DNA of 64,000 nucleotides from Halobacillus massiliensis (GTDB lineage: Bacteria > Bacillota > Bacilli > Bacillales > Halobacillaceae): positions 2,335,731 through 2,399,730 of the forward strand of contig NZ_LT800499.1 of NCBI RefSeq assembly GCF_900166625.1, given 5' to 3'. How positions within the stretch are numbered: the stretch's first letter is position 1; each line of letters starts with the position of its first letter. Under the pieces are notes generated by a model that worked only from the letters and a program-made list of their open reading frames with translations, was not told the origin of the DNA and made no database searches. A program made the position numbers and the translations under genes. This document shows, piece after piece, positions 1-64,000 of the stretch.

Positions 1-65
1 TTACTCTACACATGATAAACGGAATAGCTCTTTCTCTATTAAAACTTATAAGGTATAAGAAAATA

Positions 66-166
66 ACGGTTAGACTCCTGCAGAGAGAAGAGCCGGTTGA
101 GATCAGCGCGTAGAACGAACCAGCTTACCGGGTTCCTCTTAAAGGCAAGTGATTTCCTATCAGCCC
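66..166 (+). repeat. Diverged copy of a Bacillaceae-type intergenic palindromic repeat
   Basis: This non-coding stretch downstream of dapA shares an ordered set of blocks with the element at 5679-5784: an AGACTCCTGCAG-like start, GAGAAGAGCC, a GAGATC block, a GCTTACCGG block (GCTCACCGG in the other copy) and a GTGATTTCC-like end. The agreement is imperfect but collinear over about 100 bp. The remainder of bases 1-211 shows nothing I recognise. It is inferred to be a degenerate member of the same repeat family; function is unknown. Confidence 0.5.
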
Positions 167-216
167 TGCATTTGACCGTAATATGTAAACTTGGTTGCCC
201 TTCCCGATAGACTAAA

Positions 217-247
217 AAAACAGCAAAGCCAAAGCTTTGCTGTTTTT
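217..247 (-). terminator. Terminator of the spoVF-asd-dapG-dapA unit
   Basis: The hairpin AACAGCAAAGC/GCTTTGCTGTT is flanked by A-rich and T-rich runs on both sides, so it could work in both directions. It overlaps the dapA stop codon, as expected for the end of this minus-strand operon. Confidence 0.85.
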
Positions 248-1115
248 ACTCTGTTTCAATTAAGGCTTGAATAAGCTGCCGTTCTTCTTGATTTAAAGAT
301 ACGAGAGGAAGCCTGACGCCCCCTGTGTCGATTCCTTTCATCTGCAAAGCAGCCTTTACAGGTGACGGTGATGGGGCAATAAACATTCCTTTTAACACAG
401 GAAGAAGCCTGCGGTGAAGCTGTGCTGCTTCCTTACCTTTTCCTTCATCAAACAGGCGTAGCATTTCTTGCATTTCCAGGCCAGCGATATGTGAAGAAAC
501 AGAGACTACTCCCCTCCCACCTATTGCATAAATGGGCAGGGTTAAATTATCGTCTCCACTGTATACCGAAAAATCTTCTTCCGTATGCTCAATGATAGCG
601 GCTATGGCATCCAGGTCTCCTGTCGCTTCCTTAACACTAACAATATTTTCAACTTTAGAAAGCTCGATAATGGTTTCAACCGTTATCCTCACAGCAGATC
701 GACCAGGTATATTATAAAGCATCACCGGTTTATTTATGGATTCAGCAATGGTTTTAAAGTGCTCATATAAGCCTTGCTGACTAGGTTTGTTATAATAAGG
801 GGTTACAAGCATCACAGCATCCACCCCCGTTTTTACAGCTTTCTTAGAAAGCTCTATCGAGGCTTTAGTATTATTGCTGCCAGTGCCCGCAATTACAGGT
901 ATGCGGCCGTTCACTGTTTGAACGACATGCTCCCAAAGCGCAACTTTTTCTTCTGAAGTCAGAGTCGGTGACTCTCCTGTTGTACCTGCGATGACTAAAC
1001 CATCAGTGCCATGGTTGATTAAGTACTCCACTAACTGAGTTGTTTTTGTGAAGTCAATGTTTCCATGGCTGTCAAAAGGTGTAACCATGGCCGTTAACAC
1101 TTTTCCAAAATCCAC
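246..1115 (-). CDS. dapA: 4-hydroxy-tetrahydrodipicolinate synthase
   Basis: This enzyme condenses pyruvate with aspartate semialdehyde, the committing step to diaminopimelate, lysine and dipicolinate. The 289-residue protein is a full-length DapA TIM barrel. The Schiff-base lysine is K162 in VSVKEATGD, the catalytic tyrosine Y134 lies in VMLYNIPGR, and the substrate threonines are T45-T46 in AGTTGES. The start is GTG, preceded by AAAGGGG. It is the last gene of the spoVFA-spoVFB-asd-dapG-dapA cluster, starting 18 bp after dapG, and is followed directly by a terminator. The grouping puts substrate supply for spore dipicolinate and cell-wall precursor together. Confidence 0.97.
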   Translation of the reverse strand: MDFGKVLTAMVTPFDSHGNIDFTKTTQLVEYLINHGTDGLVIAGTTGESPTLTSEEKVALWEHVVQTVNGRIPVIAGTGSNNTKASIELSKKAVKTGVDAVMLVTPYYNKPSQQGLYEHFKTIAESINKPVMLYNIPGRSAVRITVETIIELSKVENIVSVKEATGDLDAIAAIIEHTEEDFSVYSGDDNLTLPIYAIGGRGVVSVSSHIAGLEMQEMLRLFDEGKGKEAAQLHRRLLPVLKGMFIAPSPSPVKAALQMKGIDTGGVRLPLVSLNQEERQLIQALIETE

Positions 1116-1133
1116 GACCTAAATCCCCTTTCA

Positions 1134-2351
1134 TTATCCAACGTTCAATTCAAAAATATCATGCAGCGCATTGACTGCGTGAATAAGGTCATCATCTTTG
1201 ACAAGCACCCAGATGGTCGTATGGGAATCGGCGGACTGAAGGATTTGTACACCGCGGTCAATTAACGTCTGAACAATTTTCGCAGTGACTCCCGGTACTC
1301 CTGTAATTCCTGCACCAACCGTTGATACTTTTGCACAGCCTTCTTTTACTTCAGGTTCATATCCAAGTTCTTCTAAAATCCCGACAGCCTGATGGGTATA
1401 AACACTGTCTATCGTATAGCTTACACCACTCGGTGAAATGTTAATAAAATCAACGGAAATATTCGCCTCTGCCATTGATTTAAATACTTCTGACTGTAAT
1501 TTTGAAGGATCTTCTTTAGACTGAACTTTAATCTGCGACAAACCGGCCATGTGAGCAATGCCAGTAACGAGACGATCCGGCAGATCTTTTCCTCTTTCGC
1601 CTTCACTTGAGGCAGAGACGAGTGTACCAGGATCATTAGAATATGTTGATCTTACTCTCATTGGCACTTTTGCATGCATGGCAATTTCCACGGCTCTTGG
1701 ATGAATGACTTTTGCTCCCTGATAGGCTAAGTTGCAGATTTCATTATATGTTACCTTATCAAGAGCACGTGCTGATTCTACGATTCGTGGATCAGCGGTC
1801 ATAATACCTTCTACATCCGTGAAAATATCAATATAATCAGCCTGCAGGGCAGCGCCAAGTGCAGCCGCACTTGTATCGCTTCCTCCCCGGCCAATTGTTG
1901 TTATATCGCCCAACTCCGTTTTACCCTGGAAGCCTGCCACAACGACCACATCCTGTGTTTCAAGCTCCTGCAGAATTCGGGTGGGGTCCATTCTTAAAAT
2001 CTTCGCTCTTGTAAAGTCATCGTTGGTTAAAAATCCAGCAGCTGCTCCTGAGAAGCTGACTGCCTTAATTTCAGATTGTAAAAGCTCATGAGCAAATACA
2101 ACGGATGAAATTGTTTCTCCGCAGGACATAAGCATATCCTGCTCCCGATCAGAAATACGGGAAGCAGGAAACTGAACTAAATCCAGCAGCGAATCTGTTG
2201 CATAGGGTTCGCCTTTACGTCCCATGGCTGAGACGGTAACTACGACTTTATACCCTTCTTCCAATGCTCTTTTTATATGGGAAATGGCACGCGCACGGCT
2301 ATCTTGATCCCTAACGGAAGTGCCACCAAATTTTTGAACTAATATTTTCAT
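1134..2351 (-). CDS. dapG: Aspartate kinase I (DapG type)
   Basis: It phosphorylates aspartate, the first step of the aspartate-family pathway. The 405-residue protein has the kinase motif KFGGTSV at 7-13 and GRGGSDTSA at 154-162, followed by tandem ACT domains from about residue 265 (including VGAGITGVPGVTAKI). Its position between asd and dapA identifies it as the DapG isozyme rather than the lysine-regulated LysC or the threonine-linked isozyme. In B. subtilis DapG is the diaminopimelate-sensitive form; that sensitivity is inferred here by orthology. It lies 24 bp downstream of asd and is probably cotranscribed. Confidence 0.95.
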   Translation of the reverse strand: MKILVQKFGGTSVRDQDSRARAISHIKRALEEGYKVVVTVSAMGRKGEPYATDSLLDLVQFPASRISDREQDMLMSCGETISSVVFAHELLQSEIKAVSFSGAAAGFLTNDDFTRAKILRMDPTRILQELETQDVVVVAGFQGKTELGDITTIGRGGSDTSAAALGAALQADYIDIFTDVEGIMTADPRIVESARALDKVTYNEICNLAYQGAKVIHPRAVEIAMHAKVPMRVRSTYSNDPGTLVSASSEGERGKDLPDRLVTGIAHMAGLSQIKVQSKEDPSKLQSEVFKSMAEANISVDFINISPSGVSYTIDSVYTHQAVGILEELGYEPEVKEGCAKVSTVGAGITGVPGVTAKIVQTLIDRGVQILQSADSHTTIWVLVKDDDLIHAVNALHDIFELNVG

Positions 2352-2375
2352 TTTTACACCTCTATAACTATTAAC

Positions 2376-3422
2376 TTACAGCCATTGACGGGCGATGACG
2401 CGTTCGGCAATTTGAACAGAGTTCCAAGCAGCTCCTTTAAGCAGGTTATCAGATACAACCCAAAGGTGGAAGCCGTTTTCCTGATCCAAATCTTTACGAA
2501 TGCGGCCGACAAATACTTCCCGCTTACCTGCTGAACTTAAAGGTGTAGGATATGTTTGTGTAGCTGGATCATCTTCGAGGACTACACCGTCTGCCTCATT
2601 GATTAGAGACTTAATCTCGTTTACGGAGACGTCCGCTTTATCAACCTCAACATAAACGCTCTCTGCGTGAGATGTAAAGAATGGCAGGCGTACACATGTT
2701 GCCGAAACTTGCAGCTCTGGTGCATGCATAATCTTTTTCGTTTCATTGATCATTTTCATTTCTTCAAATGTATATCCGTTATCCTGAAATACATCAATTT
2801 GCGGCAGGGCATTAAAAGCAATCGGATAATGCTTCTTATCACCGCTTGCCGGAAGAATATTTGCTTCCATTTCTTCTCCATTAAGAAAAGCCTGTGATTG
2901 TTCTCTCAGCTCTTCGTTTGCTTCATTTCCCGCTCCTGATACAGCTTGATAAGTGGAAACGATCACTCGGTTTAAACCGAGGTGTTTTTTTATAGGTTCT
3001 AAAGCAGCCACCATTTGAATTGTGGAACAGTTTGGGTTGGCAATGATGCCTTTATGTTTTTGAATGTCTTCTTCATTGACTTCTGGAACGACAAGCGGAA
3101 CCTCTTCGTCCATACGGTAAGCACTCGTATTATCAATAACTAAAGCGCCTCGCTTTACAGCTTCCGGTGCTAGTTTCTTAGATATAGAGCCTCCAGCGGA
3201 GAAAAGTGCTATATCAATATTTTCAAAGCTTTCAGGGGTTGCTTCTTCCAATGTATATTCCGTTCCCTTGAACATTTGTTTTTTACCTGCAGAGCGGCTG
3301 GAAGAAAGCAGTTTCAGCTCGTTTACCGGAAAATCTCTGTCTTCCAATGTCTCGAGCATCTTCTGGCCGACAGCTCCTGTCGCTCCAACTATGGCTATAT
3401 TGTATAATTTGGATTGTGTCAT
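2376..3422 (-). CDS. asd: Aspartate-semialdehyde dehydrogenase
   Basis: It reduces aspartyl phosphate to aspartate semialdehyde with NADPH. The NADP-binding loop GATGAVG sits at residues 13-19 and the catalytic cysteine is C132 in [10 protein letters not shown] take the ATG at 3422 as the start (348 aa) because GAAAGGGG lies about nine bases upstream and the protein then aligns with the family's [15 protein letters not shown] start. An upstream in-frame ATG at 3470 would add 16 unrelated residues. A 99-bp gap separates it from spoVFB and contains TGGTAAAAT, a possible extended -10, so vegetative expression independent of the sporulation promoter is plausible. Confidence 0.95.
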
Positions 3423-3521
3423 ATTAATATCCCCTTTCAAAAATTGTTTGGCTTTGTCGTTTAAAGTCACTATCTTGTTATTTTACCATATCTAGTGATG
3501 AAACTGGTAAGGAATTAAGAA

Positions 3522-4118
3522 TTAGCCTTTATACCTTTCAATTAAAACAGGCTGCAGCTGCTTCCCACCCATTGCTGCTTCTATGGTTTTAGGAACTAAC
3601 GTCATATCCGCTACAAGTGAATTCGGTTTCATATATGGGTGATCCTGTCCGAACGGTACGAAATAAATATTTTTTGTGGCCATCAGTCTCATTACATTCA
3701 CTCCGTTTAATCCTAACGCATCATTTGTAGATATCGCAAGTACGACTGGTTTTTCATTTCGCAAAGTAGCTTTTGCCGCCATTAGCACTGGGGAATCAGT
3801 TAAAGCATTTGCAAATTTACTAGTAGAGTTGCCTGTCATGGGTGCGATCACCATACAGTCAAGTGGTCGTTTAGGCCCTAAAGGCTCAGCTTGTGGAATT
3901 GTGGTAATCAGTGGCTCCTGGGTTATTTTTTCAATTGTTTTCATATGTTCTGACGCTTCACCAAACCTTGTATCTGTATTTTGAACAGTACTTGAAAGAA
4001 TGGGAATGACAGTTGCTTCTGCATCTTTCAGCTGTTGAAGAATCGGAAACACTTCATGATAGGTACAATGTGATCCAGTAAGGCCAAATCCTATGGTTTT
4101 TCCTTTTAAACTTTCCAT
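3522..4118 (-). CDS. spoVFB: Dipicolinate synthase subunit B
   Basis: This is the flavoprotein-like subunit of dipicolinate synthase, which makes the calcium chelator of the spore core in the mother cell. The 198-residue protein has the phosphopantothenoylcysteine-decarboxylase-like fold signature: GLTGSHC near residues 12-18 and IAPMTGNSTSKFANALTDSP in the middle. Its ATG overlaps the spoVFA stop codon (TAATG), implying translational coupling of the two subunits. Length matches the B. subtilis protein closely. Confidence 0.95.
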   Translation of the reverse strand: MESLKGKTIGFGLTGSHCTYHEVFPILQQLKDAEATVIPILSSTVQNTDTRFGEASEHMKTIEKITQEPLITTIPQAEPLGPKRPLDCMVIAPMTGNSTSKFANALTDSPVLMAAKATLRNEKPVVLAISTNDALGLNGVNVMRLMATKNIYFVPFGQDHPYMKPNSLVADMTLVPKTIEAAMGGKQLQPVLIERYKG

Positions 4119-5011
4119 TATTCTTCCACCTTTCGCTTACTCTTCTGAAGTTCGCCGCAAATTACATTTGCTACTATGTTCCCTGCTGTTTTCGGTGCGA
4201 CTAGACCAGGCAGACCCGGCACTAATATCGCCTTAATTCCCCGTTTCTCTGCATAACGGAAATCGGTACCGCCGGGTTTCGAGGCTAAATCCAGGATTAA
4301 TCCATGTGAAGGAAGCTTTTTTATAATTGAAGCATTAACAACGGGAGCAGGCACCGTATTAAGCACGTAATCAAAATCCATGGCGTAGCTGTCAATTTCC
4401 CGCATATCTACAGGAGTCAGCCCCATTTCAAACACACGAGCTTTTCCTGCATCTGACCGGATAGCCACACTGACCTTTGCACCTAACTGGTGAAAGGTTC
4501 TTGCTAAACTCATGCCGACACGTCCCAAACCTAAAACCAGCACCTTTGAGCCATGAATAGTGTAATCCGTATGTTGAATAGCCATCATAATCGTGCCCTC
4601 TACGGTAGGTATTGAATTATAAATGGCTACATCATCACGGTCCATGAGCGGTATGAGGTCCCGATTAGCATCTTTAACAATTTTCTTTAATGTTTTATTG
4701 GCGATTCCCGAATAGATTTGGCAGTGTTTTGGAGTTTTCTTCAGCCAGTCAGTCTCTAAAGCAATCATCCGATTTGTAAAGATTCCATCAATCATCCCCT
4801 GATCATCCGTCCCTGCGATCGGTAGGATAATCGCATCAAGTTTTTCCACATGAGGTCCGCTGAAATCGAGATCGGTGCATTCGGTGAAGCTTCCATTCAG
4901 CTGGTCAAATCCGGCTAAATAAACATGGGCGTCCCACGCATGCAATTTCCTAATGATTTCGATCTGCCGGGCATCGCCCCCCATGACTGCTACATGATAT
5001 CCTGTTAACAT
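4118..5011 (-). CDS. spoVFA: Dipicolinate synthase subunit A
   Basis: This is the dehydrogenase-like subunit of dipicolinate synthase, acting on dihydroxy-tetrahydrodipicolinate or its dehydrated form. The Rossmann loop GLGRVG lies at residues 161-166 and the conserved IYNSIPTVEGT at about 130-140. The start at 5011 gives 297 residues, the length I recall for the B. subtilis protein, and has AAGGAGA eight bases upstream; the longer open frame to 5170 is rejected. A strong sigma-K-like promoter lies about 40 bases upstream, so mother-cell expression late in sporulation is expected. Confidence 0.95.
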   Translation of the reverse strand: MLTGYHVAVMGGDARQIEIIRKLHAWDAHVYLAGFDQLNGSFTECTDLDFSGPHVEKLDAIILPIAGTDDQGMIDGIFTNRMIALETDWLKKTPKHCQIYSGIANKTLKKIVKDANRDLIPLMDRDDVAIYNSIPTVEGTIMMAIQHTDYTIHGSKVLVLGLGRVGMSLARTFHQLGAKVSVAIRSDAGKARVFEMGLTPVDMREIDSYAMDFDYVLNTVPAPVVNASIIKKLPSHGLILDLASKPGGTDFRYAEKRGIKAILVPGLPGLVAPKTAGNIVANVICGELQKSKRKVEE

Positions 5012-5048
5012 GCCCAGAGTCTCCTTCTTAATGAGTGTCATCTCCTTG

Positions 5049-5075
5049 TATCGTATGCAGATTTCATCTTTAAGT
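5049..5075 (-). promoter_or_regulatory. Candidate sigma-K promoter for spoVFA-spoVFB
   Basis: Reading the minus strand, AC (5074-5075) is followed by 16 bases and then CATACGATA (5049-5057). This fits the sigma-K pattern AC-N16-CATANNNTA. The predicted start site is about 30 bases before the spoVFA ATG. In B. subtilis the spoVF operon is known to be sigma-K dependent, so the site fits the gene. A second, poorer match (GTCACA, 15 bases, CATAAACTG) lies further upstream. Confidence 0.7.
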
Positions 5076-5316
5076 GTGTTTCCCTCGCAGTTTATGACAA
5101 CAAAAAAAAGCTGTGACATGAAGTCACCGCTTAGCAGCTTGCTGAAATCACCTTTTATGCAGCTGATCACCTTTTCTTGCTTTATAACATCTTGTTTTGT
5201 ATCTCATTTAAAAACCGAATCAGTAGGGTGGGCCTTCGAAAATCATTCTATTCTCAGATCTCTGGGGGAATTTTTTTATTAAGGGGTATGAGAATATTGT
5301 TCCGTTTACCTAAGAA

Positions 5317-5378
5317 AGGAAAATCTGTCATGGGGAAAAGCTCGCTTTTCATTGGCGAACAATGAGCTGCCTCTATTC
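5317..5378 (-). repeat. Partial repeat copy
   Basis: The plus-strand segment with AGCTCGCTTTTCATTGGCGA followed by ACAATGAGCTGCCTC resembles the first half of the element at 5455-5573 (ACTCGCTTTCCATGGGCGAA, then CGGTGAGCTTCCTC). It looks like a decayed half element in the same orientation. Confidence 0.5.
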
Positions 5379-5454
5379 CCTAGTTTTGTACAAAATAAGG
5401 CCTTTTAAATTTTTTCAAAAAAATCCTATTTCGTTTGCCTGAATAAAGATAACC

Positions 5455-5573
5455 GGGCCTGGGGAAACAACTCGCTTTCCATGGGCGAACGGTGAGCTTC
5501 CTCGGGCTTTTAGCCCTCCGGGATCTCACCCTGTTCTACCCTCCCATAGGAGTCTCGCCGTTTCCCCTGGCCC
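5455..5573 (-). repeat. Complete palindromic intergenic repeat, about 119 bp
   Basis: The element starts GGGCCTGGGGAAAC and ends GTTTCCCCTGGCCC, giving near-perfect terminal inverted repeats, with further internal pairing (CCATGGGCGAACGGTGAGC against the CTCCCATAGGAG and TCTCGCCG blocks). Its reverse complement contains CGAGACTCCTATGGGAGG, GGTGAGATCCCGGAGGGC and GAGGAAGCTCACCG. As I recall, this block pattern is a widespread dispersed intergenic repeat in Bacillaceae. It has no coding capacity; it could be an RNA-structured or MITE-like element. Confidence 0.7.
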
Positions 5574-5678
5574 TTTATATTTTTTAAAGTAACGGAAACA
5601 TTGGCGAAGAGAGGATTGAGCCAATCAGAGAGCTTATTGATATTATAGTGTTCCGTTTCTACTATTCACGTTGAAGAG

Positions 5679-5784
5679 GCTGGGAAATGGTAAGCCTCCT
5701 GCAGGGAGAAAGAGCCAGGATAAGATCCGCGAATGCAATGAGCCTGCTCACCGGATCTCCGCTTCAAGTGAGTCATTTCCCAGC
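5679..5784 (+). repeat. Second complete copy, opposite orientation
   Basis: It begins GCTGGGAAATG and ends CATTTCCCAGC, a perfect 11-bp terminal inverted repeat. Inside are CCTCCTGCAGGGAGAAAGAG, GATAAGATCC and GCTCACCGGATCTCC in the same order as the complement of the 5455-5573 element. The terminal arms differ in sequence from that copy while keeping complementarity, which suggests compensatory change and a structural constraint. Confidence 0.65.
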
Positions 5785-5931
5785 CGCTTCTTTTTATCAT
5801 AGTAGACAAAACAGGCTTTCTATGGGCAAAGGAAATTACTAGACTATTGCAGAAAGAGTTTCAAAGGGAGAACCACAGTACTGCCTAAGCAGCTGTAATT
5901 TTTTCAAAAAAAAGAGCCATGGCTGTATGGC

Positions 5932-6153
5932 TTATTGATTAATTAAAATCGTGTCTTCACCTATTGCTTCAATTTGCGCCCAATCGATCACAAGCTCTGA
6001 TTTTGTCTGAAAGAGACTGCGGTTAAAAATGACCAGGGATTGAATCTCGCCGCTTACAGGATCAAAGTTTATATCGGCCTGCCCCAGAACACCAAGTTTC
6101 TTCCCATCTTTCATATCAATCACTTCTTTTAAAGCAAGCTTTTTCATTCTCAT
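5932..6153 (-). CDS. ymxH: YlmC/YmxH family PRC-barrel protein
   Basis: A 73-residue single-domain protein of the YlmC/YmxH sporulation family with a PRC-barrel-like fold: LKEVIDMKDGKKLGVLGQA, then FDPVSGEIQSLVIF, then IDWAQIEAIGEDTILI. The first ATG (6153) follows AAAAGGAG at seven bases. It begins 14 bp after ylxY, so the two are probably cotranscribed. Biochemical function is not established for the family. Confidence 0.85.
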   Translation of the reverse strand: MRMKKLALKEVIDMKDGKKLGVLGQADINFDPVSGEIQSLVIFNRSLFQTKSELVIDWAQIEAIGEDTILINQ

Positions 6154-6167
6154 AGAAAGACTCCTTT

Positions 6168-7079
6168 TTACCTGGTTTCACTCATGAGTTCATCAAGAGT
6201 TACAATTTGATACTCTTTCTTTAATGCGGTGATTAAAGAATCCAGGCTGTCACTCGTTACTTGTGTAGGGTGCATTAAGATGGTTGCTCCGTTATGTGCT
6301 TTACTCAGCACCCGTTCAATCAATACGTCTTTCGTTGGTTTCTTCCAGTCAATTGTATCTACCGTCCATAGAATGGTAAGCATATCGAGAGACTCTGCTG
6401 CTGTTACCGTTTCATTGGAGAAGCTTCCAGAAGGCGGAGCAAACCAGCGTATAGGCTCATCTGAAAAAGAAGCCAGAAGTTCATTCGTTTTAATTAAATT
6501 GTCTTTTGCCGTACCTTCTCTTAATGTGTAAAAGTCCGGATGGCCGAAACCGTGACTACCTACCAGATGGTTCTTTTCTTCAATCATCTGTACTTGGGAC
6601 GGGTTGTCTCTCGCAAATGCTCCGTCAATGAAGAAATTGGCTTTCACCTGATGCTTATCCAGCGTTTCAAGCATAGCGGGTATATACTCCTCTCCCCATG
6701 AAACATTTATAAGGAAGGTGACCATTTTTTTTTGGTCATTTCCCTTATAAATCGGAGCTGGAGGCAGGTCTTTAAGCTTAACTTTAGGTTCTATTTGTTC
6801 AAACACTAGTTTCGCTTCATCAAATTTATTAGCCTTCTTCATGTTTTCGTACGATTTTTCTACATTAACTTTTTTTCCGTTTAAGCCAGGAATCTTTTTC
6901 CATACTTTATCGACTCGAGCATCCTGTGGAGGGTATTCGAACCCTTCCTTTTTCTCTTGAATTTCCTCATACAACGAGGAAGTTTTCGCTGCAGGTATTG
7001 CCTTTTTCTCAACCTGCTGGACTGTTACAAAAATTACGAGAAGTAAAAGTGCAGCTATAATTTTTATAATTCCGTTCAC
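6168..7079 (-). CDS. ylxY: YlxY family polysaccharide deacetylase-like protein
   Basis: This is a membrane-anchored or secreted NodB-fold protein located after pnp, as in B. subtilis. A hydrophobic N-terminal segment (IIKIIAALLLLVIFVTV) is followed by a linker and a C-terminal deacetylase domain. The HxxxH metal motif is present (GSHGFGHPDF), as is WFAPPSGSFS, but the usual TFDDG motif is replaced by TFLINVSWG, so the catalytic aspartate is absent. YlxY orthologues share this change, as I recall, so classical deacetylase activity is doubtful. The start is ambiguous: the GTG at 7079 has AAGGGG at nine bases, while the ATGs at 7085 and 7139 lack a well-spaced ribosome site. The deduced protein is about 303 residues. 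Confidence 0.85.
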   Translation of the reverse strand: MNGIIKIIAALLLLVIFVTVQQVEKKAIPAAKTSSLYEEIQEKKEGFEYPPQDARVDKVWKKIPGLNGKKVNVEKSYENMKKANKFDEAKLVFEQIEPKVKLKDLPPAPIYKGNDQKKMVTFLINVSWGEEYIPAMLETLDKHQVKANFFIDGAFARDNPSQVQMIEEKNHLVGSHGFGHPDFYTLREGTAKDNLIKTNELLASFSDEPIRWFAPPSGSFSNETVTAAESLDMLTILWTVDTIDWKKPTKDVLIERVLSKAHNGATILMHPTQVTSDSLDSLITALKKEYQIVTLDELMSETR

Positions 7080-7140
7080 ATCCATCCACCCCTTGGCAAA
7101 TGTATATGCAAACGAGGATGAGCCTAGAATTTTTTCCATA

Positions 7141-7168
7141 AAAAAAGAAACTGGCTAACCAGTCTCTG
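7141..7168 (-). terminator. pnp terminator
   Basis: Minus-strand hairpin AGAGACTGG-TTAG-CCAGTTTCT followed by a run of Ts, placed just after the pnp stop codon. Confidence 0.85.
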
Positions 7169-7173
7169 TTTTT

Positions 7174-9300
7174 TTACTCTGTCGTTTCTTTTGCTTCTTT
7201 TTCCTTCTTCTCTTCAATCAAAATCGCTTTTCTGGAAAGATTAATTCGTCCCTGTCTGTCGATCTCTTTTACTTTTACTTTAAGAGAATCACCAACGGAC
7301 ACTACATCTTCCACTTTTCCGATGCGTTCTTCCGCAAGTTCAGAAATATGAACAAGGCCTTCTTTTCCTTTGAAAAGTTCAACAAAGGCTCCGAATTTTT
7401 CAACTCGTTTAACGGTTCCTTCATATACTTCCCCAGCTTCAACTTCACGTACAATATCCTCAATGATTTTCTTCGCTGTATGATTCATTTCAGCTTCCGT
7501 TGAGGAAATAAATACTGTTCCATCCTGTTCAATGTCGATTTTCACGCCGGTATCTTCGATAATTTTGTTAATCTGTTTACCGCTCGGTCCAATAACATCA
7601 CGAATTTTATCCGGGTTAATCTTCATAGTCATAATCTTCGGTGCATATCGAGAAAGTTCTGTTCTCGCTTCAGGCAGTGTAGCCAGCATAGAATCAAGAA
7701 TCTGCATACGGCCTTTCTTCGCCTGTGCTAAAGCTTCTTCCAAAATTTCTCTAGATAAGCCTTCGATCTTAATATCCATTTGCAGGGCTGTGATTCCTTT
7801 AGCTGTACCTGCAACTTTAAAGTCCATATCTCCTAGAAAATCTTCCATCCCTTGAATATCAGTAAGGATCGTATAATCTTCTCCAGACTTTACAAGTCCC
7901 ATTGCGATTCCGGCTACAGGGGCCTTAATAGGAACACCAGCGTCCATCATTGCAAGTGTGCTTGCACATATACTCGCCTGTGATGTAGAACCATTAGATT
8001 CAAGGACTTCTGAAACTAAACGAATCGTATAAGGAAATTCTGTCTCTGAAGGTACAACTACTTCGAGTGCACGCTCTCCCAGAGCTCCATGTCCAATTTC
8101 ACGACGTCCAGGTCCGCGGATCGGCCCAGTTTCCCCTACAGAGTAATGAGGGAAGTTGTAGTGGTGCATAAAACGCTTAGACTCTTCTAAATCAAGACCG
8201 TCAAGAATCTGTACATCGCCAAGGGCGCCAAGTGTACAAATACTTAAGGCTTGCGTCTGTCCACGTGTGAAAAGACCAGAACCGTGAGTACGGGGCAGAA
8301 TGCCTACTCTTGAGGATAATGAACGAATTTCATCAATTCCTCTTCCGTCAGGGCGCACTTTTTCTTTCGTGATTAAACGGCGTACTTCTTCTTTAACGAT
8401 ATTATCCAGAATTGACTTGACCTGTTTGATCGTATCTCCATCAGCTTCTAGCTCTTCGTAAGATTCAACAACAGCTTTTTTAGCATCGTCAATCGCATCT
8501 TCACGAGCTTTTTTCTCTTCTGTCTGAATCGCGGCAACAAGTGATTCTGTTGCGTCTGCTTCAACTTTCTCTTTCAGCTCAGCCTCTAGATCAAAAAGCT
8601 TAACTTCCCTTTTTTCTTTGCCGACGGCTTGAATAATTTGCTCTTGAAATTCTACAAGACGCTTAATCTCTTCATGACCGAACATTATAGCTTCAAGCAT
8701 GTCTTCTTCGGATGCTTCTTTAGCTCCTGCTTCTACCATGTTGATCGCATCTTTTGTACCGGCTACCGTTAAGTCGATATCACTTTTCTCCTGCTGAGCA
8801 ACCGTAGGATTAATGATAAATTCGCCATCTACACGACCAACCACAACACCGGCAATCGGACCGCCAAAAGGAATATCAGAGATTCCTAAAGCAATTGATG
8901 AACCAAGCATCGCAGCCATTTCTGTAGAACAGTCCTGGTCCACACTCATAACCGTGCTGATAACCTGTACATCATTTCTAAAGCCATCCGGGAAAAGCGG
9001 ACGTATGGGACGGTCAATCAACCGAGACGCTAGTACAGCCTTATCGCTCGGACGACCTTCTCTCTTAATAAATCCTCCGGGAATCTTTCCTACTGCATAT
9101 AATCGCTCTTCGTAGTTTACAGTTAATGGAAAGAAAGGAAGGTCTTTTGGTTCTTTTGAACCCGTTGCAGCGGATAGGACGGAAGAATCGCCGTATTTAA
9201 TCATGGCAGCGCCACTGGCCTGTTTCGCCAATTCCCCTACTTCAACAGAAAATTCTCTTCCCGCTACATCGATTGAAAAGACTTGGTTTTCTTCTGACAT
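7174..9300 (-). CDS. pnp: Polyribonucleotide nucleotidyltransferase (PNPase)
   Basis: A phosphorolytic 3'-5' exoribonuclease that degrades mRNA and takes part in RNA quality control. The 708-residue protein has two RNase PH repeats (second one with [16 protein letters not shown] and the phosphate-binding [11 protein letters not shown]), an alpha-helical linker, a KH domain ([20 protein letters not shown]) and a C-terminal S1 domain ([20 protein letters not shown]). The start at 9300 has GAGGAG eleven bases upstream; the longer frame to 9321 begins with TTG inside that ribosome site. It follows rpsO, from which a hairpin separates it. Confidence 0.97.
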
Positions 9301-9348
9301 AAAATATTTGACTCCTCTCAATCAGACAAAATAATGATATAGTTCATA

Positions 9349-9373
9349 GTTTACACTTAAATTTATGTAAACA
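9349..9373. promoter_or_regulatory. Inverted repeat and possible promoter before pnp
   Basis: GTTTACAC-TTAAATTTA-TGTAAAC is an inverted repeat between the rpsO terminator and pnp. On the minus strand it contains TTTACA, 17 bases, then TATGAA, a weak sigma-A-like promoter. It may be a protein-binding site or just a promoter symmetry; I do not recognise a regulator. Confidence 0.35.
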
Positions 9374-9378
9374 TACAG

Positions 9379-9404
9379 AAAAAGCGGGAATAACTCCCGC
9401 TTTT
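9379..9404 (-). terminator. rpsO terminator or rpsO-pnp attenuator
   Basis: Hairpin AAAGCGGGAGTTATTCCCGCTTTTT on the minus strand, immediately after rpsO and before pnp. In related bacteria an intercistronic hairpin here limits pnp readthrough. Confidence 0.85.
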
Positions 9405-9413
9405 ACTCATGCA

Positions 9414-9683
9414 TTAGCGACGTAGGCCTAAGCTCTTAATTAACTCACGGTAACGTGTAATGTCTTTATTACGCAGGTAGTTTAGTAAGTTACGGCGTCT
9501 ACCTACCATTTTAAGCAATCCACGACGAGAGTGGTGGTCTTGCTTGTGTGTACGCAAGTGCTCGTTCAAGTTCGTGATTTGCTCTGTAAGAACTGCGATT
9601 TGTACTTCTGCAGATCCTGTGTCATTCTCATGAGTTTTATACTCATTAATAAGTTCTTGTTTACGTTCCTGTGTGATAGCCAT
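9414..9683 (-). CDS. rpsO: 30S ribosomal protein S15
   Basis: An 89-residue primary-binding small-subunit protein contacting 16S rRNA helices in the platform. The sequence carries the family core [19 protein letters not shown] and [20 protein letters not shown]. The ATG follows an excellent ribosome site (CAGGAGGTG). It has its own promoter and a structured leader of about 80 bases, consistent with S15 autoregulation known in other bacteria. Confidence 0.98.
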
Positions 9684-9765
9684 TATAGCTACACCTCCTG
9701 TAAATATTTAGAATTCCCATTCCCCGAGCGGGCGCCGGAGTTACGTTCCGCCAAGCGAAGGTTCC
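9684..9765 (-). promoter_or_regulatory. rpsO 5' leader, possible S15 autoregulatory structure
   Basis: The transcribed leader between the predicted start site and the rpsO ATG contains GC-rich pairing segments (CGCTTGGCGGAACG, CTCCGGCGCCCGCTCGGGG). S15 binding to rpsO leaders is established in several bacteria with different folds. I infer a regulatory role but cannot assign it to a known leader class by eye. Confidence 0.4.
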
Positions 9766-9772
9766 ATAGTAC

Positions 9773-9801
9773 AGATTACCTTTTTTTCAGCTAAAATGCA
9801 A
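9773..9801 (-). promoter_or_regulatory. Sigma-A promoter for rpsO
   Basis: On the minus strand, TTGCAT (9796-9801), a 17-base spacer, then TAATCT (9773-9778). It lies between the ribF 3' end and rpsO and gives rpsO its own transcription start. Confidence 0.65.
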
Positions 9802-9816
9802 GAGGTAACCGTGGGA

Positions 9817-10696
9817 CTACGGTAAAATTTGTCGCAGCTCCTGGATATTTAGAAAGGAAGCTCGGTTACTGCCATCTTTATAAATCATTCGTAACAGAGC
9901 CATAAAACTCAATGGAAGCTTTTCCACTCTGTATAAATGTGTGAGAATCCTGGATAAGGATTTGAACATCAGATCCGTTCGAAATCCGCGCAAGCGCTTC
10001 CCAGCTTTCATTTCCAGCTTTTATAATAACTGCATAGAGTCCTGGTTTTGGCATATAAAATGGCCGCATTAACTTTACTGATAGTTGTTCTGATGCTTCT
10101 TTTCCCGTTAGTTCTCCGCAGACTGCAAACGGACGGCCGAGAAGGTTCTGTACACCTTCCATATCTCCCTGATCAAGCAATGCTCGGATACGGGTTGAGC
10201 TTACTTTTAATTCTTCCTTTTCAATACGCGAAACAGTCGTAGTAGAAAAACGACCTTCAGAGAGTTCTGGAAGCATCTTCATAGAACCTTCTCCTTTATA
10301 ACCAAAGCTGAAGTCAAATCCTGCTGCCACATGTCTGATGTTTAACCTAACGAAAAACTGCTCTACAAACTGTTTCGGTGACAGGGAAGCAAGAGACTTA
10401 TCAAAACGAATGATATAAAGAAGATCTACCCCCATATTTTTAAGGATCTCCTCTTTTTCTTCCAGCGGAGTGATATAGCGAGCATGTTTGACTTTCTTGT
10501 TTAAAATGACAGAAGGATGAGGATCAAAAGTTATAACCGCACTCGCTGTTCCTAATTCTTCTGCTTTAATTTGTGCCGTTTCAATGACTTTTTGATGGCC
10601 TTTATGCACACCGTCAAAAAAACCGACTGCTGCGGACGCAGGGGGCAAAGCGTCGTCAGGAAGCCTGTCTTCGACACTTAAACGAATTGTTCTCAA
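9817..10696 (-). pseudogene. ribF: RibF-like FAD synthetase with degenerate, frameshifted riboflavin-kinase half
   Basis: Canonical RibF makes FMN and FAD. The N-terminal adenylyltransferase half looks functional: GFFDGVHKGHQKVI near residues 25-38 and SSTRIRALLDQG near 168. The C-terminal half starts LLGRPFAVCGELTG but lacks the GFPTAN and PTF motifs of riboflavin kinase. The open frame also ends early, at 9878 (272 aa, IEFYGSVTNDL). Dropping one T from the TTTT at 9904-9907 would continue as IEFMALLRMIYKDGSN and reach FLNIQELRQIL, a plausible natural C-terminus ending at 9817. I read it as FAD synthetase with a decayed or lineage-specific second domain. Whether the frameshift is real or a sequencing error is unresolved. 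It sits between truB and rpsO, the usual ribF place. Confidence 0.7.
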
Positions 10697-10717
10697 TTTT
10701 GTTCACCTGCTCCATGT

Positions 10718-11611
10718 TTAAAATACTCGTATAGGCTTTATTTTATCATGCTTTTCCGGATGCTGTTGATATAGGGCTAATGCCTGCCCGCCGCAAGTTA
10801 CGACAACAGGTTCTGTTCCGAAATCTTTCGGCTTTTTGAGCACCTGACCGTGTTCGATAGCAAACCTTTGACTTTCCTCAATGGGAAATTCCTGAAAATG
10901 ATTTAGTCCTCTCCCTAAAGGAAGGATGAGTTCCTCTGCCTGGCCGCAGTCTGCTCGCTTTTGTATTTCATCGAACGTAAAACACTCTTCCTTTTTAATG
11001 CCGCCTGTTTCCAGACGCTCAAGTGAGGACATATGGGCCGGAAAACCGAGAGTTTTTCCGATATCGACACAGAGGGTCCGGATATAAGTACCTTTTGAGC
11101 AGGAAACTCTAATGGGAAATGAAAACATATCTCCATCTTTTTTTATATCATTTAGCCGTTCCAGCTCAAAAATAGTGACCGTTCTTTTCGGCCTTTCGAC
11201 TTCTATTCCTTCACGCGCATATTGATACAAGCGCTTTCCGTCTACTTTGACAGCCGAATACATAGGTGGAACCTGAGTAATCCCCCCTCTGAACTGAGCG
11301 AGAACATTATCAATCTCCTGAATTTCCGGAATAGGATCAACAGGCATTTGTTGAATCGTTTCTCCTGTCTGATCCTCTGTTTCAGTTGCTGCCCCAAGCG
11401 TTACTACTGCTTCATACACCTTCTTTGTATCCGTTAAAAAGGGAACAATTTTAGTAGCCATACCGATACATAAAGGCAATACGCCTTCTACTTCCGGATC
11501 AAGCGTACCAGTATGGCCGATTTTCTTCGTTTTCAGAATCCCTCGAGCTTTACTGACACAATCATGTGAAGTAAAGCCTTTCTCTTTCCACAATGGAAGT
11601 ATGCCGTTCAT
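10718..11611 (-). CDS. truB: tRNA pseudouridine-55 synthase
   Basis: It isomerises U55 in the T-loop of tRNAs. The 297-residue protein has the catalytic aspartate D38 in GHTGTLDPEVEGVLP, the YEAVVTLGAATETED strand and the RVSCSKGTYIRTL motif, with a short C-terminal PUA-like extension. It lies between rbfA and ribF in the conserved nusA-infB block, and a hairpin separates it from rbfA. Confidence 0.97.
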   Translation of the reverse strand: MNGILPLWKEKGFTSHDCVSKARGILKTKKIGHTGTLDPEVEGVLPLCIGMATKIVPFLTDTKKVYEAVVTLGAATETEDQTGETIQQMPVDPIPEIQEIDNVLAQFRGGITQVPPMYSAVKVDGKRLYQYAREGIEVERPKRTVTIFELERLNDIKKDGDMFSFPIRVSCSKGTYIRTLCVDIGKTLGFPAHMSSLERLETGGIKKEECFTFDEIQKRADCGQAEELILPLGRGLNHFQEFPIEESQRFAIEHGQVLKKPKDFGTEPVVVTCGGQALALYQQHPEKHDKIKPIRVF

Positions 11612-11647
11612 TACCGCACCCCCTTGATTTCGATCGTATTCATAAGA

Positions 11648-11675
11648 AAATCCGCGCTTCTAATAGCACGGATTT
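11648..11675 (-). terminator. Hairpin between rbfA and truB
   Basis: AAATCCGTGC-TATTAGAA-GCGCGGATTT followed by TCTT on the minus strand. The T-tail is short, so it may be a partial terminator or an RNA-processing structure. Confidence 0.6.
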
Positions 11676-11688
11676 CTTTGCCTGCTGC

Positions 11689-12039
11689 TTATGAGTCGGT
11701 ATCGTTTAAATCCTTTAAGATTGTCTCGATACGATTTCCCCGTTCGATTGCTTCATCAAACTCAAACATAATTTCCGGGGTTTTTCTCAGGCGGATACGC
11801 TGTCCGATTTCGGAACGGATGAATCCTTTAGCCTTTGCAAGGCCGACTAACGTATCGTGTTTCTGCTTCTCATCTCCGAGAACAGAAATATAAACTTTAG
11901 CCTGCTGCAGATCACCTGTAACTTTAACTTCTGTGATCGTTACAAATCCCACACGCGGGTCCTTGATTTTTTTACTGATTATATCTGTCAGTTCTTTCTT
12001 CATCTGCTCTCCAACACGGTTTGCACGAAGATCATTCAT
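11689..12039 (-). CDS. rbfA: Ribosome-binding factor A
   Basis: A 116-residue KH-type factor needed for late 30S maturation, binding the 5' helix of 16S rRNA. Family features are [20 protein letters not shown] at the start, [12 protein letters not shown], and the C-terminal [19 protein letters not shown]. It follows ylxP by about 30 bp within the nusA-infB operon. Confidence 0.96.
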
Positions 12040-12068
12040 TTTCTAATCACCTCTTCAACAATAGAGCA

Positions 12069-12347
12069 CTACAGCCAATCTAAAGTTGTATCTGCCCGTT
12101 CGATTTCAGGAAAAGAATCCATTAATGTTAAAGCCTGCTGAATCGTCTGTTCACAGATGACTTTGCTGCTGGCAATAGTGACGATTCCAATACATGTGCG
12201 CTGCCAGAGATCCTGGTAATCCAGTTCACTGACAGCTACATTATATTCATTGCTTAACCTTGTCTGAATCCTCTTAATTACAGAACGTTTCTGCTTTAAA
12301 GACTGGGCGTCATATATAAAACATTCCACCTCAGCACTTAAAATCAT
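12069..12347 (-). CDS. ylxP: YlxP family protein (DUF503)
   Basis: A 92-residue DUF503 protein: [40 protein letters not shown] and a C-terminal helix. Its ATG overlaps the infB stop as ATGA, implying translational coupling. The family is linked to ribosome biogenesis mainly by its constant place between infB and rbfA; the biochemical role is unknown to me. Confidence 0.92.
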
Positions 12348-14419
12348 TTACGTTCAATCTCCTGCATTTCATAAGGCTCGATAATGTCGCCTACTTTAAT
12401 GTCATTGAAGTTTTTAACGGTAATTCCGCACTCATAACCTTGAGCAACTTCTTTGGCATCGTCTTTATAACGCTTCAGGGCATCTACTTCCCCTTCGAAG
12501 ATAACAACGCCATCACGAATGACGCGGATACCGGAATTACGGGTTACTTTTCCGTCTGTTACATAAGAACCGGCAATCGTACCAACCTTAGAAACCTTAA
12601 AGATCTCACGAACCTCCACTTGACCGATGATTTTCTCTTCATATTCAGGGTCAAGCATTCCTTTCATGGCTGCTTCGATTTCTTCAATTACTTTGTAGAT
12701 AATATTGTGCAGACGGATTTCCACATTTTCAGATTCCGCTGCTTTTCTTGCATTCCCGTCAGGACGGACGTTAAAACCAATGATAATCCCATTGGAGGCA
12801 GAAGCAAGTGTTACATCAGATTCGGTAATTGCGCCTACTCCTGTATGAATAATTTTAACCTTAACGCCTTCAACTTCAATCTTTTGAAGAGAGCCAGCTA
12901 ATGCCTCAAGCGATCCTTGAACATCTGCTTTTAAAATAAGGTTAATATCTTTAATCTCCCCTTGTTTGATTTGATCAAACAGGTCATCAAGGCTTACTTT
13001 AGCCGTTGAGCTTCTATCTTCCTCAATTTGTTTCTGCTGACGCGCTTCCCCGATTGCTTTCGCTTTCTTCTCATCTTCAAAAGCAAGAAAACGGTCTCCG
13101 GCCTGCGGTACGCTGTTTAAGCCGGTAATTTCAACTGGCGTAGAAGGGCCTGCTTCTTTTACACGTCGGCCTAGATCATTAACCATGGCACGTACACGTC
13201 CAAATGAATTTCCTACAACCACTGGATCACTCACTTTAAGGGTACCATTTTGCACAAGTAAAGTTGCGACTGGTCCGCGGCCTTTATCCAGCTCAGCTTC
13301 AATTACTGTTCCATATGCTTTACGCTCTGGATTCGCTTTAAGTTCTTCCATTTCTGATACAAGAACAATCATTTCAAGAAGCTCATCAATTCCCTCGCCT
13401 TTTACGGCAGACATTTTAACGAAAATCGTCTCTCCGCCAAATTCTTCAGAAATAAGTTCGTATTCCATAAGCTCCTGCATAACGCGATCCGGGTTGGCGC
13501 CTTCTTTATCCATTTTATTAACAGCTACAATGATGGGAACACCCGCAGCTTTCGCGTGGCTGATCGCTTCTTTTGTCTGTGGCATAACACCGTCATCAGC
13601 GGCTACTACCAGGATTGCAATGTCGGTTACTTGGGCACCACGAGAACGCATGCTTGTAAAAGCTGCGTGACCCGGTGTATCAAGGAAAGTGATTCTCTTA
13701 TCAGCCGCTTCTACTTGGTATGCACCAATATGCTGGGTAATTCCTCCGGCTTCGCCTTCTGTCACTTTCGTGTGACGGATAGAGTCAAGAAGTGTTGTCT
13801 TACCGTGGTCAACGTGACCCATAATCGTTACGACAGCCGGTCGCTCTTTTAAGTCAGCCGGGTCGTCTTCAAATGTCATATTTTCAAGGTCAGTTGCATC
13901 AACGACGACTTCTTCTTCTACTTCTACCTCATACTCAGTACAGATTAATTCGATAGAATCAGCATCCAGTTCCTGATTTTTTGTAGCCATAACCCCTAAA
14001 AGCATAAGTTTTTTAATGATTTCAGATGACTCTTTATTTAATTTATCAGCGAGTTCGCCAACGGTAAGTGAACCGGCATAAGTAATCTTTTCCGGTGTCT
14101 GTTTCTTAGGCTTCTGTGGCTTTTGCGCCTGTTGATTATGTTGACCTCTTGACTGATTATTACGATTATTTTTCGGGTTTTTGTTATTTTTCCCCTTAGG
14201 TTTTGAATTCGGCTTCTGATTATTGGTATTTGCCGGCTTGTTCTGTTTTTCTTTAGCCTGCCCCTTACCAAAAGCTGCATCTAATTTACCTTTTATACCG
14301 TCTTCAATCGTAGACATGTGGTTAGTTACCTCCACATTCAGTCCTTTTAATTTCTCAATCACTTGTTTACTTGATACATCATTCTTTTTTGCATATTCAT
14401 ATACACGCATTTTACTCAT
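12344..14419 (-). CDS. infB: Translation initiation factor IF-2
   Basis: A GTPase that delivers initiator tRNA to the ribosome. The start at 14419 ([12 protein letters not shown]) has GGGGGTGA six bases upstream, giving 691 residues. In order: the IF2-N helical domain, a low-complexity Asn/Lys/Gln-rich linker (about residues 55-110), a second IF2-N domain, G1 GHVDHGKTT at 201-209, DTPGH and NKMD motifs, domain II, and the C2 fMet-tRNA-binding domain. It lies between ylxQ and ylxP. Confidence 0.98.
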
Positions 14420-14423
14420 TCTT

Positions 14424-14738
14424 TCACCCCCGAATAGATTCATCGAGCAGCGATTGCAACTTATTCGCAAATCCTTGATCCAGAACTGCGATCGCGACTC
14501 TCCCTGACTTTCCTATGGCTTGAGAAAAAACATCACGATCATCCACCACATAGCAGGGTATATCATAAAAACTGCACTTATCTGTCAGCTTTTTCTTTGT
14601 TTGATTACCGGTATCACTGGCCATAAGCACCAGCTTCGCCTTATTTCTTTGAATGTCTTTTACAATTTGCTCTTCTCCCAAGGTTAGCTTACCTGCTCTA
14701 TTAGCAATTCCTAACAGATTTAAATAAGATCCCCTCAT
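14424..14738 (-). CDS. ylxQ: YlxQ, L7Ae-family RNA-binding protein
   Basis: A 104-residue L7Ae/L30e-fold protein ([50 protein letters not shown]). Paralogues in this family bind kink-turn RNA; the physiological target of YlxQ is not known to me. It sits five bases before infB and overlaps ylxR by four bases, so it is part of the nusA-infB operon. Confidence 0.93.
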
Positions 14739-15010
14739 GAGTCTTTTCCTTCGATAACCCGCTTTAATTCTTCATAGACAGAAGCATCCACTTTCGTATT
14801 CAAATGGCGGTTTAAAGACTGCTGCTGTTCTGCTTTGTTAATGACCTCAAGACTCTTAGAAACGTAAGCCCCCCGGCCGTTTTTCTTTCCCGTTTGATCA
14901 ACGAAAACTTCACCCTCTTTATTGCGAACTACCCGGATCAGCTCTTTCTTCGGCTTCATCTCCTGAGTAACTACGCATTTTCTCAATGGTGGTTTTTTGG
15001 CTTGGGCCAT
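14735..15010 (-). CDS. ylxR: YlxR family protein (DUF448)
   Basis: A 91-residue basic protein with the DUF448 pattern LRKCVVTQEMKPKKELIRVV and KKNGRGAYVSKSLEVI. The family lies invariably between nusA and infB. A role as an RNA-binding or nucleoid-associated regulator has been proposed for relatives, but I treat it as unassigned. Confidence 0.93.
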   Translation of the reverse strand: MAQAKKPPLRKCVVTQEMKPKKELIRVVRNKEGEVFVDQTGKKNGRGAYVSKSLEVINKAEQQQSLNRHLNTKVDASVYEELKRVIEGKDS

Positions 15011-15026
15011 CGCTTCTCCTCCTGTT

Positions 15027-16127
15027 CTACTCTTCTGTTATTTCTTCAGCATCATAGTTGTTATCGGCTGATTCTGTAATGATGCCTTCTTCCACCGCTT
15101 CGCTTTCACTTTTTATATCAATTTTCCAGCCCGTCAGCTTTGCAGCTAATCGTGCATTCTGGCCTCGTTTACCGATAGCTAAAGAAAGTTGATAATCCGG
15201 TACGATAACAGTTGTGGCTTTTTCCTCTTCATTTACAAGGACTTCGACCACTTTTGATGGGCTTAAAGCATTGGACACATATTCCACTGGATCTTCAGAC
15301 CACTGGACAATATCAATCTTTTCCCCTTTTAATTCATTAACGATCGCCTGCACACGCTGACCTCTTTGACCGACACATGAACCAACCGGATCCACTTCAG
15401 GGTCCTCAGCAAATACAGAGACTTTCGACCGGTCTCCAGCTTCACGGGCAACAGAAACTACCTCTACTGTCCCATCGTATATTTCCGGCACTTCCATTTC
15501 AAATAAACGCTTTAAAAGACCAGGATGGGTGCGAGAAACATAAATGTGAGGTCCTTTATTACTGTTTTCAACTTTGGTTACATAGACTTTCAAACGGTTG
15601 TGGACTTCATATTTCTCAGTTGGCATCTGTTCAGCTTCAGGAAGCCTTGCTTCAATTTTTCCTAGATTGACATAAACAAAGCGCGGATCCTTACGCTGGA
15701 TGATTCCAGTCATTACGTCTTCTTCGCGGTCTACATATTCGCCATAAATAATACCGCGCTCAGCTTCACGTACACGCTGTGTTACAACCTGCTTAGCCGC
15801 CTGTGCTGCAATACGGCCAAAGTCCATTGGAGTAACTTCCACTTCAATGACATCGTCGACTGCATAGTTAGGATTTTTTTCTTTCGCCTGCTCAATAGAA
15901 ATCTCCTGTTGCGGATCCATTACCTCTTCAACAATAACTTTTCTTGCAAACACCTTCATAGTGCCCTGCTCTTCATTAATATCAACCCGTACGTTCGTCG
16001 CGGAGTTGAAATTCTTTTTATATGCAGAAATCAGGGCAGCTTCAAGTGCCTCTAATAAAAGGGCCTTGTCAATGCCTTTCTCCTTTTCCAAATAATTCAT
16101 GGCATCAAATAGTTCGCTACTCACCAT
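15027..16127 (-). CDS. nusA: Transcription termination/antitermination factor NusA
   Basis: It binds RNA polymerase and nascent RNA and modulates pausing and termination. The 366-residue protein has the RNAP-binding N-terminal domain ([18 protein letters not shown]), an S1 domain, KH1 ([18 protein letters not shown]) and KH2 ([20 protein letters not shown]), with a short acidic tail and none of the C-terminal repeats seen in enterobacteria, as usual in Firmicutes. It starts ten bases after rimP. Confidence 0.97.
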
Positions 16128-16137
16128 ATATCCCCCT

Positions 16138-16611
16138 TTAATTAAAAGTGACGGCTAAATTCGCCTTCGCTATCTTTTCATAAGGTACTTGCAGCTGTTT
16201 TTTTCTTGTTTTAATCTGAATTTCCACTACTGCTGTATTATTTTCAAACTGAAGAAGTGTACCTTCAAATTCTTTCTCACCATCAATTGGTTCATACAAT
16301 TTCATATAAACAAATTCGCCTTTATAATTTTCGAAGTCAGCCGGTGTTTTTAGAGGCCGTTCTGCTCCAGGGGAGGATACCTCCAGAAAATAAGCCTGTT
16401 CTATCGGGTCGACTTCATCCAGCTTTTCACTGAGCTGTTCGGAAACTTTTCCGCATTCTTCAATGTCAATACCACCCGGCTTATCAACAAAGACACGCAA
16501 AAACCAGTTCTTGCCTTCTTTTTTAAATTCAATATCGACTAACTCAAGATTCAATTGATCTAAAATCGGAGTAACCAGCTCTTGTGTTACTTCTGTTACG
16601 TTTTTACTCAT
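16138..16611 (-). CDS. rimP: Ribosome maturation factor RimP
   Basis: A 157-residue 30S assembly factor that binds free small subunits. Typical features are the N-terminal alpha/beta domain ([20 protein letters not shown]), [29 protein letters not shown] and a C-terminal SH3-like domain. It is the first gene of the rimP-nusA-ylxR-ylxQ-infB-ylxP-rbfA unit. Confidence 0.96.
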
Positions 16612-16669
16612 CGGAAACCCTCCCTGTGCAAACTTATTAAATGTAAGGTTATTAAAACCCGAAATGAAA

Positions 16670-16692
16670 CCGCTATGAGAAATTCATAGCGG
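16670..16692 (-). terminator. Second hairpin between polC and rimP
   Basis: CCGCTATGA-ATTTC-TCATAGCGG followed by TTTCATTT on the minus strand. It is a backup terminator for polC or a leader structure for rimP. Confidence 0.55.
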
Positions 16693-16744
16693 CTTCATAA
16701 GCGTGCGCTCCATTTAAAGCATTAAACTTATGCCTTAAATATAA

Positions 16745-16772
16745 CGAAAGAGTGGGTTTCCCCACTCTTTCG
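16745..16772 (-). terminator. polC terminator
   Basis: A perfect 12-bp hairpin CGAAAGAGTGGG/CCCACTCTTTCG with a short loop, downstream of polC. The T-run is short. Confidence 0.75.
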
Positions 16773-16838
16773 GACGTTCTTATCGCTCTTGACACCATAA
16801 AAAATATACCATAGTTTCCGTATAAATGCAACAAACGC

Positions 16839-19800
16839 CTAGAATAATGACAGCTGGTTCTCTTCAGGCATGCCTTTCAGACAGCCCTGCTCATCTAAAT
16901 ATTCAAGAACAGTTTTTGAGATACGGCTTCTTTCACGGAGATCCTGCTTGGAAAGAAACTCACCTTCCTCCCTTGCTTTCACAATACTAATCGCTGCGTT
17001 AGTACCAAGGCCATCCACTGCATTAAACGGTGGTAACAGAGAATCACCTTCCACTAGAAAATCGGTGGCACTCGATTCATATAAGTCTACCGGTTTAAAG
17101 CTGTAGCCTCGCTCACACATCTCAAGTGAGATTTCAAGAACTGTCATTAAGTTTTTTTCTTTCGGTGTAGCATCAAGACCTTTCGCCTGGATTTCCTCAA
17201 GGCGCTTCTTAATCGCATCTGAGCCTTTAACCATTGTCTCCAGTTCAAAGTCTCCGGCCCTTACCGTGAAGTAGGCGGCATAAAAATAAATCGGATAATG
17301 GACTTTAAAGTAGGCAATTCTTACAGCCATCAGCACATATGCTGCAGCGTGGGCTTTCGGGAACATATACTTTATTTTCTTACACGAATCAATATACCAG
17401 TCAGGAACGCCATGCTTTTTCATTTCTTCTATCCATTCATCCTGAAGCCCGCGGCCTTTTCGCACAAATTCCATGATTTTAAATGCCAGGGATGGATCCA
17501 GCCCTTTATGCATCAAATAAACCATGATGTCATCACGACACCCAATTACTTCAGGGAGAGTGCAGATACCGTCATTAATCAGCTGCTCCGCATTCCCGAG
17601 CCATACATCTGTCCCGTGAGAAAGTCCTGAAATAATAACAAGTTCAGCGAAGGTTTTGGGCTTTGTATCTTCAAGCATCTGTCGTACAAAACGCGTTCCG
17701 AACTCTGGCACACCCAGAGTTCCCGTTTTACACATGATTTGCTCAGCCGTCACTCCAAGAGCTTCCGGACCGCTGAATATCTTCATAACTTCAGGATCAT
17801 CGACAGGAATTTCCTTCTGGTCAATCCCGCTTAAATCCTGAAGCATTCGGATAACGGTCGGATCATCGTGCCCTAGTATATCGAGCTTTAGCAGATTATC
17901 GTGAATAGAGTGAAAATCAAAGTGTGTCGTCTTCCACTCCGATTTCGTATCATCGGCTGGAAACTGGATCGGCGAGAAGTCAAAAATATCCATGTCATCT
18001 GGTACAACGATGATACCTCCAGGGTGCTGGCCGGTTGTCCGTTTGACTCCCGTGCACCCTTGGACAAGCCGATCAATCTCTGCATTTTTATAATTGAGCT
18101 GATTATCGCCGGCATAACCTTTCACATAACCGTAAGCCGTTTTTTCCGCAATGGTACCAATCGTACCTGCACGATATACGTTGTCCTCGCCAAAAAGGAC
18201 CTTCGTGTAATTATGCGCCTTCGGCTGGTATTCTCCAGAGAAGTTCAAATCGATATCGGGAACTTTATCTCCCTTAAATCCGAGGAACGTTTCAAAAGGA
18301 ATATCCTGGCCGTCTTTTTTATAGGCGGTTCCACATTCAGGACAATCTTTCTCTGGCAGGTCGAATCCACTTCCGACAGATCCATCGTTAAAAAATTCGT
18401 GGTGTTTACAGTTTGGACACACATAGTGCGGCGGCAGCGGATTAACTTCGGTGATTTCAGTCATCGTCGCCACAAAAGAAGAACCTACCGAACCCCGGGA
18501 ACCTACGAGATACCCGTCTTCCAGTGACTTCGTTACAAGCTTTTGAGAGATTAAGTAGATAACCGCGAATCCGTGACCGATAATACTGTCCAGTTCCTTT
18601 TCGAGCCGCTTTTCTACGAGTTCAGGAATAGGTTCACCATAAATGCTTTTCGCTTTATTGTAGGACATCTCCCGAATTTCCTGATCGGCTCCTTCAATAT
18701 TCGGTGTATATAAATCTTCTTTAACAGGAACAACCTTTTCTATCTGTTCATTGATAGTGTGCGTATTCGTAACAACGATTTCACGGGCCGTTTCATCGCC
18801 TAGAAAAGAAAATTCCTCTATCATTTCATTTGTTGTTTTAAAGTGAACATCCGGCAGCGTCTGGCGGTTCAGTGGATTACCGCTTTGAGAAGATATTAAT
18901 ATTTGGCGGTACATTTTTTCCTGAGGCTCCACATAGTGCGTGTTTCCTGTCGCAACAACTGTTTTGCCGGTTTTCTTCCCAATCGATATGACCTTTTTCA
19001 AAATGTCATAGATTTGTGCTTCATTTTGCACAAGATCTTTCTCGAGCAGATGATAATAATTTCCGGGTGGCTGTACTTCAATAAAATCATAAAAGTCCGC
19101 AACTTTTTCAGCTTCTTCTGCTGATTTCTGCATCGCTGTTTCAAAAAGCTCTCCCTTATCGCACCCTGATCCTATAAGAATTCCTTCACGAAGCTTAGCC
19201 AGACGGGATCGCGGAATGCGCGGAACTCTGTAGAAATAATTAATATGAGACTCAGAAACTATCCGGTATATATTTTTTAAACCGGTCGCATTTTGGGCAA
19301 GTAAAGTAACATGCGAAGGCCTTGACCTCTGATACGCCTTTCCTTCTCCCATATAATCATTTAAATTTTTATGGTTGGTAATTCCTCGTTCGGTCGCTTT
19401 TTTAATAAGTTTCCATAATAGATAGCCTGTAGCCTCCGCATCGTAAATCGCCCGGTGGTGCTGAGTAAGTTCAATATCAAAATGCTTACACAATGTGTTC
19501 AAACGGTGATTTTTAAGCTCAGGAACTAAAAAGCGTGCCAGTTCAAGTGTATCTATTACTGGATTGGTAGATTTTTCATAGTTTATGAGTTTAAAACCTG
19601 CGTTTAAAAATCCCATATCAAAACTTGCATTATGGGCCACAAGGATGTCATCGCCCATCCACTCATGGAAATCTTTAATTACCTCTTCAATTTCGGGTGC
19701 GTCTTTCACCATGTCATCTGTGATGCCTGTCAGATCAATCGTCGTCTGAGACAGTGGATGATGGGGATTGGCAAAAGATTCAAATCGATCGATGATTTCT

Positions 19801-21134
19801 CCTTCTTTTATCTTAACGGCTGCTAATTCGATAATCTTATCATAGACCGCCGACAAACCAGTCGTTTCCACATCAAAAACAATATACGCAGCAGATGAAA
19901 GATCCCGATCCTGTTCTTCATAGGCGATCGGTACACCGTCATCAACAAGGTTGGCTTCTAAGCCATAAATCACCTTAATCCCATTTTTTTCTCCAGCAGA
20001 ATAGGCATCTGGATAAGCCTGGGCCACCGCATGGTCAGTAATAGCAATCGCTTCATGTCCCCAGCTAGCCGCCTGGGAAACTAATCGGGACGGTGAAACC
20101 GGTGCATCCATCTGGCTCATCGTTGTATGAGCATGGAGTTCAATCCGTTTCTCCCCTTCTTTGGCTGCATCTTTTCTAAGGGAAGGCGTAATTTCATTGA
20201 TGTCGTTTGCCATCATTGTCAATTCACTCGTAAAATTATCCGTTTGGATGCTGCCTCTGGCTTTAATCCACATGCCTTTTTGGACGTGTTTAAACAGCTC
20301 GGCATGATCATCCCCACGTGAAAACATTTTAATAGAGAAGGAATCCGTATAGTCCGTTACCTTCAGCAGCAGAAGATGGCGTCCGGAACGCAGCTCCTTA
20401 ATTTCTGAATCAAACACATATCCTTGTACCGTTTTCCTGCGTTCTTCTTCGAGAATCGTTTCCATCGGTTCTGGTTCATCCTGAATTTTGTAACCAATTT
20501 CTATCGGACCTGAAGGTTTAGAAGATTCTTCTTTCTCTTTCGCACGCTCTTCCTGGTCTTTCACTGCTTTTTGAACGAGAATCTGATCTTCCTTCTGTCG
20601 CTCTTCCTGAAACTTCTTAATTTCTTCCTGTTCTTCCTGAACACGAGTCTCGATATTAAGAGGGGGAAGGCCGGCTTCCGTGCAGAAAGCTGGGAGACAC
20701 GAGTCGAGTTTTTTCTTTACAGCATGGCTCTCTGCTAAATTTCTGCAAGTTAAAGTAATCTTATTTCCGTTTATCTCAGGCTCCTGATCAAGTATTAAAT
20801 CCTTATATCCTGGATTAAGATTAGTTAAGGACTGTACAAACCCTTTCCAATACTCTTTCTTCTCTTCCTCTGTCAACGATTTATCTTTGACATCAATCAA
20901 CCAAGAAATTTTCGCCAGTGATTGAAAAGCCGACTGAAGCTTTGCGGCAAACAGCTGATAAACAGTCGGAGGCAGCGGCCTCTCCATCCCGAAATGAAAA
21001 TGCCACTTTTTTTCCCCTTTAAAAACAGTCAGCTTTATAAGAGAACTGTTTGAAAAGTGAGGCTCTATTAATTCATGCGGAAACTGTATCTGCTCTAAGA
21101 GATAGTGCATTTTTTCCCGGCTGCTAACACTCAA
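16839..21134 (-). CDS. polC: DNA polymerase III alpha subunit, PolC type
   Basis: The replicative polymerase of low-GC Gram-positives. The 1431-residue protein includes an N-terminal domain, an OB-fold domain, a PHP domain ([16 protein letters not shown]) split by a DEDDh proofreading exonuclease ([18 protein letters not shown], near residue 420), a zinc finger (CPNCKHH and [10 protein letters not shown]), the catalytic palm ([12 protein letters not shown]) and the C-terminal helix-hairpin-helix and tau-binding parts. The start is TTG at 21134 with GGGAGGA nine bases upstream. It follows proS as in B. subtilis. Confidence 0.98.
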
Positions 21135-21171
21135 AAGTGATTCCTCCCTAACGATGGTACTCTACTCATAA

Positions 21172-21207
21172 ATATACCCTTGCCTAAAAACAATAGCAAG
21201 GGTATAT
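21172..21207 (-). terminator. Hairpin after proS
   Basis: ATATACCCTTGC/GCAAGGGTATAT with a 12-base loop lies between proS and polC. It has no strong T-run in the minus direction, so termination may be partial. Confidence 0.6.
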
Positions 21208-21217
21208 CAATTAAGCG

Positions 21218-22918
21218 TTATTTATACCAATTCTTTACATAATCAATAACAGTATCGGCTTTAAGCTCATCCTGGTCACCAGTCTGACGTTCTTTTACTT
21301 CGACAACTTTCTCATCTGCTCGTTTACCTACAGTTACCCGAAGCGGTATTCCAAAAAGGTCACTATCTGCGAATTTTACCCCAGCTCTTTCCTTTCTGTC
21401 ATCATAAAGCACTTCCACCCCGGCGTCCAGAAGCTGTTCATAAAGCTCATCGGCAAGCTCTTTCTGTTCTTCTTTCTTAGGGTTTAAAGAAAGGAGATGA
21501 ACCTGATATGGCGCAAGGTTCTTCGGCCAAGTAATCCCTCTGTCATCATTATACTGCTCAACAATCGCAGCAAGTGTGCGGGATACGCCGATACCATAGG
21601 AACCCATCGTCATCGTCTGCGATTTTCCTTGGTCATCTAAGAAAGATGCTCCCATTTTCTCTGCATAAAATTGGCCTAGCTTAAAGACATGACCTACTTC
21701 TATGCCGCGCGCAAATTTAATGATACCTTTCCCGTCTGGGGAAGGATCGCCTTCTTCGATAAAGCGGAGATCTGCATATTCTTTGACCGTAAAATCACGG
21801 CCCGGGCTTACATTTGTAAAGTGGCAGCCTTCTTCATTTGCCCCGCATGATACATTAACGAGTTTTTCAACAGCAAAATCTGCAACAACTTCTACTTCTT
21901 CTGGTACATGAATGGGGCCTAGTGAGCCAAAACCTGTACCTAGCAGCTGTCGTGTGTCTTCTTCTGTCGCGAGCTCAACGATTCTTGCGTCGTATAGATT
22001 TTTCAGTTTCACATCATTGACTTCATGGTCACCTCTCGTTACAACCATGACAAATTGCTCGTCCACTTTAAACATAATAGACTTGAGCCCTTTCGCCAAT
22101 TCATGATCTAAATAATCCGCGACTTCCTGCATCGTTTTCTTATCTGGAGTTTCAACTTTTTCCAAGTCCTTTGGTGATTCGCTGGATGTCTCATATTTAG
22201 TTACAACAGGAGCCATCTCAATATTAGCCGCATAATCCGAAGTATCAGAATAAGCAATCACATCTTCACCGACATCGGACAGCACCATAAACTCATGGGT
22301 ATCTTTTCCGCCCATCTGCCCTGAGTCAGCGATTACCGCACGGAAATCAAGACCACAGCGTGTGAAAACGTTCGAATAGGCTTCAAACATCAATTCATAG
22401 CTTTTATCCAGGCTTTCCTGCGATTCATTAAAGGAATACGCATCCTTCATTAAAAATTCGCGGCCGCGAAGCAGGCCAAAACGCGGACGCTTTTCATCTC
22501 TGAATTTGTTTTGGATTTGATAAACCGTCATCGGAAGACGCTTATAACTCTTCACGGCATCCCGTACTAGTGCGGTGGCCACTTCCTCGTGAGTAGCTCC
22601 AAGAGCAAATTCTCGGTCATGCCGATCATTTAAACGCATGAGTTCCGAACCATACGTATACCATCGGCCGCTCTCTTCCCAAAGCTCAGCCGGCTGAAGA
22701 GCAGACATAAGCATTTCATGGGCACCTGCTTTGTCCATTTCTTCGCGAACGATATCTTCCACTTTTCTCAGCACCCGGCGGCCAAGCGGCAAGTACGTAT
22801 ATATTCCTGAAGCTATTTGACGTATGTATCCCGCACGAACAAGCAGCTGATGGCTTTTAATCTCGGCATCGGCCGGAATTTCTTTTAATGTAGGGACAAG
22901 CATCTGGCTTTGTTTCAT
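21218..22918 (-). CDS. proS: Prolyl-tRNA synthetase
   Basis: A class II synthetase of the bacterial (ProS type 1) form with an editing insertion. The 566-residue protein has motif 1 near [20 protein letters not shown], motif 2 ([20 protein letters not shown]), the INS editing domain in the middle and motif 3 ([17 protein letters not shown]), then an anticodon-binding domain. The ATG at 22918 follows GAGGTG at six bases; the upstream GTG at 22927 overlaps that site and is rejected. Confidence 0.97.
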
Positions 22919-22978
22919 TTCTCTCACCTCAGATTTTTTAATAAAGGTATACAGAATTTAAAGATATAAATAAAAAGT

Positions 22979-23019
22979 AAGCTGGAAGCACATAGGATAG
23001 CTCATCCGGCTTCCAGCTT
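22979..23019 (-). terminator. rseP terminator
   Basis: The inverted repeat AAGCTGGAAGC/GCTTCCAGCTT has a 19-base spacer and is followed on the minus strand by ACTTTTTATTTATAT. It lies just after the rseP stop. Confidence 0.75.
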
Positions 23020-23024
23020 TAAGT

Positions 23025-24281
23025 TTACAGGAATAATCTCTGAATATCATTCCAAGTGACTACTAACATGAGGAGCATCAGCAAGGCAAATCCAATAAAA
23101 TGGACGATGCCCTCTTTTTGTGGATCAATCGGCTTACCGCGCAGGCCTTCAAGTCCGACGAACAGTAACCTTCCACCGTCGAGAGCCGGAAGCGGAAGCA
23201 GGTTAATAATCCCTAAGTTTACGCTTAAAATAGCTGTCCACATGACAAAATTCGTAAATCCTGTCTGAACGACCTGGTCGGTTGCGTCATAAATACCTAC
23301 AGGACCTGACAGCATATCAAGGGAGAACTGCCCGGTAACAAGCTTACCGAGGTTGGTTAAAATTAGAGAGCCCCATTCATAAGTCTGTGTAAAACCAAAC
23401 GTCAGTTTCTTAGCAAATGAATCTTCAAATGCACGGGCTACACCTACCTGTCCGATTTCAATATCACCTTCTGTCAGTTTTTTCGGAGTGACTGTCAGTT
23501 CTTCTGTCGCTCCATTACTTTCCACTGTAAGGTTCACAGGCTCTTCGGGGTGTTCTCTTACAATCGTTGTGAATTCTTCCCAAGTATTTACGGATTCTCC
23601 ATCGACTGCAACCACTTCATCTCCATTTTCCAATCCTGCCTGCATTGCAGGTGAATCTTGTTGCACTTCCCCGATTATTGCCCTCTCAGCAGGTACTCCC
23701 TGAACAAAACCGAGAATCATAAACAGGAGTATGGCTAAAACGAAGTTCATCATAGGACCGGCAAACAGCTGCATGGCACGCTGTGGTACGGTTTTAGAAG
23801 CAAATTGACGATCATATGGGGCAATCTGCGTCTCTTTTTCGTCTAAAACAAACATCGCTTTAGGATCAATTTCGAAGAATAATTTCTCATCTTCATCAAT
23901 TTCATAACCTTCAATGACTAAACGATGATCAAGGTCAGCTCTTTCCACTTCAATCACACGGGCATTAGGGTGTTTTGATTTATTATTGACAATGATTCGA
24001 TTGACTTTTCCTTCCTCGTTGAACTCAAGGCCGATGTGGTGGCCGGCTTTCAGCTCAATGATTTCAGGATCTTCCCCAGCTACTCTTACATAGCCGCCAA
24101 TTGGCAGGAGACGTATCGTATAAAGCGTCTCGTTTCTCGTAAAAGCAAATATTTTCGGGCCGAACCCAATCGCAAATTCACGTGCGAGCATTCCCGCCCG
24201 CTTCGCGAATATGAGATGCCCCCACTCATGAACAAAAACCAGCAGGCCGAACATGAGGACAAAAGCTATTACTGTAGTCAA
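23025..24281 (-). CDS. rseP: Site-2 metalloprotease RseP/RasP
   Basis: A membrane zinc protease that cleaves anti-sigma factors and signal-peptide remnants inside the bilayer. The zinc motif HEWGH is in the first transmembrane segment, a PDZ domain lies in the middle (QQDSPAMQAGLENGDEVVAV), and the conserved NLLPLPALDGGRL is in the C-terminal membrane part. The start is uncertain: TTG at 24281 has AAGGAAGG eight bases upstream and is preferred over GTG at 24290, which overlaps that site. It is cotranscribed with dxr, 16 bp away. Confidence 0.94.
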   Translation of the reverse strand: MTTVIAFVLMFGLLVFVHEWGHLIFAKRAGMLAREFAIGFGPKIFAFTRNETLYTIRLLPIGGYVRVAGEDPEIIELKAGHHIGLEFNEEGKVNRIIVNNKSKHPNARVIEVERADLDHRLVIEGYEIDEDEKLFFEIDPKAMFVLDEKETQIAPYDRQFASKTVPQRAMQLFAGPMMNFVLAILLFMILGFVQGVPAERAIIGEVQQDSPAMQAGLENGDEVVAVDGESVNTWEEFTTIVREHPEEPVNLTVESNGATEELTVTPKKLTEGDIEIGQVGVARAFEDSFAKKLTFGFTQTYEWGSLILTNLGKLVTGQFSLDMLSGPVGIYDATDQVVQTGFTNFVMWTAILSVNLGIINLLPLPALDGGRLLFVGLEGLRGKPIDPQKEGIVHFIGFALLMLLMLVVTWNDIQRLFL

Positions 24282-24297
24282 ATGAAGCACCTTCCTT

Positions 24298-25443
24298 TTA
24301 ATTTAAATGGCTGCGGACACGCTCCCTGGTTGTCTTATCTATAGATAGTATGGCAGATAAGTCGGGGCTATGAATTTTATCATGCTGTGACAATTCTTTT
24401 TCTATGAGTCGTTCAATCTCAAGGAAGGATATCTTTCCTTCTAAAAACATCTGTACAGCCTCTTCATTCGCCGCGTTTAATACGGTAGTCATACTTCCTC
24501 CGGCCCGTCCGGCTTCGTAGGCCATTCTAAGACATGGAAATCTTTCGAAGTCCATTTTCTCAAAATGAAGAGCAGCGATTTCTTCGAGGTCAAGCTGCTT
24601 TGTCATCGGCAGTTCCATCCGGTCGGGATAAGTGAGCGCATATTGGATGGGCACTCTCATATCCGGTGTGCCCAGCTGTGCAATAACACTACGATCTATA
24701 TATTCCACCATAGAATGGATGACGCTCTCTCTATGGAGGATAACATGAATCTGATCGTATGGGATGTTAAACAGCCAGTGAGCTTCAATAACTTCCAGAC
24801 CTTTATTCATCATTGTGGCGGAATCAATTGTGATTTTCGCCCCCATGCTCCAATTCGGATGGTTTAACGCGTCATCAACAATTACTCCTTCAAGCTCACT
24901 TCTTTTTTTGTCCCGAAAACTTCCGCCCGAAGCCGTAATAATCAGTTTGTGGACATCCTCCATTTTTTCACCATTTAAAACTTGATAAATAGCTGAATGT
25001 TCACTATCCACCGGTAATAGTTTGACATTATGTTTTTTTGCCGCTTCCATAACAAGGTGTCCTGCAGTGACAAGAGTTTCCTTATTAGCGAGCGCTACTG
25101 TCTTCTTTGCTTCAATGGCTTTCAATGTGGCAGAAAGACCTACACTCCCCATTACGGCGTTTAAAACTATATCTACATCATCGGCTACACAGGCTTCAAT
25201 TAAACCACCGGAACCGATTAAAATATCCGGAAGATCAATTTCTCCAGTCAGTTTTTGTTGTGTTTCTTCATCTTGGACGACGACTATTTTGGGACGGAAC
25301 TCACGAATGAGCGGTATGGCCTTTTCGATATTTCTTCCAAAAGCCATGGAATATAAAGAGAATTCGTCTTTATGATTCCTAAGTACATCGAGAGTCTGCA
25401 CTCCGATTGATCCAGTCGCGCCAAGCAGAGCAATTTGTTTCAT
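24298..25443 (-). CDS. dxr: 1-deoxy-D-xylulose 5-phosphate reductoisomerase
   Basis: It converts DXP to MEP in the non-mevalonate isoprenoid pathway, feeding the neighbouring uppS. The 381-residue protein has the NADPH-binding [14 protein letters not shown] near residues 7-20, the metal-binding [11 protein letters not shown] and the flexible-loop ASGGSFRD. It sits between cdsA and rseP in the conserved frr-uppS-cdsA-dxr-rseP-proS-polC order. Confidence 0.97.
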
Positions 25444-25453
25444 TCTCTTCCCC

Positions 25454-26245
25454 CTAAACCTGTATAAATCCTATCAAATGCAAAATCGGCAGCATATAAA
25501 TTAAGCTGTCAAAGCGATCGAGAACTCCTCCGTGTCCAGGCAGTATATTCCCTGAGTCTTTCACCGCATAATGACGTTTAAAAGCTGATTCTACCAGGTC
25601 TCCAATCTGACCGGCCATAGAAATAATAACTGTTACAAGAAGCACGACCATCATAGATGAGTGGATAGGATAAACCAGTTGGAAAATCAATGCTACCACA
25701 CAGGCCAGTAAAATGCCTCCTACTGAGCCTTCGATCGTCTTCTTCGGGCTGATCTGCGGCCACAGCTTCCGTTTACCGAAAGCACGACCGAATAAATAAG
25801 CGCCTGTATCTGTTGCCCAAACGATGAACAGGGCATAGAAGATATATTCAAGACCCATAGAGCGTGTCTCAATTAAATAGTAGAAGCCCATCCCGATATA
25901 GAAAGCAGAAATCAGGAGAAATCCTGCATCATCAAATGTGAAGCGGTTCTTAACAAGTACTGTATAACTCAACAGCAACAGAACGGCCAGCAGGGTAATT
26001 TCGGATTTCGTAATCGGCAGTTCAAATTGTCCGAACATTTCTTCTTTGTACATTAAAGACCACATTAGTAAAAATGTGATGAGGGCGGAAACAGAATACT
26101 TTGCGATTTTCTTCATTCTCATTAATTCATAAATAGCGATAGTTGCAAGTAGATAAACAAAGAGCTGGAAAAAAAGTCCGCCCAAAATGACGATCGGTAA
26201 GAAAATTAATGCTGCAACGACTGCTGTAATTGTTCTTTGTTTCAT
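25454..26245 (-). CDS. cdsA: Phosphatidate cytidylyltransferase
   Basis: It makes CDP-diacylglycerol for phospholipid synthesis. The 263-residue integral membrane protein has about seven to eight hydrophobic segments and the C-terminal CDP-transferase signature containing [20 protein letters not shown] followed by GVLDRFDS. It follows uppS by 14 bp. Confidence 0.96.
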
Positions 26246-26259
26246 TACAATTCCACACC

Positions 26260-27027
26260 TTAAATTCCGCCGTATCGACGCTTCCTGTTTTGGTAGTCGT
26301 AGAGGGCTTTTTCAAATAGGGCTTCATCGAAGTCCGGCCAGTAGACTTCCGTAAACCAGAATTCTGCATAAGCCAGCTGCCATAACAAAAAGTTACTAAG
26401 CCTCTGTTCTCCGCTTGTGCGGATTAACAGATCAGGCTCAAGCAGCCCTGAAGTATATAAATGAGATGTAAACATCTCCTCGTTAATATCCTCTGGAAGA
26501 AGTTTGCCTTCTTTTACTTTTCCGGCAATTTCTTTCACCGCATCTACCATCTCATACCGGCTGCCATAATTTAAAGCAAAATTTAAAATAAGTCCAGTAT
26601 TATTAGAAGTGCGCTCTACAGCCTCACTTATTGCCTTCTGCGTATGAGCCGGCAGGATGCTCGTCTCCCCAATAGTTTGTACTCGCACATTTTTTTCTAT
26701 TAATTCCGGCAAGTATGTACTTAAAAAGTCAACTGGAAGCTTCATAAGAAAATCAACTTCATTTTTAGGTCTTTTCCAGTTCTCTGTGGAAAAAGCATAT
26801 AGGGTAAGGACGCTTACTCCAAGATCAGAAGCATATCTGACAATTTTTTTAACAACACTCATCCCTTCCTTATGACCGGCAATTCTGGGCATTCCGCGGT
26901 TCTTCGCCCAGCGTCCATTCCCGTCCATAATAATCGCAACATGCTTAGGGATCTGCTTGTAATCTAAACCAAGTGTTGGTTGTATTGATTCCTTCTTTGA
27001 TTTCGTAAATGGAAACTTGATTGGCAT
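26260..27027 (-). CDS. uppS: Undecaprenyl diphosphate synthase
   Basis: A cis-prenyltransferase that makes the C55 lipid carrier for cell-wall synthesis. The 255-residue protein has the P-loop IIMDGNGRWA with the catalytic aspartate D35, GHKEGM, YAFSTENWKRP and the C-terminal RTSGEQRLSNFLLWQ with YWPDF. It starts the uppS-cdsA-dxr-rseP run, separated from frr by a terminator. Confidence 0.97.
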   Translation of the reverse strand: MPIKFPFTKSKKESIQPTLGLDYKQIPKHVAIIMDGNGRWAKNRGMPRIAGHKEGMSVVKKIVRYASDLGVSVLTLYAFSTENWKRPKNEVDFLMKLPVDFLSTYLPELIEKNVRVQTIGETSILPAHTQKAISEAVERTSNNTGLILNFALNYGSRYEMVDAVKEIAGKVKEGKLLPEDINEEMFTSHLYTSGLLEPDLLIRTSGEQRLSNFLLWQLAYAEFWFTEVYWPDFDEALFEKALYDYQNRKRRYGGI

Positions 27028-27163
27028 GAAAAATCCTCCAGTCCTATGGCTCCATTATCTTATTATATACTATTATCCTACATCATGCTTTTTCTCTTTT
27101 TAAGAGAATATAGCGAAGAATAATTAAGATATGGCTGCCCGCTGCCAAAAAGTATAGCAAAAT

Positions 27164-27200
27164 TAAAGCCGCACTGCCAAATAGCAACAGTGCGGCTTTA
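27164..27200 (-). terminator. frr terminator
   Basis: TAAAGCCGCACTG/CAGTGCGGCTTTA stem with an 11-base loop, followed on the minus strand by ATTTTGC. It closes the rpsB-tsf-pyrH-frr group. Confidence 0.85.
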
Positions 27201-27209
27201 AAGGCTTTA

Positions 27210-27767
27210 TTACACTTCCATCATTTCTGCTTCTTTTGCTTTGGCAAGCTTATCGATTTCAGCGATGTTTTCATTGGTAACTTTTTGCACATCTTCCTGG
27301 TAAGAACGAAGATCGTCTTCTGTAAGCTCTCCATCTTTCTCAAGCTTTTTCAGCTGGTCATTAGAGTCACGGCGTATATTTCTCACTTGAACTTTTGCTT
27401 CTTCTGAGTATTTGCCGACAACCTTCACAAGATCCTTACGACGCTCTTCAGTTAAAGCAGGAATGTTAATTCTTACGATATTTCCATCACTTGAAGGTGA
27501 AAGCCCAAGATCAGCTTTTTGGATAGCTTTTTCAACTTCAGAAATGGCTGATTTATCATAAGGTGTAATTACTAACAGACGAGGTTCTGGTGCTGAAACC
27601 TGCGCTAATTGGTTTAACGGTGTTGCAGCTCCATAATAATCAACATAAACATTGTCAAGCAGTGACGGGTTCGCACGGCCTGCTCTGACTGTCGCCAGCT
27701 GGCGTGAGAAAGCCTGGACTGCCTGCTCCATTTGTTGCCTAGTTTCGTTAATAACAGCTTCAGACAT
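27210..27767 (-). CDS. frr: Ribosome recycling factor
   Basis: A 185-residue tRNA-shaped factor that splits post-termination ribosomes with EF-G. It has [20 protein letters not shown] and the C-terminal helix bundle with [20 protein letters not shown]. It lies two bases after pyrH and is likely cotranscribed. Confidence 0.97.
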
Positions 27768-27769
27768 GC

Positions 27770-28492
27770 TTATTTCCCCCTTACAATAGTTCCAATATTT
27801 TCACCCATTACAGCTTTTTTAATATTACCTTCTTCTGTAATAGAGAATACCAGTAAATCGATATCGTTGTCCATACATAAGGAAGAAGCTGTGGAATCCA
27901 TTACGCCAAGTCCTTCATTTAATACTTCCAGATAAGACACTTGATCGTATTTCTTCGCATCCACGTTCACCTTAGGATCATCCGTATAGACACCGTCTAC
28001 ATTATTTTTAGCCATAAGAATAACGTCAGCCTCGATTTCAGCCGCTCTTAAGGCAGCTGTTGTATCTGTTGAAAAATAAGGGTTTCCTGTTCCGGCAGCA
28101 AAAATAACGACACGCTTTTTCTCTAAGTGGCGAATGGCTTTTCTTCTGATGTAAGGTTCGGCCACCTGTCTCATTTCAATTGAAGTCTGCACTCGAGTTG
28201 GAATTCCGATATTTTCCAGGCTGTCCTGCAGTGCTAATGAGTTCATGACCGTTGCCAGCATACCCATATAGTCGGCATTGGCGCGATCCATGCCCATTTC
28301 ACTGCCTACTTTCCCTCTCCAAATGTTGCCGCCGCCTACTACAACAGCAACTTCTACTCCTAGTTCGGCTACTTCTTTTATTTGAGAAGTGATCGAATGG
28401 ATAACTCTTGGTTCAATTCCAAATCCATTTTGGCCGCTTAACGCTTCCCCACTCAATTTTAATACAATCCGTCTGTAGCGCGCTGTGTTCAT
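27770..28492 (-). CDS. pyrH: UMP kinase
   Basis: It phosphorylates UMP to UDP and is a hexameric amino-acid-kinase-fold enzyme. The start at 28492 has GGAGGT five bases upstream and gives 240 residues, the usual length; longer starts overlap this ribosome site. Motifs are [22 protein letters not shown] and [14 protein letters not shown]. Confidence 0.96.
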
Positions 28493-28578
28493 AGAAACCT
28501 CCATCAATCCCTTATTTAAGCTACGTTTCTTTTAGTTTATGTAGCTCGCTGTTTACTTACTCTGCATACTCAGGTTAT

Positions 28579-28609
28579 AAAATAGGGAACACAAAGTGTT
28601 CCCTATTTT
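28579..28609 (-). terminator. tsf terminator
   Basis: A perfect AAAATAGGGAACAC/GTGTTCCCTATTTT hairpin with a three-base loop immediately after tsf. Confidence 0.85.
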
Positions 28610-28620
28610 CAGGTACTGTC

Positions 28621-29505
28621 TTATTTTTTAACTTGGCTCATTACTTCATCAGCAAAGTTTTCTTCACGTTTCTGCATGCCTTCGCCTACTTCAAAGCGCA
28701 CGAAACCTTTGATTTCACCGCCAGCAGACGCTACATATTTTTTAACTTTTTGGTCTGGATCTTTAACAAAATCCTGTTCAAGCAGGCAGATTTCCTGGAA
28801 GAACTTGTTTAGACGGCCTTCCACCATTTTTTCTACGATGTTTTCAGGCTTACCTTCATTAAGAGCTTGAGTCTTAAGAGTTTCACGCTCAGCATTAGCT
28901 TCTTCTTCAGGGATTTCGTCACGGGAAACGTAACGTGGATTTACTGCAGCTACGTGCATAGCGACGTCTTTTGCAACTGTCTCATCTGTAGAACCTTCAA
29001 GAACAGTTAATACACCTATACGTCCACCCATGTGAATGTAGGCACCAAATGCATCGTTATCCGTTTTCTCTTTTACTACAAAACGACGAAGGGAGATTTT
29101 CTCACCAATTTTAGCCACGATATCTGTAATGAAATCACCAAGCTTACGGTCTTCTCCACTTACTTCCTGTTCAAGAGCTTCTTCAACAGTCGCCGGCTTG
29201 TTCGCGATTAGGTGCTGGCCGATCACATTAAGAAGGTTCTTGAACTGATCGTTCTTTGTTACGAAGTCAGTTTCACAGTTTACTTCCAGAAGAGCAGCCG
29301 TATTTCCTTCTACCGCGATATAAGCTGATCCTTCAGCAGCGATACGGTCTGCTTTTTTAGCAGCTTTGGAAATACCTTTTTCACGTAACCAGTCAATTGC
29401 TTTATCCATGTCACCATCAGTTTCAGTCAGCGCTTTCTTACAATCCATCATACCTGCGCCGGTTTTTTCACGAAGTTCTTTTACCATTTTTGCATTAATA
29501 GCCAT
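28621..29505 (-). CDS. tsf: Elongation factor Ts
   Basis: The nucleotide exchange factor for EF-Tu. The 294-residue protein has the N-terminal UBA-like domain ([18 protein letters not shown]), the core [13 protein letters not shown] motif and the subdomain with [19 protein letters not shown]. It follows rpsB after a hairpin of about 35 bp. Confidence 0.97.
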
Positions 29506-29534
29506 GTTATAGCCTCCTTAAATATTCTTGCTTT

Positions 29535-29571
29535 AAAAAAGGTGATAAAAGGTATATCCCCCTTATCACCT
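29535..29571 (-). terminator. Hairpin between rpsB and tsf
   Basis: AGGTGATAA/TTATCACCT stem followed by TTTTTT on the minus strand. An attenuating terminator between rpsB and tsf is a common arrangement. Confidence 0.8.
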
Positions 29572-29584
29572 CTTGAGTCCTTAA

Positions 29585-30337
29585 TTACTCTTCTACGGCT
29601 TCTGTTTCTTGTTCAGCATTAGCTTGAACTTCTTCTTCTGCTACTTCGTTCTCTTCACCTTGCTTAGCTTCAAGAACGGCGTCAGCCATTTTAGCTGTCA
29701 GAAGTTTAACCGCACGAATAGCATCATCGTTAGCTGGAATAACATAGTCAATTTCATCTGGGTCACAGTTTGTATCAACAATTCCAACTACCGGAATATT
29801 TAATTTATGAGCTTCTGCAATCGCGATGCGCTCTTTACGAGGGTCAATAACAAACATCGCATCTGGAATAGAAGTCATTTCTTTAATACCGCCTAGGAAT
29901 TTCACAAGACGATCTTTTTCTTTTAATAGGTCAACTACTTCTTTCTTAGGAAGTACGTCGAATGTGCCGTCTTCTTCCATACGCTCAATGTCTTTTAAGC
30001 GGTTGATACGCTTGCGGATCGTTTGGAAGTTTGTAAGAGTACCACCTAACCAACGCTGGTTGATGTAATACATACCACAGCGGGTAGCCTCTTCACGCAC
30101 AGTGTCCTGAGCTTGCTTCTTAGTACCGACGAAAAGAATGTTTCCGCCTTCCTCAGCAACCTGACGTACATAATTGAAAGCTTCATCTACCTTCTTCACA
30201 GTTTTCTGAAGGTCGATGATATAAATACCATTACGTTCTGTGAAGATGTACTTTTTCATCTTCGGGTTCCAGCGGCGAGTTTGGTGTCCGAAATGCACAC
30301 CAGCTTCAAGCAGCTGTTTCATTGAAATTACAGACAT
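29585..30337 (-). CDS. rpsB: 30S ribosomal protein S2
   Basis: A 250-residue small-subunit protein needed for S1 and mRNA binding. It has the typical [20 protein letters not shown] start, [26 protein letters not shown], and a Glu-rich C-terminal tail. In B. subtilis swrB and sigD lie directly upstream; here the intervening 480 bp hold only a swrB remnant and the rpsB promoter and leader. Confidence 0.98.
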
Positions 30338-30457
30338 TTAAAAGTCCTCCTGTTTGGTTTTTTTAGTATCCTCCGCTTCCATCATTTCTCGCCTAAAACT
30401 CTTCTATTAAAAGAGCAACCTTTAGGCAGGATTAAGAAACGTGTGTATTGACACCGT
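30338..30457 (-). promoter_or_regulatory. rpsB mRNA leader
   Basis: About 120 bases separate the predicted start site from the rpsB ATG. The leader contains a stem CCTAAA/TTTAGG enclosing CTCTTTTAATAGAAGAG, then a CAGGAGGAC ribosome site. Structured rpsB leaders that sense S2 are known in bacteria; assignment to that class is an inference. Confidence 0.4.
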
Positions 30458-30462
30458 CAGTA

Positions 30463-30491
30463 AATATACCATAATAGACCAGGCCAATCAA
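30463..30491 (-). promoter_or_regulatory. Sigma-A promoter for rpsB
   Basis: TTGATT (30486-30491), a 17-base spacer ending TGG, and TATATT (30463-30468) on the minus strand. It is a good vegetative promoter that frees rpsB from the decayed flagellar operon upstream. Confidence 0.75.
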
Positions 30492-30494
30492 GTT

Positions 30495-30790
30495 TTAAGG
30501 ATGATTTTTTTCAGCAAATTTTAAAACGAGCTCAATTACTGTCTGTTCTGTCTCTAAATTCCTGACGATCTTCTATACCGGATCTCCTTTATGGGAAAGA
30601 GAAGCGCCTAACTTTTGATTCTCTTTATAAATCCTTACAAATATAGGAAAACAGCTCATCATCTCTTTGAGAGCCTGCTGGTAAGGGCTTTCCATCTCTT
30701 GTAAATGCTTAATTTTGCAGACAATATAATAGAGAAAAGAATTAAGATTCCAAGGATGATAAATCTGATAATCAAAATAAAGTATATCAC
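30495..30790 (-). pseudogene. Remnant of swrB (ylxL)-like gene
   Basis: Starting at a GTG at 30790 one frame gives a transmembrane segment (IYFILIIRFIILGILILFSI). It stops soon after. A second frame continues KHLQEMESPYQQALKEMMSC, and a third gives TEQTVIELVLKFAEKNHP before a stop at 30495. One transmembrane helix plus a basic C-terminal end resembling the xxEIELALKF tail of this family, between sigD and rpsB, matches SwrB, a swarming factor. At least two frame changes break it. Identification rests on position and weak residual similarity. Confidence 0.5.
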
Positions 30791-30816
30791 GTTTATCTCT
30801 CGCTCGCTAAGGTTGA

Positions 30817-31593
30817 CTATACAGTGTCCGCCACATTTTGTAATGAACTTCGCAGTTTAAAAATTGCCTTCGCATGAATCTGTGAAATTCTTGAAGTACT
30901 CAGGTCTAGTACTTCCCCAATTTCTGTCAACGTCAATTCCTCAGTGTAAAATAAACTTATTATCAGTTGTTCTTTCTCATTCAGCTTTTTTATATGCTGT
31001 GTGAGCTCATTGATGCTTTCTTTATTTTCAACATATTCATAAGGGGTTTTTGTATTTTGATCAGGGATCGAGTAACCAATCCCTTCTTTTCGTCCCTCAT
31101 GATTTCCTTTCGCCTTTTCTTCCATAGATAAAATATTAGCGAAAAGTGAATCCTTCACTATTTCTTCCACTTCATTACGAGACATTCCTATTTCATGAGC
31201 AATTTCCTCTGAAGAAGGCAGCCTCTGAAGCTTCTGTTCAAGTCTTTCTGAAACAATGTCTATCTTTTTTGCCTTTTCACGTGCAGAGCGTGAAAGCCAG
31301 TCCTCTTTTCTAAGACCATCTATAATCGATCCTCTAATGCGAAATGAAGCATATGTATCAAATTTCAAATCACGAGATAAGTCAAATTTCTTTATTGCAT
31401 CATACAATCCTAATAAACCAAAACTTCTTACATCCTCTGCAGTAACGTTTTTTGGAAGATGTGCGGCGATACGCTGGACGTGAAAAGAGACTAAATAATC
31501 GTATAGTTTTACAAGTTCATTGGCAGTCTCACTATTGCCTTCTTCTATCCAGCGGGTCCACAGTTCCTGTTCACATATTGTTGAGCTGTGCAT
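30817..31593 (-). CDS. sigD: RNA polymerase sigma factor SigD (FliA family)
   Basis: The motility and autolysin sigma factor. The 258-residue frame is intact: region 2 (GLLGLYDAIKKFDLSRDLKF, YASFRIRGSIIDGLRKEDW), region 3 (RLPSSEEIAHEIGMSRNEVE) and region 4 (LTLTEIGEVLDLSTSRISQI). It has a good ribosome site (AAAAGGAGGG). Its usual upstream partners (cheA, cheW, cheC, cheD) are destroyed. An intact sigma factor beside decayed targets suggests either very recent decay or another kept role such as autolysin expression; this is inference. Confidence 0.93.
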   Translation of the reverse strand: MHSSTICEQELWTRWIEEGNSETANELVKLYDYLVSFHVQRIAAHLPKNVTAEDVRSFGLLGLYDAIKKFDLSRDLKFDTYASFRIRGSIIDGLRKEDWLSRSAREKAKKIDIVSERLEQKLQRLPSSEEIAHEIGMSRNEVEEIVKDSLFANILSMEEKAKGNHEGRKEGIGYSIPDQNTKTPYEYVENKESINELTQHIKKLNEKEQLIISLFYTEELTLTEIGEVLDLSTSRISQIHAKAIFKLRSSLQNVADTV

Positions 31594-31648
31594 AAGACTC
31601 CCTCCTTTTTAAAATACCAGGCGGCCCTGACATCGCGCCTTTCATGAA

Positions 31649-31939
31649 CTAGAGCGTTCCAAAGGCAGTGTCATTAAAAACATACTCCCTTGATCCACCT
31701 AGTGATTCATTCGTATTTCTTACAACATTGAGACCAACGCCCCGGCCGGAAATCTCAGAAGACGGGAGAGCTCATTGAACCCCATTGAACCAGCCATTCC
31801 CTTAGCTGAACGGAAAATTTTAGTGCTTAGCTGGCGACTGCCTGAATTGTTTTTTAATTTCATTAAAAGATTTATTCATCGATTGAAGGTGTTCCTTACT
31901 TTCAACAATAAAAAAGTCTAAGTATTGAGTTGTGTCCAT
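31649..31939 (-). pseudogene. cheA: cheA remnant: two scraps of the chemotaxis kinase
   Basis: From the ATG at 31939 the sequence reads MDTTQYLDFFIVESKEHLQS, the N-terminus of CheA, and stops at 31820. In another frame it continues LSTKIFRSAKGMAGSMGF, the HPt helix, but without the HTL residues that carry the phosphorylated histidine (family pattern FRSAHTLKGM). After a further frame change comes EISGRGVGLNVVRNTNESLGG, the ATP-binding G1 box of the kinase core, and then REYVFNDTAFGTL with a stop at 31649. That last piece could be the end of cheD. Everything between these scraps is deleted. Confidence 0.85.
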
Positions 31940-31942
31940 TGG

Positions 31943-32131
31943 TTATTCTCCCTTGCTGTATTCCGGACCACATACTGCAATAACTTCAATTATCCGCTTT
32001 TTAAAAATACCGAAAAACCCTCCAGGCTTAACTTCTTTAGAGTTTAAAATGACGGCATCCTGTCCCAATTCTTTCTTTACTTCTTTCATGACTTCATGCA
32101 TTGACGGCCCCTTGAATTTTTTTATTTCCAT
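31943..32131 (-). pseudogene. flhF: flhF N-terminal stub
   Basis: This 62-residue frame matches only the first 55 or so residues of FlhF (MEIKKFKGPSMHEVMKEVKK, VILNSKEVKPGGFFGIFKKR), an SRP-like GTPase that places flagella. The GTPase domain is absent. The frame ends CGPEYSKGE, which may be the last codons of cheB, since the cheA start follows three bases later. Its ATG still overlaps the flhA stop (TAATG), the ancestral junction. Confidence 0.85.
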
Positions 32132-33102
32132 TAAATATTCACCACCCCTATACTTTCTACTTCTACTGTTGGCTCAAGCTCGTTATATGAAAGGATGATA
32201 ACTTGCGGGTAATACCTTTCAAGCAGTTGTTTAACATACATGCGGACAGCTGGGGAACATAGAATTACAGGTTTTTCCACCTGGAGTGATGCTTGATCAA
32301 TCTGCTGTGATACGTTGTTCAAAATGCCTTGCTGACTTTCAGGGTTTAATGAAAGATAACTTCCGTGTTCTGTCTGTTGAATATGATCGGCAATCAGTTT
32401 CTCCACTTTACCAGACACTGTAACAACACGGATGTTTTGATCCTCACTTATGTACTGCTTTGTAATTTGGGCAGAAAGGGACTGGCGAACGTATTCCACC
32501 AGCAAGTCTGTATCATTTGTCATTTTCCCAAAATCAGCCAGTGTCTCAAAAATAACAGGAAGGTTTTTAATAGATACGTCTTCTTTTAACAGCTTAGAAA
32601 GCACTTTCTGTACTTCTCCAACAGAAAGGGGTTCCGGCGTTACTTCCTCTACAAGAATTGGATAAGATGCTTTTAAATGGTCGATCAGCTGCTGGGTTTC
32701 CTGCCGTCCCAGCAGCTGATGTGCGTGACGCTTCATCATTTCTGTAATATGTGTGGATACTACACTCGGAGGGTCAACTACCGTATAGCCTGAGAGTTCA
32801 GCTTCATCTTTCATATCTTCAGTTATCCATTTAGCAGGCAGGCCAAAGGCAGGCTCCTTTGTATCTATACCTTCAATCGTGTCGATTTTTTTCTCTTCCT
32901 GTACCCATTCATTCCTCTTCAGCTGAATTTCTTCTTCTGCCTGTTGGATGTACAGTAATGCTTTTTGCTTCGCATCATCTACGGCGGCTTCTGCATGAAG
33001 GAGGTGTTCTTCTGTTTCTATAGAAGGCTGTTCATTGTTCTTAACAGAGATTTGACGATGAGTAATTCGCCGGCTCTCATACGTGTTAGACAATAATGTC
33101 AT
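32131..33102 (-). pseudogene. In-frame fusion of fliH start to flhA C-terminal domain
   Basis: The first 70 or so residues (YESRRITHRQISVKNNEQ, then a Glu/Gln/Ala-rich helical stretch ending WVQEEKK) fit the N-terminus of FliH, and they begin overlapping the end of fliG, exactly where fliH should start. From about IDTIEGIDTKEPAFGLPAKW the protein is FlhA, and it runs through DPPSVVSTHITEMM, DTDLLVEYVRQSLS and SYNELEPTVEVESIGVVNI to the normal FlhA end. The junction is near 32.87-32.89 kb. Everything between fliH and the cytoplasmic domain of flhA is missing. The frame is open, so a chimeric protein of about 320 residues could be made. Start may be the ATG at 33102 or TTG at 33093. Confidence 0.85.
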
Positions 33103-34100
33103 CTCCTCCCCCACGGGCGATTACGATTTCACCGATGTCTTCGAGTTTTCTAATCGAACCGACCACGCGCGTCTGGGCTTCCTATGACATCTTTCAAACG
33201 GACTGGACCCATAATCTCCATTTCTTCTTTAAAAACTTCAGACATTCTGTCAGACATATTGCTAAAAATTAATTCTTTTACTTCTTCACTCGCTACTTTA
33301 AGCGAAAGACGAAGATCATCATTATCAACTTCTCTTATTAAACGCTGAATGGCACGGTTATCCAGGATCACAATATCCTCAAAGACAAACATCCTTTTCT
33401 TAATTTCCTCAGCCAGATCAGGATCCTGGATCTCAAGGGCGTCAAGGATTGTACGCTCTGTACTGCGGTCCACCCCGTTTAAAACTTCTACTACTGACTG
33501 AATACCACCTGTTTCGGTATAGTCCTGATTTACAGTAGCTAAAAGCTTTTTTTCCAGAATACTTTCTACCTGACTAATAATTTCAGGAGAAGTGGAATCC
33601 ATCTTAGCTATTCGCCGGGCTATATCTGCCTGCAGCTCTTGAGGAAGCTCAGATAAAATCTGGCCAGATTGGGTAGCATCCAAATAGGAAAGAACCAGGG
33701 CGATCGTCTGAGGATGCTCATTCTGTATGAAGTTTAAAATCTGGTGAGGATCAGCCTTTCTCGCGAAATCAAACGGCTTCACCTGCAAAGAAGATGTCAG
33801 ACGATGAATGATCTGGTCTGTTTTAGACTCACCGAGTGCTTTTTCAAGAACTGTTCTTGCATAACCTACTCCACCCTGGGATATATAGTCCTGAGCCATA
33901 GCTAACTGATGAAATTGTTCAAGAATATTTTTATTTTGCTTAGAATCTACTTTTTGTACGGACGAAATTTCTAATGTTAATTTTTCGATTTCTTCTTCTG
34001 ATAGATGCTTAAATACTTGCGCTGCAGAATCAGGTCCTAAAGAGATTAATAGCAATGCAGCTTTCTGTATGCCTGTTAAACTGTACGGTTTTAAAGTCAA
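33086..34100 (-). pseudogene. fliG: fliG with a one-base frameshift near the 3' end
   Basis: Flagellar switch protein gene. The frame runs well for about 300 residues (MTLKPYSLTGIQKAALLLIS, then NEHPQTIALVLSYLD and EIMGPVRLKDVI) but ends at 33150 as GSPDARGRFD. Removing one base from the pair at 33181-33182 restores IEAQTRVVGSIRKLEDIGEI followed by VIARGGGDDIIV and a stop at 33086, the normal FliG C-terminus. The lost helix belongs to the torque-generating C-terminal domain. A truncated 316-residue protein is possible. Confidence 0.85.
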
Positions 34101-34112
34101 AATAACCTCCTC

Positions 34113-35686
34113 CTAATCTTCCGCCATCCATGCACGTAACAGCTTGGCAAAGTCATCTGGTTTCTCCCGTGCCATTCGTTTCAAGCTGTTTTTTTCTTAT
34201 CGTGGCTTCTGTCTCTTGTTCTTTTAACTCAGCTACATTCTCAGAAGTGGCTGACACAAGTTCTTCAAAAATTTCTTCATGTTCATAGTTGTCTTCTTTT
34301 TTTCTTCTTAGAAGCAGCCATACCAGCAGGATTACAAATAAGAAAAAGCCTCCTCCCGCCGCAAATATCCAAGTTGGTATGCCGGCAGATTTTTGTTCAA
34401 AAGGAGTTATACCTTCAAACGGCTGAAATACAATGGATGTTTTATCTACCACATCAATTTCACCATAGCTCTGGTCAACAGAAGTAGATATCATAGAGGA
34501 AAGGATCGACTGAATTCCTTCTTCTACATCCATTTGCTCCTGCTGTGTCAAAGTTACTATCTGTTCACCTTCGGCTTTTGTATTATCTACAGCCACCTGA
34601 ATCCCCAGGTCGCGTATTTTATAAGGAGATTCTTGAATTTCCTTCTGTATTCGGTTGTATTCATTATTGATCGTTTCCTTTGTTCTTTCGTAGTTACCCT
34701 CTCCATCACCATCGACCGCTTCGTAGCCAGGAACATCTTCTTCTCCTGTCCCCGCTACCCCTCCAACAGGCACACCGCCCTCATAGGCTTCTTCTATACG
34801 CTCTATACTAATTGGAAGGCCTTCCATTTCCTCTTCGTCGAAAGGCTCGACAAGAGATTCTGTACGGTTTTCCTGCGTAAAATCTATATCTGCTGTAACT
34901 GATGCAACTACGCGATTATGTCCAATCATCGTACCCAGCATTTTTTGGACCCGCTGCTGAATATCTCGTTCAATTTCTTCTTTTATACTTGCTTGATATG
35001 TATAAGAATCAGTTCCTTGAGCAAGTTCAGAAGAATTTTGGTCAAAATAATTAAAGTTTTGATCCATAATGACGATATTATCCTTAGAGAGGTTTGGAAT
35101 AGACTTTGAAACTAAGTTATATAGTGTTTCCACCTGTGTTGGCTGAATATCATAACCTGGTTCTATTTGAAGCACTATAGAAGCAGATGCCTCCTGACTT
35201 GTCTCAGAAACAAATACTTCTTCTTCTGGAATATTTACCATAACCTTCGCATCTTGTATTCCTGAAATCCCCTTCATTAAGTTCGCAAGCTCAGTCTGCA
35301 TGGCATCTAATTTGATGACGTCAAATTCATTGTCTGTCATTCCCCACGAAATATTGCCACTAAAGAATCCGTAATCAATGTTTCCCGTATTTGGAATTCC
35401 TGATGCTGCCCGCCTGGCTGTCCGGAACTGAAATTGTCGTTCCTCCATCACCGATTTCATAAGTAATCCCCCGGGCATCAAGCTCCTCTTTTACCTGTCC
35501 TACTTCAGAAAGAGATAAATCCTCATAAAGCTGTACCATATGGGAGTTAGGAGAAAGCAAGCTGACAGCAGACAGAATAAGGATGAAAACAGCTGTTACA
35601 CTAATAAGAAAACTTTTCTGTTTTTTTGATCTTTCTTTCCATAATATTTTTACTTTATTACCATAGAAATTTATTTTATCTTTCAT
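34113..35686 (-). pseudogene. fliF: fliF (MS-ring) with two frameshifts
   Basis: The first part (MKDKINFYGNKVKILWKERS, a transmembrane helix, ISVPDSQ) breaks at about 35.43 kb, where roughly a dozen bases are missing, and resumes in another frame at AASGIPNTGNIDYGFFSG. A long central part follows, with the second transmembrane helix (PTWIFAAGGGFFLFVILLVW). The frame then breaks again at 34179-34181, where one extra A turns LERMAREKPDDFAKLLRAW into LETNGTGETR. The lost tail ends AED at 34113 and is the FliG-binding segment. No single intact product can be made. Confidence 0.9.
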
Positions 35687-35750
35687 AATTGCCCCCAAAA
35701 AATGCACAATCCAAGCGAATTAATGTAGAAGATTATAGGTTTATGTTTTT

Positions 35751-36047
35751 TTATACCTGTATACGCATAATTTCTTTATAGGCATCGATCAATTTGTTTC
35801 TAATCTCTACCGTCGTCTGCAAAGTTACCCCTGCTTTTTCTGAAGCGATCATAACGTTATGTAGATCATTTGCTTTCCCTGCCGCTAATGCTTTTGTCAT
35901 TTGGTCTGACACTTTCTGTGTTTCGTTCAGCTGCTCAATTGCATTATTTAATACAGATGCAAATTGAGAATGAGCATTGGCAGGAGTTTGAAATTTTTCG
36001 TATTGTACTTTAGGCTGGATGGCATTAAGCTGAGTAACCTTAACCAA
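35751..36047 (-). CDS. fliE: Flagellar hook-basal body protein FliE
   Basis: A 98-residue rod adaptor that joins the MS-ring to the proximal rod. The frame is intact with the family C-terminus (KANDLHNVMIASEKAGVTLQ, NKLIDAYKEIMRIQV). The start is TTG at 36047 with AAGGAGGG seven bases upstream. It follows flgC by 12 bp. With fliF broken and the export genes gone it has no obvious use here. Confidence 0.92.
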   Translation of the reverse strand: MVKVTQLNAIQPKVQYEKFQTPANAHSQFASVLNNAIEQLNETQKVSDQMTKALAAGKANDLHNVMIASEKAGVTLQTTVEIRNKLIDAYKEIMRIQV

Positions 36048-36059
36048 TTTTATCCCTCC

Positions 36060-36500
36060 TTATTTCCCAATCTCTAACGCCTTCATAAGAATGCCCTTTG
36101 ATGCATTTAAAGCCGTTATATTAGCTTCATAGGATCTAGTGGCACTCATCATATCCACCGTTTCCTTTAAAGGATCCACGTTAGGCATTTCTACCATTCC
36201 CGCTGCATTGGCATCTGGATGGTCAGGATTATACAGCTGCTTAAATGGAGATTCATCGTTTGTAATTTCCACAGATTTCACCCCGTTCACCTTAACAGCT
36301 TCCTGAAAAACTGAATGAAAGGTGGACTCCTGCGGCTGAAGAACTGCCATTTTCCTCTGGTATGGCTCCCAATCGCCTTCTTCATTTAAAACAGCTCTTG
36401 TCGTTTGAGCATTAGCCATATTGGATGAAGCAATATCCATTCTCAGCCTTTGAGCTGTCAAGTCGCTGCCACTAATATTCATAGAGTGAAATATGCTCAT
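36060..36500 (-). CDS. flgC: Flagellar basal-body rod protein FlgC
   Basis: A 146-residue proximal rod subunit. It keeps the N-terminal rod motif (SGSDLTAQRLRMDIASSNMAN), NVDPLKETVDMMSATRSYEA and the coiled C-terminus ending MKALEIGK. It starts two bases after flgB. The frame is intact although the locus is decaying. Confidence 0.94.
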   Translation of the reverse strand: MSIFHSMNISGSDLTAQRLRMDIASSNMANAQTTRAVLNEEGDWEPYQRKMAVLQPQESTFHSVFQEAVKVNGVKSVEITNDESPFKQLYNPDHPDANAAGMVEMPNVDPLKETVDMMSATRSYEANITALNASKGILMKALEIGK

Positions 36501-36502
36501 AA

Positions 36503-36895
36503 TTAACTTCCCCCTCCCCTGATGACTTCTTTCAGACTGTTAAACTTCCCGCTTAACCTTTCCACCAGTGCCTGATATTGAATTTGATTTTTAGCTAAAT
36601 CGATCATTTCTTTATCAATATCAACATTATTGCCATTGTGATGGTATGTAGTGTTGTCTCTTGACGTAATGCGGAAGAGAGATTCATTTTGTTCAAAAGA
36701 TAAATGCCTGGGCTGGGTTTTTTTCGCTTCCAAACTGCCGGTTTCTCTATCTAGTGCTTCCCGAAAGGTGACCTGTTTGGCTTTATAATTCGGAGTATCC
36801 GTGTTTGAAATATTGGCAGAAATCATCTGGTTTCTTTTTGCTGAAAGATTTAATGATTGCTCAAGCGTTGTAAATGTATCATTAAACAGTTTCAT
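36503..36895 (-). CDS. flgB: Flagellar basal-body rod protein FlgB
   Basis: A 130-residue proximal rod subunit and the first gene of the ancestral fla/che operon. It has NLSAKRNQMISANISNTDTP, NVDIDKEMIDLAKNQIQYQA and LSGKFNSLKEVI. The ATG follows a GGGAGG site. The frame is intact. Confidence 0.94.
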   Translation of the reverse strand: MKLFNDTFTTLEQSLNLSAKRNQMISANISNTDTPNYKAKQVTFREALDRETGSLEAKKTQPRHLSFEQNESLFRITSRDNTTYHHNGNNVDIDKEMIDLAKNQIQYQALVERLSGKFNSLKEVIRGGGS

Positions 36896-37223
36896 AGTTA
36901 CCTCCCTTCAACAAATTTCTGCATTTCCTACGCATTTTTCAGGATGACTTTATGTCTATAAACAGAGGATTATTCTCTATAAACTTTTCAAACTGATCCT
37001 ATTCACCTGTTTTGTTTATCAAATAACACCGGTAAAACATACTATTTGTCGAAATAACTATTATAAAGAACATTATTACATAATAATTGCAGAAAAGGAA
37101 TTACATTTAACAAACATAAAAAAAAGCCCTACTAATTGTATAGAATATAGTTAAATTAGAGGGTTTGTTTGGCTGAATATTGTTTTTTACTAGATCTAAA
37201 TAACTATAAATTACTTAAATAAA
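36896..37223 (-). promoter_or_regulatory. Upstream region of the ancestral fla/che operon
   Basis: A 330-bp AT-rich gap between codY and flgB. On the minus strand TATAAT lies at 37060-37065 with no good -35, and AATATTCAGCCAAAC near 37162-37178 is a poor match to the CodY box. No clear sigma-D promoter is visible. No gene or repeat is seen. Confidence 0.3.
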
Positions 37224-37250
37224 AAAGCAGCTCCATTTAGGAGCTGCTTT
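37224..37250 (-). terminator. codY terminator
   Basis: AAAGCAGCTCC/GGAGCTGCTTT stem, five-base loop, then TTTTATTT on the minus strand, next to the codY stop. Confidence 0.9.
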
Positions 37251-37254
37251 AGTC

Positions 37255-38034
37255 TTAGTTCGAACGCAGCTTCTGCAGTTCAACTAAGAAATTATTATTT
37301 AAAACTTTAATATATGTCCCTTTCATTCCAAGGGAACGAGATTCGATGACACCAGCACTTTCAAGCTTACGTAGTGCATTTACAATAACAGACCTTGTAA
37401 TCCCTACGCGATCTGCAATTTTACTTGCAACGAGCAAGCCTTCGTTACCTTCTAATTCATCAAAAATGTGTTCAATGGCTTCCAACTCACTGTAAGATAG
37501 AGAACTAATTGCCATTTGCACGACCGCTTTGCTGCGTGCTTCCTGTTCGATTTCTTCCGTCTTCTCATGAAGGATTTCCATGCCGACAACGGTGGCGCCA
37601 TACTCAGCTAGAAGCAGGTCATCTTCATTAAAACTTTCATTTAGACGACTCAGAATTAGCGTACCTAAGCGCTGTCCTCCACCAATAATGGGAACAATTG
37701 TCGTTAAGCCTTCTTCAAATAGTTCCTTGTTCTCCACAGGAAATGCCGTATATTCACTTTCAATATCAAGGTTTGGAGTCGTTTCCTGAATGTTAAACAG
37801 ATTTTGAGTATATTCCTGTGGGAATTGACGCTCAGAAATCATAGCCTGCATTCGATCATTTTCAATCTCCTGCTTGATAGCGAAACCTAAAAGCTTCCCG
37901 CGACGGCTCAGTATGAAGGTATTCGCTCCGATAACATCGCGAAGTGTCGCAGACATATCGTTAAAGTCCACCGACTTCCCTGTAGTTTTTTGCAACATTG
38001 CATTAATTCTTCTTGCACGGTTTAGTAATTCCAT
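37255..38034 (-). CDS. codY: Global nutritional regulator CodY
   Basis: A GTP- and branched-chain-amino-acid-sensing repressor. The start at 38034 has GGAGG seven bases upstream and gives 259 residues, the standard length. The N-terminal GAF domain includes [14 protein letters not shown] and [20 protein letters not shown]; the C-terminal winged helix has [20 protein letters not shown] followed by [17 protein letters not shown]. It ends the xerC-hslV-hslU-codY group; in B. subtilis CodY represses the adjoining fla/che operon. Confidence 0.97.
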
Positions 38035-38062
38035 GTTTCTTCCTCCTAACAATTTTAAATAA

Positions 38063-39460
38063 TTACAGTATAAATCTGCTTAAATCCTTGTTTTTCACAA
38101 TAGTAGATAATTTACTTTCAACATATTGAGGCGTTATTTCAATGGTTCCCATTTTAATGTCAGGAGCTTCAAACGAGAGATCTTCCAGCAGTTTCTCTAA
38201 AATAGTGTGTAATCTTCTCGCTCCGATATTGTCAGTTTCCTGATTAACCTCATAAGCAATCTCTGCGATTCTTGTAATAGCATCGTCAGAAAATTCAACC
38301 TTTATACCTTCCGTTTCCAATAAAGCTTTATATTGTTTTAAAAGGGCATTGGAAGGTTCGATCAAAATACTTCTGAAATCTTCAATGGACAGCTTGTTAA
38401 GCTCTACACGGATCGGGAAGCGTCCCTGCAGTTCGGGGATTAGATCAGAAGGTTTAGCCATATGAAAAGCACCAGCTGCAATAAACAGGATATGATCTGT
38501 AGAGACTGGGCCGTGTTTTGTAACGATAGTGGATCCTTCAATAATTGGAAGGATATCGCGCTGTACCCCTTCTCTTGAAACGTTACCCTGATTTTCGCCT
38601 TTTGCAGCAATTTTATCAATTTCATCAATGAAAATCATGCCGGACTGTTCCACCTTTTCAACAGCTTCCTGGCCGATTTCATCCATATCTACCAGCTTCT
38701 GAGCTTCTTCCTGAGTAAGAACCTTACGGGCATCTTTCACTGTCAGCTTACGTTTTTTCTTTTTCTTTGGCATAAACTGGCTGAAGGCATCCTGCATATT
38801 CATCCCCATTTGTTCCATACCTGCACCTTGCAGCATGTCGAACATAGAGGACTGGTTTTCCTCGACCTCCACTGTTACCATCCGATCTTCGAGCTCACCC
38901 AATTCAAGCTGGTGACGGATCCTGCTCCGTTTTGTTTCAATTTCAGAATCCTCTTCCCGATCATCGTTGGATGTATCTGTTTGACCAGACTGCTGGAACA
39001 GCATTTCAAATGGATTTTTCATATTATTGGCTTGTTTTTTCTTTGAAGGAACAAGCAGCTTAACGAGACGTTTATTCGCCTGATCCTCGGCTCTTTCCTT
39101 AACGGCTTCCATCTTCTCTTCTTTCACCATTCGAACAGCCATTTCTACTAAGTCTCGGACCATAGATTCGACGTCTCTGCCAACATACCCTACTTCTGTA
39201 AACTTGGTGGCCTCTACTTTCACAAAAGGGGCTCCTACAAGCTTCGCCAGACGACGGGCTACTTCTGTTTTACCTACACCCGTAGGGCCTATCATCAAAA
39301 TATTTTTAGGTACTACTTCGTTTTTTAAGTCATCGGTCAGCTGCATTCTCCGGTAGCGGTTCCGTAAGGCTACGGCTACTGAACGTTTTGCATCTGTCTG
39401 TCCGATAATATATTGATCCAAACGCTGAACGATCTGTTTAGGCGTTAATTGAATAGACAC
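38063..39460 (-). CDS. hslU: ATP-dependent protease ATPase subunit HslU (ClpY)
   Basis: The AAA+ unfoldase partner of HslV. The 465-residue protein has Walker A GPTGVGKT at 58-65, an I-domain, Walker B ([10 protein letters not shown]) and the C-terminal sensor 2 region with [20 protein letters not shown]. It starts 13 bp after hslV. Confidence 0.97.
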
Positions 39461-39473
39461 GAAGGCATCCTCC

Positions 39474-40019
39474 TTATTCGAGTACCTCTAGAGTAATTTG
39501 GTTATTTGTAAACACACAGATTTCACCCGCTATTTCCAGGGCAGCATTCGCAATTTCCGGAGCAGTTTTATCAGGAGAATACCTTTTTAAGGCACGCCCT
39601 GCACTGAGAGCATAATTTCCTCCAGATCCGATGGAGAGAATACCATCATCCGGTTCTATTACTTCCCCAGTTCCAGAGACGAGAAACATTTTGTCTTTAT
39701 TCATAACTATAAGCATAGCTTCAAGCTTTCTTAAAACTTGATCACTGCGCCATTCTTTTGCTAATTCAACTGCTGCTCTGGCAAGATTTCCATCAAACGC
39801 TTCAAGTTTTCCTTCGAATTTTTCAAATAACGTGAAGGCGTCAGCTACAGAACCGGCAAAACCGGCGAGTACTTTATCATTGAATAGGCGGCGCACTTTA
39901 ACGGCTTTGTGCTTCATAACGACTTGATTGCCAAGGGTCACCTGGCCGTCGCCGCTCATCGCACACTGACCGTTATGCTGTACGGCAAAAATAGTTGTTG
40001 CATGAAATTGCTGGTTCAT
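39474..40019 (-). CDS. hslV: ATP-dependent protease peptidase subunit HslV (ClpQ/CodW)
   Basis: The proteasome-like peptidase of the HslUV complex. The 181-residue protein has [38 protein letters not shown] and [14 protein letters not shown]. It begins [11 protein letters not shown]. The B. subtilis enzyme, as I recall, uses an N-terminal serine right after the initiator Met; here position 2 is Asn and the conserved threonines are at 8-9. Either the first residues are removed or catalysis differs. The start is well supported by GAGGTG at five bases. Confidence 0.95.
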
Positions 40020-40028
40020 TTAAACACC

Positions 40029-40940
40029 TCATTCTTTATTGGCACGCGGATGACTGTTCATATATACATTTCGCAGTCTGTCTTTTGTAACGTGGGTATA
40101 AATTTGAGTCGAAGATAAATGTTCATGCCCTAACAATTCCTGTACAGAGCGTAAATCTGCTCCCTCATTGATTAAGTGGGTAGCAAATGTATGCCGTAGT
40201 TTGTGGGGATGTATATTAACTGTAAGGGCGGCTTCCTCAACCATTTTATTTAAAATACCTCGAATCCCTCTTGCTGTAATACCATTTCCTCTAGCATTAA
40301 GAAAAATTTTATCTGTTTCTTTGCTGCTTTTGGCCTGAAGAACATACCTGCCATCTTCTATATAGCGAATCAAAGCATCCTTAGCAAATTCGCCAAAAGG
40401 TACATAGCGTTCTTTTCTTCCCTTGCCGCGGACAAGCACCGTCGTTAAAGATAAATCTAAATCTTTTTTTTCAAGTCCAACGCACTCGCTTACACGCATA
40501 CCCGTAGCATACAAAATTTCTAAAATCGCCTGATTTCTTTGCCCAAGGGGTGTCTTTAAATCACTTACTGTAAAAAGCTTCTTCAGCTCTTCCTCATAAA
40601 AAAACTGCGGGATCGGCTGCGACTGTTTAGGAAGATGAATGCGTAGAAAAGGATTATTCTTTACGACTTCTTCCCGTTCAAGAAAACGATAAAAACTTCT
40701 TAAGCATGACAGCCTCTTTGAGACAGATCTTCTTGATAAGTTCTGCTCATAAAGACCAGACAAGTAGATTCTAATCACTGAATCATCAAGCTCTTCTAAG
40801 TGCTCAAGACCTTCTTTGTCCATAAATATGAATAAGTTTTCAATTTCATCGCTGTATTGACTTATGGTCAAGGGTGATGCATTTTTTTCAATCTGCAAGT
40901 ATTCAATAAAAAGCTGTTTCAGCTTTTTTCCATTGTTCAT
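40029..40940 (-). CDS. xerC: Tyrosine recombinase XerC (CodV)
   Basis: It resolves chromosome dimers at dif with XerD. The 303-residue protein has an N-terminal SAM-like domain and a C-terminal catalytic domain with Arg in ATGMRVSEC, HKLRHTFATHL and HEHLSSTQIYTHV (nucleophile Tyr). In B. subtilis trmFO (gid) lies between topA and this gene; here that 260-bp gap contains no gene. Confidence 0.95.
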   Translation of the reverse strand: MNNGKKLKQLFIEYLQIEKNASPLTISQYSDEIENLFIFMDKEGLEHLEELDDSVIRIYLSGLYEQNLSRRSVSKRLSCLRSFYRFLEREEVVKNNPFLRIHLPKQSQPIPQFFYEEELKKLFTVSDLKTPLGQRNQAILEILYATGMRVSECVGLEKKDLDLSLTTVLVRGKGRKERYVPFGEFAKDALIRYIEDGRYVLQAKSSKETDKIFLNARGNGITARGIRGILNKMVEEAALTVNIHPHKLRHTFATHLINEGADLRSVQELLGHEHLSSTQIYTHVTKDRLRNVYMNSHPRANKE

Positions 40941-41089
40941 AATTCACCTCGCAAAGCGTTTAAATTTTATCACACTACACCCTAATATAACAACGAATTT
41001 AATAAAATTGTAACAAAATTCTGAATTGTTCATAGTCTGTCCTTATAGTATACGGCTGTATCTGTAAAATATAAACATGGAAATTTACT

Positions 41090-41115
41090 GTCAAGTAAAT
41101 TTCCTTACCAAACGG
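41090..41115. repeat. Inverted repeat in the xerC-topA gap
   Basis: GGAAATTTACT-GTCA-AGTAAATTTCC is a perfect 11-bp inverted repeat in the space where trmFO is found in relatives. It has no T-run on either side. Role unknown; it could be a scar or a regulatory site for xerC. Confidence 0.4.
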
Positions 41116-41161
41116 TAATTATAGCTTTACCTTTATCAACTGTCAAACAATTTCTTTAAAA

Positions 41162-41200
41162 AAGTCCTATGGCCGGCTCAGTTAGCCGGCCATAGGACTT
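41162..41200 (-). terminator. topA terminator
   Basis: A very strong hairpin AAGTCCTATGGCCGGCT/AGCCGGCCATAGGACTT followed by TTTTTT on the minus strand, directly after the topA stop. Confidence 0.93.
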
Positions 41201-43282
41201 TTATGACTGCTGTTCTTCCTTATAATCACATTCTGTACACTGAATCTGTGTACCTTTTTTATTTTTCTTTTCAACAAGCAGTGAACTGCACTTAGGACAT
41301 GGGCGGGTAATCGGTTTATCCCAAGAGATGAAATCACACTCTGGATAACGCTCACACCCAAAGAATTTCCGGTTTTTCTTACTTTTTCTTTCAACAACTT
41401 CTCCTTCTTTACATTTTGGACAAGTCACTTCGATTTTCTTTAAGATCGGCTTCGTGTTTCGACACTCCGGAAAGTTAGAGCAAGCTAGGAATTTACCGTA
41501 TCTCCCCATTTTATAGACCATTTCATGACCACAGTTTTCACAGTCAATGCCAGCAGGTTCATCTTTAATTTCTACATTTTCCATTTCTTTTTCTGCTTTT
41601 TGCAAGCGAGGCTCAAAGCCCTGGTAAAAGTCTGAAATAATGGAAACCCAGTTTTGTTTTCCTTCTTCAATGGAATCGAGTTCATCTTCCATTTCCTTTG
41701 TAAAATCTACATCTATTATTTCAGGGAAATACTCTTTTAGCTGCTCAAGAACGATTTCTCCGAGTTCTGTAGGAACAAAACGTTTGTTATCAAGTGCTAC
41801 ATAACCACGCCTCTGAATCGTGTCAAGGGTCGGTGCATAAGTAGAAGGCCTTCCTATCCCTAGCTCTTCCAATGTCCTTACAAGCCTTGCTTCCGTATAT
41901 CGTGGAGGCGGTTGAGTAAAGTGCTGGTTGGGCTTAATTGCTTCTGCTTTAACTTTCATTCCTTCTTCAAGGTTAGGTAGCAGCTTATCGGTTTCCTTTT
42001 TCTGATCGTCGCTGCCTTCGATGTAAACCTTCATAAACCCTTTAAATTTCACCTTAGAGCCTGTAGCACGAAATTCTACGCCCTCGTTATAGAGATGGAC
42101 GGTCATCGTATCGAGCACAGCTGGAGCCATTTGACTTGAAATAAACCGATCCCAGATCAATTTATATAGGCGGTACTGGTCTCTTGATAACGCAGACTTC
42201 ATAGACTTAGGATCTCTGTTTGCCCCAGTAGGACGGATGGCTTCGTGTGCATCCTGAGCTCCACTGTTTTTTCCTTTACCATTACTTTTCTCGGAAGCTA
42301 AAAACTCTTTACCAAAGTTTTCTTCAATATAATTCTTTGCTTCTTCTTTAGCCGTATTGGACAGCCTTGTTGAATCAGTACGCATATAGGTAATTAAACC
42401 TGTAATGCCTTGTTTTCCTTTAAGGTCAATACCTTCATAAAGCTGCTGGGCGACCATCATTGTTTTCTTCGCCCTGAAGTTCAGCTTACGAGCGGCTTCC
42501 TGCTGCAGGGAGGAGGTAGTAAATGGAAGTGAAGGATTACGTCTTCTCTCCCGTTTATATACTTTCTCAATGGTAAATTGATTACCTTTTATTTTTTCTT
42601 GAATCTTCTTTACATCATCTTCTGATTTAAGCTCTGCCTTTTTCCCGTCCACTCCGTAAAAGAAACCTTCAAATGGTTCTTTACCTTTTAGGAATTCAGC
42701 GTCAATCGTCCAGTATTCTTCCGGCTTGAAGTTTTTTATTTCATTTTCACGGTCGACAATAATTTTCACAGCTACAGACTGGACTCTCCCTGCACTCAAC
42801 CCTTTTTTTACTTTTTTCCATAGGATCGGACTGATATTGTAGCCGACAAGCCGGTCAAGTACTCTCCGAGCCTGCTGGGCATCCACTAGATCAACATCGA
42901 TTGATCTGGGCTGTTTGAAAGAGTTCTTTATCGCATCTTTAGTAATTTCATTAAAAACGACACGGCAGTCAGACTTATCGTCAATTTCCAGACTATGAGC
43001 CAAATGCCACGCAATAGCTTCCCCTTCACGGTCGGGGTCGGCCGCAAGGTATACTTTTTTTGCTTTTTTTGCTGCTGATTTAAGTTCTTTTAAGACGGGA
43101 CCTTTCCCCCGTATAGTTATATATTTTGGTTCAAATTCATTTTCCACATCGACACCCATCTGACTTCTAGGTAAGTCTCTGATGTGTCCTAATGATGCTT
43201 TAACTTTGTATTTCTTTCCAAGGTATCGTTCAATCGTTTTAGCTTTAGCAGGTGATTCAACGATTACTAGATAATCTGCCAT
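41201..43282 (-). CDS. topA: DNA topoisomerase I
   Basis: A type IA enzyme that relaxes negative supercoils. The start at 43282 ([15 protein letters not shown]) has GGGAGG seven bases upstream and gives 693 residues. It has the Toprim domain ([15 protein letters not shown]), the active-site Tyr in [12 protein letters not shown], and three C-terminal Cys4 zinc ribbons beginning [16 protein letters not shown] and CPKCSSLL. It lies between dprA and xerC. Confidence 0.97.
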
Positions 43283-43447
43283 GTAGTTTCCTCCCATAGA
43301 GGTATTTCTGTATTATATATATATCACAAATCTTCCCTATTATTAAATATAATGAAACCGTTTGTCAAACAAAGCTTAGTAATTGTGATGAAAATTTATG
43401 CCTCAGATGTGTGATTTATCACTCTCTTCAGCCAATTTCTAATATTT

Positions 43448-44314
43448 TCAGTAATAATCTTGAAGAATATCCTGATAGTCTTTTACGAGCTGAGCTCCCT
43501 GCTGAATAATGTGGTGGCAGCCTTCACTTGTCGGTAAACCGATAGGTCCTGGTACTGCATATACATTCCTCCCTTGCTCTAACGCCTGGTCTACTGTTAT
43601 GAGCGAGCCACTTCTCATTCTGGCCTCAATGACGAGTGTTGATTCAGTAAGCCCTGAAATAATTCGATTCCTTTCAGGAAAATGATACTTTCTCGGGGGG
43701 CGATCTGGAGGGTACTCACTGATCAGCAGTTGGTGTTCAGCTAACCTATTATAAAGGGATGGATTGTTCTTCGGGTAAGGAAAATGGAATCCCGAGCCTA
43801 GTACTGCAATGGTTGACCCGCCATAATCCAACGCGAGCTGATGAGCCTTTTGGTCAACACCGGAGGCCATTCCGCTGACTATTAAAAAATGGGCTTTTAT
43901 TAGAGGAGGAAGCAGTCTTTCCATCGAAGAATAAGCATAATCAGAAGGTGTCCGCGTTCCTACTACACTAAGCGTTAAAGAATGAGAAAGCAAATTCTGA
44001 TTACCTTTTGTATATAGTACAAAGGGCGGATCGGGAATATGACGAAGAGACTGAGGAAATTGTTTATCGAAGAAAGTAATTGTAGAATTTCCTTTATTTA
44101 TTTTGTCGAGTTTCTTCATTATATTGTCATCTTTAATCAGCTGTAAAATAGATTGGGATCTTTTATAAGGGATAGATAAAGCTGAGGACAAATCTGTGGG
44201 ACTGAGCTGGAAGAGATGTGTAAGGAGATCTTCTTTCATCATTTTCCTGATTACCGGTCTTGTAACAAATGGATTTTGACTTAATATAAGTAAAGCATCA
44301 CGTTTCGACAGCAT
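43448..44314 (-). CDS. dprA: DNA-processing protein DprA (Smf)
   Basis: It loads RecA on incoming single-stranded DNA in transformation. The 288-residue protein has the Rossmann-like DprA core: LSVVGTRTPSDYAYSSMERL, IVSGMASGVDQKAHQLAL, AVLGSGFHFPYPKNN, PERNRIISGL and the nearby EARMRSGSLITVDQALEQGR. The gene is full length, so it says nothing of competence loss. It follows sucD downstream of a terminator. Confidence 0.95.
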   Translation of the reverse strand: MLSKRDALLILSQNPFVTRPVIRKMMKEDLLTHLFQLSPTDLSSALSIPYKRSQSILQLIKDDNIMKKLDKINKGNSTITFFDKQFPQSLRHIPDPPFVLYTKGNQNLLSHSLTLSVVGTRTPSDYAYSSMERLLPPLIKAHFLIVSGMASGVDQKAHQLALDYGGSTIAVLGSGFHFPYPKNNPSLYNRLAEHQLLISEYPPDRPPRKYHFPERNRIISGLTESTLVIEARMRSGSLITVDQALEQGRNVYAVPGPIGLPTSEGCHHIIQQGAQLVKDYQDILQDYY

Positions 44315-44377
44315 ATATCATCCTCTTTCTTTGTTATTTAGTTGGTATGAAATCGTATAGATTTTAAACTTAGGAAA

Positions 44378-44407
44378 AAACCGTGTCCATTTAAACAGAC
44401 ACGGTTT
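44378..44407 (-). terminator. sucD terminator
   Basis: AAACCGTGTC/GACACGGTTT stem with a 10-base loop followed by TTTTCC on the minus strand, just past the sucD stop. Confidence 0.88.
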
Positions 44408-44414
44408 CATTTAT

Positions 44415-45317
44415 TTAGTGAGTTTTACATTTATCAAAAAGATTTTCCTTTTTAAGGACGTCAATAAGTGTTTCACCCATGACAGAAGGAGTTTCAGCAA
44501 CTTCTATGCCACACTCGTTCATTACACGGATTTTCTCATCAGCCGTTCCTTTACCACCGGAGATAATAGCCCCCGCATGTCCCATTCGCTTTCCAGGAGG
44601 AGCTGTACGTCCACCGATGAAGCCTACTACTGGCTTATTCATATTGGCCTTCACCCATTCAGCAGCTTCTTCTTCTGCTGTTCCGCCAATTTCACCAATC
44701 ATAATAACTGCTTCAGTTTCGTCATCTTCATTAAAAGCTTTTAATACATCGATAAAATCAGTACCGTTTACAGGATCACCGCCAATACCTACTGCTGTAG
44801 ATTGACCAAGCCCTGCTTCAGAAAGCTGGTGAACAGCTTCATAAGTTAAGGTTCCGGAACGGGAAACCACTCCAACATGGCCTTTCTTGTGAATATAGCC
44901 AGGCATAATACCAATCTTACATTCGTCCGGTGTAATAACTCCCGGACAGTTCGGTCCTACAAGGCGTGTCTTCTTGCCTTCCATATAACGTTTTACTTTA
45001 ACCATATCAAGTACTGGAATATGTTCTGTAATACAGATAGCAAGATCAAGTTCTGCATCTGTTGCTTCCAGGATAGCATCAGCAGCAAACGGTGCAGGTA
45101 CGTAAATTACAGAAGCTGTAGCTCCTGTTTTTTCTACGGCTTCAGCAACTGTATTAAAAACAGGGATTCCTTCAACTTCTGTCCCGCCTTTACCAGGGGT
45201 TACCCCGCCGACGATTTGAGTACCATATTCAACCATTTGTTTTGTATGGAATAAAGCTGTTGAACCCGTAATACCCTGTACGATTACTTTAGTATCTTTA
45301 TTAATATAAACGCTCAT
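44415..45317 (-). CDS. sucD: Succinyl-CoA ligase alpha subunit
   Basis: It forms succinyl-CoA synthetase with SucC in the TCA cycle. The 300-residue protein has the CoA-binding domain ([20 protein letters not shown]), [10 protein letters not shown] and the phosphohistidine loop [20 protein letters not shown]. It follows sucC by 16 bp. Confidence 0.97.
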
Positions 45318-45333
45318 TCGATTCCCCGCCTTT

Positions 45334-46494
45334 CTACTTCACTAATTCTACGATTTTTTGTGCACCGGCAGCCATGGAGTCTGCTGATGTGATATTCAGA
45401 CCAGACTCATCAAGAATTTTTTTGCCTGCTTCAACATTTGTACCTTCAAGACGAACAACAAGCGGCAGAGTCAAACCGATCTGCTTAGTTGCTTCTACAA
45501 CACCTTCTGCAATTACGTCACACTTCATAATTCCGCCAAAGATGTTAACGAAGATACCTTTCACATTTTCATCAGACAGAATGATTTTGAAAGCTTCTGT
45601 AACTTTTTCCGTAGTCGCTCCGCCTCCCACGTCAAGGAAGTTAGCTGGATCGCCGCTGTAGTGCTTAATCGTATCCATCGTAGCCATTGCGAGTCCGGCA
45701 CCATTAACCATACAGCCGATGTTACCGTCTAAAGCAATATAGCTAAGGTCATACTTAGATGCTTCAATTTCTTTTGGATCTTCTTCATCTAAATCACGAA
45801 GTTCAGCCACGTCTTTTTGACGGTATAGAGCATTATCATCAAAGTTCAGCTTGGAATCTAAGGCTAAAACATCTCCGTCTCCAGTCGTTACAAGCGGGTT
45901 AATCTCAGCAATAGAGCAGTCTTTTTGTACAAATACTTCATAAAGGCCAAGCATGAATTTTACAGCTTTTCCGATCTGCTCTTTTGGAATGTTAATGTTA
46001 AATGCTAAACGGCGCGCCTGGAATCCTGTTAAACCGACAACAGGGTCGATTTCTTCCTTGAAGATTTTTTCAGGAGTTTCAGCTGCTACCTCTTCAATTT
46101 CTGTTCCACCTTCTTCAGAAGCCATCATTGTTACTCGGCTTGTTGCACGGTCAAGTACTAGACCTACATAGTACTCACTTTTAATGTCACAGCCTTCTTC
46201 AATGAGTAAGCGCTTTACTTCTTTTCCTTCTGGTCCAGTCTGATGGGTAACGAGTGTTTTGCCCAGGATCTCATCCGCGTATGTACGCACTTCGTCAAGA
46301 TTTTTTGCAATCTTAACTCCTCCAGCCTTTCCTCGTCCGCCGGCATGGATTTGCGCTTTTACGACAGTGACACTGCTGTTCAGTTTCTCAGCTGCTTCAA
46401 CAGCTTCATCTACTGAATATGCCACATAGCCTTTTGGCACTGGAACGCCAAAATCGCTCATAATTTGTTTCCCTTGGTATTCATGAATGTTCAT
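45334..46494 (-). CDS. sucC: Succinyl-CoA ligase [ADP-forming] beta subunit
   Basis: The nucleotide-binding subunit of succinyl-CoA synthetase. The 386-residue protein has an ATP-grasp domain ([37 protein letters not shown]) and the ligase domain with [14 protein letters not shown] and [18 protein letters not shown]. It is the first gene of sucCD with a sigma-A-like promoter just upstream. Confidence 0.97.
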
Positions 46495-46530
46495 CTTTCA
46501 TCCTCCCATCAAAATTCACTGCACTCCCAT

Positions 46531-46558
46531 TGTATAAAAAAAACCCGTAAATTGTCCA
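46531..46558 (-). promoter_or_regulatory. Likely sucCD promoter
   Basis: TGGACA (46553-46558), 16 bases, TATACA (46531-46536) on the minus strand, about 35 bp before the sucC ATG. TACAAT two bases further on is an alternative -10. The 230-bp rnhB-sucC gap otherwise lacks ylqG and ylqH, which occupy it in B. subtilis. Confidence 0.5.
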
Positions 46559-46722
46559 CAGTAACCGTGCTTCTTGTCGAAAAATTCAAAATAGTTAACC
46601 GTAATAATATTATGTAAACACAGAAGACGGTGTACAGCAGGTTTTCCTGCCCCACGTGTTTTACCAGCCAGTCCAGTACTGTCCTGACTGATAACATTGA
46701 GAAATGTTTTGCTTTCATCGAA

Positions 46723-47487
46723 CTAAATGGAAGACCTTTCCTTTACAGGTGAAAATGTTTTACGATGTTGCGGGGTGGCTCCATACTTATCAAGGGCATT
46801 TAAATGATGTTTAGTCCCATAGCCTTGGTTGCTTTCAAACCCGTAATGTGGGTATTTATCTCCAATGTTTTTCATCATGCGGTCACGTGTAACTTTTGCA
46901 ATAATGCTGGCTGCTGCTATAGAAACACTTTTCTGATCACCTTTTATGACTGATTCTTCTGAACAACCTGCATTAATTTTCATAGCATCAATTAAAAGAT
47001 GGTCAGGGTTTACATTAAGATTTTCTACGGCAAGACGCATCGCCCTTTTAGCCGCTTGATAAATATTCAGGCGATCAATTTCATCACTAGATACAATACC
47101 TACTCCAACCTCAGCCTGTTCCCTTATGTATTCATAAAATAATTCTCTTTTTTGCTTAGAGAGAAGTTTTGAATCATTTAATTCTTCTAAATAGAAGTTT
47201 TCTGGCAACACAGCTGCAGCCGCTACGACAGGACCTGCAAGCGGTCCTCTGCCGGCTTCATCAATCCCCGCTATTATCGTTTTACCATTATTCCTTGCTG
47301 TATTTTCGTAAGCTTTCATCTCTTCGAATTTACTCTTCAGCTCTGCCTTATGTATCGCTTTCTGATCATACTGATCAAGCAGATGCTGAACCCCTTTTCG
47401 CTTATCACTTCTAAGGCCTGAAATTTCATCAGCTGTAAAATCTCCGCTGTCTAGAAGAAGTTTAATTTGCTTTATAGTATAAACCAC
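46723..47487 (-). CDS. rnhB: Ribonuclease HII
   Basis: It removes ribonucleotides from DNA. The 254-residue protein has an N-terminal substrate-binding extension and the catalytic motifs IAGIDEAGRGPLAGPVVAAA, LNDSKLLSKQKR, DHLLIDAM and SIIAKVTRDRMM. I choose the GTG at 47487 because GGAGGGG precedes it by six bases; the ATG at 47502 overlaps this site. Confidence 0.95.
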   Translation of the reverse strand: MVYTIKQIKLLLDSGDFTADEISGLRSDKRKGVQHLLDQYDQKAIHKAELKSKFEEMKAYENTARNNGKTIIAGIDEAGRGPLAGPVVAAAAVLPENFYLEELNDSKLLSKQKRELFYEYIREQAEVGVGIVSSDEIDRLNIYQAAKRAMRLAVENLNVNPDHLLIDAMKINAGCSEESVIKGDQKSVSIAAASIIAKVTRDRMMKNIGDKYPHYGFESNQGYGTKHHLNALDKYGATPQHRKTFSPVKERSSI

Positions 47488-47540
47488 TGTGGACCCCTCC
47501 ATTTTTTATTCTATCTGACAACCCAATGTAGTAACAAAAC

Positions 47541-47577
47541 AAAAACGCAACCGGGAAACCTCCCCATTGCGCTTTTT
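47541..47577 (-). terminator. rbgA terminator
   Basis: An imperfect hairpin between AAAAAGCGCAATGGGGAGG and CCCGGTTGCGTTTTTG on the minus strand, overlapping the rbgA stop codon. Confidence 0.75.
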
Positions 47578-48418
47578 ATTCCGGCTGGTCAAAGCTGATT
47601 CTCCCAATTTTTCCTGAACGGAGATCCTGTAATATAACATCTGAAGTCTTATCGAAATTAACAACTCCTCCGCTCTCCAGACAGCCTCGTTTTTTGCCGA
47701 TCGCTTCAAAAGCTGCCATTATATCATTCACTTCCAGAAGATCATAGCGGCTCTCAAGAAATTTCGGATAATAGTTTGCTAAATAATCCAAAATATAAGC
47801 AGCAACATCTTCCTTAGGGAGAATCGTATCTTTTATCGTTCCAATAGCTGCCAGACGGTAGCCAATTTCTTCTTCCTCAAATTTTGGCCAAAGAATACCA
47901 GGTGTGTCGAGCAGTTCAAAATCTTTCTTCACTTTGATCCACTGCTGTTTCTTTGTAACACCGGGACGATCTCCAGTAATTGCTGTCTTCTTATTAGCCA
48001 GTCGATTAATTAACGTGGATTTCCCTACATTTGGTATTCCCAGGATCATCGCCCTTAAGGCACGCGGACGAACACCTTTTGCCATCATTTTCTCAATCTT
48101 GCTTTTGCCCAGTTCTTTGGCCAAGGATACGACCTGCTGGACATCCTTACTATCGTTTGCTTCAATAGCAAGCGCATGAGTACCTTGTTCTTTGTAATGA
48201 TTCAGCCATTGTTCAGTAATATTTGGATCTGCCAGATCCTTTTTCATCAGAACCACCATTTTGGGTTTACTCTGCAGCAGCTGATGCAATACCGGGTTTT
48301 CTGAAGAAACCGGAGCACGGGCATCTACAAGCTCAATTACAAAATCAACGAGCTTCACCTTTTCTTCAGCTTCCCGCTTTGCTTTAGCCATATGTCCAGG
48401 ATACCATTGTATTGTCAT
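47576..48418 (-). CDS. rbgA: Ribosome biogenesis GTPase RbgA (YlqF)
   Basis: A circularly permuted GTPase needed for late 50S assembly. The G4-like [12 protein letters not shown] precedes G1 ([19 protein letters not shown]) and G3 ([10 protein letters not shown]), the order typical of the family, with a C-terminal RNA-binding domain. The 280-residue protein sits between the signal peptidase gene and rnhB as in B. subtilis. Confidence 0.97.
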
Positions 48419-48434
48419 GAATAACTCTCCTTTT

Positions 48435-48983
48435 TTAATCAGTGAGGCCGACTCTGTCTAATGGCCAGTAAGTAAACAGTGCTTCTCCAACCAGCTGATC
48501 ATAGGAAACCATTCCAATCGAACGACTGTCTGTGGAATTGTCACGGTTGTCCCCGAGCACCAACACATATCCTTCTGGTACAGTAGAGTGCCCTCCCGGA
48601 AGCTCTTCAATCGTAAAATCATCTGTTAAATCCTGGCCTGATGGTATTGCCTGTTTCTGTTCTTCAAGGTAAGGCTCTTCCACCGGTTCACCATTAATAT
48701 ACAACTGATCATTCTGCACGGCTACACTCTCACCCGGCAGACCGATTACCCGCTTAATATAATCCTGTTGATTATTAGCGTGGAAAACCGTTATATCAAA
48801 TCGATCCGGTTCTCCGACAGTATAATTAATCTTACTTACAATTAAGTGCTGTCCATTATGTAAGGTTGGCAGCATGGACGGACCTTCCACAATCACCGGA
48901 GCAAATAAAAAAACACGCACAATAACCGCCAAAACCGCCGCAATCGCGAACGCCTTAATCCACTCAAACCATTGCTTCTTCAT
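48435..48983 (-). CDS. sipS: Type I signal peptidase
   Basis: A membrane serine protease removing signal peptides from secreted proteins. From the ATG at 48983 (AAAAGGAGAAG upstream) it is 182 residues: a short cytoplasmic N-terminus, one transmembrane helix ([17 protein letters not shown]), the serine motif EGPSMLPTL, the lysine motif [13 protein letters not shown] and [11 protein letters not shown]. The open frame extends 60 residues upstream through repeat DNA and is rejected. The name follows its place between rplS and rbgA; any Bacillus Sip paralogue is possible. Confidence 0.93.
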
Positions 48984-49002
48984 AAACTCTTCTCCTTTTA
49001 TA

Positions 49003-49300
49003 GAAATGCGAGAGGGGCTGGTTAGGCCTGACACGCATAAGCAAAACCATGCAGTGGCGGTCTTTGCCACGTAATGGGATTGCTTATGACGCGAAGGCCT
49101 GCCCCTCGCAGCTGGACATTTGAAATGCGGAAGTGGCCGGGTTGGCCCGACACGCATAAGCAAGATGGCGGAACGGGGCGATTTTCCCCCGTGCAGGCAG
49201 ATTGCTTATGACGCGAGGGGCTGGCCACTGCAGCTGGACATTTGAAATGCGAGAGGGGCTGGTTTGGGCTGAAAGCCATAAGTAAAACTATATAAATGCG
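49003..49300 (-). repeat. Tandem about 120-bp imperfect repeat upstream of the signal peptidase gene
   Basis: Two near-complete units (49003-49121 and 49122-49243) and a partial third (49244 to about 49300) each start GAAATGCG. Shared blocks are GGGGCTGG or its variants, CACGCATAAGCAA, TTGCTTATGACGCG and GCAGCTGGACATTT. Within a unit GCATAAGCAA pairs with TTGCTTATG, so each can form a hairpin. The region is GC-richer than its surroundings. It lies in the predicted 5' untranslated region of the signal peptidase mRNA. Nothing here is coding. Confidence 0.75.
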
Positions 49301-49317
49301 GCCCAACAAGCCAGCAA
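49289..49317 (-). promoter_or_regulatory. Possible signal peptidase promoter upstream of the repeat
   Basis: TTGCTG (49312-49317), 17 bases, TATATA (49289-49294) on the minus strand, between the rplS terminator and the repeat. If used, the transcript would carry a structured leader of about 300 bases. Confidence 0.4.
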
Positions 49318-49334
49318 AAATTATGTAAATTTAG

Positions 49335-49368
49335 AAAAAAGGAGCTTGACGAATGCAAGCCCCTTTTT
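49335..49368 (-). terminator. rplS terminator
   Basis: AAAAAGGGGCTTG/CAAGCTCCTTTTTT hairpin on the minus strand, right after the rplS stop. Confidence 0.88.
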
Positions 49369-49374
49369 GCTAAA

Positions 49375-49719
49375 TTAGATGATTTCTTTAATACGAGCAG
49401 CTTTACCGCGAAGATTACGCAGGTAGTATAGCTTCGCGCGACGTACTTTACCGCGGCGAGAACGCTCAATTTTTGCAAGTCGTGGTGAATGTACCGGGAA
49501 TGTACGCTCAACACCTACACCGTAAGAGATTTTACGGACAGTAAATGTTTCACTGATTCCACCATTTTGGCGCTTGATAACAACACCTTCAAAAACCTGA
49601 ATACGTTCACGGTTACCCTCAACAACCTTAACGTGTACCTTAACAGTATCACCAGGGCGGAAGTCTGGGTGGTCTGTACGAAGCTGATCCTTCGTAATGT
49701 CATGAATTAATTGTTGCAT
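49375..49719 (-). CDS. rplS: 50S ribosomal protein L19
   Basis: A 114-residue large-subunit protein at the 30S interface. Family features are [54 protein letters not shown] and the basic tail [20 protein letters not shown]. It has its own promoter and a leader with three hairpins. Confidence 0.98.
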
Positions 49720-49806
49720 TATATTTCACTCCTTCTCAACTAATGCTCATACCTTCTATGAGACAGCGGAACATCGTTATCCGCTTAAACCGAACGTTTA
49801 AGCACA
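49720..49806 (-). promoter_or_regulatory. L19 ribosomal protein leader
   Basis: The leader of about 85 bases holds three successive hairpins: GCTTAAAC-GTTCG-GTTTAAGC, GCGGA-ACGATG-TCCGC-like, and CTCATA-GAAG-TATGAG, then a GAAGGAGTG ribosome site. An L19 leader class in low-GC Firmicutes with this layout is established; the match is by structure only. Confidence 0.6.
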
Positions 49807-49812
49807 ACTGAT

Positions 49813-49841
49813 AATATACCATAATCTATTATATTTCGCAA
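49813..49841 (-). promoter_or_regulatory. Sigma-A promoter for rplS
   Basis: TTGCGA (49836-49841), a 17-base spacer ending TGG, and TATATT (49813-49818) on the minus strand, in the gap between trmD and rplS. Confidence 0.75.
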
Positions 49842-49852
49842 GGTTTTCTAAC

Positions 49853-50578
49853 TTATTCCCATTCTTTTATCCAAGCTTTTTCCTGTACCGTCAGTTCCCG
49901 ATCAGTTAAGAGATCGGGACGGCGAAGGTAGGTGCGCTTTAATGACTGATAATGTCTCCATTCTTCTATCTTTGCATGATTTCCCGAAAGAAGAACATCC
50001 GGTACTTCATGATTTCTGAAGCTGCTGGGACGTGTATAGTGGGGATGCTCAAGAAGTCCGTTTGAAAAGGAATCTTCAGGAGCGGACTGTTCATTTCCTA
50101 AAACCTCAGGGAGTAAACGAACGACAGAATCAATGACTACCATCGCCCCTAGTTCCCCGCCTGTTAATACATAATCACCAATTGAAATTTCTTCATCTAC
50201 AAGCTGTTCTCTTACACGCTCATCATAGCCTTCATAATGTCCGCATAATATGATTAAATGTTCTTCCTTGGCCAGTTCTTCCGCCTTCTTCTGCGTATAG
50301 GGCTGTCCTTGAGGGCACATTAAAACAACTTTAGGCTGCGTATGGCGTTTCTCCTTAGTCGCTTCTACCGCATCAAAAATCGGCTGAGGTGTAAGAACGA
50401 GCCCAGCTCCTCCACCGTAAGGATAATCATCTACCTTATTATGCTTGTTCGTCGTGTAATCTCTAAAATTAACCGTATCGTAGGAAAAGGCCCCTTTTTC
50501 TCTGGCCCGCTTCATGATGGAAGCATCCATTACACCAGTAAACATTTCCGGAAATAAGGTTAAAATATCAATGTGCAT
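49853..50578 (-). CDS. trmD: tRNA (guanine-N1-)-methyltransferase
   Basis: It methylates G37 of tRNAs to prevent frameshifting. The 241-residue SPOUT-fold protein has [15 protein letters not shown], the knot segment [13 protein letters not shown] and [20 protein letters not shown]. Its ATG directly follows the rimM stop. Confidence 0.97.
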
Positions 50579-51094
50579 TTAGTCCAGCAGCCCTTCTATT
50601 GGATCAATGATTACACGTTTGTTCACAACATCTACTTCTTTTACTACTTGTTCGATATAAGGAACCAGCAGATCTTTTTTCTTATTGCGGCGAACCACCC
50701 AGACATCGTTAGCTCCCGGTGTAAGAATCTCTTTTATTTCTCCCAGCTTTTCTTCATTAGTTAAGAAAACTTCAGAGCCGATAATTTCGTGAAAGTAGAA
50801 TTCGTTTTCTCCTAGTTCTTCCTGGTCACTTTCCGTCACTTTTAAATAACCATCACGATATTGTTCTACCTCATTAATCGAAGAGTGGCCTTCAAACGTA
50901 AGAAGGTCAAAACCTTTGTGAACCCTGTGACTTCTAACAGTTAATTCCTTGATGTCTTTCTTATCATTTACCCAATACAAAAGCTGCCCCGGCTTAAAGC
51001 GTTCCTCAAAGTCAGTGATTCTCCGGACCTTTACTTCTCCTTTAATCCCATGTGTATTTATTATTTGTCCCACATTAAAAAATTTTTCTGTCAT
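50579..51094 (-). CDS. rimM: Ribosome maturation factor RimM
   Basis: A 171-residue factor for maturation of the 30S head, binding S19. The N-terminal domain begins FNVGQIINTHGIKGEVKVRR; the C-terminal PRC-barrel has LGEIKEILTPGANDVWVVRR and LVPYIEQVVKEVDV. It lies between ylqD and trmD. Confidence 0.96.
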   Translation of the reverse strand: MTEKFFNVGQIINTHGIKGEVKVRRITDFEERFKPGQLLYWVNDKKDIKELTVRSHRVHKGFDLLTFEGHSSINEVEQYRDGYLKVTESDQEELGENEFYFHEIIGSEVFLTNEEKLGEIKEILTPGANDVWVVRRNKKKDLLVPYIEQVVKEVDVVNKRVIIDPIEGLLD

Positions 51095-51101
51095 GTATGA
51101 T

Positions 51102-51488
51102 CTACCTCGCTCGTATTACAATTCCGTCCTTAATAACAATTTCACGTTTTTTTACTGTTTCTTCATAAGCATCGCCTTCATTAAGCTCGACAATCGTTTC
51201 TACTTCATCGGTCTTGAGTTCTTCTCCCACCGGCAGTAAATCCAGTTGATTCAGCTGAAACTGAATTTGTTTCATCGTATCCTGGCGGCGTGAGATCTCC
51301 TTGACGAATCGTTGGCGGACATCTGGCTGTTCATAATCATAATTGCGCTCAATCTTCTTCTGCTGAAACTTCAGCTGCTGGCATTCTTTATCCAGACGCT
51401 CATACTTGGAAGTTAACCGATCCTTGATAGCTTGTCTGCTGTTCTCCGTCAGTATTTCCTTTACAGGTATTCGCTGAATAATCTGCAT
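51102..51488 (-). CDS. ylqD: YlqD family protein
   Basis: A 128-residue protein with a long central coiled coil (RLTSKYERLDKECQQLKFQQ onwards) and a C-terminal segment ending KREIVIKDGIVIRAR. The gene lies at the usual ylqD place between khpA and rimM. Function is not known to me; it may assist ribosome or RNA metabolism given the company. Confidence 0.88.
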   Translation of the reverse strand: MQIIQRIPVKEILTENSRQAIKDRLTSKYERLDKECQQLKFQQKKIERNYDYEQPDVRQRFVKEISRRQDTMKQIQFQLNQLDLLPVGEELKTDEVETIVELNEGDAYEETVKKREIVIKDGIVIRAR

Positions 51489-51554
51489 GATCTCCTGCCT
51501 TATCTGATATTGAATGTTAAAAAAGGGAAAGGTTCTACTGACCCTCTCCCTCTT

Positions 51555-51782
51555 TCACATGATATCCAAATAGATTCTTTTCTTTAAATCTGACCCTGCG
51601 GCGTAAACTACCGTCCGAATCGCCTTGGCAATTCGACCGTTCTTTCCAATCACCTTACCAACATCTTCACTGTGAACGGTTAAATGATAAACAATTTTAT
51701 GTTCTTCTTCCTTCACGTTAATTTCGATCTCTTCTGGGTGATCAACAAGCGGTGTAACGATCGTTTCGATCAAGGCTTTCAT
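51555..51782 (-). CDS. khpA: KH-domain RNA-binding protein KhpA (YlqC)
   Basis: A 75-residue single KH domain with the GxxG loop in VIGKNGRIAKAIRTVVYAAG. KhpA pairs with KhpB in pneumococci and affects cell division and small-RNA binding. It sits 12 bp after rpsP. Confidence 0.94.
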   Translation of the reverse strand: MKALIETIVTPLVDHPEEIEINVKEEEHKIVYHLTVHSEDVGKVIGKNGRIAKAIRTVVYAAGSDLKKRIYLDIM

Positions 51783-51794
51783 GATATCACTACT

Positions 51795-52067
51795 TTACTT
51801 ATTGTTTTTTTTATCGTGGAACTGCTTCATAATTCCTTCTTTTGAGAAAAGGTTACGAACAGTGTCACTTGGCTTCGCACCGTTGGACATCCAATCCATA
51901 GCTTTGTCAGCATCGATATCTACATGTACCGGGTTAGCTACAGGATTGTATGTTCCAATTTGTTCAATAATACGTCCATCACGAGGAGAACGTGAATCAG
52001 CAACAACTACACGATAAAATGGGTTACGCTTAGAACCCATGCGTTTTAGGCGAATTTTAACTGCCAT
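51795..52067 (-). CDS. rpsP: 30S ribosomal protein S16
   Basis: A 90-residue small-subunit protein. The start at 52067 ([20 protein letters not shown]) follows GGAGGT; three extra upstream residues in the open frame are rejected. [20 protein letters not shown] and [17 protein letters not shown] are diagnostic. Confidence 0.97.
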
Positions 52068-52154
52068 ATTTAACAACCTCCATTAATTTCTTTAAATGTT
52101 CAACACAAGAATAGATTTTAGCAGATACTTGAATGTCTGTAAAGGGTTTTTACA

Positions 52155-53495
52155 TTACATGAACGGAAATTTCATTCCTCTGCCTTTTTTTCCTTTTGTA
52201 TTGCTCATCTGTTTCATCATTTTTTTCATCTCTTCAAACTGTTTAAGCAGACGGTTAACTTCTGAGACAGAGGTGCCTGACCCTTTAGCTATACGCTTCT
52301 TACGGCTCGCATTCATAAGGGATGGATCCACACGCTCTTTCTTAGTCATTGACTGGATGATAGCCTCCACATGTACAATCTGTTTATCATCAAAGGAGGC
52401 ATTCTGCAGCCCTTTCATTTTATTAGCCCCTGGAATCATCCCGATCAGCTCATCAAGCGGACCCATGTTCTTTACCTGTTCCATCTGCTCAAGAAAATCT
52501 TCAAATGTAAACGAAGCATTCCGCATTTTAGCTTCAAGATCTTTTGCCTGTTTCTCATCGACCTGAGACTGGGCTTTTTCAATAAGTGTAAGCATATCCC
52601 CCATGCCTAAAATACGGGAAGCCATTCTTTCGGGGTGAAACGGCTCAAGTTGATCAAGCTTTTCACCCATACCAGCAAATTTAATCGGCTTACCAGTTAC
52701 GGCTTTAATCGACAGAGCAGCCCCTCCCCGGGTATCGCCGTCAAGCTTCGTTAACAGCACACCAGTAACTTCCAGCTGTGCATCAAAGCTTTCCGCCACA
52801 TTAACTGCATCCTGACCGGTCATTGCGTCTACTACTAGGAAAACTTCCTCCGGATTAACCGCTTCTTTAATTCGCTCAAGTTCTTCCATTAGGTCGCCGT
52901 CAACATGCAGACGACCGGCCGTATCGACAATCACATAATCATAATGTTCTTCCTTAGCTTTGGCCACTGCATTTTTCGCAATATCAACAGGGTCTGCCTC
53001 AGTGCCTTCAGAGTGAACAGGCATACCCAGCTGCTTGCCTAACGTCTCAAGCTGCTGAATCGCCGCCGGACGGTAGACGTCAGCTGCCGCTAAAAGAGGT
53101 TTTCGATTATAATTTTTCCTTAAAAGGTTCGCAAGCTTACCTGTAGTGGTCGTTTTACCAGCACCCTGGAGACCTACCATCATTATTACAGTGGGAGGAC
53201 GTTTAGCAACAGCTATCTTACTTTCGTTGCCACCCATTAATTCCGTTAATTCATCCTGCACGATCTTAATGACCTGCTGTCCGGGTGTTAGGCTGCTCAT
53301 TACTTCTTCACCGACAGCGCGCTCACGGATTCGTTTCACAAAATCTTTAACTACTTTAAAATTTACGTCTGCTTCTAAAAGGGCAAGCCTTACTTCCCGG
53401 CTCATCTCCTTCACATCTTGTTCTGTAACCTTCCCTTTACCTTTAATCTTCTGTATCGATTGCTGTAAACGGTCGGATAAACCTTCAAATGCCAT
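52155..53495 (-). CDS. ffh: Signal recognition particle protein Ffh
   Basis: The SRP54 GTPase that binds signal sequences and 4.5S/6S RNA. The 446-residue protein has an N domain, G domain (GLQGAGKTTTTGKLANLL, VDTAGRL, TKLDGDTRGG) and a Met-rich M domain with the RNA-binding RKKRIAKGSGTSVSEVNRLL. It follows ylxM by 13 bp. Confidence 0.98.
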   Translation of the reverse strand: MAFEGLSDRLQQSIQKIKGKGKVTEQDVKEMSREVRLALLEADVNFKVVKDFVKRIRERAVGEEVMSSLTPGQQVIKIVQDELTELMGGNESKIAVAKRPPTVIMMVGLQGAGKTTTTGKLANLLRKNYNRKPLLAAADVYRPAAIQQLETLGKQLGMPVHSEGTEADPVDIAKNAVAKAKEEHYDYVIVDTAGRLHVDGDLMEELERIKEAVNPEEVFLVVDAMTGQDAVNVAESFDAQLEVTGVLLTKLDGDTRGGAALSIKAVTGKPIKFAGMGEKLDQLEPFHPERMASRILGMGDMLTLIEKAQSQVDEKQAKDLEAKMRNASFTFEDFLEQMEQVKNMGPLDELIGMIPGANKMKGLQNASFDDKQIVHVEAIIQSMTKKERVDPSLMNASRKKRIAKGSGTSVSEVNRLLKQFEEMKKMMKQMSNTKGKKGRGMKFPFM

Positions 53496-53508
53496 CGAAG
53501 GAACCCTC

Positions 53509-53838
53509 CTATTCTAGTTCTTGTAGTTCATCAAGCCAACTCATTATATCTTTTTCAATTGCTGTGTTTTTTACGGCTGCATTCATTTGCTCTAAAATCC
53601 GCTGTCTCTTTTGAAACTTTTCATAGAGTAAGAGCTTGTCTTCATATTCTTCCAGCATGGCTTCTGTCCGTCTAATATTATCATAAACGGCCTGCCTTGA
53701 GACATTAAAATTCTCTGATATCTCACCGAGCGAATAATCTTCTAAATAGTAAAGTTCCATATAATTCCGCTGCTTTGGAGTGAGTAGAGACTGATAGAAA
53801 TCCAAAAGATAATTAATTCTAGTCGTTTTTTCAAGCAT
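53509..53838 (-). CDS. ylxM: YlxM family helix-turn-helix protein
   Basis: A 109-residue regulator-like protein adjoining ffh. The start at 53838 ([20 protein letters not shown]) has AAGGAG eight bases upstream; a GTG nine bases earlier is rejected. The sigma-70-like HTH is [20 protein letters not shown] followed by a coiled C-terminus. Relatives have been linked to SRP; the mechanism is unclear. Confidence 0.93.
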
Positions 53839-53911
53839 GTTTTTCACTCCTTGTTAAGTGAAATACCTTTACATATGAATAGTAACCGAGCTCATCGCTC
53901 TGTGTCAAGAT

Positions 53912-55222
53912 TTACTCCTCGTACTCTGCCTGCTCATCGATCATATCTGCAAACAATCCATAAACAAAAGCATGGGCGTCGAATCTCTCCAGATCTGTTA
54001 CCTTCTCACCTAATCCCACAAGCTTCACAGGTATTTCAAGCTCCTTACGAATCGCAAGGACGATCCCGCCCTTAGCCGTGCCGTCAAGCTTAGTAAGAAC
54101 AATACCAGACACATCTGTAGCTTCTGAAAAAGTCTTTGCCTGGCTCATCGCATTCTGTCCTGTTGTGGCATCAAGCACGAGCAGAACTTCATGAGGAGCT
54201 CCAGGTACTTCTCTCGAAATGACTCGTTTAACTTTGGACAGTTCATTCATAAGGTTTACTTTGTTCTGCAGTCTTCCTGCCGTATCGCAGATTAACACAT
54301 CAGCATTTTTGGACTTGGCTGATTGAATGCCATCATAAATAACGGCAGCCGGATCGCTTCCTTCGCTGTGTTTAATGACGTTAACTCCCGCGCGTTTTCC
54401 CCATTCATCCAGTTGGTCAATAGCTCCCGCACGGAAGGTGTCTCCTGCTGCAAGCGTTACTCTTTTACCTTCCGACTTTAATTGGTGGGCCAGTTTTCCA
54501 ATGGTGGTTGTCTTACCTACACCATTAACTCCTACAAACAAATAAATGGTTAAGCCGTCAGGATTGATAGCCAGCTCCTCAACGCCGAAGTCCTGATCAT
54601 CCCCATAATAAAGCTCTACAAGTTTCTCAGAAATGACTTCTTTCACCTGACGAGTATCTTTAATGTTACGACGCTTTACTTCCATTTCAAGCTCTTCAAT
54701 CATTTCCATTACTGCGTTTACCCCAACATCAGCAGAAATTAATACTTCCTCAAGCTCTTCAAAGAAATCTTCATCTACTGTCCGATATCGGGCAACCAGA
54801 TCGTTAATCCTGCTAGTGAAAGAATTTCGTGTTTTAGTGAGACCACTTCTGAACTTCGCTGCAATGCTTTCTTCCTCATAAGATTCTTCTGGGATTTCGA
54901 CCTCTTCCTGTGTTTCAAGTTCTTCTGGAATGATTATTTCCTCTTCTGGAGTATCCACTTCATCGGCTTCTGTTTCACCTTCTAACACTTCTTCCTCTTC
55001 TAGAGGAGGAAGTTCTTCATCCAATTCTCTTTCATCTTCAGAAGAGGGGTCTTCAGATTCAAACCAGCTCTCTGTTTCCTCCTGACCCTGGTAGATATCA
55101 TCATCAAATGGGTCTTCTCCCATCTTTTTTTCCTGCTCTTTTAATGATTCTTCCCTGGCTTTTTCAATAATTTCTTCAGGATCGATCACAAACTTATCTC
55201 TTAACTTCTTAAAAAAGCTCAA
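53912..55222 (-). CDS. ftsY: Signal recognition particle receptor FtsY
   Basis: The membrane-associated SRP receptor GTPase. The 436-residue protein carries a long acidic N-terminal A domain (roughly residues 35-125, rich in Glu and Asp), longer than the B. subtilis form, then an N domain and a G domain (GVNGVGKTTTIGKLA, CDTAGRLQNKVNLMNEL, TKLDGTAKGG). It lies 14 bp after smc. Confidence 0.97.
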   Translation of the reverse strand: MSFFKKLRDKFVIDPEEIIEKAREESLKEQEKKMGEDPFDDDIYQGQEETESWFESEDPSSEDERELDEELPPLEEEEVLEGETEADEVDTPEEEIIIPEELETQEEVEIPEESYEEESIAAKFRSGLTKTRNSFTSRINDLVARYRTVDEDFFEELEEVLISADVGVNAVMEMIEELEMEVKRRNIKDTRQVKEVISEKLVELYYGDDQDFGVEELAINPDGLTIYLFVGVNGVGKTTTIGKLAHQLKSEGKRVTLAAGDTFRAGAIDQLDEWGKRAGVNVIKHSEGSDPAAVIYDGIQSAKSKNADVLICDTAGRLQNKVNLMNELSKVKRVISREVPGAPHEVLLVLDATTGQNAMSQAKTFSEATDVSGIVLTKLDGTAKGGIVLAIRKELEIPVKLVGLGEKVTDLERFDAHAFVYGLFADMIDEQAEYEE

Positions 55223-55236
55223 TACTCTCTTCCTTC

Positions 55237-58200
55237 CTATGCTTCTATTAGATCCACAGTCTCTTCTAAACGAACGGAAACCAGTTTAGAAACTCCTGAT
55301 TCCTGCATGGTCACTCCATAGAGTACATCAGATTCCTCCATCGTTCCTTTTCTGTGGGTAATAACGATAAACTGGGTCTGCTGGCTGAATTCTTTCAGGA
55401 ACCGCGCAAAACGGTCAACGTTAGCTTCATCAAGGGCCGCTTCGACTTCGTCAAGGACACAGAATGGTACAGGTCTGACTCTTAAAATAGAAAATAATAG
55501 TGCAATTGCTGTTAAGGCTCGTTCTCCACCGGAAAGGAGGCTTAAGTTCTGCAATTTCTTTCCAGGGGGCTGTGCGACAATATCCACACCAGTTTCCAGC
55601 AAATTCTCAGGATCGGTTAGTCGAAGATCGGCAATTCCGCCCCCAAAGAGATCCTTAAATACGCTTCCGAATTCATTTCGAATTTTGGAGAACGTATCCT
55701 CAAAGCGCCGCTTCATTTCATGATCCATCTCATTAATAATCGAGTGGAGAGTTTGCTTAGCTTCCAGTAAGTCTGACTGTTGGCCTGACAGGAAATCATA
55801 TCTTTCCACAATTCGGTCGTATTCTTCTATTGCGCCCAGGTTTACGGTGCCAAGCTCTTCAATCGCCCTTTTTATAAGTTTTACCTGAGTGGAAGACTGA
55901 TCTTTGTTTTCTACACGATCATAATCCTGCTTTGCTTTTTCGAACGTAGTTACGTACTCTTCCTGCAGATAGGAAAGCATGTTTTCAAGCTCAACATCCA
56001 GACGGTTTACCTTCACTTCCTTCTGCTGAATATCAGTAACAAAATTCTGATGCTGACGGCTGGTTTCTTTCAGCTGTTTTTCCTGCTGCTGGATAGTTTC
56101 TGCGAGTTCGTTTCTTTCTTCTCGGTACTGATTAATTTGGCCGGCAGCTGTTTCTTTTTGATTTCTTGTCGTTGATATCTGTTGATCAACTTCTTCTTCT
56201 GTCTGGTTCGATTCTACAACTTCTACGAGCTGCTGATAGGATTGTCTGTTTCTTTCAAGCAGTTCTTTAGCATGAGACAGTTCGTTTTGAAGACGTTCGC
56301 TTTTCTCCTGCTGGTTAGACACACCAGATTCCTGCTCTGCAAGCTGAATCTGATGCCTTTGCAGCTGTTCGCGTAAATTCGCTTCATCTTCCTTCTGCTG
56401 ACCTTTCGCTGCTGTAAGCTCATCAATCAGCTGCTGAACCTTTACAAGCTCTGAAGCAATATCTTTAAGCTCTTTTTCAAGACTTTGCAGCCTGTGATCA
56501 ATATGCTCTTTGTCCGTAATATACTGCGACTGGTCCTGGTCATACATAATCAGCTGGTCATTCAGGTGATCCAGCCTGACCTTCAGCTCTCTTTTACTTG
56601 ACTGTGTTTCATATTCAGTATTTTTAAGTGCTTCGATACGAGTTTTCAGCTGCTGAATCTCCTGATTTTGTTCAAAAATTGATGACTTCAGCACCTTCAC
56701 TTTCTCTTCAACGTCTTTTGCTTTTTTATCAAATTCACTAATTTTATTTGTCAGTTCCTGCAGCTCTTTTTCACGAGTAAACAAAGACTGATTAGACTTT
56801 TTCTGAGCTCCGCCTGACATAGACCCCCCCGGGTTTACGACATCTCCTTCAAGAGTTACGACACGGTACTTACGGTTGAGAATTTTAGCTATATGATTGG
56901 CAGCTTCTAAACTTTCCGCAATTAAAATATGACCGAGCAGATGGTTAATGGCTGCCGCGTGTTGATTGTCGTAGCTGATCAAATCAGAGGCAACCCCGAT
57001 AAAACCATTAACTTCTTGTAGCGACGATAAGGCCTGTCCATGAATGGTGCGCGGCTGAATCGTTGCAAGCGGAAGAAACGTCGCCCGTCCCTTGTTATGC
57101 TGTTTCAGCCAGTGAATTGCCCGGCGGCCCGCCTGTTCATCTTTCACTATGACATGCTGGGCCTGTGCACCAAGAGCTGTCTCCACAGCCGTTAGTAGTT
57201 GGGAAGGAATATCAATCACTTCAAGAACTGCTCCTTCCACTCCAGTCACTGCCGATTTTTCTCTCGCTTTTAAAATTTCTCTTACTCCCTGGAAATAGCC
57301 TGAATAATCCTCTTTTAATTCCTCTAGCATTTCTTTTTTAGATCTCATTTTCTCTAAATACTGATACCCTTGATAAAGCTTTTGCTGCCATTCTTCGTAA
57401 GAGCGTTCATTTTCTTCATGATTTTTCTGCAGCGTCAGCAGCTTTTCCTCAAGCTCCTTACGCTCTCCCGCTTCTTTCTCAAGTTTTTCAGTTATTTCTT
57501 TAAGGGAATGTTCCTGCTTCGTTCTTTCATCATCTAAGGCCTGAAATTTACCCTGCTGCAGGCCTTTTTTATTATTCAGCTGTATTTGCTGCTGCTCTAA
57601 AGTTGCCTTTTCATTACGTTTAGCGGCCTGACCATTCAACAGATCGATATACTCACTCTTATAATCCTCGATCTGTTCCTCAATGTCCTCAGGCCCCTGC
57701 TTTAATGCTTCCTCTGTTTGCTTTATGCTTTTCTTAGTAGCCTTCCGCTTTTGAATCAGCTCCTGGAGTTTCCTGCTTTCATTTGCAGCCGTTACTTCAA
57801 GCTCTTCAACCTGACTGGTTAATGTATCATATTCCGATTCCAGCTTGGTTTTATTTTCCGCAAAATGCTTATGACGCTCTTTCATAAGCTCTCTTCTGCC
57901 TTCAAGATTTTCAAGCTCTTGAGTAAGACTAAGAAGCTTTTCCTGCAAGTCTTGTAAAGACTCATCCAAGCCTGTCATCTGGCTGCGCTTCTGATCTATA
58001 TTCTCTTCTTTTGTTTGAAGCGCTGCCTTTAGTTCAGCTTCTTTTGCTTTCACCAATTCGAGCTGTTCCAGAAGCCCCTGCCACTCTTCGTGAACATCTT
58101 CAATTTGAGTCACAAGCAGAGAAATCTCAATCTGTTTAAGATCTTCTTTTTTCTCTAAATAATCTTTGGCTACAGAAGCTTGCTCCCTTAATGGCTCAAG

Positions 58201-58803
58201 CTGACCGTTGATTTCGTGAATGATATCTTCCACACGGTTTAGGTTTTCCTGGGTTTCAAGAAGTTTTGATTCTGCTTTTTTCTTTCGCTGTTTATACTTA
58301 AGAACCCCGGCAGCCTCTTCAAAGATCGAGCGTCGTTCCTCCGCCTTGGAACTTAGGATCTCCTCCACTTTTCCCTGGCTGATAATAGAAAACGCTTCAC
58401 GACCGAGTCCAGAATCCATAAATAAATCGACAATGTCTTTTAGCCGGCATGACTGGTTATTTATGTAGAATTCACTTTCACCGGAACGAAAGACTCTTCT
58501 CGTTACACTTACTTCCTCATAATCGAGGGGAAGAATTTGATTTGAATTGTTTAGAGTAAGTGTGACCTCTGCCATATTCAGCGGTTTTCTCGATTCACTT
58601 CCTGCGAAAATAATATCTTCCATTTTCGCACCTCTTAAAGAACGGGCGGATTGTTCACCAAGCACCCAGCGAATCGCATCCGTTATATTACTTTTTCCGC
58701 TTCCGTTTGGCCCTACTACAGAAGTAACACCCGAAACAAAATCGACGGAAATTCTTTCAGCAAATGATTTAAATCCAATACTTTCTAGTCTTTTGAGGAA
58801 CAT
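55237..58803 (-). CDS. smc: Chromosome partition protein Smc
   Basis: The ATPase of the condensin complex with ScpA and ScpB. The 1188-residue protein has the N-terminal head with Walker A (GPNGSGKSNITDAIRW), two long coiled-coil arms, a central hinge (about residues 510-665, including VVTLEGDVVNPGGSMSGG), and the C-terminal head with the signature LLSGGERALTAIALLF and Walker B FCVLDEVEAALDEAN. The start at 58803 follows AGGAGG at six bases. A TGGTAAAAT extended -10 about 50 bp upstream may be its promoter, needed because a plus-strand gene separates it from rnc. Confidence 0.98.
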   Translation of the reverse strand: MFLKRLESIGFKSFAERISVDFVSGVTSVVGPNGSGKSNITDAIRWVLGEQSARSLRGAKMEDIIFAGSESRKPLNMAEVTLTLNNSNQILPLDYEEVSVTRRVFRSGESEFYINNQSCRLKDIVDLFMDSGLGREAFSIISQGKVEEILSSKAEERRSIFEEAAGVLKYKQRKKKAESKLLETQENLNRVEDIIHEINGQLEPLREQASVAKDYLEKKEDLKQIEISLLVTQIEDVHEEWQGLLEQLELVKAKEAELKAALQTKEENIDQKRSQMTGLDESLQDLQEKLLSLTQELENLEGRRELMKERHKHFAENKTKLESEYDTLTSQVEELEVTAANESRKLQELIQKRKATKKSIKQTEEALKQGPEDIEEQIEDYKSEYIDLLNGQAAKRNEKATLEQQQIQLNNKKGLQQGKFQALDDERTKQEHSLKEITEKLEKEAGERKELEEKLLTLQKNHEENERSYEEWQQKLYQGYQYLEKMRSKKEMLEELKEDYSGYFQGVREILKAREKSAVTGVEGAVLEVIDIPSQLLTAVETALGAQAQHVIVKDEQAGRRAIHWLKQHNKGRATFLPLATIQPRTIHGQALSSLQEVNGFIGVASDLISYDNQHAAAINHLLGHILIAESLEAANHIAKILNRKYRVVTLEGDVVNPGGSMSGGAQKKSNQSLFTREKELQELTNKISEFDKKAKDVEEKVKVLKSSIFEQNQEIQQLKTRIEALKNTEYETQSSKRELKVRLDHLNDQLIMYDQDQSQYITDKEHIDHRLQSLEKELKDIASELVKVQQLIDELTAAKGQQKEDEANLREQLQRHQIQLAEQESGVSNQQEKSERLQNELSHAKELLERNRQSYQQLVEVVESNQTEEEVDQQISTTRNQKETAAGQINQYREERNELAETIQQQEKQLKETSRQHQNFVTDIQQKEVKVNRLDVELENMLSYLQEEYVTTFEKAKQDYDRVENKDQSSTQVKLIKRAIEELGTVNLGAIEEYDRIVERYDFLSGQQSDLLEAKQTLHSIINEMDHEMKRRFEDTFSKIRNEFGSVFKDLFGGGIADLRLTDPENLLETGVDIVAQPPGKKLQNLSLLSGGERALTAIALLFSILRVRPVPFCVLDEVEAALDEANVDRFARFLKEFSQQTQFIVITHRKGTMEESDVLYGVTMQESGVSKLVSVRLEETVDLIEA

Positions 58804-58980
58804 ATTCATCCTCCTGTTAATTTTACGAATCTACTGCTCTAACTTGTCTATTTTACCATACTTCCTACTCCTCCGATAGTTTAGAAAGTGATCGTAAATA
58901 GTCGAATTGGGGGGGTTTCAAAAATTTTAAAAATAATTTATCATATGTAAACATAACGTGATATTTGGAGGAGGAAAACT

Positions 58981-59202
58981 GTGAGTCTGGAAGAAGCTAC
59001 GCAAGATAACCTAAGTTACATTATTAATGATATGGCCGACAAACTGCAAGTCGTTAATCGTTCCATTATGGACCCGGAAGATTATGATTTGGCCAAGTAT
59101 GACGAAATTAAATCTCTTCACGAAGTTATACAAATGAAAGGCCAGCTGAGTGTTTCAGAAATCCAGGTATTCGTTCAGGAATTAGGGAATTACCGAAAAT
59201 AG
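58981..59202 (+). CDS. DUF1128 family protein (UPF0435, YfkK-like)
   Basis: The only plus-strand gene in the window. The 73-residue protein has the family pattern IINDMADKLQVVNRSIMDPE, YDEIKSLHEVIQMKGQLSVS and VQELGNYRK. It starts with GTG behind GGAGGAGG. It is convergent with rnc, sharing a bidirectional terminator, and divergent from smc. In B. subtilis rnc and smc are adjacent and this family (yfkK) is elsewhere, so this copy was inserted or moved here. Function unknown. Confidence 0.88.
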   Translation: MSLEEATQDNLSYIINDMADKLQVVNRSIMDPEDYDLAKYDEIKSLHEVIQMKGQLSVSEIQVFVQELGNYRK

Positions 59203-59210
59203 ACAGCACT

Positions 59211-59250
59211 AAAAAGACCGTACAGATGCCTTTCATCTGCACGGTCTTTT
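59211..59250. terminator. Bidirectional terminator shared by DUF1128 gene and rnc
   Basis: AAAAAGACCGTACAGATG/CATCTGCACGGTCTTTTT hairpin with T-runs on both strands, between two convergent genes. Confidence 0.92.
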
Positions 59251-59939
59251 TATATAGCGCCCTGGTTAATCAGCGCCTGCTGTGCGGCTTTCTGTTCCGC
59301 TTCCTTTTTTGTACGGCCGATGCCGACCCCAGCCGTTTCTTCCTGCACGAGTACATGAGCAATAAATTCCCTGCTGTGGGCAGGACCTCTTTCCTCTACA
59401 ATCTGGTACTCAATTCGGCTGTTTCTATCTCTTTGTATATATTCCTGCAGCTGACTCTTAAAATCCATCGCATGAGAAAAAGCACCACTTTTAATTTTTG
59501 GATACACATACTTTTCTAGAAACGTAACCACTTCGTTAAAGCCTTTATCTAAATATACAGCCCCGATAAAAGCTTCGAACACATCTGCTAAAAGTGCAGG
59601 GCGGTTGCGTCCGCCGGTCATTTCTTCCCCTTTTCCTAATAGAATCAAATCCTGGAAATTAAGATCGTTGGCAAACTTAACGAGTGAAATCTCACAAACA
59701 ATTGAAGCTCTGTACTTTGTCAGTTCACCTTCTGTCATCTTAGGAAATTCTTTATATAAGAATTGGGAAACTCCTAGTTCAAGCACGGCATCTCCAAGGA
59801 ATTCAAGCCTCTCGTTGTCTTCACGATCGGTTTTACGATGCTCATTCACATAGGATGAATGTGTAAAAGCTTGCTCCAGTAACGAAACATTATTAAATTT
59901 AATATTTACTTTGTTTTGAAAACTGGAAAAATCCTCCAT
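59250..59939 (-). CDS. rnc: Ribonuclease III
   Basis: A double-strand-specific endoribonuclease for rRNA and mRNA processing. The 229-residue protein has the signature [17 protein letters not shown], the second catalytic cluster ([17 protein letters not shown]) and a C-terminal dsRNA-binding domain ([16 protein letters not shown]). It follows acpP. Confidence 0.97.
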
Positions 59940-60015
59940 AATTCACCGTGTCCTTTTCATTTTAATCTTTAAATATAGGAAAGGCTGCCTGCAGGTTACA
60001 GACAGCATTTCAAGT

Positions 60016-60249
60016 TTACGACAAGCTGTTTATGTAATTAACAGCGTCGCCAACTGTATTAATGTTTTCAGCTTCTTCATCAGATATTTCCATATCAAAC
60101 TCGTCCTCAAGCTCCATTACTAATTCAACAACGTCAAGAGAATCCGCTTCAAGGTCTTCTTTGAAGGAAGCTTCCATTGTTACTTTAGACTCGTCTGCGT
60201 CAAGACGGTCCACAATGATTTGTTTTACACGCTCAAATGTATCTGCCAT
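60016..60249 (-). CDS. acpP: Acyl carrier protein
   Basis: A 77-residue acidic carrier whose Ser37, in [16 protein letters not shown], takes phosphopantetheine. It carries growing acyl chains for FabD, FabG and PlsX encoded just upstream. It follows fabG by 60 bp with a good ribosome site (AAGGGAGGTG). Confidence 0.98.
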
Positions 60250-60309
60250 AGGAACTTCACCTCCCTTCAGTAATTATAGTAAATTTCTCGGCTTAAAACT
60301 AGACTAATT

Positions 60310-61050
60310 TTACATTACCATACCGCCATCGACATTAATCGTCTGGCCTGTAATATACTGGGCATCTTCAGAAGCTAGGAAACGGACAACACGAGCGACA
60401 TCTTTTCCTTCTCCGAGTCTTCCAAGCGGGATGAGGGAGAGCATCTGCTCTCTCTGCTCATCAGTCAACTGGTCGGTCATATCTGTTGTAATATAACCAG
60501 GAGCCACAGCATTAACAGTAATATTTCTTGTGGCCAGTTCTTTTGCATTGGACTTTGTAAGTCCGATAACACCAGCTTTTGCTGCAACATAATTAGCCTG
60601 CCCCGGATTTCCAGACACTCCAACAATTGAGGAAATATTAATAATGCGTCCATATTTTTGTTTCATCATCTGGCGGGTCACACCTTTTGTACAAACGAAT
60701 ACACCTTTTAAGTTTGTATCGATGACATCGTCAAACTCTTCTTCTTTCATTCTCATTAGTAAATTATCTCTCGTAATGCCCGCATTATTCACTAGAATAT
60801 CAAGACGTCCGAACTGGTCTACGACTTCTTTCACCATGCGTTTTACATCATCACCATTCGAGACATTAGCTTGAATCTTAATGGCTTCCCCGCCGTTGTC
60901 TTTAATTTCCTGGACAACAGCTTTAGCTTTATCTTCACTGCCTGCATAATTAACAGCTACTTTAGCGCCTTGTGCTCCAAGTTCAAGCGCAATAGCACGG
61001 CCGATTCCCCGGGAAGCGCCGGTAACGAGAGCTACCTGATCATTCAGCAT
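60310..61050 (-). CDS. fabG: 3-oxoacyl-ACP reductase FabG
   Basis: An NADPH-dependent short-chain dehydrogenase of fatty acid elongation. The 246-residue protein has [11 protein letters not shown] at 11-21, the NNAG motif near 88-91 and the catalytic Ser/Tyr154/Lys158 set in [20 protein letters not shown] and the following KAG. Its start overlaps the fabD stop. Confidence 0.97.
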
Positions 61051-61991
61051 TATTTTTCCTCCTTATACCATTCTACAAAACTTTGCAATGAATCTGGATC
61101 CTGGACGGAAAATGTCTTTAAGCGTCGATTTACTTTTTTCACAAGTCCGCTTAATACTTTCCCCTGCCCAACTTCAACGATTGCATCTAGTTCTGATTCT
61201 GCAAAGCGTTCTAAAATTTCGTGGAACCTTACAGGAGAATACAACTGTTCGACGAGCAGCTTTTCAATCTTTTCTCCCTCCTGTACAGGTTCGGCCGTAA
61301 CATTTGCATATACAGGGATGCCAGCATCCTCCACATTAACACTGTCCAGCTTTTCAGAAAAGCGCTCACTTGCAGGAGCCATTAGACGGGAGTGAAAAGG
61401 TCCGCTGACATTTAAGGGAAGAACTCTCTTAGCTCCAGCTTCCTTTAATTGTTCTGATGCTTTTTCGACTCCTGGCGCTGTACCTGATATAACAATTTGC
61501 CCAGGGCAGTTAATGTTAGCCAAGTCTACAGGTTCATCATCGCCTAGATCATTTAAAACAGCCTGAATGTCTTCCTGTTTCATTCCCAGTACTGCAGCCA
61601 TAGCTCCTTTTCCTGTAGGGTAAGCCTCTTCCATTAATTTGCCGCGTTCATGCACAAGTTTAACGGCGTCCATTGCACGCAAAGATCCCGCGGCTACTAA
61701 AGCGCTGTACTCCCCAAGGCTGTGACCGGCTGTCATTTGCGGCTCGATCCCTTCCTTTTTAAGAAGCTTTGTAATCGCAATGCTGTTAAGAAGCAGGGCT
61801 GGCTGAGCATTTTCTGTCTTTGTTAACTGGTCAGAAGGTCCTTCAAACATCAGGGAAGTTAAGGAATAACCTAATGCTTCGTCAGCTTGTTTAAAAAGGT
61901 CATTTGCTTCTGAATAGTGTTCGTACATTTTTTGGCCCATCCCCACTTCCTGGGATCCTTGGCCGGGATAAATAAAGGCTACTTTCTTCAT
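61050..61991 (-). CDS. fabD: Malonyl-CoA:ACP transacylase FabD
   Basis: It moves malonyl groups to ACP. The 313-residue protein has [14 protein letters not shown], the nucleophile S91 in [10 protein letters not shown] and the His motif [11 protein letters not shown]. It overlaps plsX by four bases (ATGA). Confidence 0.97.
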
Positions 61992-62995
61992 GCTTCTCCT
62001 CCTGTTCGTTCATACTCCTGCAATGCGGATTTAATGGTTGGCGTTACATCTTTTTCAATCATATGGCAGGCCTGGCGGATCGCGTTATAAACAGCTCTAT
62101 CATTGGATGATCCGTGAGCCTTAATAACTGGTGCAGCTAATCCAAATAGTCCGGCACCCCCATATTCAGAATAATCAAGCTTATCTTTTAAACCTTTTAA
62201 ATCATTTTTCACTAAACCAGCTGCCAGTTTTGTCTTAAAACTGGACATAAACGTCTGCTTCATCATAGAAAACATGGTTAAGGCTGTTCCCTCCAGCGTC
62301 TTTAAAGCGACGTTTCCAGTAAAACCATCTGTAACGACAACATCGGCTGCCCCCTGCAGCAAGTCCCGTGACTCTACGTTACCTATAAAATTGATGGGAG
62401 CATCTGAGAGTAAAGCAAATGCTTTTTTCGTCAGTTCACTGCCTTTTCCATCTTCTGTTCCGACATTTAATAAGCCGACTCTTGGATTCTTCACATCTCT
62501 GACTTTTTCACAGTAAATAGAGCCGATAATTCCGTATTGCAACAGATGTTGTGGTTTAGCATCTACATTCGCGCCAACATCAAGCATTAAAAATCCACTT
62601 CCATCTTCTGTTGGAAGTGTAGGGCTTAGAGCAGGACGCTCAACTCCTTCAAGCCGCCCGATGCCAAAAAGACCAGCGCTCATTAGAGCACCTGTATTTC
62701 CTGCTGAAATACACCCATCTGCACGGCCTTCCTTTACTTCTTTAGCCATTAAAACCATAGAAGCCTGCTTTTTTCGCCGCACGGCCCGTACCGGCTCGTC
62801 ATCAGAGGTAATCATTTCAGTTGTATGTATAATAGAGATATTGTCTTTTTCCCCTTCTAAATACGGGGTAATTTTACTTTCATCACCAATCAAGGTAATT
62901 TCAAGGTTATGAATCGAGGCAGCTGCCTGGGCTGCTCCCTTAACAATCGCCTCGGGAGCGTGGTCTCCACCCATTGCATCGATAGCTATTCTCAT
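61988..62995 (-). CDS. plsX: Phosphate acyltransferase PlsX
   Basis: It makes acyl-phosphate from acyl-ACP for phospholipid synthesis. The 335-residue protein starts [20 protein letters not shown] and has [20 protein letters not shown] and [17 protein letters not shown]. Its ATG overlaps the fapR stop, so the two are coupled. Confidence 0.97.
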
Positions 62996-63573
62996 CAGTT
63001 ATTTCTCTCCTTTGGATCATGTTCGCGGTACATTTTAAATGACCCAGCAAATACTTCTTCATTATCTACAAAACTATGCACATTCACAATAGTTCTTCCT
63101 TTGTGATCTTCAACTTGTACAGCAGCTTTAGCTACGACACGTTCACCAAGCTTAACGGGACGAGTGAATTTGATATCAGCACCGGCTGTTAAAGCGAGAT
63201 CCTCATCAATAACGGCCACTGCCAAAGAATTTGCCTGGGCAAAGAGGTGGTGGCCTCTTGCGATGTTGTTTCTTGAGAATACATGTTCCTCTTTTATATC
63301 AAGAATGGAAATCGCTCGTTTATCAAGTTCTAAATCAATGACTTCCCCGATGACTTCTTCGATCGGCAGAGCCTTGACGGTTTCATTCCATTCGTGAGTA
63401 GCGACAGATTTAATCCGTTCTCGAAGTTCAGGGATAGAAAGCTCCATCCGGTCTAAGCGGATCGTCTGAATACTTACACCAAACTGCTTGGCAAGCTCCT
63501 CATCAGTCGTAAATGGAGTAGCTTCGATCGTTCCTTTTAATTCGCTCTGTCTCTGCTTTTTTGAAAGCTTCAT
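62995..63573 (-). CDS. fapR: Fatty acid and phospholipid regulator FapR
   Basis: A repressor that binds malonyl-CoA as inducer. From the ATG at 63573 it has 192 residues: an N-terminal HTH ([20 protein letters not shown]) and a C-terminal hot-dog domain ([20 protein letters not shown]). The ribosome site is modest (GGTGGG). It heads fapR-plsX-fabD-fabG-acpP, and a FapR operator lies in its own promoter, so it controls the whole lipid operon. Confidence 0.95.
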
Positions 63574-63602
63574 GCTTTTCCCACCGTTCATTCATCATAA
63601 AG

Positions 63603-63619
63603 TTATGACTAGGTACTAA
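63603..63619. promoter_or_regulatory. FapR operator
   Basis: TTATGACTAGGTACTAA, an imperfect 17-bp palindrome (TTA-AC-GT-TAA symmetry), resembles the FapR-box core TTAGTACCTANTCNTAA. It sits between the -10 element and the fapR ATG, over the predicted start site, ideal for repression. Confidence 0.75.
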
Positions 63620-63623
63620 CAGT

Positions 63624-63652
63624 AATATATAATACCTTTCTTTATAACGCAA
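63624..63652 (-). promoter_or_regulatory. Sigma-A promoter of the fapR operon
   Basis: TTGCGT (63647-63652), 17 bases, TATATT (63624-63629) on the minus strand, directly upstream of the FapR operator. Confidence 0.75.
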
Positions 63653-64000
63653 GAGATCCCTTCGCTTCATAAGCGAGAAAATAAACGGTGAGCTGACTAC
63701 TTTCAGGTCAAGTAAACGTTTTGGATTAGTACAGGGAATCAATGAGGGTACGGCGTTTCGCACCCACCTTCCTGTATGAACTTCCCCATTCCCCGTCCCG
63801 AGACCAATCTCAAAAAGGAATGTTCTTAGCAGCATTTCATGAAGAAAACTCATTTTTTTGCTTCTAGTACACCTTCACATTAAAGACTTTGGAAACTAGA
63901 GTAACTACAATTTCCTTTTCCCCCAACATTGCCAGGAATCTCTGTACATTAATCAAGAACTCTCCCTTGAATGTTTGCATCCTGCTCAATGATTTGAAGC
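63653..64000. other. Unassigned right edge
   Basis: In B. subtilis recG lies upstream of fapR, but none of its C-terminus is recognisable here. On the minus strand a frame enters from the window edge and ends with TAG at 63864, reading FKSLSRMQTFKGEFLINVQR and then FLAMLGEKEIVVTLVSKVF. It is too short to identify. A longer open frame across 63503-63853 overlaps the fapR promoter and start and is not credible. The stretch may be remnant or mobile DNA. Confidence 0.3.

Follow-up and report, generated by a model that had tools for sequence, protein, structure and literature searches.

What remains of the flagellar and chemotaxis (fla/che) operon of Halobacillus massiliensis, and how long ago did the flagellum disappear? 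The question is raised by a window of 64,000 nucleotides (the whole stretch of DNA that was analysed), in which the initial annotation had described the interval between codY and rpsB as a collapsed operon. The genome concerned (G000) consists of 4,312,404 bases in 2 contigs and is given as 100% complete; it belongs to the genus Halobacillus, since its nearest relatives bear that name. Its FliG fragment finds its top match, among the best 80 loci, in Halobacillus sp. A5 (G009), which was used as the reference for an intact operon in the DNA and blastx comparisons. The complete fla/che operon of G009 extends over about 28 kb from codY to rpsB. Its gene names were assigned by NCBIfam, while ylxF, fliK, flbD and swrB are presumed labels; the name swrB for the remnant in H. 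massiliensis is likewise presumed from its operon position.

Remnants between codY and rpsB

The locus of H. massiliensis shares the codY and rpsB flanks, the gene order and the strand with the operon of G009, which, along with that of Bacillus subtilis (PMC4054197), is its closest known counterpart. It differs from both in that a block of about 14 kb and others are missing and that fliF, fliG, flhA, flhF, cheA and swrB are broken. The surviving pieces lie on a single strand in operon order, and the majority share 53-87% identity with G009 in blastx, so this reading of the locus is not a product of chance. We are highly confident that these are the ruins of a fla/che operon of the Bacillus type and that the flagellum was lost very recently.

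Four genes are still whole, all on the minus strand and all above the cut-off of their NCBIfam family: flgB (36503..36895, 130 aa, TIGR01396), flgC (36060..36500, 146 aa, TIGR01395), fliE (35751..36047, 98 aa, TIGR00205) and sigD, which encodes the flagellar sigma factor (30817..31593, 258 aa, NF005809, 360.5 bits with a cut-off of 326). These are exactly the frames, at the same coordinates, to which the initial annotation had limited the whole genes. It had also listed fliF, fliG, fliH-flhA, flhF, cheA and a swrB-like gene as broken or fused, and blastx against G009 agrees in every case.

The remains of fliF (minus strand, as are all the following) occupy three frames. Piece 1 (35402..35698) corresponds to codons 1-99 of G009 FliF, piece 2 (34180..35409) continues in another frame through codons 104-516 without a stop, and the 3' end (34116..34223) matches codons 502-537 in a third frame; the frame changes near 35402-35409 and again near the 3' end (about 34180-34223). 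The upstream part of the 3'-end match contains a stop and overlaps piece 2. In fliG a stop-free stretch of codons 8-305 (33186..34079, 86% identical to G009) is followed, after a single frame change near 33181-33186, by the final 31 codons in a shifted frame (33089..33181, 87% identical). Accordingly, neither the MS ring gene nor the switch gene (FliF, FliG) is whole at this locus, both being frame-changed. The start of fliH (32887..33117; a weak match of 29%, E 0.009) forms the left edge of the 14-kb deletion and is in frame with codons 430-679 of flhA (32134..32883), so that one deletion of about 14 kb links the fliH start to the flhA end in a fused open reading frame of 327 codons (32131-33114). 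A new function for this fusion was considered and dropped, as nothing speaks in its favour. Beyond it lie the first 57 codons of flhF (31961..32131) and four scraps of cheA (31651..31939; codons 3-32, 27-65, 495-517 and 518-539), which vary in frame, contain one stop and include two weak matches (41% and 45% identity). The last remnant is the broken swrB-like one (30504..30790), recognized by two protein matches, both weak (E 0.0006, and E 0.13 with 30% identity and a stop), and by matches at the DNA level to the corresponding region in G004 and in other genomes.

The breakpoints were mapped against G009, G001 and G004, and alignment to the complete operon of G009 gave the deletion endpoints that the initial annotation had proposed to define. 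The DNA match to G009 leaps from 5395 to 19817 and skips further blocks, which comprise most of flhF, flhG, cheB, most of cheA, cheW, cheC and cheD. Altogether the large deletions took FliP, FliQ, FliR, FlhB, most of FlhA, FliI, the hook genes, FliM, FliY and most che genes. Such blocks stand side by side with the small indels of fliF and fliG, the mixture that had been described from the window. We also considered whether a gene next to sigD (437 aa in G009, family unnamed, no NCBIfam match) had been lost and rejected this, for the gap in G001 is too short for it. Among the nine other genus genomes that bear FliP, fliF is in a single frame in eight (it is split in G005) and fliG in all nine. 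The frames broken in H. massiliensis therefore have whole orthologues in close relatives, as in a recent pseudogene locus.

Flagellar genes in the rest of the genome

FliP had no match genome-wide in either H. massiliensis or G004, the two forming sister genomes with an ultrafast-bootstrap support of 100 in core-gene trees of both DNA and protein. With the own genome counted, FliP was found in 9 of the 11 genus genomes, in 39 of the 41 genomes of the relatives search and in 41 of 44 family genomes. The only FlhA match of H. massiliensis is the fragment at the locus (positions 396-656 of 657), and G004 has none. Domains of chemoreceptors (MCP) and of CheW were likewise absent from both genomes, with 3-6 and 3 matches, respectively, in each of the nine others, and the rod-protein family PF00460 has 4 matches in H. 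massiliensis, 2 in G004 and 6 in every other genome. At the syntenic spots of cheV and of two MCP genes, tblastn (E 1e-4) detected no remnant in either of the two. A second flagellar set, which would have contradicted the reading of a collapsed operon, is thus missing as judged by the genome-wide searches for FliP and FlhA; the statement that no functional copy exists elsewhere holds for the FliP, FlhA, MCP and CheW-domain families. The export gate (FliP, FlhA) of a functional Bacillus-type system is therefore lacking, and by established flagellar biology a genome with no other FliP or FlhA can form no working export channel. From its gene content, the cell should be aflagellate and non-chemotactic.

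The flagellar genes outside the operon are in a different state. All 14 that were examined, at three loci, have open frames of roughly the length seen in relatives: flgM, flgN, flgK, flgL, fliW, csrA, hag, fliD, fliS, fliT, flhO, flhP, motP and motS (for flhO and flhP the length comparison covers the G001 and G009 orthologues and the broken G004 copies). The filament and stator genes hag, fliD, fliS, flgL, motP and motS are whole and above their family cut-offs, the stator being of the MotP/MotS type. FlgM scores under its NCBIfam cut-off (35.2 vs 40.75), FlgN matches no NCBIfam family, and the NCBIfam scan covered the late genes other than FliT. The flhP gene is not among the PF00460 matches, yet it passes TIGR03506. 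Taken together, the 18 whole flagellar genes contain no stop in 4076 codons, which gives d <0.0053 if they evolve neutrally.

Regulatory sites are also retained in part. An exact SigD-like core, one of two in the whole window, lies at -68 of flgM, and hag has a SigD-like site at -127 with one change in the -35 half; in five relatives the site lies at -127 to -131. If at most one change per half is allowed, sites occur at 0.44 per 200 bases, and since they are so common the hag assignment rests on position. Upstream of flgB and of flhO the search returned no SigD-like site.

Unexported flagellin, via FliW and CsrA, halts flagellin translation. In Salmonella, completion of the hook-basal body leads to secretion of FlgM and frees the sigma factor, according to a paper in which FlgM regulation is described as poorly understood for B. 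subtilis (PMC4054197); for B. subtilis itself, another paper describes FlgM as binding SigD and as secreted once the hook-basal body is complete (PMC9250202). In H. massiliensis, deletions have removed the export gate, the FliI ATPase, the hook genes, FliM, FliY and most che genes, and indels have broken fliF and fliG. Without an export gate FlgM would hold SigD shut, and flagellin that is not exported would keep CsrA active, leaving the late genes silent and cheap. The late genes are probably wired but silent. That they have survived the export genes is probably due to the young age of the event, and their silence may be a second reason.

Age of the break and the sister genome

The surviving frames of fliF, fliG, fliH, flhA and flhF amount to 1237 codons without a single stop. 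Protein matches defined the limits of the pieces, the final piece of fliF was trimmed to 15 codons, and the scraps of cheA and swrB, with stops in them, were excluded. With 177.7 stops expected per substitution per site, kappa and base composition being chosen by hand, the neutral change since the break is below 0.0169 (about 0.017) per site at 95%. The corrected fourfold distance between H. massiliensis and G004 is 0.777 over 2535 sites, and the comparison of the two values places the loss of the flagellum late on the branch of H. massiliensis itself. The proposal of the initial annotation, that motility and chemotaxis went recently and that the locus is seen in mid-decay, is thereby supported as far as sequences can tell.

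Codon models were fitted to 26 genes including three broken pieces, with G004, G005, G010 and the outgroups excluded. On the own branch, omega was 0.021-0.047 for the fliF, fliG and flhA pieces, and omega=1 was rejected (2dlnL 48.6-82.5), in agreement with a late loss; the weakest rejections were those of hag (4.3), flgM (5.1) and fliE (6.8). The fitted own-branch length stood at its bound in 15 of the 26 genes, with synonymous change saturated, so that we trust the rejection of neutrality only. Own omega exceeded the background (2dlnL >3.84) for flgM, hag, fliT, motS and fliG, out of 19 flagellar genes or pieces, and for tsf, out of 7 core genes; so recent a break, with synonymous sites saturated, would leave little sign of relaxed selection after it. 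Selection already relaxed before the break was tried as a further candidate and not retained: the median ratio of protein change points in the expected direction, 2.07 for 16 flagellar against 1.22 for 14 core genes (flhO, flhP, mbl and murA2 dropped for lack of an outgroup), but p=0.10 is not significant.

Like H. massiliensis, G004 has a collapsed fla/che locus and is free of FliP, MCP and CheW-domain matches; FlhA has no match in it either. Unlike in H. massiliensis, the start of its fliF is directly followed by a later portion of sigD; fliE was not found and flgB is broken, both being whole in H. massiliensis; flagellin is absent and flgK to fliS were not found; and flhO, flhP, motP and motS are broken. 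The three late-gene loci that are intact in the one are hence broken or deleted in the other. G004 has also lost its flagella, by other lesions and with deeper decay, and the loss in H. massiliensis looks recent and independent of it. The different lesions, together with the timing, most likely mean that flagella were lost separately in two sister species.

Other explanations have to be weighed against this one. A single loss in the common ancestor, followed by slower decay in H. massiliensis, would suit two sisters that both lack FliP, MCP and CheW-domain matches, and the operon interior of G004 is gone, so that a shared first lesion there would be invisible. We nevertheless regard it as very unlikely: an operon that had been dead ever since the split could not have its present appearance (no stop in 1237 codons, d <0.017, against a fourfold distance of 0.78) unless selection had kept it, fliE and flgB are whole in one sister and not found or broken in the other, and the breakpoints differ. 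That the break is an artefact of assembly or sequencing is extremely improbable; errors could in principle account for the small frameshifts of fliF and fliG, but the deletions span kilobases, FliP, MCP and CheW-domain matches are absent genome-wide, the cheV and MCP spots are empty, and no break is seen in the 18 whole flagellar genes, of which 14 lie elsewhere.

Somewhat more room, though it is still unlikely, must be given to ongoing selection on the late genes (hag, fliD, flgK, sigD and others) for a non-swimming role, such as SigD-controlled autolysins or the FliW-CsrA circuit. The 18 whole genes are free of stops over their 4076 codons, the SigD-like site is kept upstream of flgM and, with its one -35 change, of hag, and every small lesion counted in a surviving flagellar frame belongs to the fla/che locus (3 in 1890 codons, against 0 in 3444 codons elsewhere, p=0.044). 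However, this skew is marginal and comes from three lesions, and chance or recency alone may account for it. Recency also suffices for the missing stops, the neutral bound of the whole genes being compatible with that of the broken ones, and the same loci are lost or broken in G004. A recent break on the branch of H. massiliensis remains the reading that we prefer.

Order of decay and implications

Chemotaxis has been erased more completely than the flagellum and was thus probably lost first. Among the small lesions, tallied by eye from the blastx map, 3 of 6 fall in the 0.29-kb cheA scrap, a higher density than in fli sequence (p=0.006). At the cheV spot the junctions of H. massiliensis and G004 are alignable, which fits one shared deletion without proving it, as the flanking genes constrain the breakpoints. 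The MCP gene beside motP has no match in 4 of the 9 other genomes (G001, G002, G003 and G010), which makes the empty spot there uninformative, and at the third spot the junctions of the two genomes align poorly. It is conceivable, although we consider it rather doubtful, that the clade lost motility in a fixed order: the ancestor of H. massiliensis and G004 would have shed its chemoreceptors and CheV and kept a selected flagellum (a "blind swimmer"), and the flagellum would then have been lost twice independently, in H. massiliensis with export first and flagellin still whole, the FlgM-SigD and FliW-CsrA brakes making the orphaned late genes silent and of little cost so that the filament genes rot last.

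Flagellar loss is a common and known kind of event, and our literature search returned no description of this locus in the titles and abstract openings among the matches listed. A 2025 survey of 11,365 genomes states that a search for FliC only would be 99.5% accurate, and finds a FliC-first loss tempting but the order impossible to ascertain (PMC12199754). Like the partial sets in that survey, the set of H. massiliensis is incomplete and by its standard cannot confer motility (PMC12199754). It departs from the tempting order, as the export gate has been lost while FliC, FliD, FliS and FliT are still open, and H. massiliensis appears to be a counter-example, with filament genes that have survived longer than the export genes.

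H. massiliensis and G004 represent two stages of loss within one clade. The younger stage, that of H. massiliensis, has its flagellin, hook-associated and stator genes whole and its export gate gone, and it predicts that export loss leads to silencing of the late genes. It is also a warning, for the presence of flagellin alone would score this organism as motile.

The fliH-flhA fusion in the window

The start of fliH and the end of flhA are joined on the minus strand at 32131-33114 in a fused open reading frame of 327 codons, which is the product of the 14-kb deletion and to which flhA contributes its last 250 codons. On the same strand, a ribosomal protein L19 leader was also found at 49740-49777, with a score barely over the gathering score.

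An apparently duplicated locus elsewhere in the genome

An apparent tandem duplication lies at locus L192 of the same genome (contig C2, about 2567511-2573354), where a 671-aa and a 115-aa protein of Halobacillus sp. A5 each have two adjacent matches.

Flagellar genes in related genomes

No FliP match was found in G055, a genome from another genus of the same family and the third among 44 of the family to have none. A check of reading frames across the fla region picked out 7 of 44 genes in H. amylolyticus, and likewise 6 of 44 in H. naozhouensis and 5 of 44 in genome G008; many of these flags probably arise from long start calls. In H. amylolyticus (entries L148/L149 and L172), fliF is split into two frames of 335 and 192 aa, and a stop lies inside one flagellin match and inside one MotA-family match. 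These breaks in H. amylolyticus may represent an earlier stage of flagellar loss, or else sequencing error.
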